From positions 1 to 47,164 of the IMG/VR virus record IMGVR_UViG_3300009024_001300: 47,164 nucleotides of DNA, one strand, 5' to 3'. The DNA comes from a virus. This document shows positions 1 through 47,164 of the stretch, piece by piece. Below the pieces are notes generated by a model. The model made no database searches. It worked only from the letters and a program-made list of their open reading frames with translations, and was not told the origin of the DNA. Position numbers and translations under genes: made by a program. The first letter of the stretch is position 1, and each line of letters starts with the position of its first letter.

Positions 1-2
1 CA

Positions 3-842
3 GCAGTAGTAAGACTTCTACAAGAGAACCCTGCCCTCATTAAAGAAGGTATGAAAAGAGAAGTTAGTATTGTGTTTTCTGATCTGAGAGGCTTCACTCC
101 CCTCGGCGAAAGCTTTGGAGATGATGTTAAAGGTTTAACTAAATTAATGAATGGATATATGGATTCAATCACTGAGCCTGTCCTTAAAGCAAATGGAATG
201 GTTATTAAGTATATAGGCGATGCTAGTATGCACATTCACAATGCGCCGATGGAAGATAAAGACCATCCAAAAACAGCTGTTCAAACTGGTTTGAATATGC
301 TACAATCTGTAGAGGAATTTAATGAACAAATCACAAGTGAAGGACGACCACCCATTGGTATGGGTGCTGGGATCAATACTGGGCTTGGTTATCTTGGCGA
401 GATGGGGTCTACCGAGCGACACAGCTACGATGTTCTCGGAGATGCTGTTAGCACAGCTGCACGAATTGAGTCAAAATGTAAGGAATATGGATGCCTACTT
501 TTAGTTGGTGGAGATACAGTAAAGCATTGTAAAAATGATTTCTTTTTTCTTAAGGTAGATGACCTAGCTGTAAAAGGGAAAACTGTAGGTATTGAGATAT
601 ACACTGTTCTTAACCTTAATAAAGATAAATATGTTAAACCGTCACAAATGCACAATGACATGCATATGAATTATCAGAAACAAGATTTTGATAAAGCAAT
701 TAAAATATGTAATGATTTAATGGAATGCTTCGAAGGGAGAATGGCCAATTATTATGACATGTGGATTGAGCGTTGTGAATATATGAAAACACAAAAACTT
801 CCAAAAGATTGGGATGGAATATTCATTGCAACTACCAAGTAA
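3..842 (+). CDS. Class III nucleotidyl cyclase (CHASE2-type catalytic end), 5' truncated by window
   Basis: This catalytic domain would make cAMP (or another cyclic nucleotide) from NTP. Numbering from the Met at position 51, the two metal-binding aspartates are D11 (in FSDLRGFT) and D57 (in KYIGDA). K53 is the adenine-selecting lysine. The block GDAVSTAARIE keeps the transition-state Arg but has Ser where the family has Asn. The frame is open back to base 3, and the upstream residues (RLLQENPALIKEG) match the linker before the cyclase domain in CHASE2 sensor cyclases. The ending KDWDGIFIATTK also matches their C terminus. The real start is therefore outside the window and a membrane sensor part may be missing here. 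This is one of only two plus-strand genes. The family is secure; activity and substrate are inferred. Confidence 0.9.
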   Translation, partial: AVVRLLQENPALIKEGMKREVSIVFSDLRGFTPLGESFGDDVKGLTKLMNGYMDSITEPVLKANGMVIKYIGDASMHIHNAPMEDKDHPKTAVQTGLNMLQSVEEFNEQITSEGRPPIGMGAGINTGLGYLGEMGSTERHSYDVLGDAVSTAARIESKCKEYGCLLLVGGDTVKHCKNDFFFLKVDDLAVKGKTVGIEIYTVLNLNKDKYVKPSQMHNDMHMNYQKQDFDKAIKICNDLMECFEGRMANYYDMWIERCEYMKTQKLPKDWDGIFIATTK

Positions 843-1323
843 ACTATTATGTCTAATTTGTTTATTAGCAGTTTCTATTGAGGCAACAGAAAGACAAGAA
901 TTTTTCTTTAAACATGGATTTACAGCTCCATATAATCAAGAGTATGTTAACGCGGTTTTACACGAGCCTGAAGATGTCACTTCAAAAACACTTTTAGATC
1001 TATCATTTGTAGATACACAACTAGTTACGCCAACACGATTTAATTTTTATCTAATACAATCTCTCGATGTGTATTCGACGTACCGTGGGTTAAAATATTC
1101 ATGTATAACTGAAGCGAATCCTCTTGTCTTTGGAGGCTCAAAACCATCAGCACTTGAACTTGTTCTTTTTAAAGCTGTTGTTATTGGAGCAATGAAAAGT
1201 ATATACAGTGAGAATCCTGACGAATGGCAATTCTTTCAGACAGCTGCTAATTACTCAACTGGGTATGCTGTTGTTAATAATTTTAATATAATTAGAAAGG
1301 CAAAGGATATTTGCCCAAAATAA
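814..1323 (+). CDS. Small exported or membrane protein, DUF5658-like
   Basis: A 169-residue protein whose start overlaps the cyclase gene by 29 bases, so the two are probably translated together. Residues about 8-24 form a hydrophobic signal peptide or anchor. The middle contains DVYSTYRGLKYS followed by EANPL, a pattern like the DUF5658 small membrane family; that assignment is from memory of the pattern and is weak. A second hydrophobic stretch lies near residues 105-120. Its function is unknown. The tight pairing suggests a partner or effector of the cyclase (inference). Confidence 0.75.
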   Translation: MEYSLQLPSKLLCLICLLAVSIEATERQEFFFKHGFTAPYNQEYVNAVLHEPEDVTSKTLLDLSFVDTQLVTPTRFNFYLIQSLDVYSTYRGLKYSCITEANPLVFGGSKPSALELVLFKAVVIGAMKSIYSENPDEWQFFQTAANYSTGYAVVNNFNIIRKAKDICPK

Positions 1324-1326
1324 GAA

Positions 1327-1364
1327 GGTCCTTTTTTAAAGAAAAGACCCTAAAAACTTTTTAT
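1327..1364. terminator. Bidirectional intrinsic terminator between convergent units
   Basis: Arms GGTC-C-TTTT and AAAAGACC form a hairpin with one bulged base. A T-rich run follows it on the plus strand (ACTTTTTATT) and another on the minus strand (TTCTTATTTT). It sits between the plus-strand cyclase pair and the minus-strand tiny-ORF chain, where a two-way terminator is expected. Confidence 0.55.
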
Positions 1365-1368
1365 TCCA

Positions 1369-1479
1369 TTACAGTAGAGTACTGAGGCTATAAAACATCA
1401 TTCCCATAAACAATGTTACTAGTAGACACTCTATACAAACTTCCGTAGTCAAAGCTGGTGCTTTGATTCGATCCTTCAT
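1369..1479 (-). CDS. 36-residue single-pass membrane peptide
   Basis: This ORF begins MKDRIKAPALTT and has a hydrophobic segment (residues about 14-36, CIECLLVTLFMGMMFYSL). A strong ribosome binding site, AAGGAGTGA, lies about 6 bases before the ATG and overlaps the stop codon of the preceding 30-residue ORF. It is the last member of a chain of tiny ORFs. Function unknown. Confidence 0.6.
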   Translation of the reverse strand: MKDRIKAPALTTEVCIECLLVTLFMGMMFYSLSTLL

Positions 1480-1490
1480 TTAATCACTCC

Positions 1491-1583
1491 TTACGTGATG
1501 TGATTGTACCTTCTGTTCATCTCACTTTCCGCATGCCACGGCTGAACCCACCATTTCCAAAAGAAACTTAAGAATTTAGACAT
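1491..1583 (-). CDS. 30-residue aromatic-rich peptide
   Basis: A short ORF starting MSKFLSFFWKWW and ending in a polar tail. It lies 7 bases after the preceding tiny ORF. Its stop TAA is part of the ribosome binding site of the next ORF. Its own Shine-Dalgarno is poor, so it would depend on coupled translation. Supported by position in the chain, not by any recognised family. Confidence 0.38.
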   Translation of the reverse strand: MSKFLSFFWKWWVQPWHAESEMNRRYNHIT

Positions 1584-1588
1584 TAACA

Positions 1589-1669
1589 CTATACCGCTAG
1601 TAAGGATATACAGAAAATACAAGTCAAAGTTAACAATTCTAATTTCTCTTTGATATTAGTTATTTTCAT
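1589..1669 (-). CDS. 26-residue hydrophobic peptide
   Basis: MKITNIKEKLELLTL followed by a hydrophobic C-terminal half (TCIFCISLLAV). It starts 4 bases after the stop of the 51-residue ORF. Very small, with a weak ribosome binding site, so coding is uncertain; the head-to-tail spacing on both sides is the main support. Confidence 0.38.
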   Translation of the reverse strand: MKITNIKEKLELLTLTCIFCISLLAV

Positions 1670-1673
1670 TTTA

Positions 1674-1829
1674 CTATCCGTTAATGTACGATGTTATTAA
1701 CAGTAATAGGGATATACTTCCTAAGAAGAGTAACCCTACCCCTGTCGCTGTGATGATAATATTGACTGGCGTTATCTTAAAATCTTGCTCTTCCTTTCCC
1801 AGGCCGAACAACAGCTTAAAAATATACAC
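1674..1829 (-). CDS. 51-residue membrane peptide with GTG start
   Basis: The GTG start lies inside the last codons of the preceding 66-residue gene, a typical coupled overlap of about 14 bases. The N-terminal part is short and polar (LGKEEQDFKITP) and is followed by one clear transmembrane helix (residues about 23-47, rich in I, L, G). No family recognised. Confidence 0.5.
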   Translation of the reverse strand: MYIFKLLFGLGKEEQDFKITPVNIIITATGVGLLFLGSISLLLLITSYING

Positions 1830-2016
1830 TGTTTAATGCCATTACAGCAAACATCATGGTTAAACATAAGAACTGAATTACAGCAGGCACTGCAACAAAA
1901 AGTTTCATGACATCGAAATCGCCTTTCATAAAAAAGTCATTCTCTGCCCAGTCGGCTATCTCTTGTGGAGTTGCTTCTCTTGGTTTGTTGAAGTGTAATT
2001 CTTGCTGATTGTTCAT
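1816..2016 (-). CDS. 66-residue membrane protein
   Basis: Starts MNNQQELHFNKP with GAGAAG about 6 bases upstream; the longer frame reaching 2067 runs through a hairpin and is unlikely. A soluble N-terminal half (EATPQEIADWAENDFFMKGDF) is followed by a transmembrane helix near the C terminus (VAVPAVIQFLCLTMMFAVMAL). First member of the tiny membrane-protein chain. Function unknown. Confidence 0.6.
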   Translation of the reverse strand: MNNQQELHFNKPREATPQEIADWAENDFFMKGDFDVMKLFVAVPAVIQFLCLTMMFAVMALNSVYF

Positions 2017-2027
2017 GTTCTTCTCAT

Positions 2028-2051
2028 AAAAATGTGGGCGTCGCTGCCCAC
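2028..2051 (-). terminator. GC hairpin with U tract ahead of the tiny-ORF chain
   Basis: On the minus strand GTGGGC and GCCCAC pair perfectly around AGCGAC and are followed by ATTTTT. The shape is that of an intrinsic terminator. It is only about 12 bases upstream of the next start codon, so it may act as partial terminator or attenuator between the DsbA group and the tiny ORFs. Confidence 0.55.
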
Positions 2052-2095
2052 AATGGTATATATACAAAAATTTTATAATATATTATAATATTCAT

Positions 2096-2130
2096 AAAAA
2101 ATGTAAATTTTTTTACAGAGTTTCCTCTGT
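2096..2130 (-). terminator. Hairpin overlapping the stop of the 57-residue ORF
   Basis: ACAGAG and CTCTGT pair around a GAAA tetraloop. They are followed by an A run, a short TTTAC arm and then a run of six T. The hairpin covers the stop codon of the 57-residue gene. A weak terminator or 3' stabiliser is the likely role. Confidence 0.4.
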
Positions 2131-2286
2131 GATTTGTTTTGTGTGAAAGTTGGTCAGTTCTTCCAGGGTTGTGGAAATATCCGATGGCAGAACACCACCG
2201 GACTTTTCCATTACTCGAACGAGTTCTCTTGATAACCTTAGCTCCGTTGCGGTGCCTTTCGGGTGAACCTCAAATCCGGAATCCAT
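2113..2286 (-). CDS. 57-residue protein coupled to dsbA
   Basis: Its ATG overlaps the stop of the DsbA-like gene as TAATG. It begins MDSGFEVHPKGTATELRLS and is soluble and slightly acidic. Codons are like those of its neighbours. No family recognised; the coupling suggests a role in the same late-transcription context. Confidence 0.6.
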   Translation of the reverse strand: MDSGFEVHPKGTATELRLSRELVRVMEKSGGVLPSDISTTLEELTNFHTKQITEETL

Positions 2287-2540
2287 TAGATAGATTCCAT
2301 TAAGGCCTCAATATCCTCAACCTCACCTACGACCTGAGCCATATTTTGTTGGTAATAAATCCTTGCGGCCTTTGCAAGAATCTTTTTAGGAATATCCACG
2401 TCCTCGGATAGAGCTTCAATAGCTTCCTTGATAAAAGACCTTTCAGCTGCCTGACGAGTGTACGAATTACTGATTTCGTCCATACAATCCCTGATACGCT
2501 TCTTGTCTTTGTCGTTGGTTGGTAATATAAAACTACTCAT
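2286..2540 (-). CDS. dsbA: DsbA-like double-stranded DNA-binding protein
   Basis: An 84-residue protein that resembles the T4-like DsbA family, which binds double-stranded DNA and helps late transcription. The motif order (MSSFILPTNDKDKKRIRDC, then a helix-rich middle, then YYQQNMAQVVGEVEDIEAL) is that of marine myophage homologues. The start chosen has TAAGGAGAAATT upstream; the longer frame to 2582 is rejected because it lacks a ribosome binding site. T4 DsbA is about 89 residues, so the length fits. Confidence 0.72.
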   Translation of the reverse strand: MSSFILPTNDKDKKRIRDCMDEISNSYTRQAAERSFIKEAIEALSEDVDIPKKILAKAARIYYQQNMAQVVGEVEDIEALMESI

Positions 2541-2568
2541 GATATAATTTCTCCTTAAAGCTCGGTTA

Positions 2569-2576
2569 CATTTATA
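2569..2576 (-). promoter_or_regulatory. Late-promoter-like box TATAAATG
   Basis: Seven of eight bases match the T4 late consensus TATAAATA. The box lies 29 bases upstream of the DsbA-like start codon and directly next to a perfect 8-bp hairpin. Confidence 0.4.
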
Positions 2577-2608
2577 GTCCAAGTGTCGAGCAATACTTGG
2601 ACCTTTTT
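2577..2608 (+). terminator. Plus-facing hairpin with T tract inside minus-strand genes
   Basis: GTCCAAGT and ACTTGGAC form a perfect 8-bp stem around a 10-base loop. On the plus strand it is followed by CTTTTTC. No plus-strand gene lies here, so it would stop antisense transcription, or serve as a structured 3' end for the 68-residue minus gene. Confidence 0.5.
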
Positions 2609-2610
2609 CA

Positions 2611-2817
2611 TTAATCTTTTAAAAACGATTCAATGGCGTCGCCACCAATTGTGTTGAAAGCCTCTGCACCAGCATAAATCCATTTTATAATATAATATGT
2701 CACGGTCCATAAAACAGCTGGTACGATAACCAATAAAACCTTACCAAAGTATTTCCAATTTAAATCAATAAAATCATAATACGCATCCGAGATTTTCTTT
2801 CGTATGTTATCCAACAT
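2611..2817 (-). CDS. 68-residue single-pass membrane protein
   Basis: Starts MLDNIRKKISDAY, with AGAGGAAA in the end of the SWIM gene as ribosome binding site and an 11-base overlap with that gene. One strong transmembrane helix spans residues about 25-47. The longer frame to 2889 would overlap the SWIM gene by 83 bases and is not preferred. Unknown function. Confidence 0.65.
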   Translation of the reverse strand: MLDNIRKKISDAYYDFIDLNWKYFGKVLLVIVPAVLWTVTYYIIKWIYAGAEAFNTIGGDAIESFLKD

Positions 2818-3121
2818 GTTTGCATTTTCCTCTAAAAGTAAATCCTGGGCAACTGCACTTTCCATTAGTGATTGTGTACATATTGCCATTGCTACCCTTG
2901 ACCGTCCTCACATCGTTTGGAAGATCTGAGTCAGCATATTCTGAAATCAGTTCAAATTTGCGCCTTGCCTTAGAAAATTGTTTCATAGGGGCTTTGAATT
3001 TTTTGAGGTCACCACCAGGTGCCTGATACGCGACCAGAAACCCATATGAATTAAGATGGTATTGACCATTCGCAACTGGGGCGTCTCCCCAATCAGTAAT
3101 CTCTTGCATAACCTGAATCAT
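2807..3121 (-). CDS. Small SWIM zinc-finger protein
   Basis: A 104-residue protein whose C terminus carries C89, C91, C100 and H102 (CSC...CKH), the CxC-x(n)-CxH pattern of SWIM zinc fingers, which bind DNA or proteins. The preceding part has a lysine-rich stretch (KKFKAPMKQFSKARRKFE). AGGAAAT precedes the ATG, which overlaps the upstream stop as ATGA. The SWIM motif is at the very end with only two residues after it. The role is not known; a DNA-binding host-takeover factor is possible. Confidence 0.75.
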   Translation of the reverse strand: MIQVMQEITDWGDAPVANGQYHLNSYGFLVAYQAPGGDLKKFKAPMKQFSKARRKFELISEYADSDLPNDVRTVKGSNGNMYTITNGKCSCPGFTFRGKCKHVG

Positions 3122-3288
3122 TTAGATTTCCTATTAAATAAATTGTAGAGAATACCACCTTTTTCCCATATTAAGGGAATATGTTTCTTGGCATCCTTCT
3201 CGACTGACATGTGACAACCGATATAAGTAAAGACCACGACCACGGTAAATAATACACCCGCGAAAAGTTGATGTAATAATTCTTCCAT
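3118..3288 (-). CDS. 56-residue membrane-anchored peptide
   Basis: Starts MEELLHQLFAGVLF with a transmembrane helix at residues about 8-26, then a basic tail (KKHIPLIWEKGG...FNRKSK). Its start overlaps the upstream stop as TAATG and its stop overlaps the SWIM start as ATGA, strong evidence that it is a real gene. No family recognised. Confidence 0.65.
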   Translation of the reverse strand: MEELLHQLFAGVLFTVVVVFTYIGCHMSVEKDAKKHIPLIWEKGGILYNLFNRKSK

Positions 3289-3776
3289 TATGCCACCGCC
3301 AATTCTAGGAATTCTTGAAGCTGTTTGCCATTTAACAAGGACCCATCTTCCATTCTGAAGGAAGCTGTGTAATTCTTCCTCTGGGTAACCGACTCAGAAC
3401 AACCGTTCCAGGTTTCGATCTTCTCGAGAATCTCTTTTCTCATATAACCCATCTCGGTGTTATCAGTAACCTTCATAAAGGTAATTTCGTCACCCATGAA
3501 CGTAAACTCGGTGATTGCTTCCCAATCCTCACAGACCTTTTCGTCTATGTCGCCAACATGTGCGCCGACGATGTACTCTTCACAGCCACCGTTCGACTTG
3601 ACCAAGTCAGTGGTGATGTAAGGCTTGACTTTCGCCACAGCCGTAGCAATCTCGTTGCTGTCCATATCGCCACAGTTCGGCAATACATAAGTGGACCCAC
3701 CCTTGAACTTCATGTAAGGGTCCTCTGAAGAACCATAGTTCTCCAAATATTGTGTTTGTATGATTAATTTATTCAT
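3288..3776 (-). CDS. Hypothetical protein, 162 residues
   Basis: A soluble acidic protein starting MNKLIIQTQYLENYG. It overlaps its upstream neighbour by one base (TAATG) and its downstream neighbour likewise. Four cysteines are scattered (positions about 35, 65, 82, 126) without a clear metal motif. I do not recognise the family; it belongs to a set of early-type small genes behind the promoter at 4080-4108. Confidence 0.75.
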   Translation of the reverse strand: MNKLIIQTQYLENYGSSEDPYMKFKGGSTYVLPNCGDMDSNEIATAVAKVKPYITTDLVKSNGGCEEYIVGAHVGDIDEKVCEDWEAITEFTFMGDEITFMKVTDNTEMGYMRKEILEKIETWNGCSESVTQRKNYTASFRMEDGSLLNGKQLQEFLELAVA

Positions 3777-4048
3777 TACGCTGCCTCCCTAGCAAATACA
3801 TTTGAAATGGCATTATTAACGCCCATTTTGAACATTGATAGCTCAGTCTCATTAAGCTCAATATTACCTTTAAAGAAGTTTTCAGCATTTTCACAGCCGA
3901 TTGTATCTCTTAAGGCACTTCTGAAAACTGCACCTCTGTCGGATGAACCGAAACCACAGCCTTCTGGCCAATCTGAACAGATGAACTCAGCTGCATTTTC
4001 ACAGTTACCCATTACAAAAGCCGGGCCTTTTTCAAATAAATTTATCAT
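3776..4048 (-). CDS. Hypothetical protein, 90 residues
   Basis: Starts MINLFEKGPAFVMGN; soluble, with cysteines at about 16, 24, 31 and 52. First gene after a near-consensus sigma70 promoter (4080-4108) and preceded by AAAAGGAGAC. Family not recognised. Confidence 0.75.
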   Translation of the reverse strand: MINLFEKGPAFVMGNCENAAEFICSDWPEGCGFGSSDRGAVFRSALRDTIGCENAENFFKGNIELNETELSMFKMGVNNAISNVFAREAA

Positions 4049-4079
4049 AAATGTCTCCTTTTCCTTAATTTATACAACC

Positions 4080-4108
4080 ATTATAACATGGTTGCTTGTT
4101 AAAGTCAA
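4080..4108 (-). promoter_or_regulatory. Sigma70-like promoter, TTGACT-17-TATAAT
   Basis: The minus strand reads TTGACT, a 17-base spacer, then TATAAT, about 32 bases upstream of the gene ending at 3776. The flanks (AGCGTG before, TTAACAAGCAA after the -35) are shared with the promoter at 6284-6312. Confidence 0.85.
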
Positions 4109-4136
4109 CACGCTAGGGCAAAATAATTGAATTAAC

Positions 4137-4259
4137 TCAGTCATCAAATGAGGCGTCCTCGGCAATATTTTCTCTGATTCTGTTAGCAATTTCCATCAAG
4201 TCACTGATTTCTTGTGAGTCTCTTTCCGTGTCTAACTCAATTTCGATTTTAATTTTCAC
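4137..4259 (-). CDS. 40-residue acidic peptide with GTG start
   Basis: The GTG start overlaps the upstream stop as GTGA. The sequence MKIKIEIELDTERDSQEISD is strongly charged and amphipathic and ends in DASFDD. Short peptides with a similar MK(I/V)xIEIELDT start occur in marine myophages as far as I recall. Function unknown. Confidence 0.6.
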   Translation of the reverse strand: MKIKIEIELDTERDSQEISDLMEIANRIRENIAEDASFDD

Positions 4260-4639
4260 GAAGCACTCCCAGTAGATCTTGTGTAGATATATGCGTCAAT
4301 CGCACCAGCATTGGCAATTCCACCAACGATGTCTCCAAACCCATTGCTGTATTGGCATTCGTTACCAGTTCTGGGATTGATTCTTTTCTCAACAGGTTTC
4401 CTACCTTTACATTCAACTCTATATCTAACCGGGTCACCAAATCTATTGACAACACCAGATTCCTTAAGAAGCTTATTCATATATTTTACTGTATCTTTGA
4501 ATTTCTCAAGTTCCAGCATATCACCTGAACAGTTAACGTCAAATCTGCCTACCCAAGCATCAGATCTTTGTTTACCATTCTCGTCAGTTTTAACCACGAC
4601 ATCGTCTATAGTTAAAAGTCCATTTTTATCATATTTCAT
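4256..4639 (-). CDS. Hypothetical protein, 127 residues
   Basis: Starts MKYDKNGLLTIDDVVVKTDENG; soluble, mixed charge, ending in a small-residue tail. It is expressed from the promoter at 4672-4700, which overlaps a hairpin. ATGGAGATAAATT supplies the ribosome binding site. No family recognised. Confidence 0.75.
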   Translation of the reverse strand: MKYDKNGLLTIDDVVVKTDENGKQRSDAWVGRFDVNCSGDMLELEKFKDTVKYMNKLLKESGVVNRFGDPVRYRVECKGRKPVEKRINPRTGNECQYSNGFGDIVGGIANAGAIDAYIYTRSTGSAS

Positions 4640-4671
4640 AATTTATCTCCATTGCCTCAAAATATAAAACC

Positions 4672-4700
4672 ATTATAATACATTAAAAGGCAAAAGTCAA
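4672..4700 (-). promoter_or_regulatory. Sigma70-like promoter overlapping a terminator hairpin
   Basis: TTGACT, 17 bases, TATAAT on the minus strand. The -35 hexamer lies within the 3' arm of the hairpin at 4692-4727, so termination of the upstream unit and initiation of the next share the same bases. Confidence 0.8.
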
Positions 4701-4727
4701 CCCCTCTTTTGAAGAGATTGACTTTTT
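4692..4727. terminator. Long hairpin after the DUF932 gene
   Basis: AAAAGTCAA pairs perfectly with TTGACTTTT. After a small internal loop CTCTT pairs with AAGAG around CAA. The stem carries its own T runs, giving TTTTT on the plus strand and TTTT on the minus strand, so it could act in both directions. Confidence 0.6.
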
Positions 4728-4739
4728 GAAAGAAGTGAC

Positions 4740-5714
4740 TTACGCCACCTCCGCCATTTCAATTGCGAGGTCGAGAGCGTCTATCTTTCTCTTCGCATTA
4801 TGACCGAACCAGGCAGCTGCAGCTCTATAATCTGCATTTCTTCCTAATTCATGGTCTGTCATGTATGTCACTGCATTATATGCATTCCACCATGTACCTC
4901 TGGCAAAATCTGCCCCAGGTTGTGTGTCGACAACTTCCACGGCTCGTTGAGCTGTTGGGCTAAGATTGAGACCAGTAGAACTGAGCTGTCTCTTGTCGTT
5001 GGTTGAGGTACCAAATACCTGCGCCATGAACGCCTCAAAGCTTTGAGGTGTGTATCTTTTTGAGCCAAGAAACTCTGCAGCTTCCTTAAATTGTCCCATT
5101 CTGGTATGTGAAATACCTAACAATTCCTTGACCTTTTCAGCGTCAAACTCATTCCTATGTGATACTCTCACAGCGGGTTGTCCGTTCTCAGCGAGGGCCA
5201 TGGTCAATGTATTATTACATACCACCCTAGTCATTACAAACTTAACGTCGATAGCCCTACCATATAAGTGAGGATTAGAGAATAAAAGAAAACCTTTTAC
5301 TTCATCTCCACCAAATAATTCAAACCCTTCGTTGACATCAGCTGTTGCAAAGACGATTTGACCGTCCTTCAGCGAACCAGCTGTATCCATCTTCATATCA
5401 CCAGCTGAAACGAAATCATTAAAGAAATCAAAAGCCTCCGAGTTTTGGACCGGATTCCATTTACCGCCAACATTGGTAAGAATTTTACCATCTGTTTCCC
5501 TTACTAGGGACTGTTGACCTGTTGGAACCTTTTTTCCGTCAAGTTCTACAAAAGCTTCTACCTTTTTGACTGTCCAGTCAAGTCCAGCTGCTGTTTGCAT
5601 TTCCCTTGGCGTCATGTCATCTTCGACCGGAACTCCAAGACCGTGCCAGGGGACCCCAGCGGATAGACGATACGCCATTTGAGCTTCGCCATTTACCATT
5701 TCTAATTCATGCAT
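4740..5714 (-). CDS. DUF932 (phage/plasmid TIGR03299-like) protein
   Basis: A 324-residue protein with the features of the DUF932 family found in phages and plasmids: an N-terminal PWHGLG motif (residues about 22-28), NVGGKWNPVQN, then VVCNNTL in the middle and a C-terminal TWWNAYNAVTYMTDH block. The family's biochemical role is not established. It overlaps the upstream 60-residue gene by 8 bases and is followed by a hairpin terminator. Confidence 0.88.
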   Translation of the reverse strand: MHELEMVNGEAQMAYRLSAGVPWHGLGVPVEDDMTPREMQTAAGLDWTVKKVEAFVELDGKKVPTGQQSLVRETDGKILTNVGGKWNPVQNSEAFDFFNDFVSAGDMKMDTAGSLKDGQIVFATADVNEGFELFGGDEVKGFLLFSNPHLYGRAIDVKFVMTRVVCNNTLTMALAENGQPAVRVSHRNEFDAEKVKELLGISHTRMGQFKEAAEFLGSKRYTPQSFEAFMAQVFGTSTNDKRQLSSTGLNLSPTAQRAVEVVDTQPGADFARGTWWNAYNAVTYMTDHELGRNADYRAAAAWFGHNAKRKIDALDLAIEMAEVA

Positions 5715-5889
5715 TTCTTTTCTCCATTTCTACATTACTAAAATTGTCAGCCCAAGCTTGAAACGCCTCGACTGACTCACTTTTTGTTAACCCAAAAGCT
5801 TCTCTCAAAACTTGTGGGGCTCCAAACATATTGATCTGACCACTTTCGCGGAGAGAATCTAAAAATTTAAATATCGCTACATTATTCAT
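5707..5889 (-). CDS. 60-residue hypothetical protein
   Basis: Starts MNNVAIFKFLDSLRESG, preceded by AAGGTAG. Helical, possibly with a small helix-turn-helix-like fold (GAPQVLREAFGLTKSESVEAFQAW), although no known family is recognised. It overlaps the DUF932 gene by 8 bases and starts 2 bases after the previous stop. Confidence 0.7.
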   Translation of the reverse strand: MNNVAIFKFLDSLRESGQINMFGAPQVLREAFGLTKSESVEAFQAWADNFSNVEMEKRNA

Positions 5890-5891
5890 AA

Positions 5892-6251
5892 TTAAGCTAC
5901 CTTTTTAAAACCGAAGTTTGCGACCATGAACTGTTCACCAGTTTCATTATCCATTACGATGTCGCCAACTGATGTTGAGTGACCAGTTTCATAAGAGTGA
6001 ACCGCGTCAGGCTCATCCCACAAATTGGTGATTTTGAATACGTGTTCCAGGTCGTTGGCCTGAACCAAATAAGTGTCCTTGTAAAATTCAAGAACAGCAG
6101 GGTCAAATTCAAAAGAATCCTTGATATGCATTGTTTGCAATTTAGCTTTCCAAGCTGGTGATTTTTCTTCAGCGCCACCCCAACCATATTGGTTCGGATA
6201 ATCTTTTTCAGCCTCTGGGACCTTGATTTGTTTAACTGTAAAATATTTCAT
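5892..6251 (-). CDS. 119-residue hypothetical protein
   Basis: Starts MKYFTVKQIKVPEAEKDYPN. The C-terminal block (GHSTSVGDIVMDNETGEQFMV) resembles the short YodL-like or SVGD-type modules of phage accessory proteins; that resemblance is tentative. First gene behind the promoter at 6284-6312. Function unknown. Confidence 0.75.
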   Translation of the reverse strand: MKYFTVKQIKVPEAEKDYPNQYGWGGAEEKSPAWKAKLQTMHIKDSFEFDPAVLEFYKDTYLVQANDLEHVFKITNLWDEPDAVHSYETGHSTSVGDIVMDNETGEQFMVANFGFKKVA

Positions 6252-6283
6252 ATTTTTTTCCTTTTCCTATTTAATATGAGTAC

Positions 6284-6312
6284 ATTATACCATAATTGCT
6301 TGTTAATGTCAA
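6284..6312 (-). promoter_or_regulatory. Consensus sigma70-like promoter, TTGACA-17-TATAAT
   Basis: Both hexamers match consensus with a 17-base spacer. The spacer start TTAACAAGCAA and the preceding AGCGTG repeat the promoter at 4080-4108. It drives the gene starting at 6251. Confidence 0.88.
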
Positions 6313-6340
6313 CACGCTAACTGAATTCTTTTTAAAAGTT

Positions 6341-6424
6341 TTTTTAGTGAAGATACTAGGGCGATGATTACCGGGTAATTTATAACCCATCTGAGTGTCC
6401 CGAACCTAGTACCCTCACTAAAAA
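6341..6424 (-). ncRNA. Strongly structured non-coding element of unknown class
   Basis: An 84-base element with nested inverted repeats. TTTTTAGTGA pairs with TCACTAAAAA (10 bp). A GGG/TCT internal loop follows, then TACTAGG pairs with CCTAGTA (7 bp), then GATG with CATC, and ATTAC with GTAAT around CCG. The unpaired strands contain TTCGGGACACTCA and GGTTATAA. It lies after the stop of the 63-residue gene and just upstream of the promoter at 6284. It has no U tract at its minus end, so it is not a simple terminator. It could be a small RNA, a 3' stabiliser or a riboswitch-like fold. I do not recognise the class, and the strand is inferred from its neighbours. Confidence 0.5.
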
Positions 6425-6429
6425 CCACC

Positions 6430-6621
6430 TTATATTCCGTTATGCATGAAACAATGAGCTGCCTTCGAAGCAGGAACCATCATATAAAGTTCGTCAAAAC
6501 CATAAAGGACATATCCGTCCATTGGGTCAGTACCTTTTTCGTATTCAACAAGGTCGAATCCAGTGGGCATAGAGCCTTGAAAGGTATTGATATCTTCGAT
6601 AAGGATTGTTTCTAGTTTCAT
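6430..6621 (-). CDS. 63-residue hypothetical protein
   Basis: Starts MKLETILIEDINTFQG; acidic and soluble, ending HCFMHNGI. It has its own promoter (6654-6682) and is followed by the structured element at 6341-6424. No family recognised. Confidence 0.7.
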   Translation of the reverse strand: MKLETILIEDINTFQGSMPTGFDLVEYEKGTDPMDGYVLYGFDELYMMVPASKAAHCFMHNGI

Positions 6622-6653
6622 GGTTTGTTGCCCTTTTCAATTATTGAATGTAT

Positions 6654-6682
6654 ATTATACGCCATTTGCGTGTTAAAGTCAA
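6654..6682 (-). promoter_or_regulatory. Sigma70-like promoter, copy A of duplicated cassette
   Basis: TTGACT, 17 bases, TATAAT. The 30 bases covering -35, spacer and -10 are identical to those of the promoter at 7311-7339. Confidence 0.85.
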
Positions 6683-6702
6683 CCATTCTTTTATATTATT
6701 TT

Positions 6703-6723
6703 GTTATAACGATATAACTTTTT
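6703..6723 (+). terminator. AT-rich palindrome with T tract (plus-facing), copy A
   Basis: GTTATA, loop ACGA, TATAAC, then TTTTTGATATAA on the plus strand. A similar palindrome with the same GATATAA continuation lies at 7369-7390. Both follow the stop codon of a minus-strand gene and precede the next promoter. Confidence 0.4.
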
Positions 6724-6733
6724 GATATAACCA

Positions 6734-7297
6734 TCATACAGCTCGAGCGAAGACAAACATCTCCTTCATTCCGTCATAGATTTCCTTAACAGGATGCCAT
6801 ATTTCGCGTTCCTCTTCGTCAATACCAACGACATAAGGCTTGCCACATTTCGACTTAGTATAGACTTCAAGGCCACTAGATTGAGCAAGATCAAACCAAA
6901 CCTTACGACCGCCTTTTGACTGTGCAGTCCCAGCCTGTAAGGTGATTCCCATTTTCCTAATGATATATCGGTATGCCTTAGCAGCGATGCCACGACCACC
7001 ATAGCGATGGTCTAGTTGGGTCATATTGATATGGAAAGCATCTTTAAATGATTCGGTAGATAGGTTGATGTTGAGAACTATTTTAACACGCTGAGGGCTT
7101 CTCCCATGAACAACGCTGGTGTCTACGACCGTAACATCAAGATAGCCTTCCTCTTGCATTGAGTCGTCAACCCAGACCTGTAGCTTGGAGAAAGAACCCA
7201 ATCTGACCCAGGTATCATCGTTAGCTTTGGTATCAAAGTAGCCTAATGAGAACTTCTTCTTCATGTCGATTCGATCCAAGATAGTCACCTTTTTCAT
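6734..7297 (-). CDS. GNAT-like acyltransferase fold protein
   Basis: A 187-residue protein. The centre carries HRYGGRGIAAKAYRYIIRK (residues about 98-116), which looks like the acetyl-CoA pyrophosphate loop of GNAT proteins, followed by GITLQAGTAQSKGGRKVW, a pattern shared by phage GNAT-like proteins. It might modify a host protein or small molecule; the substrate is unknown. Single-gene unit between two near-identical promoter cassettes. Confidence 0.65.
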   Translation of the reverse strand: MKKVTILDRIDMKKKFSLGYFDTKANDDTWVRLGSFSKLQVWVDDSMQEEGYLDVTVVDTSVVHGRSPQRVKIVLNINLSTESFKDAFHINMTQLDHRYGGRGIAAKAYRYIIRKMGITLQAGTAQSKGGRKVWFDLAQSSGLEVYTKSKCGKPYVVGIDEEEREIWHPVKEIYDGMKEMFVFARAV

Positions 7298-7310
7298 TAA
7301 TTAAGTGTCT

Positions 7311-7339
7311 ATTATACGCCATTTGCGTGTTAAAGTCAA
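7311..7339 (-). promoter_or_regulatory. Sigma70-like promoter, copy B of duplicated cassette
   Basis: TTGACT, 17 bases, TATAAT, identical in the core to 6654-6682. It drives the GNAT-like gene starting at 7297. Confidence 0.85.
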
Positions 7340-7368
7340 CGACTATTTTCGGATCTTTTAGACTATTT

Positions 7369-7390
7369 GGTTATATCGTTATAACCTTTT
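7369..7390 (+). terminator. AT-rich palindrome with T tract (plus-facing), copy B
   Basis: GGTTATA, loop TCGT, TATAACC, then TTTTGATATAA on the plus strand. It is the counterpart of 6703-6723 and lies between the HD-hydrolase stop and the promoter at 7311. Confidence 0.4.
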
Positions 7391-7403
7391 GATATAAGGA
7401 AAG

Positions 7404-7937
7404 TTATCTTTTGTGAGGTTCGACCCAGTTCTCTTCTAGGATCTGAGAGGCTTGAGTCAATAGCTGAGGGTCAGCTAGAGTGAGCACTTCTAAGAGATAT
7501 TTCTTCTCGTGTTTGAATGCTTTGTGGAAGAATTTTTGGTCGTGCATGACAATAGACTCAGCATTGTGAATTAAGTCAGCGACCTTGATTGTTTGAGACG
7601 CGGCTGGTCCCAATGCAAAATGGTCTGCGTCCATCTTCTTACGAAACGCACGGTTCCCATCTCCTTGCTCGGAGACGTTTGTGCAGTAATGGACTAGTTC
7701 GGCGACCACTGGACCGAATTGTTCTTTGAGCTCTCTAAATGTTACATCTGTGTCTTCCACAACGTCGTGGAGCAGGGCAGCTGCAATCATTTCTGGCGTA
7801 TGTGAAACGGTTTCGACAATCTTTGAAACGCCGACTGGGTGCAAAACATAAGGCTCACCTGTGTACTTGCGCCTTTGGTCGCCGTGTGCTTTGACAGCTA
7901 CCATTAGAGCGTCATTGATTAATTTTGATTTTTCCAT
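7404..7937 (-). CDS. RelA/SpoT-type HD hydrolase domain ((p)ppGpp hydrolase-like)
   Basis: A stand-alone 177-residue HD domain. It has the signature of the SpoT/Mesh1 hydrolase: QRRKYTGEPYVLHP (H33), AALLHDVVEDTD (H57, D58, and the E61-D62 pair) and IKVADLIHN (D121). These residues bind Mn and act in removal of pyrophosphate from (p)ppGpp. There is no synthetase domain, so it should only lower the alarmone (inference). It has its own consensus promoter (7945-7973), implying early expression. It might instead act on another nucleotide, as some HD_4 proteins do. Confidence 0.85.
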   Translation of the reverse strand: MEKSKLINDALMVAVKAHGDQRRKYTGEPYVLHPVGVSKIVETVSHTPEMIAAALLHDVVEDTDVTFRELKEQFGPVVAELVHYCTNVSEQGDGNRAFRKKMDADHFALGPAASQTIKVADLIHNAESIVMHDQKFFHKAFKHEKKYLLEVLTLADPQLLTQASQILEENWVEPHKR

Positions 7938-7944
7938 AATTTCT

Positions 7945-7973
7945 ATTATAACAGGTTACTATTAAAATGTCAA
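7945..7973 (-). promoter_or_regulatory. Consensus sigma70-like promoter, TTGACA-17-TATAAT
   Basis: Perfect hexamers, 17-base spacer, about 8 bases upstream of the HD-hydrolase start codon. That would give a very short or leaderless-like 5' end. It is almost identical to the promoter of the cold-shock gene at 19389-19417, including AGTAACCTG in the spacer. Confidence 0.88.
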
Positions 7974-7977
7974 CCAT

Positions 7978-8322
7978 TTAGTGAATTGTTTGTGGTCCTT
8001 CAGCAAACATTGTATCTAACATGTCTCCGCAGTGTTCACTATATCCTGCTTTAATTATTTCGACCACGGTTGGAAATTCTGTCTGTGTATCAACCGGTAA
8101 TGATTCCAATTCCAAATGTTTTCTATGGGGAAACATATCTTTAATAAAATGTTCAGCGGCCCTTTGGCTTTTAAATGAACATGCTGTGGTTAATCCAAAT
8201 GGGTTATTCTCAGCGAAACATGCATACATTCGGTCATCATCTTTTCCTAACTGATGCCCATCATATGTTCCTAAAAATACGCCCATATTGTTATCAATTA
8301 TTATGTACCGTTTTTTGTTCAT
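7978..8322 (-). CDS. 114-residue hypothetical protein
   Basis: Starts MNKKRYIIIDNNMGVFLG with AAGGAAATTC upstream. It overlaps the nuclease gene by 29 bases. Its N-terminal half suggests a small alpha/beta fold. Family not recognised, although similar-sized genes are common in marine myophages. Confidence 0.72.
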   Translation of the reverse strand: MNKKRYIIIDNNMGVFLGTYDGHQLGKDDDRMYACFAENNPFGLTTACSFKSQRAAEHFIKDMFPHRKHLELESLPVDTQTEFPTVVEIIKAGYSEHCGDMLDTMFAEGPQTIH

Positions 8323-8983
8323 GAATTTCCTTATACTTTTCTCTTACTGCTTTAAAGTGTTCTAAATATTCAGCGGTATCGAATTTAAACACTTGTGGTT
8401 CACTACCATCGACACCTATTAAAATTACGCCTTGTTCTATTTTTACACCAGTTCTTTCTTCAAAGGCCTTGGCGTAGAATGAGCACTGCATAAAATAATT
8501 TGTAATCCATTCTACCTTCTTTGGTTTCCTAGAAGTTTTAAAGTCTATAATAGAAAGTTTCCCTTCGTATTCCCCAATAACATCTACTTGTCCAGCTGTC
8601 TCGAGTTCATCGCAATAAAGGAAAGCCTCCTGAAACCATATATTATTTATATTCTTATCAATTATGGTTCTCATTTCGTCGAACATAAATAAATTTGAAG
8701 GTTGCTGACCTTCTCTATAATCATCTTTATTATCAAGATAATTTTCACAAATTTTATGTACAGCAGTACCACGTCGGGCAGCTTGAGATGAAATTTTATT
8801 TGCCTCTGCATGACCAATTCGGTCTCGCCAAGCCTTAATGGATTCCTTACTGAGAATTCCCAATACTGTGGTTACAGATGGGTATGCTTCACCGGTAGGA
8901 GTGAAATATCGTCTCCCTTGTTCGGTTGTTTTTCTTGTGATTGCGGGTAGATCTATCCCGTGTTGGTGGTGTTCAAATATCAT
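8294..8983 (-). CDS. PD-(D/E)XK nuclease (RecB-like exonuclease)
   Basis: A 229-residue protein with the nuclease core GQVDVIGEYEGKLSIIDFKTS (D, then D-F-K) around residues 130-152. Upstream is a helical SVTTVLGILS...RGTAVHKICENYL segment that fits the motif-I region. This is the PDDEXK_1 family, frequent in cyanophage-like genomes and probably acting on DNA ends in recombination or host DNA breakdown. AGGATAT precedes the ATG. Confidence 0.82.
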   Translation of the reverse strand: MIFEHHQHGIDLPAITRKTTEQGRRYFTPTGEAYPSVTTVLGILSKESIKAWRDRIGHAEANKISSQAARRGTAVHKICENYLDNKDDYREGQQPSNLFMFDEMRTIIDKNINNIWFQEAFLYCDELETAGQVDVIGEYEGKLSIIDFKTSRKPKKVEWITNYFMQCSFYAKAFEERTGVKIEQGVILIGVDGSEPQVFKFDTAEYLEHFKAVREKYKEIHEQKTVHNN

Positions 8984-9001
8984 AATATATCCTATAATGT
9001 C

Positions 9002-9036
9002 GAAAACAAAAAGAGGCCGGATTGCCAGCCTCTTTT
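9002..9036 (-). terminator. Intrinsic terminator after phoH
   Basis: On the minus strand AGAGGCTGG and CCGGCCTCT pair over 9 bp (one G-T) around CAAT and are followed by TTTTTGTTTTC. This is a strong, textbook terminator 14 bases after the PhoH stop. Confidence 0.88.
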
Positions 9037-9049
9037 CAGTAGTGTCTCC

Positions 9050-9838
9050 TTATGCAATGGCTGAACTTAAGCCAAAATTGTGAGTTATTTTACTCATTGG
9101 TTTTTGTTGTTTTTCCTGTTTGTCCTTCGCGATAATGTATTCCTTTACGAGGCCTGAGCGAACAATATCCTCGATTCCGAATTTTACAGTTCTGAATGAA
9201 GGAATACGATTTAGAACATTTATAAAAGTTCTTAAACCACTTACATCATTTCTATTGCGTGAACCTTCCAGGTCATCTTGTCTTGTATCTCCGCAGAAAA
9301 TAATCTTTGAAGATTCTCCTACACGAGTAATAATACTATCCAACTCGTGATAAGTCATTGACTGACATTCATCTACAATTATAATAGAATTATCAAAAGT
9401 TAATCCTCTCACAAAAGATGATGTCATAAATTTAATTTGTCGTTTTTGTTTCATGATTTCCCATGCATCTCCACGACCAAATAGATTGTTAACAATGTCG
9501 GCGTAAGGGGTTGCATAAACTGCCTCTTTTTGGGCTTGTGAACCAGGCATAAAACCTTGTTCCCTTGTTTGTACAGCGGATCGAACAATTATCATTTGTT
9601 CATATTCATCGTCTTGAAGAATATCCATTAAACCCATATATAATGCGCACATAGTCTTGCCTGTGCCTGCCGTGCCAATCGCGGCGATATTATATCCTGC
9701 CTTATAGTCATCGAACATATCTTTCTGAGTATCAGTAATCGGTTGAATGGATTTCATAGTAAATTTGGAATTTTGCGTTCCAGCATTATCCTGTCTAGAT
9801 TTCCTCTTCTCTTTTTGTGATATACGACTTCTTGGCAT
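9050..9838 (-). CDS. phoH: PhoH-like ATPase
   Basis: 262 residues from the Met with GGAGGT upstream; the longer frame to 9868 lacks such a site. Walker A is GTAGTGKT (residues about 55-62) and Walker B IIIVDEC. EQGFMPG and IFCGDTRQDD are typical PhoH blocks. The family consists of the ATPase half of a superfamily 1 helicase. Its phage role is unsettled despite the historic link to phosphate starvation, and it is a marker gene for marine myophages. Confidence 0.92.
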   Translation of the reverse strand: MPRSRISQKEKRKSRQDNAGTQNSKFTMKSIQPITDTQKDMFDDYKAGYNIAAIGTAGTGKTMCALYMGLMDILQDDEYEQMIIVRSAVQTREQGFMPGSQAQKEAVYATPYADIVNNLFGRGDAWEIMKQKRQIKFMTSSFVRGLTFDNSIIIVDECQSMTYHELDSIITRVGESSKIIFCGDTRQDDLEGSRNRNDVSGLRTFINVLNRIPSFRTVKFGIEDIVRSGLVKEYIIAKDKQEKQQKPMSKITHNFGLSSAIA

Positions 9839-9884
9839 GTCTGACCTCCTTATATACGAAACAATCAACGCATGAAGATAAAGG

Positions 9885-10130
9885 TTATTTCCAGTCGTTT
9901 ATTTTGTTTCCTGTGTATGATTTATTTTGTTTCATCGATGTAAGTAAATCACGAAAACCTTGGTCGGGCTTTGCCCTTCCTAACCGCGCGCTATCAATCA
10001 ACGGCGCGGAGCCGGTTATTACTTGCTTTAGATTTGGATTGTCTTCGAGAAAGGATTCTCTTTCGGCTAGTTTGAGCATTTTGTCAAACTCTTCGCCGGT
10101 TTCTGTATCTTTAAATGAATAGATAGGCAT
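9885..10130 (-). CDS. Small FmdB-like phage protein lacking zinc cysteines
   Basis: 81 residues starting MPIYSFKDTETGEEFDKM, the N-terminal pattern of FmdB-type proteins, but with no CxxC zinc pairs. The C-terminal RLGRAKPDQGFRDLL block is shared with a small protein of marine T4-like phages. It is preceded by an exact TATAAATA late promoter, suggesting a virion or assembly role. Confidence 0.75.
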   Translation of the reverse strand: MPIYSFKDTETGEEFDKMLKLAERESFLEDNPNLKQVITGSAPLIDSARLGRAKPDQGFRDLLTSMKQNKSYTGNKINDWK

Positions 10131-10159
10131 TTAATATATTGTCCAATTAATCATATTTT

Positions 10160-10167
10160 TATTTATA
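10160..10167 (-). promoter_or_regulatory. T4-type late promoter TATAAATA
   Basis: Exact TATAAATA on the minus strand, 30 bases upstream of the FmdB-like gene, which has no evident Shine-Dalgarno nearer the start. It is one of four exact late boxes noted in the window. Confidence 0.7.
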
Positions 10168-10172
10168 AGAAT

Positions 10173-10757
10173 TTAAACGATTTCTTCGTAAATTTCCTTC
10201 CACTTGGAAACTTTAATTATGTCAGGATGGCTGAAGTCTTTATTGAATTCGTGACTAATAAGAATAGATTGAAGACCCATTCTCACACCACATTCAGCAT
10301 TTGAAGGCTTATCTTCTACCCAGATACAACCACTGTCTTTATAGGGTAATAGACCTTCGTCCTTATCAGCACCGCAATCAAGACAAACAACTTTTTCAAA
10401 CACATCTTTTCCAAAGAGTCTTTCGAGGTTCTGTTCTCTTAATTTACCGGCATAGTAATCAGTACTGAGACTAGTAATACAATGAAAAACGTAACCTTCG
10501 TCATGCAATTTTTTAACATATTTTATAGAGTCCCTTAATCCAGGTAGGAAACCAATCCTAGCTGATTCATTAAACTGTCTAACCAATTGTTTGGCTTCAG
10601 ACCTTGGTATATTAAATGTTGTCGCGACATCGTAGACGTCCTCAACCTGGATTGTATAACCATTTTCGGCCATAAACTTGTAAAAGCTGTATTTCCAATC
10701 CAATAAGACCCCGTCACAGTCGACAAGAATCAATTTATCACTTCTGATGTCTTTCAT
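10173..10757 (-). CDS. HAD-superfamily hydrolase
   Basis: A 194-residue HAD fold. Motif I is LVDCDGVLLDW (nucleophile and acid/base aspartates at about 13 and 15), motif II CITSLS, and motif IV near IWVEDKPSNAECG. The size and the 'DCDGVLLDW' start resemble phage 5'-nucleotidase-like phosphatases. A role in nucleotide salvage or 3'-phosphate removal is possible but not shown. The gene has its own promoter (10783-10811) and AAAGGA upstream. Confidence 0.82.
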   Translation of the reverse strand: MKDIRSDKLILVDCDGVLLDWKYSFYKFMAENGYTIQVEDVYDVATTFNIPRSEAKQLVRQFNESARIGFLPGLRDSIKYVKKLHDEGYVFHCITSLSTDYYAGKLREQNLERLFGKDVFEKVVCLDCGADKDEGLLPYKDSGCIWVEDKPSNAECGVRMGLQSILISHEFNKDFSHPDIIKVSKWKEIYEEIV

Positions 10758-10782
10758 ATTATATCCTTTCCTTTAATTGTAT

Positions 10783-10811
10783 ATTATAACACACTTTGGA
10801 AGGTATGTCAA
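10783..10811 (-). promoter_or_regulatory. Consensus sigma70-like promoter, TTGACA-17-TATAAT
   Basis: Perfect hexamers with a 17-base spacer. The -35 begins 4 bases after the stop of the 46-residue basic gene and the promoter serves the HAD hydrolase. Confidence 0.88.
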
Positions 10812-10815
10812 CACG

Positions 10816-10956
10816 CTATTCGCCGTATTTTTCTTTTAATCGTCGTTTCCTTTTGGATTTGAATTGTTTGTTGCGTTCTTCACGTTGGCGTTTTTCATCC
10901 GCCTTTAGATTTTCCCACTCTTTCGATTTGGGTAGATCCCTATAACGTTTGGCCAC
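10816..10956 (-). CDS. 46-residue highly basic peptide, GTG start
   Basis: Starts MAKRYRDLPKSKEWENLK and is rich in Lys and Arg (RKRRLKEKYGE at the end), so it probably binds nucleic acid. GTG start with AAGGAAAT about 9 bases upstream. It follows the DUF6433 gene by 12 bases and is followed by a promoter. Confidence 0.6.
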   Translation of the reverse strand: MAKRYRDLPKSKEWENLKADEKRQREERNKQFKSKRKRRLKEKYGE

Positions 10957-10968
10957 GTCATAATTTCC

Positions 10969-11409
10969 TTATCGCATATCCATTGGACTAGTAAGAATGC
11001 CTTCATAGGCCTCTTCTAGAGTTTTGAGTGTAAGTCCTTTAACCGGAGTGTGTGATATCATATGATTAGCAAGTAAATCTGCATCTGCATTTTCGATATC
11101 TTCCAGTAGACTAATGAAAAGACTTTCACGCTTTATTTGATTCAGTTCATCGTACCCACCACCTTTAATAAAGATTTTGAGTCGACGAGCTTCTCTATAA
11201 AGCATAGTCTGTGCGTCGGTATGTTTGTTATAATTCCACGGCGGGGCAGAATCTGGTATTAAAAGCTCTATATCTTTATCATAGATAAGTCTTAATACTG
11301 TTCTGAAAGCTGGGTTGTCATGTTCTTGTAAATAAGCAATTTTACCCTGTTTCGTTTTTATTTTTGAGATTTCCTTAAGAATCTCTGCCATTGATAGTTT
11401 AATAGCCAT
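10969..11409 (-). CDS. DUF6433-like conserved myophage protein
   Basis: A 146-residue protein with the conserved pattern of a marine T4-like phage family: SMAEILKEISKIKTKQGKI, FRTVLRLIYD, then PPWNYNK, YREARRLKIFIKGG, RESLFISLLEDI, and KGLTLKTLEEAYEGIL. The function is unknown. It is placed directly after the RNase H gene, 2 bases apart, as in related genomes. Confidence 0.8.
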   Translation of the reverse strand: MAIKLSMAEILKEISKIKTKQGKIAYLQEHDNPAFRTVLRLIYDKDIELLIPDSAPPWNYNKHTDAQTMLYREARRLKIFIKGGGYDELNQIKRESLFISLLEDIENADADLLANHMISHTPVKGLTLKTLEEAYEGILTSPMDMR

Positions 11410-11411
11410 AA

Positions 11412-12269
11412 TTAAAAATCCTGTATATCTGTAATCAAATTTTTCAATTTCATTTTAACAAAGAAGTTAAATAGTTTTTCACGACCAACTTCTTTCTCTT
11501 TATTATATTCGTTGAGAATTTGTGTTGTATATTTCTCTGGAATCATTGATAGGTCAATCATTTGTTTATTACGATTAAATCTAAGTTTTGTTTCCTCGTC
11601 CATTTCCTCAGGCGTTTCTGTTAGAGTCTGTAATCTTTTCTTGGTCATTGGACTTTGTCTCTGTCCAACTGCCAAACAATTATCAGGGCTCAATACATTG
11701 GGGACTCCGTCACCAACATCACCTTTTAAAATATGTTCCTGTATATATTTATCGGGCGCTGCATGCCTTACCCATTTCTTTAGAACTGGATTATATTGAG
11801 AAACATTTGCATATGTATGTAATTGGATAAAGTCTTTGTCACCAGAAAGAATAAGAATCTTTTCAGACCCAGTATTCATTACAGTTCCATGTTCATGACA
11901 AAGAGTCGCAATGATATCATCAGCCTCACAACGATCTACCTGCACAACCTTATATGGGAAGTTTTCATGAATCTCTTCTCTAATTTGTCCAATCACTTCG
12001 AAAAGTTTTGGCCAATCCAAATCAGAATCATCACGATTCTTTTTACGATTAGCTTTGTAATAAGGGAAGTAATCTCTGCGCCATACATCTCTTGTATCTA
12101 CACAAAGAACAATTTCACCAAATTCCTCGGTAAACTTTTTTCTGTTAAAGCGAATGCTGTTTAAGAACATGTGACGAAGTAGGTTTTCATCTAATTCCAC
12201 GTTGTGGTGGTTTCCTATACTCGCGAAGAGTGAGGCCAACATCACCTGGTTGTAATCAACTAATATCAT
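11412..12269 (-). CDS. rnh: RNase H / 5'-3' flap exonuclease (T4 rnh type)
   Basis: A 285-residue member of the FEN-1/T4 RNase H family, which removes RNA primers and flaps from lagging-strand DNA. Acidic metal ligands are seen in MILVDYNQ (D4), CVDTRDVWRRDYFPYYKANR, DRCEADDI and LSGDKDFIQL, followed by GDVGDGVPNV, the helix-hairpin-helix region. The length is close to T4 RNase H (305). Confidence 0.9.
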   Translation of the reverse strand: MILVDYNQVMLASLFASIGNHHNVELDENLLRHMFLNSIRFNRKKFTEEFGEIVLCVDTRDVWRRDYFPYYKANRKKNRDDSDLDWPKLFEVIGQIREEIHENFPYKVVQVDRCEADDIIATLCHEHGTVMNTGSEKILILSGDKDFIQLHTYANVSQYNPVLKKWVRHAAPDKYIQEHILKGDVGDGVPNVLSPDNCLAVGQRQSPMTKKRLQTLTETPEEMDEETKLRFNRNKQMIDLSMIPEKYTTQILNEYNKEKEVGREKLFNFFVKMKLKNLITDIQDF

Positions 12270-12300
12270 AATTTAATCCATTTTTTATTTTGTAGTGTCT

Positions 12301-12329
12301 ATTTTAATCCATTTCTGGATCAAAGTCAA
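12301..12329 (-). promoter_or_regulatory. Sigma70-like promoter, TTGACT-17-TAAAAT
   Basis: It lies over the last codons of the 130-residue gene and 32 bases upstream of the RNase H gene, so it would start the rnh unit. Confidence 0.7.
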
Positions 12330-12696
12330 CCCCTAAGTCAAAATCTTTTTTAAAGCCGCCTTCCATTAGGCCTGGCTCTGGGGAAGAAGTCATTACATTC
12401 TCTTCAGCAAACTGATGTAGAGGGTGATTAACGTCAAGTGACAGAAGATGTAATGCTTTAATGGCTTCATATACCAAAACCATACTAGCAAAGTATTTTT
12501 CTATGTCCTCGTCAAAATCACAACCTGCCCTATCCATTTCACCTAAGACATTCTGCCAAATAATTTCAGACAATTCTGATGAATAGCTTTCCTTATAGGC
12601 TAATAATTTGTCTTGGATTTCTTGAGCGTCCATAGGCGGTTTTGACATGCCATAATTAGGAAACTGTATTACGTTATCCTTCTCTTTTTTCGACAT
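12304..12696 (-). CDS. Conserved hypothetical protein, 130 residues
   Basis: Starts MSKKEKDNVIQFPNYG; acidic, helical in the middle (ELSEIIWQNVLGEMDRAGCDFDEDIEKY) and with an acidic tail DLGVDFDPEMD. Similar-looking proteins occur next to RNase H or DNA-metabolism genes in marine myophages. Overlaps the GT4 gene by 23 bases. Confidence 0.72.
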   Translation of the reverse strand: MSKKEKDNVIQFPNYGMSKPPMDAQEIQDKLLAYKESYSSELSEIIWQNVLGEMDRAGCDFDEDIEKYFASMVLVYEAIKALHLLSLDVNHPLHQFAEENVMTSSPEPGLMEGGFKKDFDLGVDFDPEMD

Positions 12697-13645
12697 TTTC
12701 TACTACACTCCTTAAAGCTGCATTCCACATATTCGTAAATGATGGAATATTGTTTCTTGCCAGATTAAATCTGTCTGAATATGTGAACCCATTAAAGTAG
12801 TTCTGGTCCTTTTGCATATTCTGTAGTATTTGTCTTGTTACAACAAATGCGTAGTTAGCATGTTTTGATGGGTCTTCAATATAATCATACATAATCGTTG
12901 CATTGGCAGCTGTTTCTGGTAGAGCCGCAAAGTTCGGATGAATACAAATACATTGGCTTTTAATAGCTTCGATAAGTGCAATACATGAAGTTTCAGGCCA
13001 TACGTTCGGGTATAAGAAAATATGTGATTCTTTTAATGCAGCTAATACCTCGTCATTACTTTTAACACCGTGATATGTCATCTGCGGATGTGCTTCAATA
13101 GTTGAATATAATCCTTTATACGCTTCATCACGTTGAGGCCAGCCATAAATGTCAAACCCTGAATATACATCTAAATGAATATTATCGAATTCTTTTGAAA
13201 GTGCATCAAATACTGGTACCAATAATTCCAAACCTCTATGCGGTGTTGTATGGTAAACGAATCTGATTTTATCTGTCGACATTGTCACAGGTTCATATTG
13301 TCTTTCAATAGCGTTATGAATAACTGAACATTTTGAATACGGCATACCAAATCGGACTATATACTGGTCTCTCTGCCATGCGGTTACAAAAATAAAATGG
13401 TCGAATTTTTCCCAACCACCATCATTCAGTACTCTATTTTCTGGGTCAACCGCTAGGTCGTGACACCATAGAATATTTGGAACATCTTCATATAGTTCTC
13501 TAGGTCTTGATAAGTGTACAGCAACTTGTGATAGCAATTCTGCATCGCAATTATCGACAAGGCGTTGCCTCATCATTTCTGTTCCACCATTTGAATTCTT
13601 TGACAAATCAGTGTCAATTATTTTGCCTTTATATACGACGCTCAT
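12674..13645 (-). CDS. GT4-type glycosyltransferase
   Basis: A 323-residue GT-B glycosyltransferase. The N-terminal domain has NGGTEMMRQRL, and the C-terminal donor-binding domain has FVYHTTPHRGLELLVPVF, then YPNVWPETSCIALIEA, where the conserved E-x7-E block sits. It would transfer a sugar from an NDP donor, probably to a host surface or virion glycan. Directly paired with a second glycosyltransferase-like gene (13661-14482). ATGGAGAAAAAAG precedes the start. Confidence 0.85.
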   Translation of the reverse strand: MSVVYKGKIIDTDLSKNSNGGTEMMRQRLVDNCDAELLSQVAVHLSRPRELYEDVPNILWCHDLAVDPENRVLNDGGWEKFDHFIFVTAWQRDQYIVRFGMPYSKCSVIHNAIERQYEPVTMSTDKIRFVYHTTPHRGLELLVPVFDALSKEFDNIHLDVYSGFDIYGWPQRDEAYKGLYSTIEAHPQMTYHGVKSNDEVLAALKESHIFLYPNVWPETSCIALIEAIKSQCICIHPNFAALPETAANATIMYDYIEDPSKHANYAFVVTRQILQNMQKDQNYFNGFTYSDRFNLARNNIPSFTNMWNAALRSVVENVEKREG

Positions 13646-13660
13646 CTTTTTTCTCCATTA

Positions 13661-14482
13661 TTAATCATAGTTTAATTCTCCATAAATCTTAGTTGGTTCT
13701 CTACCATTATCAAATATTTGATCTAATGATAGCCATGCCCCTTTTGTTTCCCACCACTCCTTTAGTAATTCATAGGAATAAAAGGCAGATTTTGCTTGTT
13801 CATTATAATAATATATATTCTTTGAACGAAAATCTCGCACGTTGTGGTTAAACAATGGGAATGTGATAACCAAACCAAACCCATGTAGTAAATTGTTTTC
13901 TGTTGTAACTGGGCTACCTAATGGCATACGATAGTTAATATTGCCTTGCCCAAAATCGTCAAAATAATAATCAATTATTTTCTTTGCATATTCTCTTTTC
14001 ATGATATACGCCTGTAAACCATGGTCCCACATTTGTCTAATGCGAGGTACCATTGGAATATATTCATTATTGACATCGTAAGGATACTCGAAAACATTAC
14101 ATAAATGCAATGCGCCCCAGTCCCATTTATTACACTTTTCAATAAATTCTTGTAGTGTAAAATTCCAATGTCTTACTGTGGCGTAATCCAAATCGTCCTC
14201 AAAGAATATGCCATATTCCTCATCTGTGTTTTCATACCACCATTTAATAGTGAGCATGTGTGAGGAAGTAACACCTTTTGTAGTGGTAGCACAAGCGTGT
14301 GCATCACCGACAAAACCTATTGATTTGCCTTCTTCATATCTATCGTATTCATGTATATTAATATCATGTACATCAAGTAGTGCAAATTCTTCTCTTGTGT
14401 AGTCCCTGCGGTCTCTACATTCTTTGAGATTAATTATATTCGGCTTTGAAATGTTCTTTAGCTTGTCAGCTAATCCTATCAT
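13661..14482 (-). CDS. Glycosyltransferase family 25-like protein
   Basis: A 273-residue protein with IINLKECRDRRDY at the N terminus, TTTKGVTSSHMLTIKWW and GIFFEDDLDY, the pattern of GT25 (LPS-type) transferases with an E-D-D metal site. A later HGLQAYIMKREYAKKII block also fits. Acceptor unknown. It belongs with the GT4 gene downstream. Confidence 0.75.
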   Translation of the reverse strand: MIGLADKLKNISKPNIINLKECRDRRDYTREEFALLDVHDINIHEYDRYEEGKSIGFVGDAHACATTTKGVTSSHMLTIKWWYENTDEEYGIFFEDDLDYATVRHWNFTLQEFIEKCNKWDWGALHLCNVFEYPYDVNNEYIPMVPRIRQMWDHGLQAYIMKREYAKKIIDYYFDDFGQGNINYRMPLGSPVTTENNLLHGFGLVITFPLFNHNVRDFRSKNIYYYNEQAKSAFYSYELLKEWWETKGAWLSLDQIFDNGREPTKIYGELNYD

Positions 14483-14496
14483 AATAAAAAATTACC

Positions 14497-15117
14497 TTAT
14501 TCTGAAACTAGCTCATTATGAATTGTTTCTAGTGTATTATGGAAAGCCCTAACTGAGCCATTATTATGCACTCTGTAGGTTTTAATGTTTAATTCTTCTT
14601 TTAACATGTAAGCTTTGTCAATTTTTGTAGCTTCACCAATTGTAAACTCTTTAAATAAACTGCCATTAAAGTATCTACGGGAATCAGTAGAATAATCATG
14701 CCCTTCTCTTGTTAATTGAACAATGACAATATTATCTGCGCCGACCTTTTCAATTAATGGTTCAAGTTCTTCCACAAAACCACCATCAGCGACTGCGTAA
14801 TTTTTGCCTTCCTCAATCTCTTTGGATACTTTCCAACCAAAGAACGATTTACCGTTTCTAGGTTTAATAATGTCCTCTGATACATGAATCATTGCCTCAC
14901 GCCTTGAGCGATCGCCTAAAGCATATTCTTTTGTTTCCTTTTTGGTTCTGTCTTCATAGCCTTCCATGAACCACTCTTTATCTACACCGAAATGTGCAAT
15001 TGTTTCTTTAAAGAGCTGATGTTTAAACGAAAGATTTCCATAGCCATATTTTTCTTTATATAAACTCGCTGCCTCATCTTTACCAGAAGCCGGTGGACCG
15101 TTAAATATTACTATCAT
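14497..15117 (-). CDS. Deoxynucleoside monophosphate kinase-like P-loop protein
   Basis: 206 residues from the Met with GAGGAAAAAG upstream; the longer frame to 15168 lies deep in the resolvase gene. The P loop is GPPASGKDEAA (residues about 7-17), and DRSRREAMIHVSEDIIKPRNGKSFFG matches the lid and substrate region of phage dNMP kinases such as T4 gp1. It would phosphorylate dNMPs for DNA synthesis. The promoter at 15204-15231, within the upstream gene, probably drives it. Confidence 0.78.
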   Translation of the reverse strand: MIVIFNGPPASGKDEAASLYKEKYGYGNLSFKHQLFKETIAHFGVDKEWFMEGYEDRTKKETKEYALGDRSRREAMIHVSEDIIKPRNGKSFFGWKVSKEIEEGKNYAVADGGFVEELEPLIEKVGADNIVIVQLTREGHDYSTDSRRYFNGSLFKEFTIGEATKIDKAYMLKEELNIKTYRVHNNGSVRAFHNTLETIHNELVSE

Positions 15118-15670
15118 CTTTTTCCTCGTTATATTGTGTGAAACCATATTTACAAATATAATATGCATCTACTATGTCTGTAATAGGATTCCAGCTATTG
15201 TTTATTATACCACATCTAGCGCGAATGTCAACCCCTGTTTCTGCTTCAAAGGCTTGTATCATCATTTCCTTGTTCGCGTTTCCTTTACCACAACCGAATT
15301 TTTTAATCATTGTCGGTGGGTAAACATCGTAAGGAATATCTCTCTCCCAGAGTTTGTGTTTAAACAATCCACAATTCTCTGCAATTTGAAATACTCGTCC
15401 TACAGCACCAAATGCGTATCCTTCAATTCCAACAAAGTCACATTCAAAACATTTAGCTTGTGACCATGAACCAATAATGTCATATCTTTCCTGGTCGTTA
15501 AACCAGTTGTCTGGATACATGGTCGCATTATATTGACCATTTTCTCCAATTAATAATTTCTTTTGTTTTACATAATAGTAAAAAGTGCAATTATTATAAT
15601 CCCATTCCTCACCTTCGTGTACACAAATTGCAGGACTACTTAAACTGTAGTCAACACCAGCAACTTTCAT
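15101..15670 (-). CDS. RuvC-like Holliday junction resolvase
   Basis: An RNase H-fold protein of 189 residues (start chosen at the Met with GGAGTTTATT upstream). Catalytic acids are expected in VAGVDYSLSS (D6), FVGIEGYAFGA (E) and ITDIVDAYYI (two D). The KKFGCGKGNANKEMM block is typical of the phage RuvC-like family. It would cut branched DNA before packaging. A near-consensus promoter lies inside the coding region. Confidence 0.8.
   Translation of the reverse strand: MKVAGVDYSLSSPAICVHEGEEWDYNNCTFYYYVKQKKLLIGENGQYNATMYPDNWFNDQERYDIIGSWSQAKCFECDFVGIEGYAFGAVGRVFQIAENCGLFKHKLWERDIPYDVYPPTMIKKFGCGKGNANKEMMIQAFEAETGVDIRARCGIINNSWNPITDIVDAYYICKYGFTQYNEEKDDSNI
15204..15231 (-). promoter_or_regulatory. 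Intragenic sigma70-like promoter, TTGACA-16-TATAAT
   Basis: Both hexamers are consensus with a 16-base spacer, and it lies inside the RuvC-like gene about 87 bases upstream of the dNMP kinase start. The coding region tolerates it in its C-terminal part. Confidence 0.75.
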
Positions 15671-15705
15671 AATAAACTCCATATTGAATATATGGTATTA
15701 TTTAT

Positions 15706-16242
15706 TTAGTCTGCACGATAGAAAATGTGAGAACCAATTGTTCCTACTTGATGTAAAGTTGGAGCCCAAAAAGGTGTAATATAATTTGCATGATAATGTG
15801 TTGAACCTTCAGTCAGTCCTGTATATAATCCTTGTCTTAAAACCTGTGTGGCGATAAGTAATGAATTTGCCCAAGCGTCTCCGTCCATCGGTTCATCTTT
15901 TATTCCATCACAAAACCAACTGAACTGACATCTATCTCTTACAGGTACTTCACGTCCTTGGGATAACCACCATTCTGAAAGTTCTGCTTGTCGTACGACA
16001 CCACAAACAGAGTTAGGATAATTCCTATGATTTACTCTATTTAAAACTACATCGGCAACAGCAAATTGTCCAGCCATATTTTCTGACCTTGCTTCGTGAT
16101 ATATGTTGAGTGCCATACAATATTCATCTTCTGATATTACTGTATCATAATTTAATGCTTTAAGTTCACTAGAAAATAACATTAAAAATCCAAATGCAGC
16201 TGCGAACCAAAACGGTAAAAAGTTTTTATTGAAATTGTCCAT
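15706..16242 (-). CDS. SleB-type cell wall hydrolase with signal anchor
   Basis: A 178-residue protein with an N-terminal hydrophobic segment (FLPFWFAAAFGFLMLF), then the Hydrolase_2 (SleB) domain: YHEARSENMAGQFAVADVVLNRV carries the catalytic Glu, with CQFSWFCDG and THYHANYI later. It would cleave peptidoglycan in the periplasm. The start at 16242 leaves a 4-base gap to the preceding stop; a longer frame to 16287 would overlap that gene by 41 bases. Confidence 0.85.
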   Translation of the reverse strand: MDNFNKNFLPFWFAAAFGFLMLFSSELKALNYDTVISEDEYCMALNIYHEARSENMAGQFAVADVVLNRVNHRNYPNSVCGVVRQAELSEWWLSQGREVPVRDRCQFSWFCDGIKDEPMDGDAWANSLLIATQVLRQGLYTGLTEGSTHYHANYITPFWAPTLHQVGTIGSHIFYRAD

Positions 16243-16246
16243 ATGT

Positions 16247-16522
16247 TTATCTGCCAGATCTTGAATAGGCATCCAACATTTCTTCACGAGTTAATTTCTT
16301 ACCAAATGTATGGATAAGTTCTCCACCCTGGTATCTCTTAACAGTGCCATCATTAAACTCGTGGTCAGTAACTGTCTTAGTCATCTTAGCAGTATCCTGA
16401 GGTCTGTCATCATAATACATTGAATCCATTGAATGTGCATGTATAGCTTTGGTTTTTCCAGCCCATTCCTCTGCTTCAAGCATAAGTCTTTGTCTTTCGA
16501 CTGTTTCGTCATATTGTGTCAT
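16247..16522 (-). CDS. 91-residue hypothetical protein
   Basis: Starts MTQYDETVERQRLMLEAEEW; charged and helical, ending KKLTREEMLDAYSRSGR. Its ATG overlaps the ligase stop as ATGA. Function unknown. Confidence 0.72.
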   Translation of the reverse strand: MTQYDETVERQRLMLEAEEWAGKTKAIHAHSMDSMYYDDRPQDTAKMTKTVTDHEFNDGTVKRYQGGELIHTFGKKLTREEMLDAYSRSGR

Positions 16523-17811
16523 AGTTTCTCTCCAGGCTCAAAGCCTCTGAACGTTTTAAATCTTGGGAACCTTAAACTGTATGTGTCGGAATCATCTGCC
16601 AATGACGTGGAGTCAGCTCTTATTTCTACCAACTGACCTAACACTTTTTCTTTATTTGACCAAATGTCTTTTCTGTTATCATCAGTCAAACCACTGCCGA
16701 CCTTAACACTAAAGTTCTTACCCTCGTCTGTGCCTTCACATACAAGAGCCCCTAATAAACCTTCATTCTTTCCTGTGCCCTCTTCCAGATCGACTACAGT
16801 AAGTGTAACCTCGATGTAAGGTTTCATTTTCAACCAGGCATATGTTCTTTTACATTCGTAAATACCATCGATAGGTTTAATCATCACACCTTCGTAGCCT
16901 TTTTCAATTGCCTGTTTATTTAAATCTGCAAAGAGTTCTTTACCTTCGTCTGTCTCAAAGTCTAATTGCCAGTAATCAACAACTTTTATTGCTGGGTGAA
17001 CATTTGCATATTCTTGTAAAGCTAATTTTCTGTCAACCTGAGATACAGTACCGACACCAGCCTCAAATTCGTCTAATGGAATTACGTCAAATAAGGCAAG
17101 GAAAGCATCTTCTGTCTGTGCGCCTTCTTTACGATTGACCTGTTTCATAAGTGTTTGGAAATCTTCTGACATAATTTCACCATCAAATACCATGCCTTCG
17201 TTTTGGCGGGTAATTAATGCATTTTCAATATGTGGAAAATTACTTAGGACCTTACCATTACGTGAATATATTGTACAGGTTTGGTTTTTAACAATGGCAA
17301 TACATCTGACGCCATCATATTTGTATTCAATAATACATTGACCTTTAATTCTTTTTGGATTTTTATCGCCACTGTTTGCTAGCATACAACCGAAGACAGG
17401 AACGACCGGGTCATGCCCAGCCTTTTTGGCCATCTTATTTACTGTATTTTCACTAAACCCAGCTCTCATATCCTTAATAAGGATTCTGCGATACCAGTCA
17501 TTCCATTCTTCTGACGTAGCTTTATTCATTGTACTTTCAATTGCATCTTTCGCTGCATTACCTGAAAGCACTCTGTCAGCCAAATCTGAAGTAAGAGATT
17601 CAAATTCCGGTAGAGTAAGACCTGGGCCATCCTCAGTTGAAATTGGAATGTCTTTTACTCCAAATGTTATCATGGAATCTAGACCAACTCTTAATCCCCA
17701 CAGGAATTCTCTATTGGTTAAATGTTCTGATACCACCTGCTCTTTGAACAGGCGACTATTATCAGATTCCAATTGTTGGATTATATTCCAAGGCTTTGTG
17801 TCTGTTATCAA
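16519..17811 (-). CDS. 30: ATP-dependent DNA ligase (T4 gp30 type), TTG start
   Basis: 430 residues. The adenylation lysine is K164 in EYKYDGVR (motif I). IYSRNGKVL (motif Ia/III region), VFDGEI (motif III), GYEGVMIKP (motif IV) and AWLKMKP (motif V) follow, with an OB-fold C terminus. It seals nicks during replication. The start codon is TTG, overlapping the upstream stop as TTGA, with a perfect AGGAGGT 7 bases ahead. T4 ligase is 487 residues, so this one is somewhat short. Confidence 0.93.
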   Translation of the reverse strand: MITDTKPWNIIQQLESDNSRLFKEQVVSEHLTNREFLWGLRVGLDSMITFGVKDIPISTEDGPGLTLPEFESLTSDLADRVLSGNAAKDAIESTMNKATSEEWNDWYRRILIKDMRAGFSENTVNKMAKKAGHDPVVPVFGCMLANSGDKNPKRIKGQCIIEYKYDGVRCIAIVKNQTCTIYSRNGKVLSNFPHIENALITRQNEGMVFDGEIMSEDFQTLMKQVNRKEGAQTEDAFLALFDVIPLDEFEAGVGTVSQVDRKLALQEYANVHPAIKVVDYWQLDFETDEGKELFADLNKQAIEKGYEGVMIKPIDGIYECKRTYAWLKMKPYIEVTLTVVDLEEGTGKNEGLLGALVCEGTDEGKNFSVKVGSGLTDDNRKDIWSNKEKVLGQLVEIRADSTSLADDSDTYSLRFPRFKTFRGFEPGEKL

Positions 17812-18005
17812 TTGAATGACCTCCTGAAGGCTCTATTAAAATTAGCTGTCAAATTGGCATTGCTTTGGAGTCTCTCTGCGACTCTGGACCTAGCCAGTTC
17901 CCAATCAACTTTCTTCGGATTGGTTTTATATTTAAATAGCTGATTTGCTATTTCCTCATTGCTCATTCTATTGACTTTAGTCAGTATTCCTTTTGATATT
18001 TGCAT
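17808..18005 (-). CDS. 65-residue basic hypothetical protein
   Basis: Starts MQISKGILTKVNRMSNEEIAN; basic and helical, ending FNRAFRRSFN. Good ribosome binding site (GAGGAAAAT). It is coupled to the ligase start and is the first gene after the promoter at 18031-18058. Confidence 0.72.
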   Translation of the reverse strand: MQISKGILTKVNRMSNEEIANQLFKYKTNPKKVDWELARSRVAERLQSNANLTANFNRAFRRSFN

Positions 18006-18030
18006 AGTATATTTTCCTCATTATGGTACC

Positions 18031-18058
18031 ATTATAACATACTACGAGCAAAAGTCAA
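18031..18058 (-). promoter_or_regulatory. Sigma70-like promoter, TTGACT-16-TATAAT
   Basis: Near-consensus hexamers with a 16-base spacer, just after the stop of the 104-residue gene. It starts the 65-residue/ligase unit. Confidence 0.8.
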
Positions 18059-18061
18059 CCA

Positions 18062-18376
18062 TTATTTTTTATCAGCAAGGTTTTCGAAGTCATCTTTTAT
18101 GTCATCTAAGGCTTTTTCGACATCTTTTAAATGAGGATAGCGAGTGTATGCTGGATGTGAAAATCTTTCTCTTTCATCCTCTCCATATCTGCCTCGTTCT
18201 CTATTCCCATCACCATTTAATTCGGTCATGTCCTGTTGCTTTTCCTTAAAGTCTTTTGTGTCGTCCATTTCTTTGTCCTTTTTGCCAAAAATAGCATCCC
18301 ATCCGTCGGAATACTTTTTCTGGTCACCAGTTTTACTTTTTATGGAATCACCTGTAATATCATTCTTAGATGCCAT
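18062..18376 (-). CDS. 104-residue highly charged protein
   Basis: Starts MASKNDITGDSIKSKTG with GGGGAGAT upstream. Almost entirely charged or polar (KKDKEMDDTKDFKEKQQD), likely disordered. Function unknown. Confidence 0.7.
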   Translation of the reverse strand: MASKNDITGDSIKSKTGDQKKYSDGWDAIFGKKDKEMDDTKDFKEKQQDMTELNGDGNRERGRYGEDERERFSHPAYTRYPHLKDVEKALDDIKDDFENLADKK

Positions 18377-18379
18377 TTT

Positions 18380-18805
18380 TTATCTCCCCATTTTGGATAT
18401 GTCTTCAGCCTGTTCTTGACTGATTACTGGTACCGCATTGGATTTATGCATTGTCGCAATACCTTTTACTAGTGTTCCCGTGTATATCGGTCTCTCTTTA
18501 CGCGGAGTTGGATTGAGTGGTGCCCCATTTGCTGGCTGCGTCCATGATGGATAATGAGGCACTTCTCTCTGATAGGTCTTTTCTTGTTTAAAAGGTTTAA
18601 ACTCTCGCTTTAACTTCTTTCTCCCAAAAACATAATCTATATATTCGTCCAAGGTATTATAACGCATATTATGCATACCTTTTCTTTTCATTGTTTTATT
18701 ATGTACTCGCCATTCAACCTCTAATTCCTGAAGTCTCCTTTTGGTAATTTTTGAACTTTTTGTCTTACCCAGGACTTGAACGCCCTGGATTAAGTGCATA
18801 GTCAT
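18380..18805 (-). CDS. 141-residue basic conserved hypothetical protein
   Basis: Starts MTMHLIQGVQVLGKTKSSK; rich in Lys/Arg with RRLQELEVEWRVHNK and a proline-rich centre. Its position next to bS21 is reminiscent of marine myophage arrangements. Function unknown; nucleic acid binding is plausible. Confidence 0.7.
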   Translation of the reverse strand: MTMHLIQGVQVLGKTKSSKITKRRLQELEVEWRVHNKTMKRKGMHNMRYNTLDEYIDYVFGRKKLKREFKPFKQEKTYQREVPHYPSWTQPANGAPLNPTPRKERPIYTGTLVKGIATMHKSNAVPVISQEQAEDISKMGR

Positions 18806-18830
18806 AATATAAAACCTCTATAGAGAAGAG

Positions 18831-19118
18831 TTATCTTCTTCTTGTTCTAGGGGCGAAACCACCTCTCAATGATTCCAGTGTTTTCTTTCTGGCTCTTTTG
18901 GTAGCCTCTGCCTTGAGTCTTTTTCTCTTAGATGTTGGCTTTTCGTAAAATTCTCTTTTACGTATCTCCTGTACGATACCGGCCTTTTCGCATTGCTTTT
19001 TCCACTTTCTGAGTGCAATGTCAAATGGCATTGCAGTGGGCGGCCTTTTATCTTTAGGGTGTTTTTTTCTTGGTGTCAAGTCTACTGACCTACCACTGAA
19101 CTCGTTATTGTATGCCAT
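18831..19118 (-). CDS. rpsU: Ribosomal protein bS21
   Basis: A 95-residue bS21 with a short N-terminal extension. The core [17 protein letters not shown], then [17 protein letters not shown] and a Lys/Arg tail are unmistakable. bS21 joins the small ribosomal subunit near the anti-Shine-Dalgarno end of 16S rRNA, so a phage copy could bias initiation toward phage mRNA (established idea, not shown here). Phage-encoded bS21 is known in pelagic phages. Its ATG overlaps the cold-shock stop as TAATG, so the two are translated together. Confidence 0.93.
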
Positions 19119-19315
19119 TAAACAATATTAGTTGCTTGTGGACCTTTTTCGCTTTCAGCAATGTCAAACGTCACTTGTTGATTTTCTTCTAGTGATGCAT
19201 ATCCATCTGCTTTAATTGCTGAAAAGTGTGCAAACACATCCTTTCCGCCTTCATCTGGTGTGATAAATCCAAATCCTTTTGTTCCATCAAACCATTTTAC
19301 TTTTCCTGTCGCCAT
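19118..19315 (-). CDS. Cold-shock domain RNA chaperone
   Basis: A 65-residue CspA-family protein. RNP1 is KGFGFI, and RNP2 is DVFAHF with Ala where Val is usual. It begins [14 protein letters not shown] and ends QATNIV. It binds single-stranded RNA and melts secondary structure. First gene after the promoter at 19389-19417, with a leader that contains a hairpin, and coupled to bS21. Confidence 0.94.
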
Positions 19316-19338
19316 TTCTTTCTCTCTGTTATGAAGTC

Positions 19339-19369
19339 TTACCTTCGTTGTTAATAATTCTAAAGGTAA
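19339..19369 (-). promoter_or_regulatory. Hairpin in the cold-shock gene leader
   Basis: TTACCTT and AAGGTAA pair over 7 bp around a 17-base loop in the roughly 70-base 5' leader between the promoter and the start codon. Host csp genes use structured leaders for temperature control; whether this one does so is unknown. Confidence 0.4.
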
Positions 19370-19388
19370 ATCCCTTCAATATGAGCAT

Positions 19389-19417
19389 ATTATAACAGGT
19401 TACTATTTAAATGTCAA
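19389..19417 (-). promoter_or_regulatory. Consensus sigma70-like promoter, TTGACA-17-TATAAT
   Basis: Drives the cold-shock/bS21 pair. The spacer is nearly the same as that of the promoter at 7945-7973, which serves the HD hydrolase. Confidence 0.88.
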
Positions 19418-19422
19418 CACTT

Positions 19423-19722
19423 TTATGAAACTATTTTTAAAAGTTTTCGGATGAGCATGGGAAGGTAAACAGTTGAGACTACGATGCCCCAAAATAGCCC
19501 TAATGCTAGGACGTACTGTTTCCAATTTGAAATGTCTATTGCGATACCTAAGGTCACTCCACCTATCCACATCCAATCTAATGTTCCGTGAATACGCTTC
19601 CAACGAGTTCCCAATCGGTCAATGAGCTCTTGTCTTTTATTTGCAAACCAAGGGTGTACATGTCTCATTATGACAAAGCCCTCGTTGAGGACCATCAATG
19701 AAAAGCCTAACCAAAATAACAT
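19423..19722 (-). CDS. 99-residue membrane protein
   Basis: Starts MLFWLGFSLMVLNEGF. About three hydrophobic helices (residues 1-18, 50-63, 70-93) separated by a basic loop (NKRQELIDRLGTRWKRIHG). Function unknown. It follows the SNase gene by 3 bases. Confidence 0.7.
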   Translation of the reverse strand: MLFWLGFSLMVLNEGFVIMRHVHPWFANKRQELIDRLGTRWKRIHGTLDWMWIGGVTLGIAIDISNWKQYVLALGLFWGIVVSTVYLPMLIRKLLKIVS

Positions 19723-19725
19723 AGA

Positions 19726-20190
19726 TTAAGAATATTTACCTGTGTTCCATAGCTTGTCATAAGCTTTTTGGTCAACAAGTCCTTCCTTTAATATACGTTT
19801 TCTGTTCTTTAGATGAGCTGCATCTACATCAGCCTTTGCACCACCATGATATTCTACAGCATGACCTTCGTCAATTAGATATGATGTAACAAATTTATCA
19901 TCGACAATAAAATCACCAAGGATTCTGCCGAACTTACCTTTCATATCTTCACCATCTCTAGCTGCGAATGTTTTGAGGATTGGTTTTCCTGTAAGGATTT
20001 CCTTGAGTCTTGTTTTTGCTGCCATTCCAAATAATTTTTCTACTTTATTACTTGTTCTTGATTCTGGGGTATCAATGCCCATAATACGTACACGTTCTTT
20101 TTTCAACCAAACGCCGAAGCCTAGGTCAATATCTACATCAACAGTATCACCGTCAATAACTTTAATTAATTTACATTTATACTCATACAT
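19726..20190 (-). CDS. Staphylococcal nuclease-like (thermonuclease)
   Basis: A 154-residue SNase fold: VIDGDTVDVDIDLGFG (metal-binding D), RVRIMGIDTPESR (catalytic Arg and Asp), and GRILGDFIV with the second Arg. No signal peptide, so it acts inside the cell, perhaps on host nucleic acid. Preceded by AACAGGAAAG. Confidence 0.88.
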   Translation of the reverse strand: MYEYKCKLIKVIDGDTVDVDIDLGFGVWLKKERVRIMGIDTPESRTSNKVEKLFGMAAKTRLKEILTGKPILKTFAARDGEDMKGKFGRILGDFIVDDKFVTSYLIDEGHAVEYHGGAKADVDAAHLKNRKRILKEGLVDQKAYDKLWNTGKYS

Positions 20191-20226
20191 TTTACTTTCC
20201 TGTTAATGTTTATAAAGTGTTATTTA

Positions 20227-20316
20227 TTAGCTTCTTTGACCGGTAAATTTCAGCCACCACTTAAACCATTTACGTCCTTCGCCATAAGCTGCCGAGCGTA
20301 GCCTATCATATCTCAT
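20227..20316 (-). CDS. 29-residue basic peptide
   Basis: Starts MRYDRLRSAAYGEGRKW and ends KFTGQRS. Its ATG overlaps the glutaredoxin stop as ATGA, which supports it being translated. Basic and aromatic; no family known to me. Confidence 0.5.
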   Translation of the reverse strand: MRYDRLRSAAYGEGRKWFKWWLKFTGQRS

Positions 20317-20591
20317 TTGTCTATTATTAAATTAATAAGGAAACTTTTAAAATCTGCATAGGTTCCAATGTATCTTGCTTCTTCTCGTTTTAAATGAATC
20401 CAGATATGAGGTTGGATAGTCATATTGACTTTATATCCTAATAATTCCTCATAGTTTTCTGTGTAGGTAATATCTTTATATTCCACTTCTGTATAATTAT
20501 TTTCGGCCATGATTCTGGCCTTTGTACAGTTTGGGCAATTAGCAGTTCCGAAAATTACCACCTTTTGCACTTTAACGCGCATTTCGTTCAT
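20313..20591 (-). CDS. Glutaredoxin-like protein
   Basis: A 92-residue thioredoxin-fold protein with CPNC active site (residues about 19-22) and the cis-Pro block TIQPHIWI. The start may be the ATG at 20582 instead. It may reduce ribonucleotide reductase or other thiols. The window has a second glutaredoxin domain fused to NrdB, so this one is probably for another partner. Confidence 0.8.
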   Translation of the reverse strand: MNEMRVKVQKVVIFGTANCPNCTKARIMAENNYTEVEYKDITYTENYEELLGYKVNMTIQPHIWIHLKREEARYIGTYADFKSFLINLIIDK

Positions 20592-20595
20592 ACTA

Positions 20596-20754
20596 TCACC
20601 AGTTATGTATGTTTCCGGCTATAATGAAAAAGCATGTAATAAAGTTCACACCAACGATAACAGTTCTAATCATTGCGATTTTGTCTGCTTCAGCATCAGT
20701 GGTGCCTTCTTTTTCTCCTATGGCTTTTGCCCATAGTCTCCATGCGGTTTTCAT
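20596..20754 (-). CDS. 52-residue membrane peptide
   Basis: Starts MKTAWRLWAKAIGEKEGTTD, followed by one transmembrane helix (residues 29-48). It starts 6 bases after the preceding stop. Short peptides beginning MK-AWRLWAKA are shared by marine myophages, to my recollection. Function unknown. Confidence 0.65.
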   Translation of the reverse strand: MKTAWRLWAKAIGEKEGTTDAEADKIAMIRTVIVGVNFITCFFIIAGNIHNW

Positions 20755-20760
20755 TATTCT

Positions 20761-21087
20761 TTATCTTTTATCTGCTTTCCAATTACGGATAGTAGAAAGT
20801 CGACGAGACATTGGCATATCGGTTTCAGTCATATTTGGATTATCTTTTTGCCATAATGCCAATACTTCTTCCTCTTCCACAATATTAATGTCGTACACTT
20901 CCTCACCAATCCATTTTTGAGAGAACTCATTTATTTCTTCAGCCTCTACAGATTCCTGAGCCCACTGCTGTGCTAGTGTATCAGTTAGTTTTGTTTCTTC
21001 ATTCCATTTTTGAACTTCGGAAACAGGCACAACGTATCTTTGCCTAAAGCTACTGACCGCTGTTAAAACAACATATCTATCTTTCAT
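20761..21087 (-). CDS. 108-residue acidic hypothetical protein
   Basis: Starts MKDRYVVLTAVSSFRQRYVVP, has an acidic centre (EINEFSQKWIGEEVYDINIVEEEE) and a basic end (RRLSTIRNWKADKR). The upstream 38-residue gene overlaps its start. Unknown function; the layout resembles small conserved myophage proteins. Confidence 0.72.
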   Translation of the reverse strand: MKDRYVVLTAVSSFRQRYVVPVSEVQKWNEETKLTDTLAQQWAQESVEAEEINEFSQKWIGEEVYDINIVEEEEVLALWQKDNPNMTETDMPMSRRLSTIRNWKADKR

Positions 21088-21193
21088 TTTTCACCTTCGG
21101 TTTCTTTACTAATTTTCTTGTGTTAATCGGAGCTCCACATTCTCTCTCATAAACTGTTTTGCCTTTATCAGGACTTTCAAAAATCTTTGTCAT
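21077..21193 (-). CDS. 38-residue peptide, MTKIFESPDKGKTVYER type
   Basis: The ATG lies inside the end of the 87-residue gene and the stop lies inside the start of the 108-residue gene, so it links two genes. The start MTKIFESPDKGKTVYER matches a short peptide type common in cyanophage-like genomes. Function unknown. Confidence 0.6.
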   Translation of the reverse strand: MTKIFESPDKGKTVYERECGAPINTRKLVKKPKVKNER

Positions 21194-21440
21194 TAAGATT
21201 CCTCCTTTGTAATTTGTAAATAATGTTCTCTGCTTCAGGGTAAGAGTCCATCATATCAACGACTTTATCAATCATATCTATATCAAGCAACATTTCGTTT
21301 CTGCGATTTAACCAACCTTTCTTAAAGTTGACCTCACGTTCCATTGCTTGTTGTTCCATAATATGCATATCATGTATCTTCTTTAGAAATTGATTGATTT
21401 GTAACCACTTATGATAATCAAATGGTTTTTCGTCGCTCAT
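21177..21440 (-). CDS. 87-residue charged helical protein
   Basis: Starts MSDEKPFDYHKWLQINQF; helical and possibly coiled coil through MEQQAMEREVNFKKGW. Its ATG overlaps the YbaN-like stop as ATGA. Function unknown. Confidence 0.7.
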   Translation of the reverse strand: MSDEKPFDYHKWLQINQFLKKIHDMHIMEQQAMEREVNFKKGWLNRRNEMLLDIDMIDKVVDMMDSYPEAENIIYKLQRRNLNDKDF

Positions 21441-21853
21441 TTGAATAGACCAATCCTTTCACCAGCTTTAACGCGTCTGTCGTATTCTTCTGGTGAGTCT
21501 GGATATCTCCACCCCCATGCTGCTCCTAGTGCCATAAAGGTACCAGAATAAGCTACTGCTTTCCAGTTTCCTGTGAATACAATCATACACAATAAAGCAA
21601 ATGCCATAAATCCTAACATCATGTACTTTGCTTTTCTTGGGAATACTTTCTTTGTTTCCCAGTTTGTTAAGAATGGTCCAAATAATTTATGGTTATATAA
21701 CCAGTTATGCATTCTGTCTGAACTCTTTGCAAAACAATAAGCTGCAAATACTGCTGGAATACTAAATGGAATTCCTGGTAAAATAACACCAATATAGGCT
21801 ACGCCTAAACTTAGAAATCCGAGGCCACCCCATGCTAATTTTTTCATATTCAT
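21437..21853 (-). CDS. DUF454 (YbaN-like) inner-membrane protein
   Basis: A 138-residue membrane protein with the DUF454 pattern: GFLSLGVAYIGVILPGIPFSIP, AAYCFAKSSDRMHNWLYNHKLFGP, then two more hydrophobic segments (about 74-100). The family is widespread in bacteria with poorly known function. A phage copy is unusual. It sits between groES-like and an 87-residue gene, both overlapping it. Confidence 0.82.
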   Translation of the reverse strand: MNMKKLAWGGLGFLSLGVAYIGVILPGIPFSIPAVFAAYCFAKSSDRMHNWLYNHKLFGPFLTNWETKKVFPRKAKYMMLGFMAFALLCMIVFTGNWKAVAYSGTFMALGAAWGWRYPDSPEEYDRRVKAGERIGLFK

Positions 21854-22116
21854 TACATTACCGCCTTGACATATTCTGCACTTATCATCACTGCGTCTTG
21901 TCCATTAATTCGTACTGGAAGTGATTTCGTCCATTCCAAATAAATTGTTGCACCTTGCACAATGGGTTCTTTTACGTCTGGCCCAACTGCCAATACTACA
22001 CCCGGCTCTGATGCTGTTGTTTTTACATCTGCAGATAGAATAATTCCACCAGCAGTCGTTTGTTCTTTAGGAGCTGCAGCAACTAATATTTGCTCTCCAA
22101 TCATTTTTATACTCAT
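21853..22116 (-). CDS. 31: GroES-like co-chaperonin (gp31 analogue)
   Basis: 87 residues with the GroES fold pattern: MIGEQILVAAAPKEQTTAGGIILS includes the mobile loop, then PGVVLAVGPDV and a C-terminal VMISAEYVKAVM. T4 gp31 replaces host GroES for capsid protein folding, so this may adapt host GroEL. SD GAAGGAGAAT lies in the preceding gene's end. Confidence 0.86.
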   Translation of the reverse strand: MSIKMIGEQILVAAAPKEQTTAGGIILSADVKTTASEPGVVLAVGPDVKEPIVQGATIYLEWTKSLPVRINGQDAVMISAEYVKAVM

Positions 22117-22940
22117 TATATTCTCCTTCGGTTTATTGTAGAGGTTAACCCACTACGTTTTTCTTCGACCTCCATATTCATTATTTGACTATTATCAATT
22201 AATGGTTTAGAAGGAGTTTCACGTTCACGTTTAAAAGCTGCAGTACTCACGATTAAAAGCATTATTGCCAATGGGTCGAATACAAATATAATAATTAATA
22301 TTACCCATCGCACTGCCTCGTCATAAAATGAGGCTGCTTCATCACCGTAAATCATATCAGCGATATATTTAATTGGACCTAATTCTGCTTCCTGGTCCAA
22401 CTGTAATTTTTGTATTGGCATTTTCTGTTCACTTAGAGCTACGATATCATCAACTAATATATCTATATCGGCGTTAATGTTATTGCGTTCCTCTGTCTGA
22501 ACTCTGTTTACATAATTTCGGTCTTTTGCTTGACTTGTTTGTAATACATAATCCAAATTTTCTAGCCGACCAGTCAAATTATCCAACTGTAATTGCTTAC
22601 CGTCGAGTCGTTTGTCTATTATGCTTGCTTCAAGAGAATAAGAATCACCAACCAATGCCGAATCAATATGTGCCTTGGAAAGGAATCCAAATATACCCAT
22701 TGAAGTAATAAACATTAACACTACAACAGCTGTAGTAAAATATGCCCTTACTAAGTTATTTATTCGGTCCCATTCATAATGCAACCATGCAGCCGATACC
22801 AATTTGCCAGCCTCTAATACTGTAGCCATCACAAGAACACCTACAGCGGCGCCTGAGAAGATGGTCATTAACCCTACAATACTAAAATAAGCAGCTGTAG
22901 TGGCGAGGGTGAGCGATGTGGCAAGTGTTAACCATTTCAT
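22116..22940 (-). CDS. Membrane protein with coiled-coil domain, 274 residues
   Basis: Three N-terminal hydrophobic helices (residues about 5-25, 28-50, 68-88), then a long soluble, partly coiled-coil domain (95-205), then a C-terminal helix ([20 protein letters not shown]). The layout is shared with membrane proteins of marine T4-like phages. Its ATG overlaps the hemA stop as ATGA. Role unknown; it might sense or block superinfection (speculation). Confidence 0.75.
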
Positions 22941-24139
22941 GACAGTTCTTTAAATGTTTGTGTTAAAGCTGAAACCAAATCTTCCATCATACCATTAGTG
23001 TGCAATGGTGTCGGTGTAATTCTAAGTCGCTCTGTACCCACATCAACTGTTGGGTAATTAATTGGCTGAATATAAATTCCATGTTCGTTTAATAACCTAT
23101 CTGACATTGTTTTTGTTTTATGCGCGTCTCTTACCATTACTGGCAAAATGTGTGTACATGCATCTTTATGAATTTCGATATTATTTTCTTGTAATAGTCC
23201 TTTAAGAGTATGAGCTCGTTCTTGATGCTTTTCTCTTAATTCATTATGTTCCATTAAATAACGAATTGAGGCAATTGAACCTGCACACATTACTGGACTT
23301 AATGATGTTGTAAAAATGAATCCACTAGCGACTGAACGTATAGCATCGAGAATAATGTTATCGCCAACAATGTAACCACCGTGACCACCAAAAGCTTTTC
23401 CCAATGTTCCATTTAGAATATCCACCCTATCTTGTAAACCTAATTTTTCACAATAACCTGCACCAGTTTGGCCATATAAACCAACACCGTGTACTTCATC
23501 AATATAAGTCATTGCATTATATTTGTCTGCTAAATCACAAATCTTTTCAATCGGAGCAACATCGCCGTCCATACTATAGACACTTTCAAAAACAATACAA
23601 GGAACTTTGCCTTCCAATTGACAGGTTTGTAGAGCAAGCTCTAGTTCGTCCATGTCATTATGTTCCCAAATAATTTTATCAGCTCTACTATGTTTAATGC
23701 CCATAATTAATGAAGCATGATTTTTATTATCTGATACGAAACAGATGTTAGGGACTATTCTTTTGAGTGCGATTAAGGTCCATTCGTTTGCAACATAGGC
23801 AGATGTATATAATAGACCGCGTTCTTTTTTATGTAATTCTGCCAATACAGTTTCCAAAGTTACATGGTAATGAGATGTGCCTCCAATATTACGAGTTCCT
23901 CCACTACCTGCACCTGTTTTGTCCAACGCGGTTTGCATTGCATCAATAACATATTTGTTTTGACCCATGCACAAATAATCATTTGAACACCAGTTAACAA
24001 TACTTTTTGGAGAATATGGGGAATACCAAGTTGCCTTTGGAAAATTCCCACGTTCTCTTACGATATCATTAAATATCCTGTATTTGCCGTCTTCCTTTAA
24101 TCCATCAACGACTTCTTGGAATAGCTTTTTATCAATCAT
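22937..24139 (-). CDS. hemA: 5-aminolevulinate synthase (ALAS)
   Basis: A 400-residue PLP enzyme that joins glycine and succinyl-CoA to 5-aminolevulinate, the first step of C4 haem synthesis. PLP-binding lysine K248 lies in GTLGKAFG, D214 and H217 in [11 protein letters not shown]. The loop [11 protein letters not shown] has T82 and N84, the succinyl-CoA specific residues that separate ALAS from its relatives KBL and AONS. R21 is also present. The length equals alphaproteobacterial ALAS. It sits directly after nrdB in one operon and overlaps the next gene by 4 bases. A GAAGG site precedes the ATG. Confidence 0.93.
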
Positions 24140-24153
24140 GTACCTTCGCCTAA

Positions 24154-25362
24154 TTAAGTTGCGTAAGCGTTGTCCCAGCTACCTGATAAACCTGCAACCT
24201 CATATTCGGTCACACGATTTTCAAAGAAGTTTGTATGGTCTGCACCATTCAAAACCCATTCCAACCAAGGTAAAGGATTTTCCTTCACTTTAAAGTTTGG
24301 TTTCATGCCTAGCTGAAGCAATCTTCTGTCTGTAATATATCTTATATATTCTTTTACTTCAGATTTTTCCAAGCCTTCAATGTTACCCATTTCATAAGCA
24401 AGGTCCACAAATTTATCTTCGAGGTCCACAATATTTCTACTGATTTGATAAATGTCCTTTTTAAACTCTTCGTCAACGATACGGGAATGTTCTTTACAGA
24501 ATGCTTTAAATAGTTTTGAGTTACCTTCAACATGAATACTTTCATCACGGATTGACCACTCAACTACCTTACCCATGCCTTTCATTTTACCATAACGTTG
24601 GAAGTTTAAAAGCATTACGAAGGATGCAAATAGAGCAACACCTTCATTAAAGACTGATTTGGCTAGAGCCAGACCTGTACCACGTAATGTGTTCGTATCT
24701 GATTTCATCATGTAATCAATTTTATCTGCCATTTCAGAATATTCTAAGAACGCATGATATTCAGAATCAGGTAAACCTAATGTCTCATTTAATAGTGCAT
24801 AAGCTCTTTGATGAATACCTTCTCTTGCTGCGAATGAACCTAACATATTACGAATTTCATTATTCTTAAACTTAGGAATAAATTGGTCATAATAGTTTTG
24901 GCCAACGGCAACATCGGACTGAGTAAATAATCTTAAAATGTTTGTGATATAATCTTTTTCTACTTGAGTAACCTTGCCACCTTTCCAATCAGATACATCA
25001 TCTGACAAGTCTAGTTCATCTTCAATCCAATGCATCTTTTCATGTCTTGTTGTAATTTCAACAGCCCAAGGATAATGGAATGGCTTATATGTTTCAGAAA
25101 ATTCCATCAGACCACCTGCTTTTTTAATAAGTGTATCTGCAATTGCCATTAGGTCGTTATATGTCCCAATGTGTTTATCATCAATAAAGATTTGTGGTAC
25201 GGATCTTACTTCCTTACCATTACTATGTTTCTGATAAAAAGCAAGTCTTTGCTCTTCGTCGTCTAGTTGAATTTGTGTAAAATCATACCCGTGTTGTGTG
25301 AACCAGGCTTTTGCCTTTTCACAGAAAGGACAGTTCGATTTTGTGTATATTGTTATTTGCAT
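24154..25362 (-). CDS. nrdB: Glutaredoxin-NrdB fusion, ribonucleotide reductase small subunit
   Basis: A 402-residue fusion. Residues 1-80 are a glutaredoxin (CPFC at 11-14, SVPQIFIDD); residues about 85-402 are class I RNR beta. Diiron ligands are D150, E181, H184, E240, E274 and H277 and the radical tyrosine is Y188, with exactly the E. coli spacings (E181 to Y188 seven, E240 to E274 thirty-four). The fused glutaredoxin probably reduces NrdA directly, as shown for a similar fusion in Facklamia. The start at 25362 has AAGGAAT upstream; the frame to 25407 would overlap nrdA. Confidence 0.95.
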
Positions 25363-25381
25363 TTTTATTCCTTGGGTTTTA

Positions 25382-27175
25382 CTAGCCTTCGCAAGCCACG
25401 CATTCATCTTGACTATCCTCTTGGTTAGGTGAACTGAATTGAACTGCTTGTGGATTAATATGGTCGTCTAATTTTTCTCTTTTAATTTTTAAGGCAACAT
25501 TTTCAGCCTTGTTACTTGTTTCTGTTCTTAGATAATACAGTCCTTTACAACCTTGCGCCCATGCTTCATAGTGTACTTTATGTAAAACTGCCTTATCTGC
25601 TCCAGCTGGGAAAAAGACATTGAGTGATTGTCCCTGGCACAGATATTTTTGTCTGTCGCCGGCTAGACGAATCAACGCAAGTTGATCTAGTTCTATTGCT
25701 GTTTTAAATACCTCTTTAACATGCGGGTCGAGAAAGTCCAAATGTTGAACTGACCCACCATTAGTAATTATCATACTCCAAACTTCGTCGGTATTTTTAC
25801 CGATTTTTTCTAGTTCTGTTTCAAGGTATGGATTTTTATTTAGGTGACTACCGACTCTGGTCCTAGAAGTAAATGCATTTGCTTTCCAAGGTTCAATACT
25901 TGGGGATGTATTTACAATCATGGAACTATTTGCGTTTGGTGCAATTGCTAGCATATGCGCGTTACGTCTACCAGTTCCTTCCATGTCTGGGCATTCGCCT
26001 CTTTGTTTACCCATTGTCAATGTAGCTGCTACACTTTCATCTTTGATAAACTTAAAAATTTCTTCGTTAACTCTTGTCGATTCCTCGCTGTCGAAAGGAA
26101 TAGAATGTTTCTGTAAATATGAATGGAAGCCCATAGCACCAAGTCCTAATGACCTTTCTTGTTGTGCGGAAAATTTGGCTCGGGCAATTTCATCACCAGC
26201 ATTGTCTATAAAACTTTGAAGAACATTATCCAAAAATACAATGAGATCTTTAATCATTGATGTATTTTTCCATTCGTCATATTGCTCAACATTAACTGAT
26301 GATAAACAACAAACTGCAGTACGTTCCTCATTCGTTACAAGGTGTATCTCATTACAAAGATTGGAACCCCTAATAGACATGCCCATTGCTTTTTGCGATT
26401 CTGGTAACGCTCTATTTGCTGTGTCAATAAAGTTTAAGTAAGGTTCACCAGTACGATATCTGGTTTCAAGAATTGTTTCCCATAATGTACGAGCCTTAAT
26501 AGTGTCGCGAATTGTTCCATCACTTGGGTCAAGTAAATTCCAGTCAAGTCCCAAGCCTACTGCTTCCATAAAATTATCTGAAATATTTACAGCGTGGTGT
26601 AAATTAAGACATTTACGATTGACATCACCGGTTGGAATTCTCATGTTTAGGAATTCAACAATATCAGGGTGTGAAACATCCATATATGCAGCGTATGAAC
26701 CTTTTCTTGTTCTGCCCTGTCTATAAGCTACCATATCAGCATCTACTGTATGGAGAAATGGCATAGGTCCTGGGGCTTTTTTGGATACAGCTCTTACGTC
26801 CGACCAATGACCTCCGACTCCACCACCCTTAACTGACAGCCATCTAAGTTCTGCTGAATGGTCTATAAGTCCTTCTAATGTGTCCGGCACATAGGTAAGA
26901 AAACATGATATTGGTAATGCCTTTACCTTTTCTCCCTTTAAAGGAGCGTTGGATAGAACAGGGCTAGAGTACATAAACCAACCTTTGGAGACATAATCAT
27001 AAATCCGTTGTGCCAATTTCATATTGCCATTACAATAGGCCACTGCTGACCTTGCAAAGGCCATTTGAGGACTCTTTTCGTCCTCGCGACAATAATAATC
27101 TTTTAATAATTTAAATGATTGCTCACCTAAAATCTTGTCTCTCGTCTTGTCTATTTCTATACCCAAATGCTGCAT
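25382..27175 (-). CDS. nrdA: Ribonucleotide reductase large subunit
   Basis: 597 residues, much shorter than E. coli NrdA (761) because the N-terminal ATP-cone is missing, so dATP overall-activity inhibition is probably lost. Active-site parts are C91 in PISCFLT, N272-C274-E276 in SNLCNEI, CCLSSVNV, the GLYYLRTET tyrosine pair for radical transfer, and a C-terminal CVACEG thiol pair reduced by glutaredoxin. The start chosen has TAGGAGAAAC; the longer frame reaches into thyX. Confidence 0.95.
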   Translation of the reverse strand: MQHLGIEIDKTRDKILGEQSFKLLKDYYCREDEKSPQMAFARSAVAYCNGNMKLAQRIYDYVSKGWFMYSSPVLSNAPLKGEKVKALPISCFLTYVPDTLEGLIDHSAELRWLSVKGGGVGGHWSDVRAVSKKAPGPMPFLHTVDADMVAYRQGRTRKGSYAAYMDVSHPDIVEFLNMRIPTGDVNRKCLNLHHAVNISDNFMEAVGLGLDWNLLDPSDGTIRDTIKARTLWETILETRYRTGEPYLNFIDTANRALPESQKAMGMSIRGSNLCNEIHLVTNEERTAVCCLSSVNVEQYDEWKNTSMIKDLIVFLDNVLQSFIDNAGDEIARAKFSAQQERSLGLGAMGFHSYLQKHSIPFDSEESTRVNEEIFKFIKDESVAATLTMGKQRGECPDMEGTGRRNAHMLAIAPNANSSMIVNTSPSIEPWKANAFTSRTRVGSHLNKNPYLETELEKIGKNTDEVWSMIITNGGSVQHLDFLDPHVKEVFKTAIELDQLALIRLAGDRQKYLCQGQSLNVFFPAGADKAVLHKVHYEAWAQGCKGLYYLRTETSNKAENVALKIKREKLDDHINPQAVQFSSPNQEDSQDECVACEG

Positions 27176-27185
27176 TATGTTTCTC

Positions 27186-27857
27186 CTATTCTTTTGCAAT
27201 ATATTGTTCTGATAAAGGAAAAATCTTCGCAATGACTTCTGCAACAGCTAGGGCCAGTTCGGCATGTTCTTGTTGTGTACCATTACCACTACGGAGTTCA
27301 ATGTAATGAATCCAGCTACGTAATGTCCCGTTGACATACAACCTTGAGATTGTATTACCTTCGGGTAAGATTGCTCGGGCTTGTTCTTTTGCGATACCTT
27401 TATCAATTGCCCAATTATATAATTCTTTAGTTTTACGAATCAGTTCAAGTTGTTTCATGCGAAACTCCTCATTGATACGTCTATGTTTTTCGTCGGCCGG
27501 GTCCACAGGTATACTATTTTGCCTGTTTTTCGGGTCTTGTAATCTTGCTTCTCTTGTCTCAAATTCCAAATCCTTTGTCGGGTCTGCATATCTTTGACTA
27601 AATTCTTGGAATGAGAAACTACGATGTCTTAACAATTGACGTGCTATGTCTCTTGTTGTTTCTACTTCTAAACAGACTGATACCATTTCAAATGGCGACC
27701 AGTGTTTATATCTGGCTAGATAATTTAAAAGTTTTTCTGAGGTTTCTTTATTGTTTTGATTTTCTGGGTTACTTACTCTTGCACAATAAGCAATTAGATC
27801 TTGTGCCGATTCATATTCATCTGGCGATTGACTGTGACTAATTAACTTAACCTTCAT
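27186..27857 (-). CDS. thyX: Flavin-dependent thymidylate synthase
   Basis: 223 residues with the ThyX motif RHRSFSFQEFSQRY (residues 77-90). Residues WSPFEMVSVCLEVETTRDIARQ before it and RSWIHYIELRSG near the end also match. It makes dTMP from dUMP using FADH2 and methylene-THF. Placed between primase and nrdA, it completes a nucleotide-precursor run, and the GlyA in this window could supply its methylene-THF. Confidence 0.94.
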   Translation of the reverse strand: MKVKLISHSQSPDEYESAQDLIAYCARVSNPENQNNKETSEKLLNYLARYKHWSPFEMVSVCLEVETTRDIARQLLRHRSFSFQEFSQRYADPTKDLEFETREARLQDPKNRQNSIPVDPADEKHRRINEEFRMKQLELIRKTKELYNWAIDKGIAKEQARAILPEGNTISRLYVNGTLRSWIHYIELRSGNGTQQEHAELALAVAEVIAKIFPLSEQYIAKE

Positions 27858-27860
27858 AAT

Positions 27861-28877
27861 CTACACTTTTCTCCACTCTGTTAATTTAAGTTCGGCCTCA
27901 AGTCCTTTAAATGTGTTTTGGCGAAGGATTGTTCCTTCCACATCTTTGGTACCATTGAGGACCATTTCGTTTATATCTTTTCCATTCATATTATCTGGCC
28001 AGATTACAATCCTGTAACCGGACTTGATAATTTTTTCCATTCGTTTATGAATCTCTTTATTTCGAGGTTCAGCATCGAATACAAAAATAGAGTTTTCAGG
28101 GCGTCTTAATCCCTTAACACTACCATCTGCACCAGCCATGGCCACTGCGTTTGATAAAAACATGCTGTCCAATGCACCCTCGCAGACATAATAGTCACGA
28201 TTGAAATCTACTTTGTCTAAACCAAAGATTTTAGGTTTATCATCAAACATGATTGTGATGTATCGCAAATTAGAATCTGGTTTGAAACTTCTAGCAGATA
28301 CACCGAATAAATTTTTATTTTCATCTAGAAAGGGTATTAATAACCTTGGCTCATCTTTATCCAGATTATCAAATTTGTCTGGAATGTATTCGTTTACCCA
28401 AGCCTTAAATTGTCTTACCAAATAAAGCCGATAATGATGTGCAGAAGGAATACGCCTCTTATCTATATATGCCTTCACGGGATGATTCCAGTCAAGTTGA
28501 CTGATTTTTTTTAATTTTTTTAACGGCTCGTTGGAAGCAAAAGATGGAGCATCCTGTTTGAATTGTTCCATTGGTTGGATCTTTGTTTTATCATTTTTCT
28601 TTATGAATTTTTCAGCAATATAGTCGTTGTATGCTAGGGGGTCGATTACTTTGAGAAAGTTGGAAAAGGAATGACTCTCACTACAATTGTGACAATAGAA
28701 GTAAAAGTTATTTTCTTTCTCTAGTAACCAACCACGTGACTTGGTTCGTGACTTCTGTGAGTCTCCACAGAGAGGACAACGAAAGTTGATCTTATAAGGA
28801 TTTGTATTGCGGATACGATAGTTTTCGAGCCTACCAGCAAGGTGCTGTGCATATTGTATATCAACAAAATCAATCAT
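27861..28877 (-). CDS. 61: DNA primase (T4 gp61 type)
   Basis: 338 residues (T4 gp61 is 342). N-terminal zinc finger: C34, C37, C62 and C65 in FRCPLCGDS and FYCHNCS. The TOPRIM core includes CEGALDSMF, FVFDAEPRN and WPDNMNGKD. It makes RNA primers for lagging-strand synthesis with the gp41 helicase, which is not in this window. Driven by the promoter at 28906-28934. Confidence 0.92.
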   Translation of the reverse strand: MIDFVDIQYAQHLAGRLENYRIRNTNPYKINFRCPLCGDSQKSRTKSRGWLLEKENNFYFYCHNCSESHSFSNFLKVIDPLAYNDYIAEKFIKKNDKTKIQPMEQFKQDAPSFASNEPLKKLKKISQLDWNHPVKAYIDKRRIPSAHHYRLYLVRQFKAWVNEYIPDKFDNLDKDEPRLLIPFLDENKNLFGVSARSFKPDSNLRYITIMFDDKPKIFGLDKVDFNRDYYVCEGALDSMFLSNAVAMAGADGSVKGLRRPENSIFVFDAEPRNKEIHKRMEKIIKSGYRIVIWPDNMNGKDINEMVLNGTKDVEGTILRQNTFKGLEAELKLTEWRKV

Positions 28878-28905
28878 AATAAAAATCCATGTTATTTAAT
28901 AGGCC

Positions 28906-28934
28906 ATTATAACCTATCTAGTAACAAATGTCAA
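28906..28934 (-). promoter_or_regulatory. Consensus sigma70-like promoter, TTGACA-17-TATAAT
   Basis: It stands at the head of the primase-thyX-nrdA-nrdB-hemA run; its -35 overlaps the stop region of the coiled-coil gene. Confidence 0.88.
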
Positions 28935-29464
28935 CCCATAATTAACGCTAAGTCAAAATTATGTGCAATAAATGAGCCTATCGCGATAGCTCCTAAAAGC
29001 CACCATTTTAAATTCTCTATATTTCGCAGCCTTGTTTCTTGGCCTGCAATCTTATCACCCACATCTTTAGCAATGTTCTCAATCGCGGCACGGAGTCTTG
29101 CATGTCGCTCGTCATTTTCCTTCCGTGTTTGAACAGCAATATTTACATGTTGTTCCTTTGCTACTTCCATAGTCGCCAGCATAGTTTCCTTAAATGTTTC
29201 CTTATGGTCATCAAGTTCTTCTTTCAGTGCTAGTCTTCCTTCCAGATTATGTCTAGAAGATACTTCCAATTTTTCATCAAAGAAATTAAGCTTCTCTTGG
29301 AAGTTTTTAACGATTTGGTGCTGTACAGCAAGGCTCTGGGTAATATCAGCCATGCCGTCGACAGCACTATCAACTTTTCCGAAGAATCGTTCGATTTGCT
29401 TTATGTCTTTTTTAATAAGTGCGACATCTATTTTGATATCTGAATTTTCGTCTTGTTGGGACAA
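28931..29464 (-). CDS. Coiled-coil protein with C-terminal membrane anchor, TTG start
   Basis: 177 residues starting with TTG and a perfect CAGGAGGAA ribosome binding site. Mostly helical and charged (KKDIKQIERFFGKVDSAVDG), with one hydrophobic segment near the end (WWLLGAIAIGSFIAHNF). The MSxx...IKKDI...FFxKVD pattern is shared by a protein family of marine T4-like phages. Both an early and a late promoter lie just upstream. Confidence 0.8.
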   Translation of the reverse strand: MSQQDENSDIKIDVALIKKDIKQIERFFGKVDSAVDGMADITQSLAVQHQIVKNFQEKLNFFDEKLEVSSRHNLEGRLALKEELDDHKETFKETMLATMEVAKEQHVNIAVQTRKENDERHARLRAAIENIAKDVGDKIAGQETRLRNIENLKWWLLGAIAIGSFIAHNFDLALIMG

Positions 29465-29488
29465 GTGAAATTCCTCCTGGTATAAGTT

Positions 29489-29517
29489 ATTATATCACCA
29501 GATTCATGATTTGTCAA
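29489..29517 (-). promoter_or_regulatory. Consensus sigma70-like promoter, TTGACA-17-TATAAT
   Basis: Perfect hexamers, 25 bases upstream of the TTG start at 29464. The -35 is 4 bases from the late box at 29522-29529. Confidence 0.86.
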
Positions 29518-29521
29518 CCAA

Positions 29522-29529
29522 TATTTATA
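29522..29529 (-). promoter_or_regulatory. T4-type late promoter TATAAATA in tandem with early promoter
   Basis: Exact late box immediately upstream of the sigma70-like promoter for the coiled-coil gene, which suggests two-phase expression. Confidence 0.65.
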
Positions 29530-29562
29530 GGAATAATTCCCCAGAACGAGGTATGAGTGAAC

Positions 29563-30078
29563 TTATTTTAAATCTTTTTGTTTCGGGCCTGTGACTTCTC
29601 TATAGTAGATTACCACCTCGCCGAGTTCTCTGATGTACCTGCGCAGCTCTTGAAAGTTCGCAGTCATTAATTCATAATCTTTTACTGTCGAAGCTACATA
29701 TACGATATCGCCACTATTGAGTGCCTTCATATCATCTTCAAACCTATCCAGGTAAGTATAACCGACCGGCCAGTCGGGATTCTCTCTCTCGTCCAATTCA
29801 CATGTTTTAGGTCGAGTTGTTTGATGTGTTCCATCTGCATTTACAATATGATTACCAGCCTCGTCAAGTTTCATAACTTTTTGGCATGGGTTTGTAATAA
29901 TTGCTTCTGATACTACATAGAATTGAGGTTGTTGTAGATTTAAAGGACGCGGTAATATAGGTTGAATAATCTCAATCTCTATAGGTTTCGCGTCTATTTC
30001 AATAACTTTAGTTGGTAATAATGAACAACCACTAATCGCTAGGATTGTCGTTAAGAGCATCAAGCTTCTTGCTATCAT
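29563..30078 (-). CDS. Lipoprotein, probable outer-membrane spanin (Rz1-like)
   Basis: 171 residues. Lipobox LAISGC puts the lipidated cysteine at residue 18. After it come a proline-rich stretch (IIQPILPRPLNLQQP) and a soluble C-terminal part. The start overlaps the membrane coiled-coil gene upstream by 47 bases, with GGAGAT as ribosome binding site, like Rz/Rz1 pairs. It is longer than a typical Rz1, so the spanin role is an inference from layout. Confidence 0.72.
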   Translation of the reverse strand: MIARSLMLLTTILAISGCSLLPTKVIEIDAKPIEIEIIQPILPRPLNLQQPQFYVVSEAIITNPCQKVMKLDEAGNHIVNADGTHQTTRPKTCELDERENPDWPVGYTYLDRFEDDMKALNSGDIVYVASTVKDYELMTANFQELRRYIRELGEVVIYYREVTGPKQKDLK

Positions 30079-30412
30079 TCTCTATCTCCTCAAATACGGC
30101 CTTCGTACCATTATTAATTCTGGTTTCGATTAGACCTGGTTTCAGTAGAGCCAACTTATTTAGATTATGTCTTTTGAAAATGTCCAAATATCTATCTTTT
30201 TCAGCTTCAATTTGAGCGTTGGCCCTTTGCATGTTGCTCAGGGCTGCGCCTTGTTTTTCAAACGATTCTTTAATTGCAGCAGTTGCAGCCTTTTGTTCTG
30301 CTACTGCACCTTCCAATTTAAAATTGTTCTCTTTAAGTGTTTGGTTATCATTATAGAGATACCAGGAACTGGCACCTAAAACTAAAATGATTGTTCCGAA
30401 AACCTGATACAT
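30032..30412 (-). CDS. Probable inner-membrane spanin (Rz-like)
   Basis: 126 residues with an N-terminal transmembrane segment (MYQVFGTIILVLGASSWYLY) and a long helical coiled coil (residues about 23-85, QTLKENNFKLEGAVAEQKAA), the Rz topology. It overlaps the lipoprotein gene and is adjacent to the endolysin block. It would fuse inner and outer membranes at lysis with the lipoprotein (inference). Confidence 0.7.
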   Translation of the reverse strand: MYQVFGTIILVLGASSWYLYNDNQTLKENNFKLEGAVAEQKAATAAIKESFEKQGAALSNMQRANAQIEAEKDRYLDIFKRHNLNKLALLKPGLIETRINNGTKAVFEEIENDSKKLDALNDNPSD

Positions 30413-30607
30413 CTAGTCTTCGACTTCCTGACCTGAGTGAACATCAATTTCCTCAACATCATGTTCAGGTTGAGCTTCACTTGTCATACTTTGGTATTTT
30501 GTGTTTAAAGCTGTACGAACTCGATTTTTCATTTCATCTTCAAATGCACTTTGCACTTTTAATGGGTTGTTGTCGATCGCATGCTTGATAATGTCATTTA
30601 CTGGCAT
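30413..30607 (-). CDS. 64-residue protein, prohead-core-like
   Basis: Starts MPVNDIIKHAIDNNPLKVQSAFEDEMKN and ends acidic (DVEEIDVHSGQEVED). The MxVxDIxxHAL...FxxEMxxR pattern recalls short prohead core proteins of T4-like phages, which are acidic and processed by the prohead protease; the identification is tentative. Its stop is directly followed by the spanin start. Confidence 0.6.
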   Translation of the reverse strand: MPVNDIIKHAIDNNPLKVQSAFEDEMKNRVRTALNTKYQSMTSEAQPEHDVEEIDVHSGQEVED

Positions 30608-30641
30608 TTTATATTCTCCATTGTTTATAATATAGTATTAT

Positions 30642-30872
30642 TTATTCTTGTTCTAATCTATAATGTAAGCCATTATTAGAACGTATTGTCACTGTTTTAT
30701 CATCTTTATCAATAAAAGATAATTCTTTCCAATTCTGTTTCTTTACAGATTTTACGCCTTTATATGTTTTGTCGTCTTTATTGCCGAATTTAGAATCATA
30801 CGAAACTGTTATTCTATATGTTGGTCTGGCAAACCAAGAAACAATTAATGACCACATCTCATATCCCCACAT
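30642..30872 (-). CDS. 76-residue hypothetical protein
   Basis: Short hydrophobic N terminus (MWSLIVSWFARP), then a lysine-rich beta-type part (RITVSYDSKFGNKDDK). An internal Met at residue 6 has GGGGAT upstream and may be the real start. Unknown function. Confidence 0.62.
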   Translation of the reverse strand: MWGYEMWSLIVSWFARPTYRITVSYDSKFGNKDDKTYKGVKSVKKQNWKELSFIDKDDKTVTIRSNNGLHYRLEQE

Positions 30873-30875
30873 CTG

Positions 30876-31232
30876 TTAAACCGGTATCGCTGCCACATTG
30901 GCTGTTGCTACCCCTGCAAATTGTAGTTGGTCTGCCAACATTACGTCGACCGCAGGTTTGATTTTTGTGTTGTAATAGTCATCTCCACCGACCTCGTTCC
31001 AGGCCCAGTTGATGATATCTGTTTGTGTTAATGCTGCGTTTGCAGTTGTAATATAATTTTCTGTTTGAAGATCTGTGTCACTTAAGATTGCCTGAACAGG
31101 CCAACTGATGTATGTGTTTGCACCAACTGAATCATCATATGTTCTAATATCTAATGTGACCTTTTTAATCGCATTATTCGCACTAGGTAATGTAAGCACT
31201 TCTCCTAGCGACTTTGTATACACATTCGCCAT
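30876..31232 (-). CDS. 118-residue probable virion protein
   Basis: Starts MANVYTKSLGEVLTLPSANNAIKKV; rich in Ala, Thr and Asn, like structural proteins, with TQTDIINWAWNEVGGDDYY. Located in the late block next to the endolysin. Function not recognised. Confidence 0.65.
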   Translation of the reverse strand: MANVYTKSLGEVLTLPSANNAIKKVTLDIRTYDDSVGANTYISWPVQAILSDTDLQTENYITTANAALTQTDIINWAWNEVGGDDYYNTKIKPAVDVMLADQLQFAGVATANVAAIPV

Positions 31233-31247
31233 AATATAAACCTAATA

Positions 31248-31703
31248 TTAAACTTCTTCCATGCGTACCATAAGGCGTTCTGCCCTATTGGTTACTTGTT
31301 TGTGCCATCTGGAATCTCTTCCTTCAACAGCTGCACGTTTCCAATCATGGTCTAGTAAAGCAGCAGTAAAGTTTTTAAATTTACTGAGTCTTGTACGACC
31401 CATATTGAACATCATATTAACCAAGATTTCCTGGACCTCTCCTGGGAAGTCTCCGAATTCCCCTTCTCCGTATAAAGCGTGACACTCTGAGATGGATAAA
31501 TCAAGGTCTCTGTCAAAACAGTCCCTGACACGCTCTTCACTAATCGGTGTTCCAAGTTCCCCTCCGAATTCCTCGTCTGACTCGATGATAAGATGGCCGA
31601 CACCAAAGGTTGGGTACCCAAGATGGTCGTGATAGATTTCATACACTACTCCCTCGTCCACTTTTAATTGTTCAAATACGTTATCTTTATTTTCTTGTTT
31701 CAT
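31248..31703 (-). CDS. T4-type lysozyme (GH24 endolysin)
   Basis: 151 residues with the T4 lysozyme catalytic set: E17 in KVDEGVVYEIY, D26, and T32 in PTFGVGHLI. The later MMFNMGRTRLSKF and DSRWHKQVTNRAERL blocks match the C-terminal lobe. It cleaves peptidoglycan glycan strands after holin-mediated release. No signal peptide is visible. No holin is recognised nearby; one of the small membrane proteins could serve. Confidence 0.92.
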   Translation of the reverse strand: MKQENKDNVFEQLKVDEGVVYEIYHDHLGYPTFGVGHLIIESDEEFGGELGTPISEERVRDCFDRDLDLSISECHALYGEGEFGDFPGEVQEILVNMMFNMGRTRLSKFKNFTAALLDHDWKRAAVEGRDSRWHKQVTNRAERLMVRMEEV

Positions 31704-31705
31704 TT

Positions 31706-32626
31706 TTAATCCTGTACATCTTTTAAAAATTGAGAGAATACTTTCTTAACACTTGTATTCTTCTTTTTATGTTTCTTACGAGCTCCCATTGGAACTCCTG
31801 GTTCACCATCAGGTCCTACACCAAGTCCTGCAATTTGACCTCCGCCAACATTTACAGCCGGTGCATCCTCATTTCTTGCCTGCCAATCTAAACTTGTAGT
31901 GTCGTTATCAATCGGTCCACCTTTTGCCCAAGTCATGCATGTTCTAGCACTATGACATTTAAAATTGTGCATCCAACAGTAGCCTAATTGACCATCATCA
32001 TCTGATGTTTCACCTGGCATACAATCTTCCATACGAGGAGAGATATCAAAAGCAACACAGTTCGAACAATTGCTCTTCTTGGCTGCCTCTGTTGTCGTCT
32101 CCCAATGGTCTGCTATTTTATCCCAATAATCACCAGGAACACCTACATTTAAAGGACCATAACTATGATTCTTAATTGTTGCATCTCTGTTTTTAGTATT
32201 GAGTTTAATATCACCTGTTGCGGCAGGACAAGCTGCCTCATTTAGTATATCTGCATTCTGCTCTAAAAATTCATTTAAAGACAAACCTATTATATCACCA
32301 ATGTGCGACTCTGTCAACACGCCTTCTGATAATAATTTATCTGTTTTATCAAATCGTTCATTCTCTTTAATAAGCCATAGAGCTGCAGCATAAGATGCGA
32401 TACGTGTAGTACCACCTGGCAGTTTTTCTAATAATTTTTTAAGATTAAGAATGAGTTGGTCAAAAAGGCCAAAGGCTTTTTTCTGATTGTTCTTATTAAA
32501 TTCTTTACGACTAATCAGTATATTGCCTTTTTCATCAATGATACCTTCTTTATATGCAGCCCACTTTCTAAATGGCGTTACCAGCCTTTTAATAAAGCTA
32601 AATACTAAGAATAAATCTACTACCAT
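31706..32626 (-). CDS. Cysteine-rich late protein with membrane-proximal N terminus
   Basis: 306 residues. The N-terminal third carries a KLPGGTTRIASYAAALWLI block seen in marine myophage structural-region proteins. The middle has six or more cysteines (CSNCVAFD, then EDCMPG, then GYCWMHNFKCHSARTCMTW) that look able to bind iron-sulfur or zinc, similar to high-potential iron-sulfur sites. The C terminus is basic (ARKKHKKKN) and ends FSQFLKDVQD, a motif that recurs in neighbouring proteins. An internal consensus promoter lies within it. Confidence 0.8.
   Translation of the reverse strand: MVVDLFLVFSFIKRLVTPFRKWAAYKEGIIDEKGNILISRKEFNKNNQKKAFGLFDQLILNLKKLLEKLPGGTTRIASYAAALWLIKENERFDKTDKLLSEGVLTESHIGDIIGLSLNEFLEQNADILNEAACPAATGDIKLNTKNRDATIKNHSYGPLNVGVPGDYWDKIADHWETTTEAAKKSNCSNCVAFDISPRMEDCMPGETSDDDGQLGYCWMHNFKCHSARTCMTWAKGGPIDNDTTSLDWQARNEDAPAVNVGGGQIAGLGVGPDGEPGVPMGARKKHKKKNTSVKKVFSQFLKDVQD
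32289..32317 (-). promoter_or_regulatory. Intragenic sigma70-like promoter, TTGACA-17-TATAAT
   Basis: Perfect hexamers and 17-base spacer inside the 306-residue gene, about 590 bases upstream of the endolysin gene. The -10 context TGATATAATA matches that of the promoter at 29489-29517. Confidence 0.65.
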
Positions 32627-32627
32627 T

Positions 32628-33002
32628 TCAGATTTCCTTTAACGTTTCTTTAATATAGCTGTCAGATTGAATACTTTTACTATTAAGTACACAACCATCA
32701 TATAACAATATACCGGGCATAAAATTTAAATATTCCACAAATGGTTTTAAATATTCGTGATACTCATGCAATCGCATGAATAGCATATTCGTTGCCTCTA
32801 AACCAAATACATTGTACAGCACGATTAAATGATTCAGAATCAACCTTTCCTTTAAATCCTGGTCCTGACGGTACCTGCTAAATAGCTTACGAAGATACTG
32901 AAATCTCTTCATGTCTTCGTCGAACTCTGACATCTCAGTACACTGAGGATTATCATAGTGCTTCATTGCGTATAGCAGAAAAGTTGACTCTGTCAATATC
33001 AT
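32628..33002 (-). CDS. Conserved phage protein, DUF7207-like, 124 residues
   Basis: Starts MILTESTFLLYAMKHYDNP. The blocks FQYLRKLFSRYRQD, LKERLILNHLIVLYNVFG and ATNMLFMRL are shared with a family of T4-like marine phages found near structural genes. Function unknown. It lies 1 base before the next gene's start. Confidence 0.78.
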   Translation of the reverse strand: MILTESTFLLYAMKHYDNPQCTEMSEFDEDMKRFQYLRKLFSRYRQDQDLKERLILNHLIVLYNVFGLEATNMLFMRLHEYHEYLKPFVEYLNFMPGILLYDGCVLNSKSIQSDSYIKETLKEI

Positions 33003-33026
33003 AATATAATAATGTTTTAGTTAGTT

Positions 33027-33350
33027 TTAGCTATCGCTATCAGCTACAATTGCATCTTCATCAACTGTATCACCTGTAACACCTAAGTCACCAGCATCAG
33101 CAGCAGTAACCTTCATAGGTACTAATGATTCTGCTTTATGGCGAGTTGCGCCATTCTGGTCAGTATACGTGTGATACAAGTTCCAACCAGGTGTTTTAAG
33201 ACCTTTCGCTCTGTTAGCTGTAACACCTGCTTCTGTCAAATCGACAAAAACTGCTAAATCTTCATCATTAGATTTATTAGTGTTATTAGCGTCAGTTTCG
33301 AGCCACTTAGGTACGGATGCTGCCGCGTCTGTTTTTCCCCATAGTGCCAT
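33027..33350 (-). CDS. 107-residue probable virion protein
   Basis: Starts MALWGKTDAAASVPKWL with CAAGGAGATAAC upstream. The GWNLYHTYTDQNGATRHKAE block is typical of a small structural protein family in cyanophage-like genomes. Acidic tail (DEDAIVADSDS). Confidence 0.75.
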   Translation of the reverse strand: MALWGKTDAAASVPKWLETDANNTNKSNDEDLAVFVDLTEAGVTANRAKGLKTPGWNLYHTYTDQNGATRHKAESLVPMKVTAADAGDLGVTGDTVDEDAIVADSDS

Positions 33351-33388
33351 TGTTATCTCCTTGTTTAAGTTAAATTATATAACAAAAA

Positions 33389-33643
33389 TTATTTTTCGGC
33401 GCTGAACACTTCATCGACAAGGACAGATTTTTTCTGTCTTTTGTCTAGCTCAATGCCTAGTTCGCGACCTTTAACTTCAAGCTGTGCTTTAGTCAATTTG
33501 TTTAAAGAAGCTTTAGTAGCCTTCTTTGGTCCTTTAGTAACAACTTTCTTTGTTACAGGCTCTGTGCGAACAGTTTTCTTTTCAACTGGTTTTGCTTCAG
33601 CAATACCAAAAAACTCTTTTAGCCATTCAATTAATACTTTCAT
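33389..33643 (-). CDS. 84-residue protein with SAP/HeH-like C-terminal motif
   Basis: Starts MKVLIEWLKEFFGI, then a basic linker (KKVVTKGPKKATK), then a C-terminal helix-extended loop-helix (LNKLTKAQLEVKGRELGIELD) that resembles SAP or HeH DNA-binding modules. Late region, strong ribosome binding site GGAGATATT. Confidence 0.7.
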   Translation of the reverse strand: MKVLIEWLKEFFGIAEAKPVEKKTVRTEPVTKKVVTKGPKKATKASLNKLTKAQLEVKGRELGIELDKRQKKSVLVDEVFSAEK

Positions 33644-33695
33644 AATATCTCCTATAATATATTAATTATATAAAATTCAAGAAAAAGATTTCAGC

Positions 33696-34310
33696 CTAGT
33701 AGCCTTTTGAAGCTTCTAGATCTTTTTTCTTCTTCTCACCGTTTGGCACTAAAGAGTCCTGAGCTTCAGTATCTTCGGCCTTTTCACTTTCACCTTCCCA
33801 ATTGGCGTCAATGTATTCAAAAAATTCTTTTTTCTTCTCATCAGACAATTCATCAGGAGACTCAACATTAAATTTAGCAAGTACACCTTTAAAGAATTCT
33901 TGGTAATCACTATCTTCGTTATAAGTATCGTGAAGTTTTTTGCCCTTTTTATAAGAAGCATGGACTGAACCACATGAACCTTCTTCTAGATAGGTTGCAA
34001 TGCTTTCTTCCAGTTTAGAACTTAAGTCAAAATCTGTTTTGTATGAATCTTGTAGCGATGAAGCAACTTGAGCCAAGGTATCACCCTCACCACCAAGATG
34101 TCTTTTTGCGTATGCCATAAGATCTTCTTCTGACCCTGTCATAGAAACCTTATCACCACCGTATCTGCCTGGGCCGATAACTTTAATTTTAATTCGGCCT
34201 CTTAGACCTTTCTTTTTAGGCTCATTAACCGAATCAGCATTGCTGCCGTCATCAGTTTTACCAGTAAAGCTACCTACTGTTAATGTTGCCTCGTTTTGTA
34301 ATTCTGACAT
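33696..34310 (-). CDS. 204-residue late protein
   Basis: Start chosen at MSELQNEATLTVG with AGAGGAGACAATT upstream; a longer frame to 34331 lacks this. The middle (RIKIKVIGPGRYGGDKVSMTGSEEDLMAYAKRHLG) is followed by a lysine/acid-rich C terminus. The VSMTGSEEDL segment resembles ISVTGSREQI in the 713-residue protein. It is the first gene after the exact TATAAATA box at 34340. Confidence 0.75.
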   Translation of the reverse strand: MSELQNEATLTVGSFTGKTDDGSNADSVNEPKKKGLRGRIKIKVIGPGRYGGDKVSMTGSEEDLMAYAKRHLGGEGDTLAQVASSLQDSYKTDFDLSSKLEESIATYLEEGSCGSVHASYKKGKKLHDTYNEDSDYQEFFKGVLAKFNVESPDELSDEKKKEFFEYIDANWEGESEKAEDTEAQDSLVPNGEKKKKDLEASKGY

Positions 34311-34339
34311 AATTGTCTCCTCTATGTTCATGTTTTATA

Positions 34340-34347
34340 TATTTATA
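34340..34347 (-). promoter_or_regulatory. T4-type late promoter TATAAATA
   Basis: Exact box, 30 bases upstream of the 204-residue gene and overlapping the stop region of the upstream 98-residue gene. Confidence 0.7.
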
Positions 34348-34639
34348 AAACTTTAGTTATTTTTATCTTTAAATTGTTAATGCCCTTAATCAAACGATGA
34401 TACTCGTCTTTAAGTATCTTCAGCTTTGTTCCAGGTTTTAACAAATAAGGTAGAGAATTTTCAGGTTGAAACTGCCAACCATCACCTTCCAATACCTCAA
34501 TTAATCTATCTTCTTTATCTCTATGCCAGACATATTCCTTTGAATCATCTGCAACATTAAAAAGTCTAATATCACCTGAATCAATATATGGCTTACCAGA
34601 AATAAGAACCTCCTCCAGTAAGGCCAAGTTCTTTTGCAT
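34343..34639 (-). CDS. 98-residue cupin-like protein
   Basis: Starts MQKNLALLEEVLISGKPYIDSGDIRLF. The pattern YVWHRDKEDRLIEVLEGDGWQFQ ... GTKLKILKDEYHRLIKG looks like a single-domain cupin with the expected H and E positions. It overlaps the preceding gene by 47 bases. Function unknown. Confidence 0.68.
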   Translation of the reverse strand: MQKNLALLEEVLISGKPYIDSGDIRLFNVADDSKEYVWHRDKEDRLIEVLEGDGWQFQPENSLPYLLKPGTKLKILKDEYHRLIKGINNLKIKITKVL

Positions 34640-34979
34640 ATTTTGGTAATCTACATGCCCAATATCCAGGCGTTAATTTGTCTGTTTTTGTATCACAGTT
34701 GTGTCTTGCTGCAAAGGAAGCAGCTGCCCCTTTATCATTAATCTTTGAAGTCAAGCCACCTTTTTCGTCACCAAATTCTATTTTCTTAGTGTTCCCAGTT
34801 TTAGGATTTCGTACATATACAACATACTTTTTATTACCACTAGATCTTTTTGGACTATTTAATTCCGGTTCCTTTTCTGCTGCCAATAAACCCATAGAAT
34901 TATCAAATTCTACCATAGGGGTTTCAAGCGGAACAACAGTACCTTCATATAATCCAAATGATTCTGATAAAAGTTTCAC
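34593..34979 (-). CDS. 128-residue protein of DUF5872-like type, GTG start
   Basis: The C-terminal half KYVVYVRNPKTGNTKKIEFGD, then SFAARHNCDTKTD, then GYWACRLPKY matches a short family in marine myophages (positively charged, two cysteines). GTG start overlapping the upstream stop as GTGA. The N terminus MKLLSESFGLYEG is short and amphipathic. Confidence 0.74.
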   Translation of the reverse strand: MKLLSESFGLYEGTVVPLETPMVEFDNSMGLLAAEKEPELNSPKRSSGNKKYVVYVRNPKTGNTKKIEFGDEKGGLTSKINDKGAAASFAARHNCDTKTDKLTPGYWACRLPKYAKELGLTGGGSYFW

Positions 34980-35524
34980 GATATCTTTAATCCAGTATTT
35001 CCAGGGTTGTCAACATTTGGTTGTTCTTTGGCTCTATCTGCTTTTACTTGGTCATTCATATCGTCAACATTTTCTTCACCAGTTTTATCGTGGTCAAATG
35101 TATATGCCTTACCAGCGTCACCAGTTACCCATTCGCCATCCATATATCTTGGTTGGTCCTTTTGCATTGGGTAATCAGGTAATGTAAATGCTTCTTCTAA
35201 GTCTACTGTACCGTCCCATTTACCTTGTTCAATTTCTCGTATCAAGTCATAACATGCGCTTTCAACTTGTTGTAGACCTTTAAATATCTTAGATGGTCCA
35301 TCTGCACGATTGTTATATTGAAACTTTTCGTGGTCTTTGTTAATCTTCTCAATAGCCTTTAAGATCTTTTTATAACCATTAATTTCTTGTTTCCTGTTAA
35401 ACTCAGAACCTTTTCTTTCAGCAGGACTTTTACCATGGAAATTTATTCGTTCAAGAACTACTTCTGATTGGCTTTCCCTTATGGCCTGTAGTGCGTCTCT
35501 TATGGAACCTTTTGAATCTTTCAT
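34976..35524 (-). CDS. 182-residue helical late protein
   Basis: Starts MKDSKGSIRDALQAIRES, an amphipathic N terminus. Helical middle (GYKKILKAIEKINKDHEKF) and acidic, probably disordered end. Located among presumed prohead proteins. AAGGAATT upstream. Function unknown. Confidence 0.7.
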   Translation of the reverse strand: MKDSKGSIRDALQAIRESQSEVVLERINFHGKSPAERKGSEFNRKQEINGYKKILKAIEKINKDHEKFQYNNRADGPSKIFKGLQQVESACYDLIREIEQGKWDGTVDLEEAFTLPDYPMQKDQPRYMDGEWVTGDAGKAYTFDHDKTGEENVDDMNDQVKADRAKEQPNVDNPGNTGLKIS

Positions 35525-35533
35525 TATAATTCC

Positions 35534-37675
35534 TTACTTATTTACGATTTTTAAGATACGCTTTAAGCCAGCTGAATCCTTACTTATCATTGTTTGGTAT
35601 TTTTCTTTGTCCTGTGGCTTTTTCATTGCATCAAACCCACGTAAAAGAGCATCAGCTTCCTGTTTAGACAGTTTTAATTTTTTATTATTTAAGAATTCGA
35701 TTTGGCCTTTGCCATAGTCGGAAATTTTTCTTAATTGTTGAATAGGATTCTTTTTGGCAAGTTTCATATCAGCTGTTGTTGCTCTGATATCAACATCTTT
35801 AACTTGTTTAAAGTCTCTATCGTTTTTAATAGCTCTTAGTGCGTCTTCTTTAGCACCTTCGGTATATGATTTGAATGATTCTTTCTTTGCCATAGTCCTT
35901 TTATTCATATTTTGGTCTACATACTTGGCCTGTGCCTTTCTTGCGCCTTCCTCACCACCTATTTCATATCCCATAAGATATGCATTAGCATGGCCTTTGG
36001 CTGCATTTGGAGTTTTCCAAGACATACTACCAAGATACATTGTTGTACCTTTTTCCTTATGTACAACCTTACCTCTATGACCATCATTAAACTGTGATCT
36101 TTCTGAGTCTAGTTTATAATCATTTGAATCAATAGCTTCATGCATTTCTTCTGATTGTGAATGTCCTAAACGATCTGCTCTTTGTCTTGCAGTTTCACCA
36201 GATCTACCAACACCAGCTCTTTTTGCGTCTCTGTCCTTTTTAACCTGGTCATATTTCTTAATGGAATCACGAGCTGATGTATTCATGCGTTTTGCATGAG
36301 CATCATGTTGGCTTTTTGTTTTATCTCTTTGTTGTTGAGCAAGAGTTGTTTCTTCTATTGCAGTTGGTGCATGATATGATGTTTCGTTACCAATACCAAC
36401 GTGAACACGATCTTTAGTAACACCAAGAACTTTACCAGTCTTGCCATTCTTTAATTTAACTGTTGAACCTTCAGGAAATTTGGCTGACATTTGAGCAATA
36501 TCTTTACGAAGATTTTCGTCTATGGCCTCTTTTTTAGAGATTTTTTTCTGTAGCTTTTCTATATCAGCCTCTCTATTCATCTCTACTTCATTCCAATGAT
36601 CTATTCCTTTTTGATTACCGTCAGCAACTGCTTTCTTTCTTGAATCTTGAGCATCACGAAGCTTCTGTTTCGCTATTTTTAACCTAGCTCCAAGGTATGA
36701 TGGGCTGTCAAAGGCATCTCGTGCAGGATTATGCGTCTTCCTGGCTGGTGCATTACTACCAGTAACTTTAGCTTTAATCTTTCCGGCTGCCTTTTTAATA
36801 GGACTCCAAATCTCGTCAACAGACTCTTTTTTAAATGCACCCATTTTCATGCCTTTAGCATAATCTTCTGCGTCTGCATTCTTATCAAAGCCTGGCATAG
36901 AGCGTATTGCATCTATTACCCTTTTTGATATTCTTCTGTCATCAGTTTGCCAAGCAATTATTTCTTTAGCATATTTCTTTTTGACATCATCTAAAGTCAT
37001 TCCTGTTTCAGCATCACCAAGAACTTTATCTGCTTGGTTATCATCATACCCAAATCCAATATCACCTTTTGAAGTTAACCATTTCTTTATTTGCTCTCTG
37101 CTACCAGTTACGGATATTGTTCCCTCATCTTCATCATAATCATCCACGGTGACATCAAACTCATCTTGAGCGTCGGCTTCAAGGCTGTTGTCGGGTTGAC
37201 CATCAAACGGCATGGTAATGGAAATATCTTTTTCGTTAAGTGTTCCTTCGTTAACAGACTCTTTTCTATATTCGCCCATTCGTAAGCCCATAACAAAGTC
37301 ATCAAACTCATCAGGGTCGTCTGTCTTAATAGCATCTGAACCGTGATAACTAAACATGTCCATTTCGGCAGCATGTGGCAAATCACCATCGCCATCTTGG
37401 AAAGCAATAATCTCTTTTGCCCATTTCTTTTTAATGTCATCTAGACTCATATCATTTTCAGAAATACCTTCTTTACGATCGTTGTTCGCATTTTTCATCA
37501 TATCAGCTATACGAGCTAATGTATTTCTATCCCTATTAGATAATGAAGCTATTTGCTTATCCATCGCAATTTTCTTTAGCGAAGCAGCATAGGCAGCATC
37601 TGATTCTAATTGAACTGTTTGAGTTTTTTCGTTAGAGGATATTGTTCCTTCTAATATTTGTCTAAACTTTTTCAT
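35534..37675 (-). CDS. 713-residue repeat-containing late protein
   Basis: N terminus MKKFRQILEG resembles the capsid-targeting peptide of T4 internal proteins (MKTYQEFIAE). Two direct repeats of about 65 residues lie at 77-143 and 226-288, each DD(I/V)KKK(W/Y)AKEIIA(F/W)Q ... KES(V)(N/D)E. Short ESV(N/D)E, KKEAIDE and KKESFKSYTEG segments recur and could be prohead-protease sites of the LxE/IxE kind (inference). Rest is charged with no enzyme motif. It could be a scaffold, core or internal protein. Confidence 0.75.
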   Translation of the reverse strand: MKKFRQILEGTISSNEKTQTVQLESDAAYAASLKKIAMDKQIASLSNRDRNTLARIADMMKNANNDRKEGISENDMSLDDIKKKWAKEIIAFQDGDGDLPHAAEMDMFSYHGSDAIKTDDPDEFDDFVMGLRMGEYRKESVNEGTLNEKDISITMPFDGQPDNSLEADAQDEFDVTVDDYDEDEGTISVTGSREQIKKWLTSKGDIGFGYDDNQADKVLGDAETGMTLDDVKKKYAKEIIAWQTDDRRISKRVIDAIRSMPGFDKNADAEDYAKGMKMGAFKKESVDEIWSPIKKAAGKIKAKVTGSNAPARKTHNPARDAFDSPSYLGARLKIAKQKLRDAQDSRKKAVADGNQKGIDHWNEVEMNREADIEKLQKKISKKEAIDENLRKDIAQMSAKFPEGSTVKLKNGKTGKVLGVTKDRVHVGIGNETSYHAPTAIEETTLAQQQRDKTKSQHDAHAKRMNTSARDSIKKYDQVKKDRDAKRAGVGRSGETARQRADRLGHSQSEEMHEAIDSNDYKLDSERSQFNDGHRGKVVHKEKGTTMYLGSMSWKTPNAAKGHANAYLMGYEIGGEEGARKAQAKYVDQNMNKRTMAKKESFKSYTEGAKEDALRAIKNDRDFKQVKDVDIRATTADMKLAKKNPIQQLRKISDYGKGQIEFLNNKKLKLSKQEADALLRGFDAMKKPQDKEKYQTMISKDSAGLKRILKIVNK

Positions 37676-37679
37676 CCTT

Positions 37680-39128
37680 TTATTTCCCGTTTTTCTTTAT
37701 TTTTGGTTCGAATTTGGTTGTTATTATATATTTTCTATTAGGGTTAACCATTACATTCATTGTGTTCATAAAATTACGATTTAAAAGCACTGCACTAGTT
37801 CTGTTGGTTCTGTCATCTAATAAAAACTCATAGTCTTTATATTTGTTTCCATTAAATTCAAAATCTAATCTAATGGCATATCTGTCTTCTCTATAATCTT
37901 GCAAACCGCCCTTTTCAACACTTACAACCTTTCGGATAGTATTAGTCATTGTAGTTCCATGATGTGTCCAAGTAACATTTTTTCCTTTAACAGAAATGTC
38001 TGTCGCATGAATACTTGGTGACACTGAACCATTGCCTGTGTCAAACTTAGCTGTCATAGGACCAAGTGGTCCAATGTCGACCATTTCAATATACCCTACC
38101 AAAGTTGGTACAGGCCAGTGAAATAGGTCTTGTTTAAAATGTTCTATAATCTTATTTATTAATGGACGTGTTTTGTTTGCTTTGTCTTGACTACCGGCCA
38201 TTGCGGTTTCGATACCTTTTGTGCCTGGGCTGTGATTTACCTCTAATATGTAAGGAGGTTCTTTTTCACGATTCTTTGAAGGAATAAAATCAACAGCAGC
38301 CCATCTTGCATCTACAGCCTTTGCTGCCAATAGACATTGTTCTATTTCTAATTCTGTAAGTGTGACTTCGGTACCTTCAGCACCTTGTGTGATATTGGAA
38401 CGGAAATCACCTTTTGGTTTGCCTCTTGTCATTGAACCAATGATTTTACCATCAAGAACATGTACACGATAATCCTCATCCATTTCAAGGTATTCTTGAA
38501 TTAATAATGCAGTGGTTGGGTCTTGTTTTGTTATTAATTGGATAAATGATTTAAGTGCAGATTGGTCGTCAATTTTTACAACTCCAACTCCTTCTGAACC
38601 TTCGATTGTTTTCATTATGACAGGAAATTCCCTATCAAGCTGTTTAACTGCTTGTTCGATACCCTCATCTTCTTCATTAGGTATTAGTACAGTTCTAGGT
38701 TGAGTCAATCCAAATTCTTGTAAACGCAAATAAGTTAGATATTTGTCATTACACATTTCAAGTACAGCACGAGTATTACACATTGTACAACCAGCACGCT
38801 CTATCTGTGAAACTTTATCCAACCATGATTTATTATGTCTTACATTACCTCGGACTACGCAAAGTGTATTCTTACCAATAATAAAAGGCTTTTCAGATTC
38901 TCTATTAAGAACAATATAGCTCTTAAGTTTTTCGTCCCAACGAATTTGGCCTCGTTCAACCTCAAAATTAAAGAATGGAATTTTTTGTTCTAAACATTCC
39001 TTTCTTAGGTATGCTGCAGTTCTGAAATGTTCATTTTCTCCTTCTGGAGTCGACGACATAACAACAACGCGGAAATTGTCTGCGAGATCGGTTTTATCTT
39101 CTTTTAAATACGAGGAGAAGCCTTTCAT
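37680..39128 (-). CDS. RimK-type ATP-grasp ligase fused to retropepsin-like protease domain
   Basis: 482 residues. Residues about 120-335 are an ATP-grasp ligase: NDKYLTYLRLQEFGLTQP, VIMKTIEGSEGVGV, YRVHVLDGKIIGSMTRGK, and ILEVNHSPGTKGIE with metal-binding E and N. Residues about 345-470 look like the retropepsin-like domain linked to RimK: FDTGNGSVSPSIHA (DTG 363-365) and the LLNRNFM end. The N terminus MKGFSSYLKE resembles a capsid-targeting peptide. RimK adds Glu to proteins, so it might modify a capsid or host protein. The substrate is unknown, and the fusion is the notable point. Confidence 0.82.
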   Translation of the reverse strand: MKGFSSYLKEDKTDLADNFRVVVMSSTPEGENEHFRTAAYLRKECLEQKIPFFNFEVERGQIRWDEKLKSYIVLNRESEKPFIIGKNTLCVVRGNVRHNKSWLDKVSQIERAGCTMCNTRAVLEMCNDKYLTYLRLQEFGLTQPRTVLIPNEEDEGIEQAVKQLDREFPVIMKTIEGSEGVGVVKIDDQSALKSFIQLITKQDPTTALLIQEYLEMDEDYRVHVLDGKIIGSMTRGKPKGDFRSNITQGAEGTEVTLTELEIEQCLLAAKAVDARWAAVDFIPSKNREKEPPYILEVNHSPGTKGIETAMAGSQDKANKTRPLINKIIEHFKQDLFHWPVPTLVGYIEMVDIGPLGPMTAKFDTGNGSVSPSIHATDISVKGKNVTWTHHGTTMTNTIRKVVSVEKGGLQDYREDRYAIRLDFEFNGNKYKDYEFLLDDRTNRTSAVLLNRNFMNTMNVMVNPNRKYIITTKFEPKIKKNGK

Positions 39129-40106
39129 TTATTTTGTGTATCCTTTTGCGACCATCCAATTAGTCATTGAATCCATTAATTCTTCGTGTGTCATATCTGT
39201 ACCGTTAGCAGTTTTGAGTAAATTCATTAATTCCTCTGTATGCTCTTTGGTCATTCTTTCATTATATGGAAACCCTTTTAAAGGATTATCAATTTGTGAA
39301 ATGTCTAATAGTTTAGGAAATTGAGCTTGAAGGTTCTTCTGCTTTTTATAAGCAAGTTTAGCAACCTTCTCTCTAAATTCTTTTGTTCTGGCATCTATTG
39401 ATTTTTGGAAATCTTTTGTGTACTTAATTTTATCTTTTTCATTAAGGCCTTCCTTGGCAACCAATCTCCATCCGTCCTTTTTCATTTTATCAGCAGTTGT
39501 TCCATCAACCTTGCGCTGATATGTTCCCTTTTTCATAATGTATACTTCACCACCTTCTGTGTGATAACCTTTATCATCACAATGGTCACAACCCTTTCCT
39601 TCACATTTAGAACAACATTCCTTTTCAGTTGTTACTTCTAGTCCTTCTGAAACTGATTCTGCCCAACCACCACCATGGTCCTCTGCAGTTTTAAGTTTAC
39701 CCAGTTCAACGTATAAAGGTTGTAGGTCTATACCTCTGTCATAATCATCTGTTTTACTATAAGTCTTGTCAATCATAAGACCGACTTTAAATGCACTTGA
39801 GCCTTCTGCTGGAGTTGAATAAACGGGTTTCTGTTTGATTTTATTTGCTTTACAATAAGCATCAATCATTTTAACAGCTTTATTAAAGTCCTTTTCATTC
39901 TCTGGCGAAGTGATTCTATCACCTTTACCGCCTCTAAATTGAATGTAGAAGTCGACACAACGAGGATATTTTCTATCAGAATATGGTTTAAATCTTTCTA
40001 TTTTTGTTTTATTCATTTCAGTTTTCCGTTTAATATGTTGACCTGGTGTGTCGGATTGCAATTTACCTCGAGCCTTATCTGTGCCCCAATCGCCTGCTCC
40101 ACTCAT
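39129..40106 (-). CDS. 325-residue late protein with small zinc-ribbon motif
   Basis: Starts MSGAGDWGTDKARGK; the stop of the nucleotidyltransferase gene overlaps it as ATGA. Around residues 170-190 CCSKCEGKGCDHCDDKG forms a DnaJ-like CxxCxGxGC zinc motif. ESVSEG and KEGLNEKD recur as in the neighbouring 713-residue protein. The rest is basic and soluble. No family recognised. Confidence 0.72.
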   Translation of the reverse strand: MSGAGDWGTDKARGKLQSDTPGQHIKRKTEMNKTKIERFKPYSDRKYPRCVDFYIQFRGGKGDRITSPENEKDFNKAVKMIDAYCKANKIKQKPVYSTPAEGSSAFKVGLMIDKTYSKTDDYDRGIDLQPLYVELGKLKTAEDHGGGWAESVSEGLEVTTEKECCSKCEGKGCDHCDDKGYHTEGGEVYIMKKGTYQRKVDGTTADKMKKDGWRLVAKEGLNEKDKIKYTKDFQKSIDARTKEFREKVAKLAYKKQKNLQAQFPKLLDISQIDNPLKGFPYNERMTKEHTEELMNLLKTANGTDMTHEELMDSMTNWMVAKGYTK

Positions 40107-41995
40107 TGTGATTCTGTTTGTATATATGACTCTACCTTGGCTGCAAGATCCTTATCTGCCTTACCCCAAGTACCTTTTGATTTTGTTGCGAAACTATTGA
40201 CTCTAGCTAGACCCCACTGAACTGGAGTAGTTCCTGGTCTGTGACCTGTTTTCCATGCAGCAACGCCTCGGTCAAATACCTTCCTTAAAATTCCTAGTGG
40301 CATTCCTGATTTCTCAGCTTTATCCTTTAATGACTTTTCAGGGTTACCATTTTCAAAAACAAACTCTACAGCATCTGCAAGGTCTGTAACTTCCTTAACA
40401 CAATTTGGTACTTGATTTCCTTTACGGCCTTTTTTCGTACCAACCTGTTTATAACCATCCCAACAAGGATCTGATTCCTTTTTAATGTCAGCTGCTATTT
40501 GTGCTCTTTGGATATCTAATTCTTTTTGTTTTCGGTCCTCATCTCTTGCCTGAGCATACATTTTAAAACGATAATCAAAATTAACTGCCTTATCTGCTCT
40601 TAATAGTTGATGTGGTCGTTTGAGATAAGCCTTTTCATAATTGGTTTCACCAAACATTGCTTTAAACTTATTTGTATGTTTTGATGGTTTGGTTTTTGCT
40701 GTTGCATCACCAGGTGCAGGTTTATATGCCTCTGGGTCATCATCTGCCATTTTAGTTTGTTTTACAAATTGTGCATGTCTTTTGGCTGTTGTACTTTTTG
40801 AGAGTTTACCATCAGGGGAATCATCTTTATAATAACCACTCTTTGCTCTTTTATCAGCAACAGTCATTTTATCCTCTGATTGTAATCTTTGGACAAATGT
40901 AGACGATGTATATAATTGGTGGTTTGTTGATTCGTTTGCGTGAGTTAATGCTTTTTGGACCTCAGGATGTTTTGATAAATTTTTCTTTATTTTATCTATT
41001 TCCTTTTTGGCGTAATTCATATTACCAGCTAAGTCTAATGCAAGTTCGATACCCAATTTAACTTCTTGTTTCTTAGAGGCTTGTTTCGCTTTAGGGTTGG
41101 TCTTATAATATTGTGCAACCTCTCTGCCTGTAAGTTTTGATTTGCCCATTGGGGATAAAGGATCGACCTTACCATTTGCAACACGTTCAGCTAACCAAGC
41201 TTCAACCTTGGCATCCATTTCACCTTCAGCCAAATCCATACCAGTTCTTACATCATCAAATAATTGTTGAGCGATACGTTTATTATTGCCAGGAACACCT
41301 TTTGAGAATGATTTAAAATCATCATCAGCTGCTGCCTGTCTCATTTTACTAGCTGACATTCCAGAAACACCATCTGCATCTGGATCTCTATCACCAGCAG
41401 ATATTACTTCGAGAGTTTTATATGTATAATCTTTACCATTATATTTGTTAAGTAATTTATCAAACTCTCTCAGTCTATCTGAACCAACTACAACAACCAG
41501 ATTATCATAATTCTGCAATTCTTTTGCTACATCTATAATAGTTCTGGATTTTGATTTAATAATATATTTACGACCAAAGAAAGATTGCGCATATTTGAGT
41601 TTTTGGTCATACGATAGTGGATTTTTGTCGGAGTCTTGTGTTTTAGAAAGATACACAAGGGGAACTCCACCACGGTTAATAGCCTCATTAATCACTTTGT
41701 TTACAAGTTTTTCATGCCCTACAGTAGGAGGATTCATTCGGCCGAAAGCAATTACAGCTGTGTCTTTCCTTGCTTCGGAAATTGTTGGTTCAAGATCAAT
41801 ATACTGTGCACCATCAACACGGCCTTTTTCAGTCTTTTTAAGTAACGACCCTTTATTTTTCCTTTCGGAATCTTTATCCTGGTCGCCATTAATACCTTTC
41901 TTCTTTTTAGACTTAACACCTTTCGTAGGTTCTAAGTTATCTTTTTCAGAACCGGCGTCGACTTCGGTTTCGGGTCTATTTTTATCTGGATCCAT
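40103..41995 (-). CDS. Nucleotidyltransferase-like N domain fused to DUF5824
   Basis: 630 residues. After a highly charged N-terminal 75 residues comes a cytidylyltransferase-like (NMNAT-type) Rossmann domain: FGRMNPPTVGH (85-94, the TxGH form of HxGH) and SGMSASKMR (214-219), the second nucleotide motif. C terminus (about 545-625) is DUF5824: GILRKVFDRGVAAWKTGHRPGT, WGLARVNSF, KGTWGKADKDL. The middle is a long charged region. Preceded by an exact late promoter. It may be a virion enzyme or internal protein, with NMN or CTP-type substrate unknown. Confidence 0.82.
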   Translation of the reverse strand: MDPDKNRPETEVDAGSEKDNLEPTKGVKSKKKKGINGDQDKDSERKNKGSLLKKTEKGRVDGAQYIDLEPTISEARKDTAVIAFGRMNPPTVGHEKLVNKVINEAINRGGVPLVYLSKTQDSDKNPLSYDQKLKYAQSFFGRKYIIKSKSRTIIDVAKELQNYDNLVVVVGSDRLREFDKLLNKYNGKDYTYKTLEVISAGDRDPDADGVSGMSASKMRQAAADDDFKSFSKGVPGNNKRIAQQLFDDVRTGMDLAEGEMDAKVEAWLAERVANGKVDPLSPMGKSKLTGREVAQYYKTNPKAKQASKKQEVKLGIELALDLAGNMNYAKKEIDKIKKNLSKHPEVQKALTHANESTNHQLYTSSTFVQRLQSEDKMTVADKRAKSGYYKDDSPDGKLSKSTTAKRHAQFVKQTKMADDDPEAYKPAPGDATAKTKPSKHTNKFKAMFGETNYEKAYLKRPHQLLRADKAVNFDYRFKMYAQARDEDRKQKELDIQRAQIAADIKKESDPCWDGYKQVGTKKGRKGNQVPNCVKEVTDLADAVEFVFENGNPEKSLKDKAEKSGMPLGILRKVFDRGVAAWKTGHRPGTTPVQWGLARVNSFATKSKGTWGKADKDLAAKVESYIQTESQ

Positions 41996-42031
41996 TTATG
42001 ATTAATCCTATATTTGTAAAGCTCTATTTGT

Positions 42032-42718
42032 TTATTTATAATACTCAGCGAATGACGGTATAAAACTATAATTTCGTGCCGCACTTTCATTCCATATAGT
42101 AGATTGTCTTAACCAACCTAAAGCAGGAGTAGGACTAGCAATTGCTAACGGCACTGCTGTTCTTCGTTGTTGTTTTATAAAGTATGCATTATCGACAGCA
42201 CCAAGCGTACCTCGTGTCTCAATTTCCTCTACAAGAAATTTTGCCGTCTTTTTTGTCATTGCATAGGCATGCGCGCCTTCATGTCCACTAATATTTATTA
42301 AATTTTTTGGTTTACCAGCAGATTTGTGATTATACCTTGTTGGGTCTGTTAATTTATAACCTAATGTGACTATTAAATTGTCTGGAATGTGTAATTCGTT
42401 TATTGGCTGAAGCATTATAGCATCATGTTCCAATACAATTCCAACCTCATCTGGTCCGTCAGCAATCTTTTTCCATATTGCACCATGTCCAGCTGAACAA
42501 GCATTTGCTTTTTGAGCCATGGTAGGTTGATCAAGTATTAAAGGTGGTTCATAATAACTCATTTTAATACCTGTCATACACCAAGCTGCACGACCAGTAA
42601 TATCTTGATAACCTTCAAAATATTCCCAGTTTAAGCCAACATTGTCACAAGAATCGGCGCAAATTTGTGCGTATTCATTACTAATCGGAGTATCAATTTT
42701 AAGAATATATGCTTTCAT
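42032..42718 (-). CDS. GT25-like glycosyltransferase
   Basis: A 228-residue protein with MKAYILKIDTPISNEYA, KANACSAGHGAIWKKI and GIVLEHDAIML, the GT25 pattern of an N-terminal start, conserved Cys/Gly/His region and E-x-D metal site. HAYAMTKKTAKFLVEEI matches the later block. It overlaps its upstream neighbour by one base (TAATG) and belongs to the glycan cluster. Acceptor not known. Confidence 0.75.
   Translation of the reverse strand: MKAYILKIDTPISNEYAQICADSCDNVGLNWEYFEGYQDITGRAAWCMTGIKMSYYEPPLILDQPTMAQKANACSAGHGAIWKKIADGPDEVGIVLEHDAIMLQPINELHIPDNLIVTLGYKLTDPTRYNHKSAGKPKNLINISGHEGAHAYAMTKKTAKFLVEEIETRGTLGAVDNAYFIKQQRRTAVPLAIASPTPALGWLRQSTIWNESAARNYSFIPSFAEYYK
42033..42040 (-). promoter_or_regulatory. 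T4-type late promoter TATAAATA
   Basis: Exact box 38 bases upstream of the 630-residue gene, overlapping the stop region of the GT25-like gene. Confidence 0.7.
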
Positions 42719-43374
42719 TATGTAAGTGCGTAATATAATTCAAAGTCATCTTTAAAACGAGACTGTAAATCTATTAGATCCTGTCCTATGATTTCAATTT
42801 CACCTTCCCTGGTTTTTCTTGTGTCTGTTTTGTGCCTTGGTAATTCATGTTTAAAATCTGAATGTCCAATGTTATGCATAAACGTCATTAATCTATCACC
42901 CAGCTTCTCATATAACCAATAGTCTCCTATTGATTCCCCTCGTATCTTTAATAGGTCTGCCTGTACGATGGCTGCATTCGCGTCATTATTAAAAGCTCCA
43001 TTGGTTACCCAGTTTCTGTATTCTTCAATCGAGGGTGGTGTTCTTGGAGACCTAAACTTTTTATAAAAATAATAAAAGCTTTTCTGTCTATCAATAGGAT
43101 GTCTTAATAATGCAAATGTGTAATAGTCTCGAGCCTGTTCTTCTGTGAGTACACCTTCATTAATTAATTGTTGTACTGTAAAATGGTAAAAAGCATAAGG
43201 TCTGTAACGTGACACAATATCTTCAGATAATGTACCAACAAGCCCTGAATCCTCAACCTCAGTATAAATTGCATCTGGGTCGTCAATATTACGAATAAAG
43301 AAATCTGATAGGCTACTGGAGGCTGTTTTTGGAGTCCTAAGGAATAAAAATTTATATTTGTGCGAAAGATACAT
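42718..43374 (-). CDS. Sulfotransferase
   Basis: 218 residues with the PAPS-binding 5' loop FLRTPKTASSSL (residues about 11-22) and the 3'-phosphate block FALLRHPIDRQKSF. It would transfer sulfate from PAPS to a sugar or other acceptor. Chained with glycosyltransferases on both sides by one-base overlaps, suggesting a sulfated glycan. Confidence 0.8.
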   Translation of the reverse strand: MYLSHKYKFLFLRTPKTASSSLSDFFIRNIDDPDAIYTEVEDSGLVGTLSEDIVSRYRPYAFYHFTVQQLINEGVLTEEQARDYYTFALLRHPIDRQKSFYYFYKKFRSPRTPPSIEEYRNWVTNGAFNNDANAAIVQADLLKIRGESIGDYWLYEKLGDRLMTFMHNIGHSDFKHELPRHKTDTRKTREGEIEIIGQDLIDLQSRFKDDFELYYALT

Positions 43375-44036
43375 TATTCAACTCCCTGCGAATAGTCAAC
43401 ACAATTAAATCCCATACCAGTAGAGCCCCATTTATGGTCAGCAAATACTTTATCAGGTCCATCATATCGTTTTGCACCATTAATATAAAATTGAGGAATA
43501 AAATAATGTGATGGCCAAATTGTTAATATATCTCTATATTGTGGAATAAATTGAGCTAGAAATTCATTACCAGTTGATTTATGTGGTTGTACATGTAAAT
43601 CGCCAGGTCGTAATAATCTTAATGAATCAATTAATGCTTTAACAAGTTCGTTACCTGGATTACATGCAAAAATAGGTTGTACAAAATTAGGTCTACCTTT
43701 TTCGTTTTCAAAGCATGTATATGCATGTTCTGGTGGGCTGTCAAAAAGTTCGTCTGTATTTTCTAAACAAATCATATCTGCTTCAGCGATAAACCCACCT
43801 TGTTCATATAATAATTCATAACGAATCAAATCAGAAACACCGCAGAAAGCCTTTGCTCTATAATAATGTTCAATAAGGTCCTGGTTAATCCACCGACGTT
43901 GCTTTAACATCGCGTCATCAAAAATAGAATATTCCCAATCAGGGTGCTTATCCCTCCAGGTATACATCCATTTAAGAGGAGCAGGCTTTGGCCCTATCCA
44001 TATATGACTAAGTTTCTTTTCAATGTTTATTATCAT
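43374..44036 (-). CDS. Glycosyltransferase with DXD-like site (capsule type)
   Basis: 220 residues from MIINIEKKLSHIWIG, whose ATG overlaps the glyA stop as ATGA. SHIWIGPKPAP, VSDLIRYELLYEQGGF and EADMICLENTDELF are the Gly_transf_sug (PF04488) pattern; here the DXD is EAD. It would add a sugar to a glycan. The frame to 44078 would run into glyA. Confidence 0.78.
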   Translation of the reverse strand: MIINIEKKLSHIWIGPKPAPLKWMYTWRDKHPDWEYSIFDDAMLKQRRWINQDLIEHYYRAKAFCGVSDLIRYELLYEQGGFIAEADMICLENTDELFDSPPEHAYTCFENEKGRPNFVQPIFACNPGNELVKALIDSLRLLRPGDLHVQPHKSTGNEFLAQFIPQYRDILTIWPSHYFIPQFYINGAKRYDGPDKVFADHKWGSTGMGFNCVDYSQGVE

Positions 44037-45172
44037 TTTAAAATATCCGATATCCTTTGTGCTAGGTTTGCAAACCATTCCTCGTCGTGTCCACGAGTTG
44101 TTTCTGCTGCCGTACCAATTCTGATACCACTTGTTTCCATAAAGGGACGAGGGTCATTTGGTACGCCATTTTTATTAACAGTAATACCATTATCTTCTAA
44201 TAAATCTGCTGCTTCTCTACCACTATATTTACTATTACTTAAATCCATTAAAATAATATGTGAATCTGTTCCACCTGTTTGTACTGGTATACCATTCATT
44301 AAAAATACTCTACACATTGCTTGAGCATTTATAATGACTTGTTCTGCATAATCAAAGAATTCTTTGGTATCTGCCTCAATAAAAGCTTGAGCCTTAGCTG
44401 CAATAATATTCATTAATGGACCACCTTGAGTACCTGGGAATATGCCACCATTAATCTTTTTTGTATAATCAGGATTGTTCCATAAGATAATTCCACCACG
44501 AGGTCCTCGTAATGTTTTATGAGTGGTTGAAGTCACTACATCTGCATGAGGTATTGGACTATCATAAGCTCCTCCAGCGATTAGGCCAGAATAATGAGCC
44601 ATATCAACCATAAGTAATGCACCTACTGAATCAGCAATTTCTCTAAATCGTTTCCAATTAATTTGTCTTGGATATGCACTTGCGCCAGCAATAATCATTT
44701 TAGGTTTATGAGTTTCTGCCAATAAAGCAACATTATCATAATCAATCAAACCATTTTCACCAACACCATATGTATGAGCGTCAAACCACTTTCCGGAAAT
44801 AGTAACAGGGGCGCCGTGAGTTAAATGCCCACCACTTGCTAAATCCATACCGAGAATTGTATCACCAACATTTAGGAAGGCTTTCATTACTGCAAGGTTG
44901 GCGTTAGCACCACTATGAGGCTGGACATTTGCAAAATTACAATCGTAAAGATCCTTTAATTTCTCAATGGCCAGAGTTTCAATCTCATCCATATGTTCGC
45001 AACCATTATAGTAACGACGACCTGGATAACCCTCTGCATATTTGTTTGTAAATTCCGAACCACATAATTTCATTACTGCATCAGATGCGAAATTTTCTGA
45101 CGCTATAAGTTCAATCGTTGTTTGTTGACGTTTTAATTCTTTTTGGTAAATTCTATCTATATCAATGTGCAT
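44033..45172 (-). CDS. glyA: Serine hydroxymethyltransferase
   Basis: 379 residues (bacterial enzymes about 417, so a shorter C-terminal domain). PLP lysine K219 is in TSTTHKTLRGPRGG, D190 and H193 in MVDMAHYSGL, ELIASENFAS at the start, and YAEGYPGRRYYNGCE. It converts serine and THF to glycine and methylene-THF, which would feed thymidylate synthase (ThyX, also in this window) and supply glycine for ALAS (HemA). It overlaps its upstream neighbour by 11 bases and sits in the middle of the glycan genes. Confidence 0.93.
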   Translation of the reverse strand: MHIDIDRIYQKELKRQQTTIELIASENFASDAVMKLCGSEFTNKYAEGYPGRRYYNGCEHMDEIETLAIEKLKDLYDCNFANVQPHSGANANLAVMKAFLNVGDTILGMDLASGGHLTHGAPVTISGKWFDAHTYGVGENGLIDYDNVALLAETHKPKMIIAGASAYPRQINWKRFREIADSVGALLMVDMAHYSGLIAGGAYDSPIPHADVVTSTTHKTLRGPRGGIILWNNPDYTKKINGGIFPGTQGGPLMNIIAAKAQAFIEADTKEFFDYAEQVIINAQAMCRVFLMNGIPVQTGGTDSHIILMDLSNSKYSGREAADLLEDNGITVNKNGVPNDPRPFMETSGIRIGTAAETTRGHDEEWFANLAQRISDILK

Positions 45173-45701
45173 TTGTTTTCACTATATAATTATAAGCTGT
45201 TTCAGCGTTATCGTTGCTTTCTAATTGGGTATATTTAATATCTAATTCCTGGAATTGTGCTATAATATCCAGGTCGATCTGAACACTTTGAACTTCATCT
45301 TGTGCTCTTCCACTTTCCTCAAACCCAATCGGTCTTGTTAACATAAAATTTATATTATCATACATATTATAACATTCTAATGCCATCTTGTCAATCAAAT
45401 CTGAATATAAAGGTCCTTCATATAGTTCTCTATATATTGGACTTAATAGAACTGGGGAATCTGTAATTACATAATCCACCTTATCTGCTAATCTTAATAT
45501 TTTTCTGTGTTGATGAGCCAATACCCATAATTGGTCCTTCAGCATAGGAACATTTCCTTCCCACACACATTCCTTAGCGAACTCATCTGTGAGTTCAACA
45601 CTCAGTCCTGCCACTTTCATTTTATAAAATAATCCTGCAGCTGCCGTACTCTTACCAGAGGAAGGACCACCGTAGAAATTAATTATGCGAGTATTTGTCA
45701 C
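45162..45701 (-). CDS. P-loop ATPase/kinase (AAA_28/NadR-like), GTG start
   Basis: 179 residues. The P loop is FYGGPSSGKST (residues about 9-19); ITDSPVLLS is the second nucleotide motif and VLAHQHRKI lies between. Similar proteins are annotated as AAA_28 or NadR/Ttd14-like kinases; the substrate is not known. GTG start with AGAGGTGAATGC upstream. It contains an internal consensus promoter for glyA. Confidence 0.78.
   Translation of the reverse strand: MTNTRIINFYGGPSSGKSTAAAGLFYKMKVAGLSVELTDEFAKECVWEGNVPMLKDQLWVLAHQHRKILRLADKVDYVITDSPVLLSPIYRELYEGPLYSDLIDKMALECYNMYDNINFMLTRPIGFEESGRAQDEVQSVQIDLDIIAQFQELDIKYTQLESNDNAETAYNYIVKTNAH
45366..45394 (-). promoter_or_regulatory. Intragenic sigma70-like promoter, TTGACA-17-TATAAT
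   Basis: Perfect hexamers with a 17-base spacer inside the P-loop gene, about 195 bases upstream of glyA. It could give glyA and the following glycan genes independent early expression. Confidence 0.6.
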
Positions 45702-45716
45702 GCATTCACCTCTTAC

Positions 45717-46283
45717 TTAAGTTTTTTCAACGAACCACAAAAAGTCATCTTCAACAAAATAACCATCTTCACCATACAATTCTATTACTGCCTTTTTAAC
45801 AGTTGGAAAATGTATATCATGACCAATAATCATTCCACCTTTTCGTACCTTTGGAGCCCAAGCTTGTACATCTCTCATTACACCATTATAACTATGGTCA
45901 GCATCAATGAACACAAAGTCTAAACTTTCATCATCAATTGTTTTTGCTGCTTCAGTAGTATAATCTTTAATAATTACTGCTCGGTCTGGATATTGGCCAC
46001 AGAAGGATACCAAATCATTATAATATCTTTCATGATCCCAAGCATGTCCATTTTCACCAGCCGTCCATTGTTCCGGACCATCGTAACCAGGTTGTGCCGC
46101 ATAAAGGTCAACACCAACAAGATGTAAATCGTGACATGTTCTTACCAAATGTTTAAATGTTTCTCCAAGCCATACTCCGAGTTCAGCACCCTTTGTCCAG
46201 CCATTTTTTCTGACATATTTTTCAATGGTCTGCCATCTCCATATATTACCACCATCGTGGCCTCTATCATTAATTCTACCCAT
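45717..46283 (-). CDS. SAM-dependent methyltransferase (class I)
   Basis: 188 residues. GAELGVWLGETFKHL is the SAM-binding motif I and LHLVGVDLYA the acidic end of beta2; SLDFVFIDADHSYNGV is motif IV, typical of the Methyltransf_24 family often acting on sugars or small molecules. It follows the GT29 gene by 1 base. Its acceptor is likely a glycan. Confidence 0.82.
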   Translation of the reverse strand: MGRINDRGHDGGNIWRWQTIEKYVRKNGWTKGAELGVWLGETFKHLVRTCHDLHLVGVDLYAAQPGYDGPEQWTAGENGHAWDHERYYNDLVSFCGQYPDRAVIIKDYTTEAAKTIDDESLDFVFIDADHSYNGVMRDVQAWAPKVRKGGMIIGHDIHFPTVKKAVIELYGEDGYFVEDDFLWFVEKT

Positions 46284-46284
46284 T

Positions 46285-46881
46285 TTAATCTCCTATTAAA
46301 TTAAATCTTTCTTGAGAAAAGAATTTATTTCTGCAATATTCTTCCTCAAATGCATAATCGTGTCTGTAAAAAGAATCCCATCTGTTTACGTCTACCATGT
46401 TTGTGTTATGGTGAAATGTTTTGGTCTTTTTAAAATCAAACCCATATACATTTACTACCGATGGATTCAGCTCATTCAGTAAATATAAACAAGTCAACCC
46501 AGCTGATGGATTGCCTGTCTCTTTTCTACATCTTTGTTTAATGTCCAAACCAAATTCATTGTCCTTATATACAAAGGGACTTTCCTTCGAACCCATATTA
46601 AGATCTAGTTTTAAATAGTTATTACTACTTTCAAACTCTATCATTCGGTTCGGTTTATCTGTTGTCATGCTAGTTGCGTGACGGAGCCAATCCCAAAAGG
46701 CCCAGATATCTATTTTGGTTCCTACTGAATGTCGACGAGAATTGTCGTTATAGAAGATAGCAGAATTGTTAATTCGAATTACTACCTGATGATCATCAAT
46801 ATCACTACCATGTTGTGAGTCAAATAAAGACTCTGCGTTCCCTATAAGGGCAACAGATTTATTTTCAACATAGTTTTCCAT
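46285..46881 (-). CDS. GT29 sialyltransferase-like protein
   Basis: 198 residues with the sialyltransferase L motif VALIGNAESLF ... GSDIDDHQVVIRINNS (residues 10-40), the S motif NPSAGLTCLYLL ... VNVYGFDF (124-150), and a C-terminal HDYAFEE (His and Glu of motif VS). The NxxxxxxD and GNPSAG spacing fits the family that moves sialic acid or a related nonulosonic acid from CMP donors. First gene of the cluster, with its own promoter at 46914. Confidence 0.78.
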   Translation of the reverse strand: MENYVENKSVALIGNAESLFDSQHGSDIDDHQVVIRINNSAIFYNDNSRRHSVGTKIDIWAFWDWLRHATSMTTDKPNRMIEFESSNNYLKLDLNMGSKESPFVYKDNEFGLDIKQRCRKETGNPSAGLTCLYLLNELNPSVVNVYGFDFKKTKTFHHNTNMVDVNRWDSFYRHDYAFEEEYCRNKFFSQERFNLIGD

Positions 46882-46913
46882 TCATTACAAACCATAATAT
46901 TATTTAATTATTT

Positions 46914-46942
46914 ATTATATCATATTTAGGCAGGATTGTCAA
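46914..46942 (-). promoter_or_regulatory. Consensus sigma70-like promoter, TTGACA-17-TATAAT
   Basis: Drives the GT29/methyltransferase/P-loop/glyA cluster from 33 bases upstream of the GT29 start. Its -35 overlaps the stop region of the partial gene. Confidence 0.88.
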
Positions 46943-47162
46943 CCAATATAATATCAAATGAAGATGATATAATCGTACCTGTATCTCCAGCTGACACTAT
47001 TTCAATATCAGTTTTTTCTGGAAATCTAAGCGGGATTGAATAATTTTGAGTATGATATCCACCCACTAAATCTATAATATCTTTTGTTCTAAATGGAGCA
47101 TCACCATCAAGTTCTCTTGATTTCAAAAGCACAGTAGCTTTATTGTTCATTGGGGCACAACC
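46926..47162 (-). CDS. C-terminal part of a probable virion protein (cut by window edge)
   Basis: The frame is open to the right window end (GCAP before the Met at 47150), so only the last 79 codons or so are seen. The pattern RTKDIIDLVGGYHTQNYSIPLRFPEKTDIEIVSAG ... SSFDIILVD is a beta-rich C terminus common in structural proteins of marine myophages. Which virion part is not known. Confidence 0.6.
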   Translation of the reverse strand, partial: GCAPMNNKATVLLKSRELDGDAPFRTKDIIDLVGGYHTQNYSIPLRFPEKTDIEIVSAGDTGTIISSSFDIILVDNPA

Positions 47163-47164
47163 AA

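What the first reader, a model, noticed from the sequence alone, without database searches (positions are those of the whole stretch)
35534..39128. Capsid-targeting-like N termini on late proteins
MKKFRQILEG (713 residues) and MKGFSSYLKE (ATP-grasp fusion) resemble the T4 internal-protein targeting peptide MKTYQEFIAE, and FSQFLKDVQD ends the 306-residue protein. These proteins may be packaged in the head and injected. An injected ATP-grasp enzyme would be a new kind of internal protein.
Basis: inference. Interest (0 to 1): 0.72.

Follow-up and report, generated by a model that had tools for sequence, protein, structure and literature searches.

The report
Head-packaging tag on phage RimK-RimB enzyme
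A marine T4-like phage gene encodes a two-part protein-modifying enzyme whose first ten residues match, at the four positions known to matter, the tag T4 uses to load proteins into its head, so the enzyme is probably packaged in the virus particle and delivered into the host with the DNA.

Summary
Within this window alone the motif could be chance (one strict hit against 0.2-0.4 expected). Comparison changes that. MKGFSSYLKE heads a 482-aa fusion of a RimK-like ATP-grasp ligase and a RimB-like retropepsin. Of 106 relatives with readable N termini, 101 keep the motif. In 11 non-redundant sequences (32-88% identical) the constrained positions are exactly F4, [FY]7, [IL]8 and E10; positions 1-3, 5, 6 and 9 vary freely. 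T4 mutagenesis assigned capsid targeting to residues 4 and 7 and gp21 processing to 8 and 10. The peptide lies outside the predicted fold. In the cyanophage S-CREM2, four enzymes detected by virion mass spectrometry carry the same tag, as do virion-detected cytidylyltransferases of S-SCSM1 and S-SM1. The Yersinia phage YerA41 homologue, without the tag, was also detected in particles. The 713-aa protein has a weaker, off-register version. FSQFLKDVQD is a C-terminal sequence; T4 rules predict targeting without cleavage, and this remains open. Best reading: a T4-type internal head protein with new cargo, probably delivered to modify host translation. Packaging, cleavage and injection are inferred; no virion data exist for this phage.

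The parts
37680..39128 (-). 482-aa fusion: RimK-like ATP-grasp ligase (res. 127-309) + RimB-like retropepsin domain PF05618 (res. 344-470), with N-terminal CTS-like peptide
   Evidence: Pfam RimK 7.2e-29, Zn_protease 4.6e-6 at its cutoff; PDB RimK 2.4e-35, RimB-type 9g59 1.8e-4; Foldseek RimK TMt 0.85
39099..39128 (-). codons 1-10, MKGFSSYLKE: capsid-targeting-like peptide; predicted cleavage after E10
   Evidence: positions 4, 7, 8, 10 conserved in relatives; residues 1-14 pLDDT <50; T4 rules
35534..37675 (-). 713-aa protein of unknown function
   Evidence: no Pfam or PHROG hit; relatives
37646..37675 (-). codons 1-10, MKKFRQILEG: weaker CTS-like peptide (F4, I7, L8; E at 9)
   Evidence: relatives MKKFRNLLTGLVES, MKRFKSLYKEAK; same register as Melnitz MKKFSEIIE|A
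31706..32626 (-). 306-aa protein carrying the C-terminal peptide
   Evidence: PHROG 18642, unknown function
31709..31738 (-). last ten codons, FSQFLKDVQD: C-terminal FxxFLxD peptide, possible uncleaved core-binding tag
   Evidence: relatives LKQLLQD, LKQLLHD, FKDFAKE; Mosig and Melnitz gp21 C termini FKNFLEK, FAKFLSK
40103..41995 (-). 630-aa cytidylyltransferase/NMNAT-like protein of the same gene run; homologues are virion proteins in cyanophages
   Evidence: PHROG 3041 2e-100; virion detection in S-SM1, S-SCSM1, S-CREM2
41774..41785 (-). TISE just before the catalytic domain (TISE|ARKDTAVIAF); corresponds to Melnitz MKKFSEIIE|ARGDTAVFTF
39129..40106 (-). 325-aa protein; begins MSGAGDWGTDKA, the point where relatives are predicted to be cut (MNKRVRDLINE|SGAGLWGTDKA)
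34593..34979 (-). 128-aa protein; (M)KLLSESFGLYE|G; relatives MKRFNESFGLYEG, MRRFKDSFGIYEG

Best explanation
The ATP-grasp protein is a T4-type internal head protein. Its first ten residues bind the prohead core through F4 and Y7, carrying the enzyme into the prohead. The phage prohead protease (gp21 family) then cuts after LKE10, leaving the mature enzyme in the packaged DNA. On infection it enters the host with the DNA. The body joins a RimK-like ligase and a RimB-like retropepsin in one chain, so by analogy with RimK/RimB it would add and trim glutamates on a host protein, most simply ribosomal protein S6 or another translation component, before phage genes are expressed. Shown here: the peptide, its position-specific conservation, the domain make-up, conserved catalytic motifs (DTG 363-365; EVN 296-298), and that similarly tagged enzymes of related phages were detected in virions. 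Inferred: packaging (about 0.85), cleavage (about 0.8) and injection (about 0.7) in this phage, and the translation substrate (about 0.4). The 713-aa protein and several genes of the same run are probably cargo by the same or a relaxed version of the signal. The confidence given is for the core claim, a CTS-targeted head protein.
For: 1) In 11 non-redundant relatives (32-88% identity) F4, [FY]7, [IL]8 and E10 are invariant in class while 1-3, 5, 6 and 9 vary; 101/106 relatives keep the motif; codons differ synonymously. T4 IPIII needs residues 4 and 7 for targeting and 8 and 10 for processing (PMC9026906). 2) AlphaFold: residues 1-14 pLDDT <50; the fold starts at strand 20-25. 3) Capsid-protein maturation sites in the lineage look alike: Mosig and Melnitz ..AFLSE|A, T4 ..FGSFLTE|A; several ATP-grasp relatives read FSNFLSE|A. 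4) S-CREM2 virion proteins (PMC10665884): SAM hydrolase MKDFDSFLEE, kinase MKRFDAFLTE, cytidylyltransferase MKNFSSFLTE, nuclease ..RFASFMAE; N-terminal motif 7/50 detected versus 4/159 undetected, p=0.005. S-SCSM1 NMNAT MKSFLQFLKE and S-SM1 GC190 MKKFSAFLNE, both virion-detected. 5) YerA41 homologue detected in particles by LC-MS/MS. 6) Prohead protease encoded in Mosig and S-CREM2. 7) Tag present or absent exactly at the predicted cut in the 325-aa protein.
Against: No proteomics of this phage or of any phage carrying a CTS-tagged RimK-RimB fusion. The window is a 47-kb fragment; no gp21 or capsid gene was seen in it. In Mosig-type phages the gene lies in the replication module, so late expression is unproven. 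The YerA41 homologue is in particles without this peptide. Virion detection of enzymes can be contamination, as the S-CREM2 authors note. The S-CREM2 motif was broadened after the first look; the strict form gives p=0.04. The kinase homologues of S-N03 and MA01 have only degraded motifs. The substrate rests on homology alone.
Confidence: 0.8

Rival explanations
1. The protein is packaged through the peptide but works in the prohead, for example glutamylating or trimming core or capsid proteins during assembly, and is not an injected effector.
For: The same tag brings in core-associated proteins; the retropepsin could act on head proteins; T4 core proteins are acidic.
Against: T4 CTS cargo (IPs, Alt) is delivered into the cell; the gene is patchy among Kyanoviridae (not found in S-SM1, S-CREM2 or HTVC008M, nor in T4), unlike core head genes.
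Confidence: 0.13
2. The N-terminal peptide is part of the enzyme (a structural helix or partner-binding element) and only resembles the T4 signal.
For: Short amphipathic N-terminal peptides are common; in the window alone one hit is near chance.
Against: Unstructured in the model; conservation exactly at 4/7/8/10 including an invariant E; the same peptide on non-homologous proteins of the module and on virion-detected enzymes.
Confidence: 0.07
3. The enzyme is an intracellular early or middle protein and virion detections of relatives are contamination.
For: Mosig-type genes lie between regA and the DNA polymerase; YerA41 g112 is classed as middle-expressed and many replication proteins were also detected in those particles.
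Against: Does not explain the conserved CTS; in window-type phages the gene sits in the module of virion proteins.
Confidence: 0.1

Closest known systems
T4 internal proteins IPI/IPII/IPIII and Alt with the capsid targeting sequence
   Same: N-terminal peptide with aromatic 4 and 7, I/L 8, E 10; diverse bodies behind a common tag
   Different: Cargo is a RimK-RimB fusion, not a small basic protein or an ADP-ribosyltransferase; packaging not shown here
RimK / RimB of Pseudomonas (polyglutamylation of ribosomal protein S6/RpsF)
   Same: ATP-grasp fold (7qys) and retropepsin domain with DTG
   Different: Both activities in one chain, phage-encoded, with an N-terminal tag; substrate unknown
YerA41 g112 'ribosomal protein modification protein'
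   Same: Homologue over both domains (30.8% identity over residues 37-464), detected in phage particles
   Different: No CTS-like peptide; unrelated large Yersinia phage
Cyanophage virion-associated NMNAT/cytidylyltransferase, SAM hydrolase, kinase
   Same: Same tag class; found by mass spectrometry in virions
   Different: Different enzymes; the S-CREM2 paper does not mention the tag

Membership tests
T4-type CTS internal protein (ATP-grasp protein) | Targeting residues 4 and 7 (aromatic/hydrophobic) | tested here: met
   F4, [FY]7 in all 11 non-redundant relatives; rule from PMC9026906
T4-type CTS internal protein (ATP-grasp protein) | Processing residues: I/L at 8, E at 10 | tested here: met
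   [IL]8, E10; 5 of 106 lack the motif, most with a shifted or longer form
T4-type CTS internal protein (ATP-grasp protein) | Tag separable from the folded body | tested here: met
   pLDDT <50 for residues 1-14
T4-type CTS internal protein (ATP-grasp protein) | Prohead protease of the gp21 family in the same genome | tested here: inconclusive
   Window is a fragment; annotated in Mosig, S-CREM2, likely in Melnitz
T4-type CTS internal protein (ATP-grasp protein) | Packaged, cleaved after E10, injected | not testable with these tools
   Needs virion proteomics; untagged homologue seen in YerA41 particles
T4-type CTS internal protein (713-aa protein) | F4, hydrophobic 7/8, E10 in register | tested here: not met
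   E at 9 in the window, at 13 in L037-L044, at 10 in L045/L046
T4-type CTS internal protein (306-aa protein) | Tag at the N terminus | tested here: not met
   Peptide is C-terminal, D at position 10
RimK ATP-grasp ligase | RimK domain above the curated cutoff and RimK fold | tested here: met
   101.2 bits vs 21; Foldseek E 8e-19
RimB retropepsin (PF05618) | Domain match and DTG catalytic motif | tested here: met
   27.0 bits at cutoff 27, 9g59 E 1.8e-4; D363 T364 G365 invariant
RimK/RimB | Glutamylation of S6 | not testable with these tools
   Needs biochemistry

The most novel reading that the evidence does not exclude
Marine T4-like phages (Kyanoviridae and relatives) run a general cargo system: a short FxxFLxE tag, gained and lost between genes, loads a changing set of enzymes (RimK-RimB fusion, cytidylyltransferase, SAM hydrolase, kinase, nuclease) into the head. 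The RimK-RimB fusion is delivered at time zero to edit glutamate tails on host ribosomal proteins, perhaps together with the phage's own bS21, so that the virus reprogrammes translation before it makes any protein.
Probability: 0.35. Interest if true: 0.87.

Novelty: new variant of a known kind. Interest (0 to 1): 0.72.

Why it matters
T4's head-targeting tag is known mostly from coliphages. If it works in marine T4-like phages, which are very abundant, the cargo of their heads can be read from sequence. It gives a simple, testable reason why enzymes such as NMNAT, SAM hydrolase and kinases keep turning up in cyanophage virions, which authors could not tell from contamination. A delivered RimK-RimB fusion would be a new class of injected effector aimed at the host ribosome.

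Tried and rejected
Megablast of the module against known phages: no match. A looser motif ([FYIL]..[FYLI][ILVTAM].E) gave little enrichment in most genomes. Genome-wide in Mosig the strict motif finds only the ATP-grasp gene and one likely chance hit, so the tag is not widespread in every relative. Late-promoter evidence: TATAAATA 45 nt upstream of the cytidylyltransferase gene is kept in four relatives, and GCTAAATA 40-52 nt upstream of most Mosig-type ATP-grasp genes, but both seem to overlap the coding end of the preceding gene, and TATAAATA occurs about as often as base composition predicts, so I give them little weight. Cellular origin: the one genome scan gave four hits, three on short contigs of metagenome-assembled genomes that look like misbinned phage (an inference) and one distant archaeal match. 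Kinase tags in S-N03 and MA01 are degraded; S-B68 reads MKRLGRLLAE; the S-CRM01 N terminus was cut. The amidoligase review (PMC3268129) is not held. No paper found in the held library joins CTS with cyanophages or Kyanoviridae.

Full report
What is there. The window is a 47-kb virus record of a T4-like marine phage; the best named relative of the ATP-grasp protein is in Pelagibacter phage Mosig (Kyanoviridae, 45% identity). The region 34343-41995 (minus strand) is a run of closely packed genes: cytidylyltransferase (630 aa), a 325-aa protein, the ATP-grasp protein (482 aa), the 713-aa protein, then 182-, 128- and 98-aa proteins. In S-SM1, Syn9 and HTVC008M the cytidylyltransferase module lies between the helicase gp41 and primase gp61/nrdA. 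In the window the cytidylyltransferase is likewise upstream of gp61, td and nrdA/nrdB.

The enzyme. Residues 127-309 are a RimK-like ATP-grasp domain and 344-470 match PF05618, the RimB family. Solved relatives by sequence are Pseudomonas RimK (7qys, E 2.4e-35) and a RimB-type protein (9g59, E 1.8e-4). The predicted structure matches RimK (TM 0.85 on the target). D363-T364-G365 and E296-V297-N298 are invariant in the family. RimB in Pseudomonas is a retropepsin that removes glutamates from polyglutamylated S6 and stimulates RimK (PMC11957791). The phage protein therefore appears to combine writer and eraser.

The tag. N-terminal sequences of relatives read FKDYITEA, FKNYLEEA, FKSFITEQ, FGSFLQEA, FSNFLSEA, FSTYLKED. 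101 of 106 relatives with readable upstream sequence match [FY]xx[FYLI][ILVMT]xE. The five others are near-misses (FKTFLEQ, IKSFLEQ, FRNFAEA) or carry a longer leader with LAEQ or LVEQ. At 70% clustering 8 of 9 groups keep it. In 11 sequences below 90% identity, columns 4 and 10 have zero entropy and columns 7 and 8 take two residues each (F/Y, I/L), while columns 1-3, 5, 6 and 9 have entropies of 1.7-2.6 bits. Codons at the fixed positions vary synonymously, so selection is on the peptide. In T4 IPIII the first ten residues suffice for packaging, residues 4 and 7 govern targeting, and 8 and 10 govern processing (PMC9026906). The match between the conserved positions and the mutationally defined ones is the strongest single piece of evidence. 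The model places residues 1-14 outside the fold.

Independent support from virions. For S-CREM2 I took the 52 mass-spectrometry-detected proteins from Table 3 of PMC10665884 and read their N termini. The four enzymes listed as regulatory or DNA-metabolism proteins (SAM hydrolase, APH kinase, cytidylyltransferase, Cas9-like nuclease) all carry the tag, the last at residues 18-24. ORF13 (MKDLHSFLTE) and ORF136 (MQTFSMFFSE) do too. With [FYL]xx[FYL][ILMVF]xE in the first 30 residues, 7 of 50 detected and 4 of 159 undetected ORFs match (p=0.005); one of the seven is a baseplate protein and probably chance. N termini exceed internal 30-mers (p=2e-4). The strict T4 form gives 3 of 50 versus 1 of 159 (p=0.04). 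The broader form was chosen after seeing these N termini, so its p-value is optimistic. Virion-detected cytidylyltransferases of S-SCSM1 (MKSFLQFLKE) and S-SM1 (GC190, MKKFSAFLNE) also carry it. The S-CREM2 paper does not mention an N-terminal signal. The YerA41 homologue g112 is marked as detected in particles but lacks the tag.

The protease. The T4 major capsid protein carries FGSFLTE|A at its known propeptide end; Mosig and Melnitz capsid proteins have AFLSE|A at the equivalent place and S-CREM2 has LLTE|A (the last three cuts are inferred by comparison, not measured). ATP-grasp relatives with FSNFLSE|A thus show the same residues before the cut. Two further observations fit a removable module: the window's 325-aa protein starts with SGAG, just where relatives have RDLINE|SGAG, and Melnitz cytidylyltransferase MKKFSEIIE|ARGDTAV aligns with the window's internal TISE|ARKDTAV.

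The other two peptides. The 713-aa protein keeps F4 and hydrophobic 7 and 8, but E is at 9; relatives have LVE13 or E10. T4 IPI shows a similarly stretched leader, MKTFKEF...ITE, so cargo status is plausible but unproven. The 306-aa protein ends FSQFLKDVQD; relatives carry LKQLLQD, LKQLLHD or FKDFAKE near the end. In T4, D at position 10 blocks cutting but not targeting, and the gp21 proteins of Mosig and Melnitz end FKNFLEKL and FAKFLSKL.

Limits. In the window alone the motif is not significant. Packaging, cleavage, injection and substrate are inferred. Virion detections can be contamination. The literature search covered only openly licensed papers.

Noticed in passing
18831-19118 and 19118-19315 (-): A phage-encoded ribosomal protein bS21 (PF01165, E 4.7e-17) abuts a cold-shock-domain gene; a link to translation alongside the RimK-like enzyme.
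   Followed up: partly
51-842 (+): An ORF on the opposite strand with an adenylate/guanylate cyclase catalytic domain (PF00211, E 2.9e-18).
   Followed up: no
44033-45172 (-): Nearly full-length serine hydroxymethyltransferase (E 7e-144) beside glycosyltransferase and sulfotransferase genes.
   Followed up: no
L031 27731-28375 and Melnitz L067-L072: gp21-type proteases of Mosig and Melnitz end in FKNFLEKL and FAKFLSKL, CTS-like but with K at the cleavage position, as if gp21 were brought to the core by a C-terminal tag.
   Followed up: partly
L058 7704-13331 (S-CREM2): Cluster of adjacent virion-detected genes (nuclease, ORF13, kinase, ORF15) with CTS-like leaders.
   Followed up: partly
35534-37675 (-): The 713-aa protein contains a duplicated segment (MSLDDIKKKWAKEIIAFQ / MTLDDVKKKYAKEIIAWQ) and its relatives vary in length (337 to 641 aa), suggesting a modular build.
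   Followed up: no

What the first reader, a model, noticed from the sequence alone, without database searches (positions are those of the whole stretch)
37680..39128. ATP-grasp ligase fused to a retropepsin-like domain
RimK-type glutamate ligases and the retropepsin-like protease family are often genetically linked, but here they are one protein in the late block. It might add amino acids to a capsid or host protein and trim them. The DTG and LLNRNFM ends both look intact.
Basis: partly seen in the sequence, partly recalled or inferred. Interest (0 to 1): 0.7.

Follow-up and report, generated by a model that had tools for sequence, protein, structure and literature searches.

The report
Capsid-tagged phage glutamate ligase–protease hybrid
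A marine phage gene, shared by very many ocean viruses, makes one protein that can probably both add and cut off chains of glutamate on another protein, and it carries an address tag like the one phage T4 uses to load proteins into its head and inject them into the host.

Summary
Window 39128→37680 (minus strand, 482 aa) is one intact ORF. It has a RimK-type ATP-grasp glutamate ligase (PF08443, E 7e-29) and a C-terminal RimB/RloA-like retropepsin domain (PF05618, exactly at cut-off; family profile matches RloA crystal structures, E 2e-7). The order ligase–protease is conserved in 94 of 110 viral loci; all but one of the rest are cut by contig ends. The catalytic DTG and the basic residues that bind polyglutamate in RloA are invariant.

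Residues 1–10 (MKGFSSYLKE) match, in register, the capsid targeting sequence of T4 internal head protein IPIII (MKTYQEFIAE). The four positions shown in T4 to govern targeting (4, 7) and gp21 cleavage (8, 10) are the near-invariant ones (44/44, 44/44, 43/44, 43/44). A diverged homologue was found in virions of Yersinia phage YerA41 by mass spectrometry.

Best reading: a head-packaged, injected polyglutamylation editor. Packaging and activity are inferred, not shown for this family, and the target is unknown. A RimB–RimK hybrid is already published in bacteria with the opposite domain order, so this is a new variant of a known kind. "Late block" is not general: 106 of 110 loci lie by regA/gp43.

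The parts
37680..39128 (-). whole gene, 482 aa RimK-RimB hybrid
39099..39128 (-). residues 1-10 MKGFSSYLKE: T4-type capsid targeting sequence; predicted prohead-protease cut after E10
39075..39098 (-). residues 11-18: variable linker, absent from cellular RimK
38115..39074 (-). residues 19-338: RimK-type ATP-grasp ligase fold (PF08443 core 127-309)
   Evidence: 7qys Z 29.7
37719..38099 (-). residues 344-470: RimB/RloA-like retropepsin domain (PF05618)
38031..38048 (-). K361-F-D363-T-G-N366: catalytic motif plus basic residue two before the Asp (K46 of RloA)
   Evidence: K361 and D363-N366 are 45/45, residue 362 is F in 43 of 45
37881..37883 (-). R416, counterpart of RloA R114 (polyglutamate contact)
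37809..37811 (-). R440, counterpart of RloA R137 (polyglutamate contact)
37767..37787 (-). LLNRNFM, residues 448-454, C-terminal part of the retropepsin domain
40103..41995 (-). upstream gene of the same run: nucleotidyltransferase-like protein with DUF5824
39129..40106 (-). upstream neighbour, abuts the hybrid gene (TAAATG)
35534..37675 (-). downstream neighbour, 713 aa, begins MKKFRQILEG (only loosely tag-like)

Best explanation
[quoted passage not shown] (1) A ten-residue N-terminal capsid targeting sequence carries it into the prohead core. (2) The phage's gp21-type prohead protease cuts after E10 and releases the mature enzyme inside the head. (3) It enters the host with the DNA. (4) The ATP-grasp part adds glutamate to the C-terminus of a target protein, and the retropepsin part binds and cuts glutamate chains, so one polypeptide sets the length or presence of a polyglutamate tail. 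Shown by sequence: both domains with intact catalytic residues, the conserved order, and the tag. Inferred: packaging, cleavage, injection, enzyme activity. The target is unknown; ribosomal protein S6 is the obvious candidate by analogy only. Estimates: domains 0.97, packaging 0.8, polyglutamate chemistry 0.6, host target after injection 0.5.
For: Domains. RimK signatures FRSN and SPGxxGIE; D280, E296, N298 invariant. Polyglutamate-contact residues K361, R416 and R440 are 45/45; RloA R114A and R137A had the strongest effects. Tag: 92 of 95 N-termini carry [FY]xx[FY][ILV]xE; F4 44/44, F/Y7 44/44, I/L8 43/44, E10 43/44; information 3.07 bits in the tag against 1.50 in the linker. These are the positions defined in T4 IPIII: 4 and 7 targeting, 8 and 10 processing, with L/I-X-E as the gp21 motif (PMC9026906). 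A scoring matrix built only from these tags ranks the gp23 cleavage site AFGSFLTE|AE first among about 69,000 six-frame positions in T4. A pattern fixed from the T4 tag hits 9 of 3,971 Mets in seven phage sequences: T4 IPII and IPIII, the hybrid in Mosig and the window, two Melnitz proteins (one counted twice) and two evident chance hits. gp23 of hybrid-bearing phages has AFLSE|A. The tag is an extension ahead of the RimK fold (model 19..338 aligns to RimK 1..291; residues 1-15 pLDDT under 50). The Melnitz ligase-only relative keeps the tag; the free-standing cyanophage RimK of S-CAM8 lacks it. The YerA41 homologue is a 'structural protein' in GenBank and g112 is starred as virion-associated by LC-MS/MS.
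Against: No virion proteomics was found for a tagged member. The YerA41 homologue is in virions but has no recognisable tag, and g112 = YerA41_066 is inferred from gene order next to ribonucleotide reductase. YerA41's virion set also includes many replication enzymes, so presence may be carry-over. The regA-gp43 position in 106 of 110 loci suggests early or middle transcription. The motif after the catalytic Asp is DTGN, not the usual DTGA. The published bacterial RimBK hybrid showed protease activity but no glutamylation of RpsF (PMC11957791). The window's PF05618 score is exactly at cut-off.
Confidence: 0.6

Rival explanations
1. It is made early or in mid-infection and acts only in the infected cell (for example on ribosomes); the N-terminal motif is a helix with another role and the protein is not packaged.
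For: 106 of 110 loci place it between regA and gp43; YerA41 g112 is a middle-expressed gene; the late-promoter motif count in the window is at chance.
Against: The four functional positions of the T4 capsid targeting sequence are conserved while the following linker is not; T4 ip genes also lie outside the head block; the YerA41 homologue is in virions.
Confidence: 0.2
2. It is packaged but acts on the phage's own head proteins during assembly, adding or trimming glutamates on core or capsid fragments whose gp21-made C-termini end in Glu.
For: Tag implies presence in the prohead core; gp21 cleavage leaves C-terminal Glu ends, a natural RimK substrate (inference).
Against: No conserved link to head genes; no matching hybrid was reported from HTVC008M, which has a similar head; ATP is needed at the time of action.
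Confidence: 0.12
3. The ligase makes a small molecule (glutathione-synthetase-like, as annotated in Mosig) rather than a modified protein.
For: GSH-S_ATP also matches (E 3.9e-14); GenBank name in Mosig.
Against: RimK is much nearer by sequence and fold (Z 29.7 against 21.6 for glutathione synthetase) and the protein carries RimK motifs; it is fused to a polyglutamate-type protease domain.
Confidence: 0.06
4. The C-terminal domain is not a working protease but a built-in activator of the ligase, since RimB stimulates RimK.
For: DTGN instead of DTGA; RimB stimulates RimK in vitro (PMC11957791); Melnitz does without the domain.
Against: DTG and the substrate-contact Lys/Arg residues are invariant in 45 of 45 sequences.
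Confidence: 0.12

Closest known systems
Bacterial RimBK hybrid (Desulfotalea DP2392; Little et al. 2025, PMC11957791)
   Same: One polypeptide with a RimB retropepsin and a RimK ATP-grasp domain.
   Different: Opposite order (RimB first; also in the bacterial fused proteins sampled here); cellular; no capsid tag; DTGA not DTGN; protease domains fall in a separate group.
RimK + RimB of Pseudomonas (rimABK operon)
   Same: Same two enzyme families working on one tail: addition and removal of glutamates on RpsF.
   Different: Two separate proteins, cellular, known target; phage scores are far below the RimB and S6-ligase equivalog cut-offs.
T4 internal head proteins IPII/IPIII and Alt
   Same: Ten-residue targeting and cleavage tag in the same register as IPIII; Alt is an injected protein-modifying enzyme.
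   Different: IPs are small proteins not known as enzymes; Alt is an ADP-ribosyltransferase; no glutamate ligase is among T4's internal proteins.
RloA secreted retropepsins (9g58, 9g59; PMC12239564)
   Same: Protease fold family, DTG, conserved Lys/Arg that contact polyglutamate.
   Different: Secreted free-standing proteases; here a domain without its own signal peptide, fused to the ligase.
Yersinia phage YerA41_066 / g112
   Same: Same domain order, 31% identity over residues 37-464, found in virions.
   Different: Other phage lineage; no recognisable T4-type tag; beside ribonucleotide reductase.

Membership tests
RimK-type ATP-grasp ligases | PF08443 over its gathering score | tested here: met
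   101.2 bits against 21
RimK-type ATP-grasp ligases | TIGR00768 subfamily cut-off | tested here: not met
   141.1 bits against 143.4, just short
RimK-type ATP-grasp ligases | RimK fold and metal/ATP residues | tested here: met
   Z 29.7 to 7qys; K173, D280, E296, N298 invariant
RimK, S6 ligase in the strict sense (NF007764) | equivalog cut-off | tested here: not met
   66 bits against 331; target S6 not claimed
RimB/RloA retropepsin-like proteases (PF05618) | profile score | tested here: met
   27.0 against 27, marginal; 9 of 13 related records over the cut-off
RimB/RloA retropepsin-like proteases (PF05618) | DTG plus polyglutamate-contact basic residues | tested here: met
   K361, D363, R416, R440 in 45/45
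RimB/RloA retropepsin-like proteases (PF05618) | Ala after DTG (retropepsin hallmark) | tested here: not met
   Asn366 in 45/45
RimB in the strict sense (NF052261) | equivalog cut-off | tested here: not met
   19.7 bits against 200
Published bacterial RimBK hybrids | RimB at the N-terminus of RimK | tested here: not met
   ligase first, protease last in all 94 full-length phage proteins
T4-type capsid-targeted internal proteins | N-terminal tag with aromatic 4 and 7, I/L 8, E 10 | tested here: met
T4-type capsid-targeted internal proteins | phage has a gp21-type prohead protease | tested here: inconclusive
   annotated in relative Mosig (Mosig_00038); none was found in the 47-kb window, which is a fragment
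T4-type capsid-targeted internal proteins | present in virions, tag removed, injected | not testable with these tools
   only the untagged YerA41 homologue is reported in virions

The most novel reading that the evidence does not exclude
Very many marine T4-like viruses inject a self-contained polyglutamylation editor with their DNA, so that host proteins (perhaps ribosomes) are re-tagged with glutamate before any phage gene is expressed: a kind of virion-borne host takeover parallel to T4 Alt, but with a writer and an eraser in one molecule.
Probability: 0.42. Interest if true: 0.8.

Novelty: new variant of a known kind. Interest (0 to 1): 0.62.

Why it matters
Glutamate tails on bacterial proteins are poorly understood, and I found no report of a phage protein that writes and erases them. 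If the tag works as in T4, each particle brings the enzyme into the cell at time zero. The family is common: at least 568 viral contigs carry the C-terminal domain. It includes an isolate with a cultured SAR11 host (Pelagibacter phage Mosig), so both packaging and target can be tested directly. It also gives a simple sequence rule for finding other injected proteins in marine T4-like phages.

Tried and rejected
(a) Counting gp21-like sites ([LI]xE[AGSN]) in the window's neighbours: mostly not above shuffled sequence. (b) A whole block of tagged proteins: supported in Melnitz (2 of 16 strict, P 3e-4) but not in HTVC008M (0 of 16), and in the window only by the hybrid itself; the looser look-alikes are suggestive only. 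(c) Late promoter TATAAATA lies at 42040-42033 ahead of the upstream gene, but the window has 5 such sites against 5.6 expected; the conserved CTAAATA upstream in relatives lies inside regA coding sequence. (d) First AlphaFold model with 12 sequences was poor (pLDDT 60.7); the 45-sequence model was used (81.6). The PDB fold searches were filled by the ligase domain, so the protease fold rests on the sequence profile and on free-standing viral proteases in the BFVD search. (e) genome contigs gave three hits only, one in an archaeal and one in a Parcubacteria bin, probably stray viral contigs. (f) Ribosomal S6 C-termini from relatives of one such bin were uninformative. (g) The tree was run with YerA41 cut at the wrong DTG, so its place there is not used. 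(h) Iyer et al. 2009 on amidoligases is not held, so an earlier mention of this phage fusion cannot be excluded.

Full report
What is there. The gene lies on the minus strand, 39128 to 37680, 482 codons, with an in-frame stop directly before its ATG. Pfam finds a RimK ATP-grasp domain at 127-309 (E 7e-29) and the retropepsin-like family PF05618 at 344-470, exactly at its cut-off. A profile of the C-terminal domain from ten sequences finds the crystal structures of RloA (9g59 2.3e-7, 9g58 1.2e-6) and 2pma. The ligase is nearest RimK by sequence and fold (7qys Z 29.7; glutathione synthetase 21.6). The AlphaFold model built on 45 sequences has mean pLDDT 81.6, with residues 1-15 of low confidence.

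It is a real, conserved fusion. A first scan gave 26 relatives; a scan with the C-terminal alignment gave at least 568 viral contigs. Among 110 loci inspected, 94 hold the complete ligase-protease protein, 15 are cut by contig ends and one is truncated inside a contig. Isolated phages with it are Pelagibacter phage Mosig (45%), Yersinia phage YerA41 and vB_Yru_GN1 (31%); Methylophilales phage Melnitz has the ligase alone.

Activity is plausible. In 45 diverse sequences the ATP-grasp residues K173, D280, E296 and N298, the DTG and K361, R416, R440 never change. The last three align with RloA K46, R114 and R137; these positions contact polyglutamate in the RloA model, and R114A and R137A had the strongest effect on cleavage (alignment). 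One oddity is Asn instead of Ala after DTG.

The N-terminus is the main new finding. Cellular RimK starts where this protein's residue 19 is. The extra 18 residues are a conserved ten-residue motif and a variable linker (3.07 against 1.50 bits per position). Window MKGFSSYLKE and T4 IPIII MKTYQEFIAE agree in register. In T4 only the first ten residues of IPIII are needed to enter the head; positions 4 and 7 matter for targeting, 8 and 10 for cutting by gp21 at L/I-X-E, and the tag carries foreign proteins into the head and on into the host (review PMC9026906). Those four positions are F in 44/44, F or Y in 44/44, I or L in 43/44, E in 43/44; 92 of 95 N-termini carry the motif.

Controls for the tag. 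A matrix made only from these tags, run over six frames of about 90% of T4, puts the gp23 cleavage site first. A pattern fixed from the T4 tag finds 9 matches among 3,971 Mets in seven phage sequences: T4 IPII and IPIII, the hybrid in Mosig and the window, two proteins of Melnitz (one seen twice) and two evident chance hits. The major capsid proteins of hybrid-bearing phages have the matching site AFLSE|A. The Melnitz ligase-only relative keeps the tag, while a free-standing cyanophage RimK next to psbD does not have it.

Virion evidence. The YerA41 homologue is annotated as structural protein. In the YerA41 paper g112, 'ribosomal protein modification protein', is a middle gene starred as found in purified particles by LC-MS/MS (PMC7354516). 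That g112 is YerA41_066 follows from gene order beside ribonucleotide reductase and is my inference. This homologue lacks the T4-type tag, so it supports packaging of the enzyme, not the tag mechanism.

Genome position. In 106 of 110 loci the gene is in the regA-gp43 replication cluster; only the window, L002 and L043 have it in the block between a nucleotidyltransferase gene and gp61 primase. That block is syntenic with HTVC008M and Melnitz. T4 ip genes are also far from the head genes, so position alone does not decide packaging.

Comparison with the known. Little et al. 2025 describe a bacterial RimBK hybrid with the protease first, active as a protease but without detected RpsF glutamylation (PMC11957791). 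Of seven long fused-candidate ORFs sampled in one bacterial phylum, six carry a ligase in their C-terminal half; five of these show the protease DTGA motif ahead of it, and the sixth has its PF05618 match in the same frame. The phage proteins have the reverse order, and their protease domains form their own group while the bacterial hybrids sit among free-standing bacterial ones; separate fusion events are likely. Other injected phage enzymes such as T4 Alt are well known (PMC5512222). In the open papers searched I found no report of a phage RimK-RimB fusion or of a virion-borne glutamate ligase beyond the YerA41 table entry; Iyer et al. 2009 could not be read.

Verdict. Observation confirmed; interpretation partly right. 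Most likely a head-packaged, injected writer-and-eraser of glutamate tails. The domains and the tag are shown by sequence; packaging, cleavage, injection, activity and target remain to be tested.

Noticed in passing
window 3-842 (+): A class III adenylate/guanylate cyclase catalytic domain (PF00211, E 2.9e-18), cut by the window's left end; unusual in a phage.
   Followed up: no
window 24154-25407 (-): Glutaredoxin fused to the ribonucleotide reductase small chain in one ORF.
   Followed up: no
window 22937-24139 (-): Aminotransferase class I/II family enzyme (PF00155, E 1.9e-63) beside the nucleotide genes; possible auxiliary metabolic gene.
   Followed up: no
window 42032-46881 (-): Cluster of glycosyltransferase-25-like, sulfotransferase, SHMT and glycosyltransferase-29-like genes.
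   Followed up: no
L038 2204-4529 (Melnitz genes 15 and 16): Two adjacent proteins, one a DUF6267 protein, begin with strong T4-type capsid tags (MQGFKTFLSEAK, INFSKYITEDK); candidates for further injected proteins.
   Followed up: partly
L037 11563-12225 (HTVC008M gp129): Zeta-toxin/polynucleotide-kinase-like protein in the same block, starting MIPFILKEG.
   Followed up: no
L171 2273-3163 (Synechococcus phage S-CAM8): Free-standing RimK-like ligase next to psbA/psbD, without protease domain or capsid tag.
   Followed up: partly
window 7404-7937 (-): HD_4 domain protein (PF13328) like stand-alone ppGpp hydrolases.
   Followed up: no
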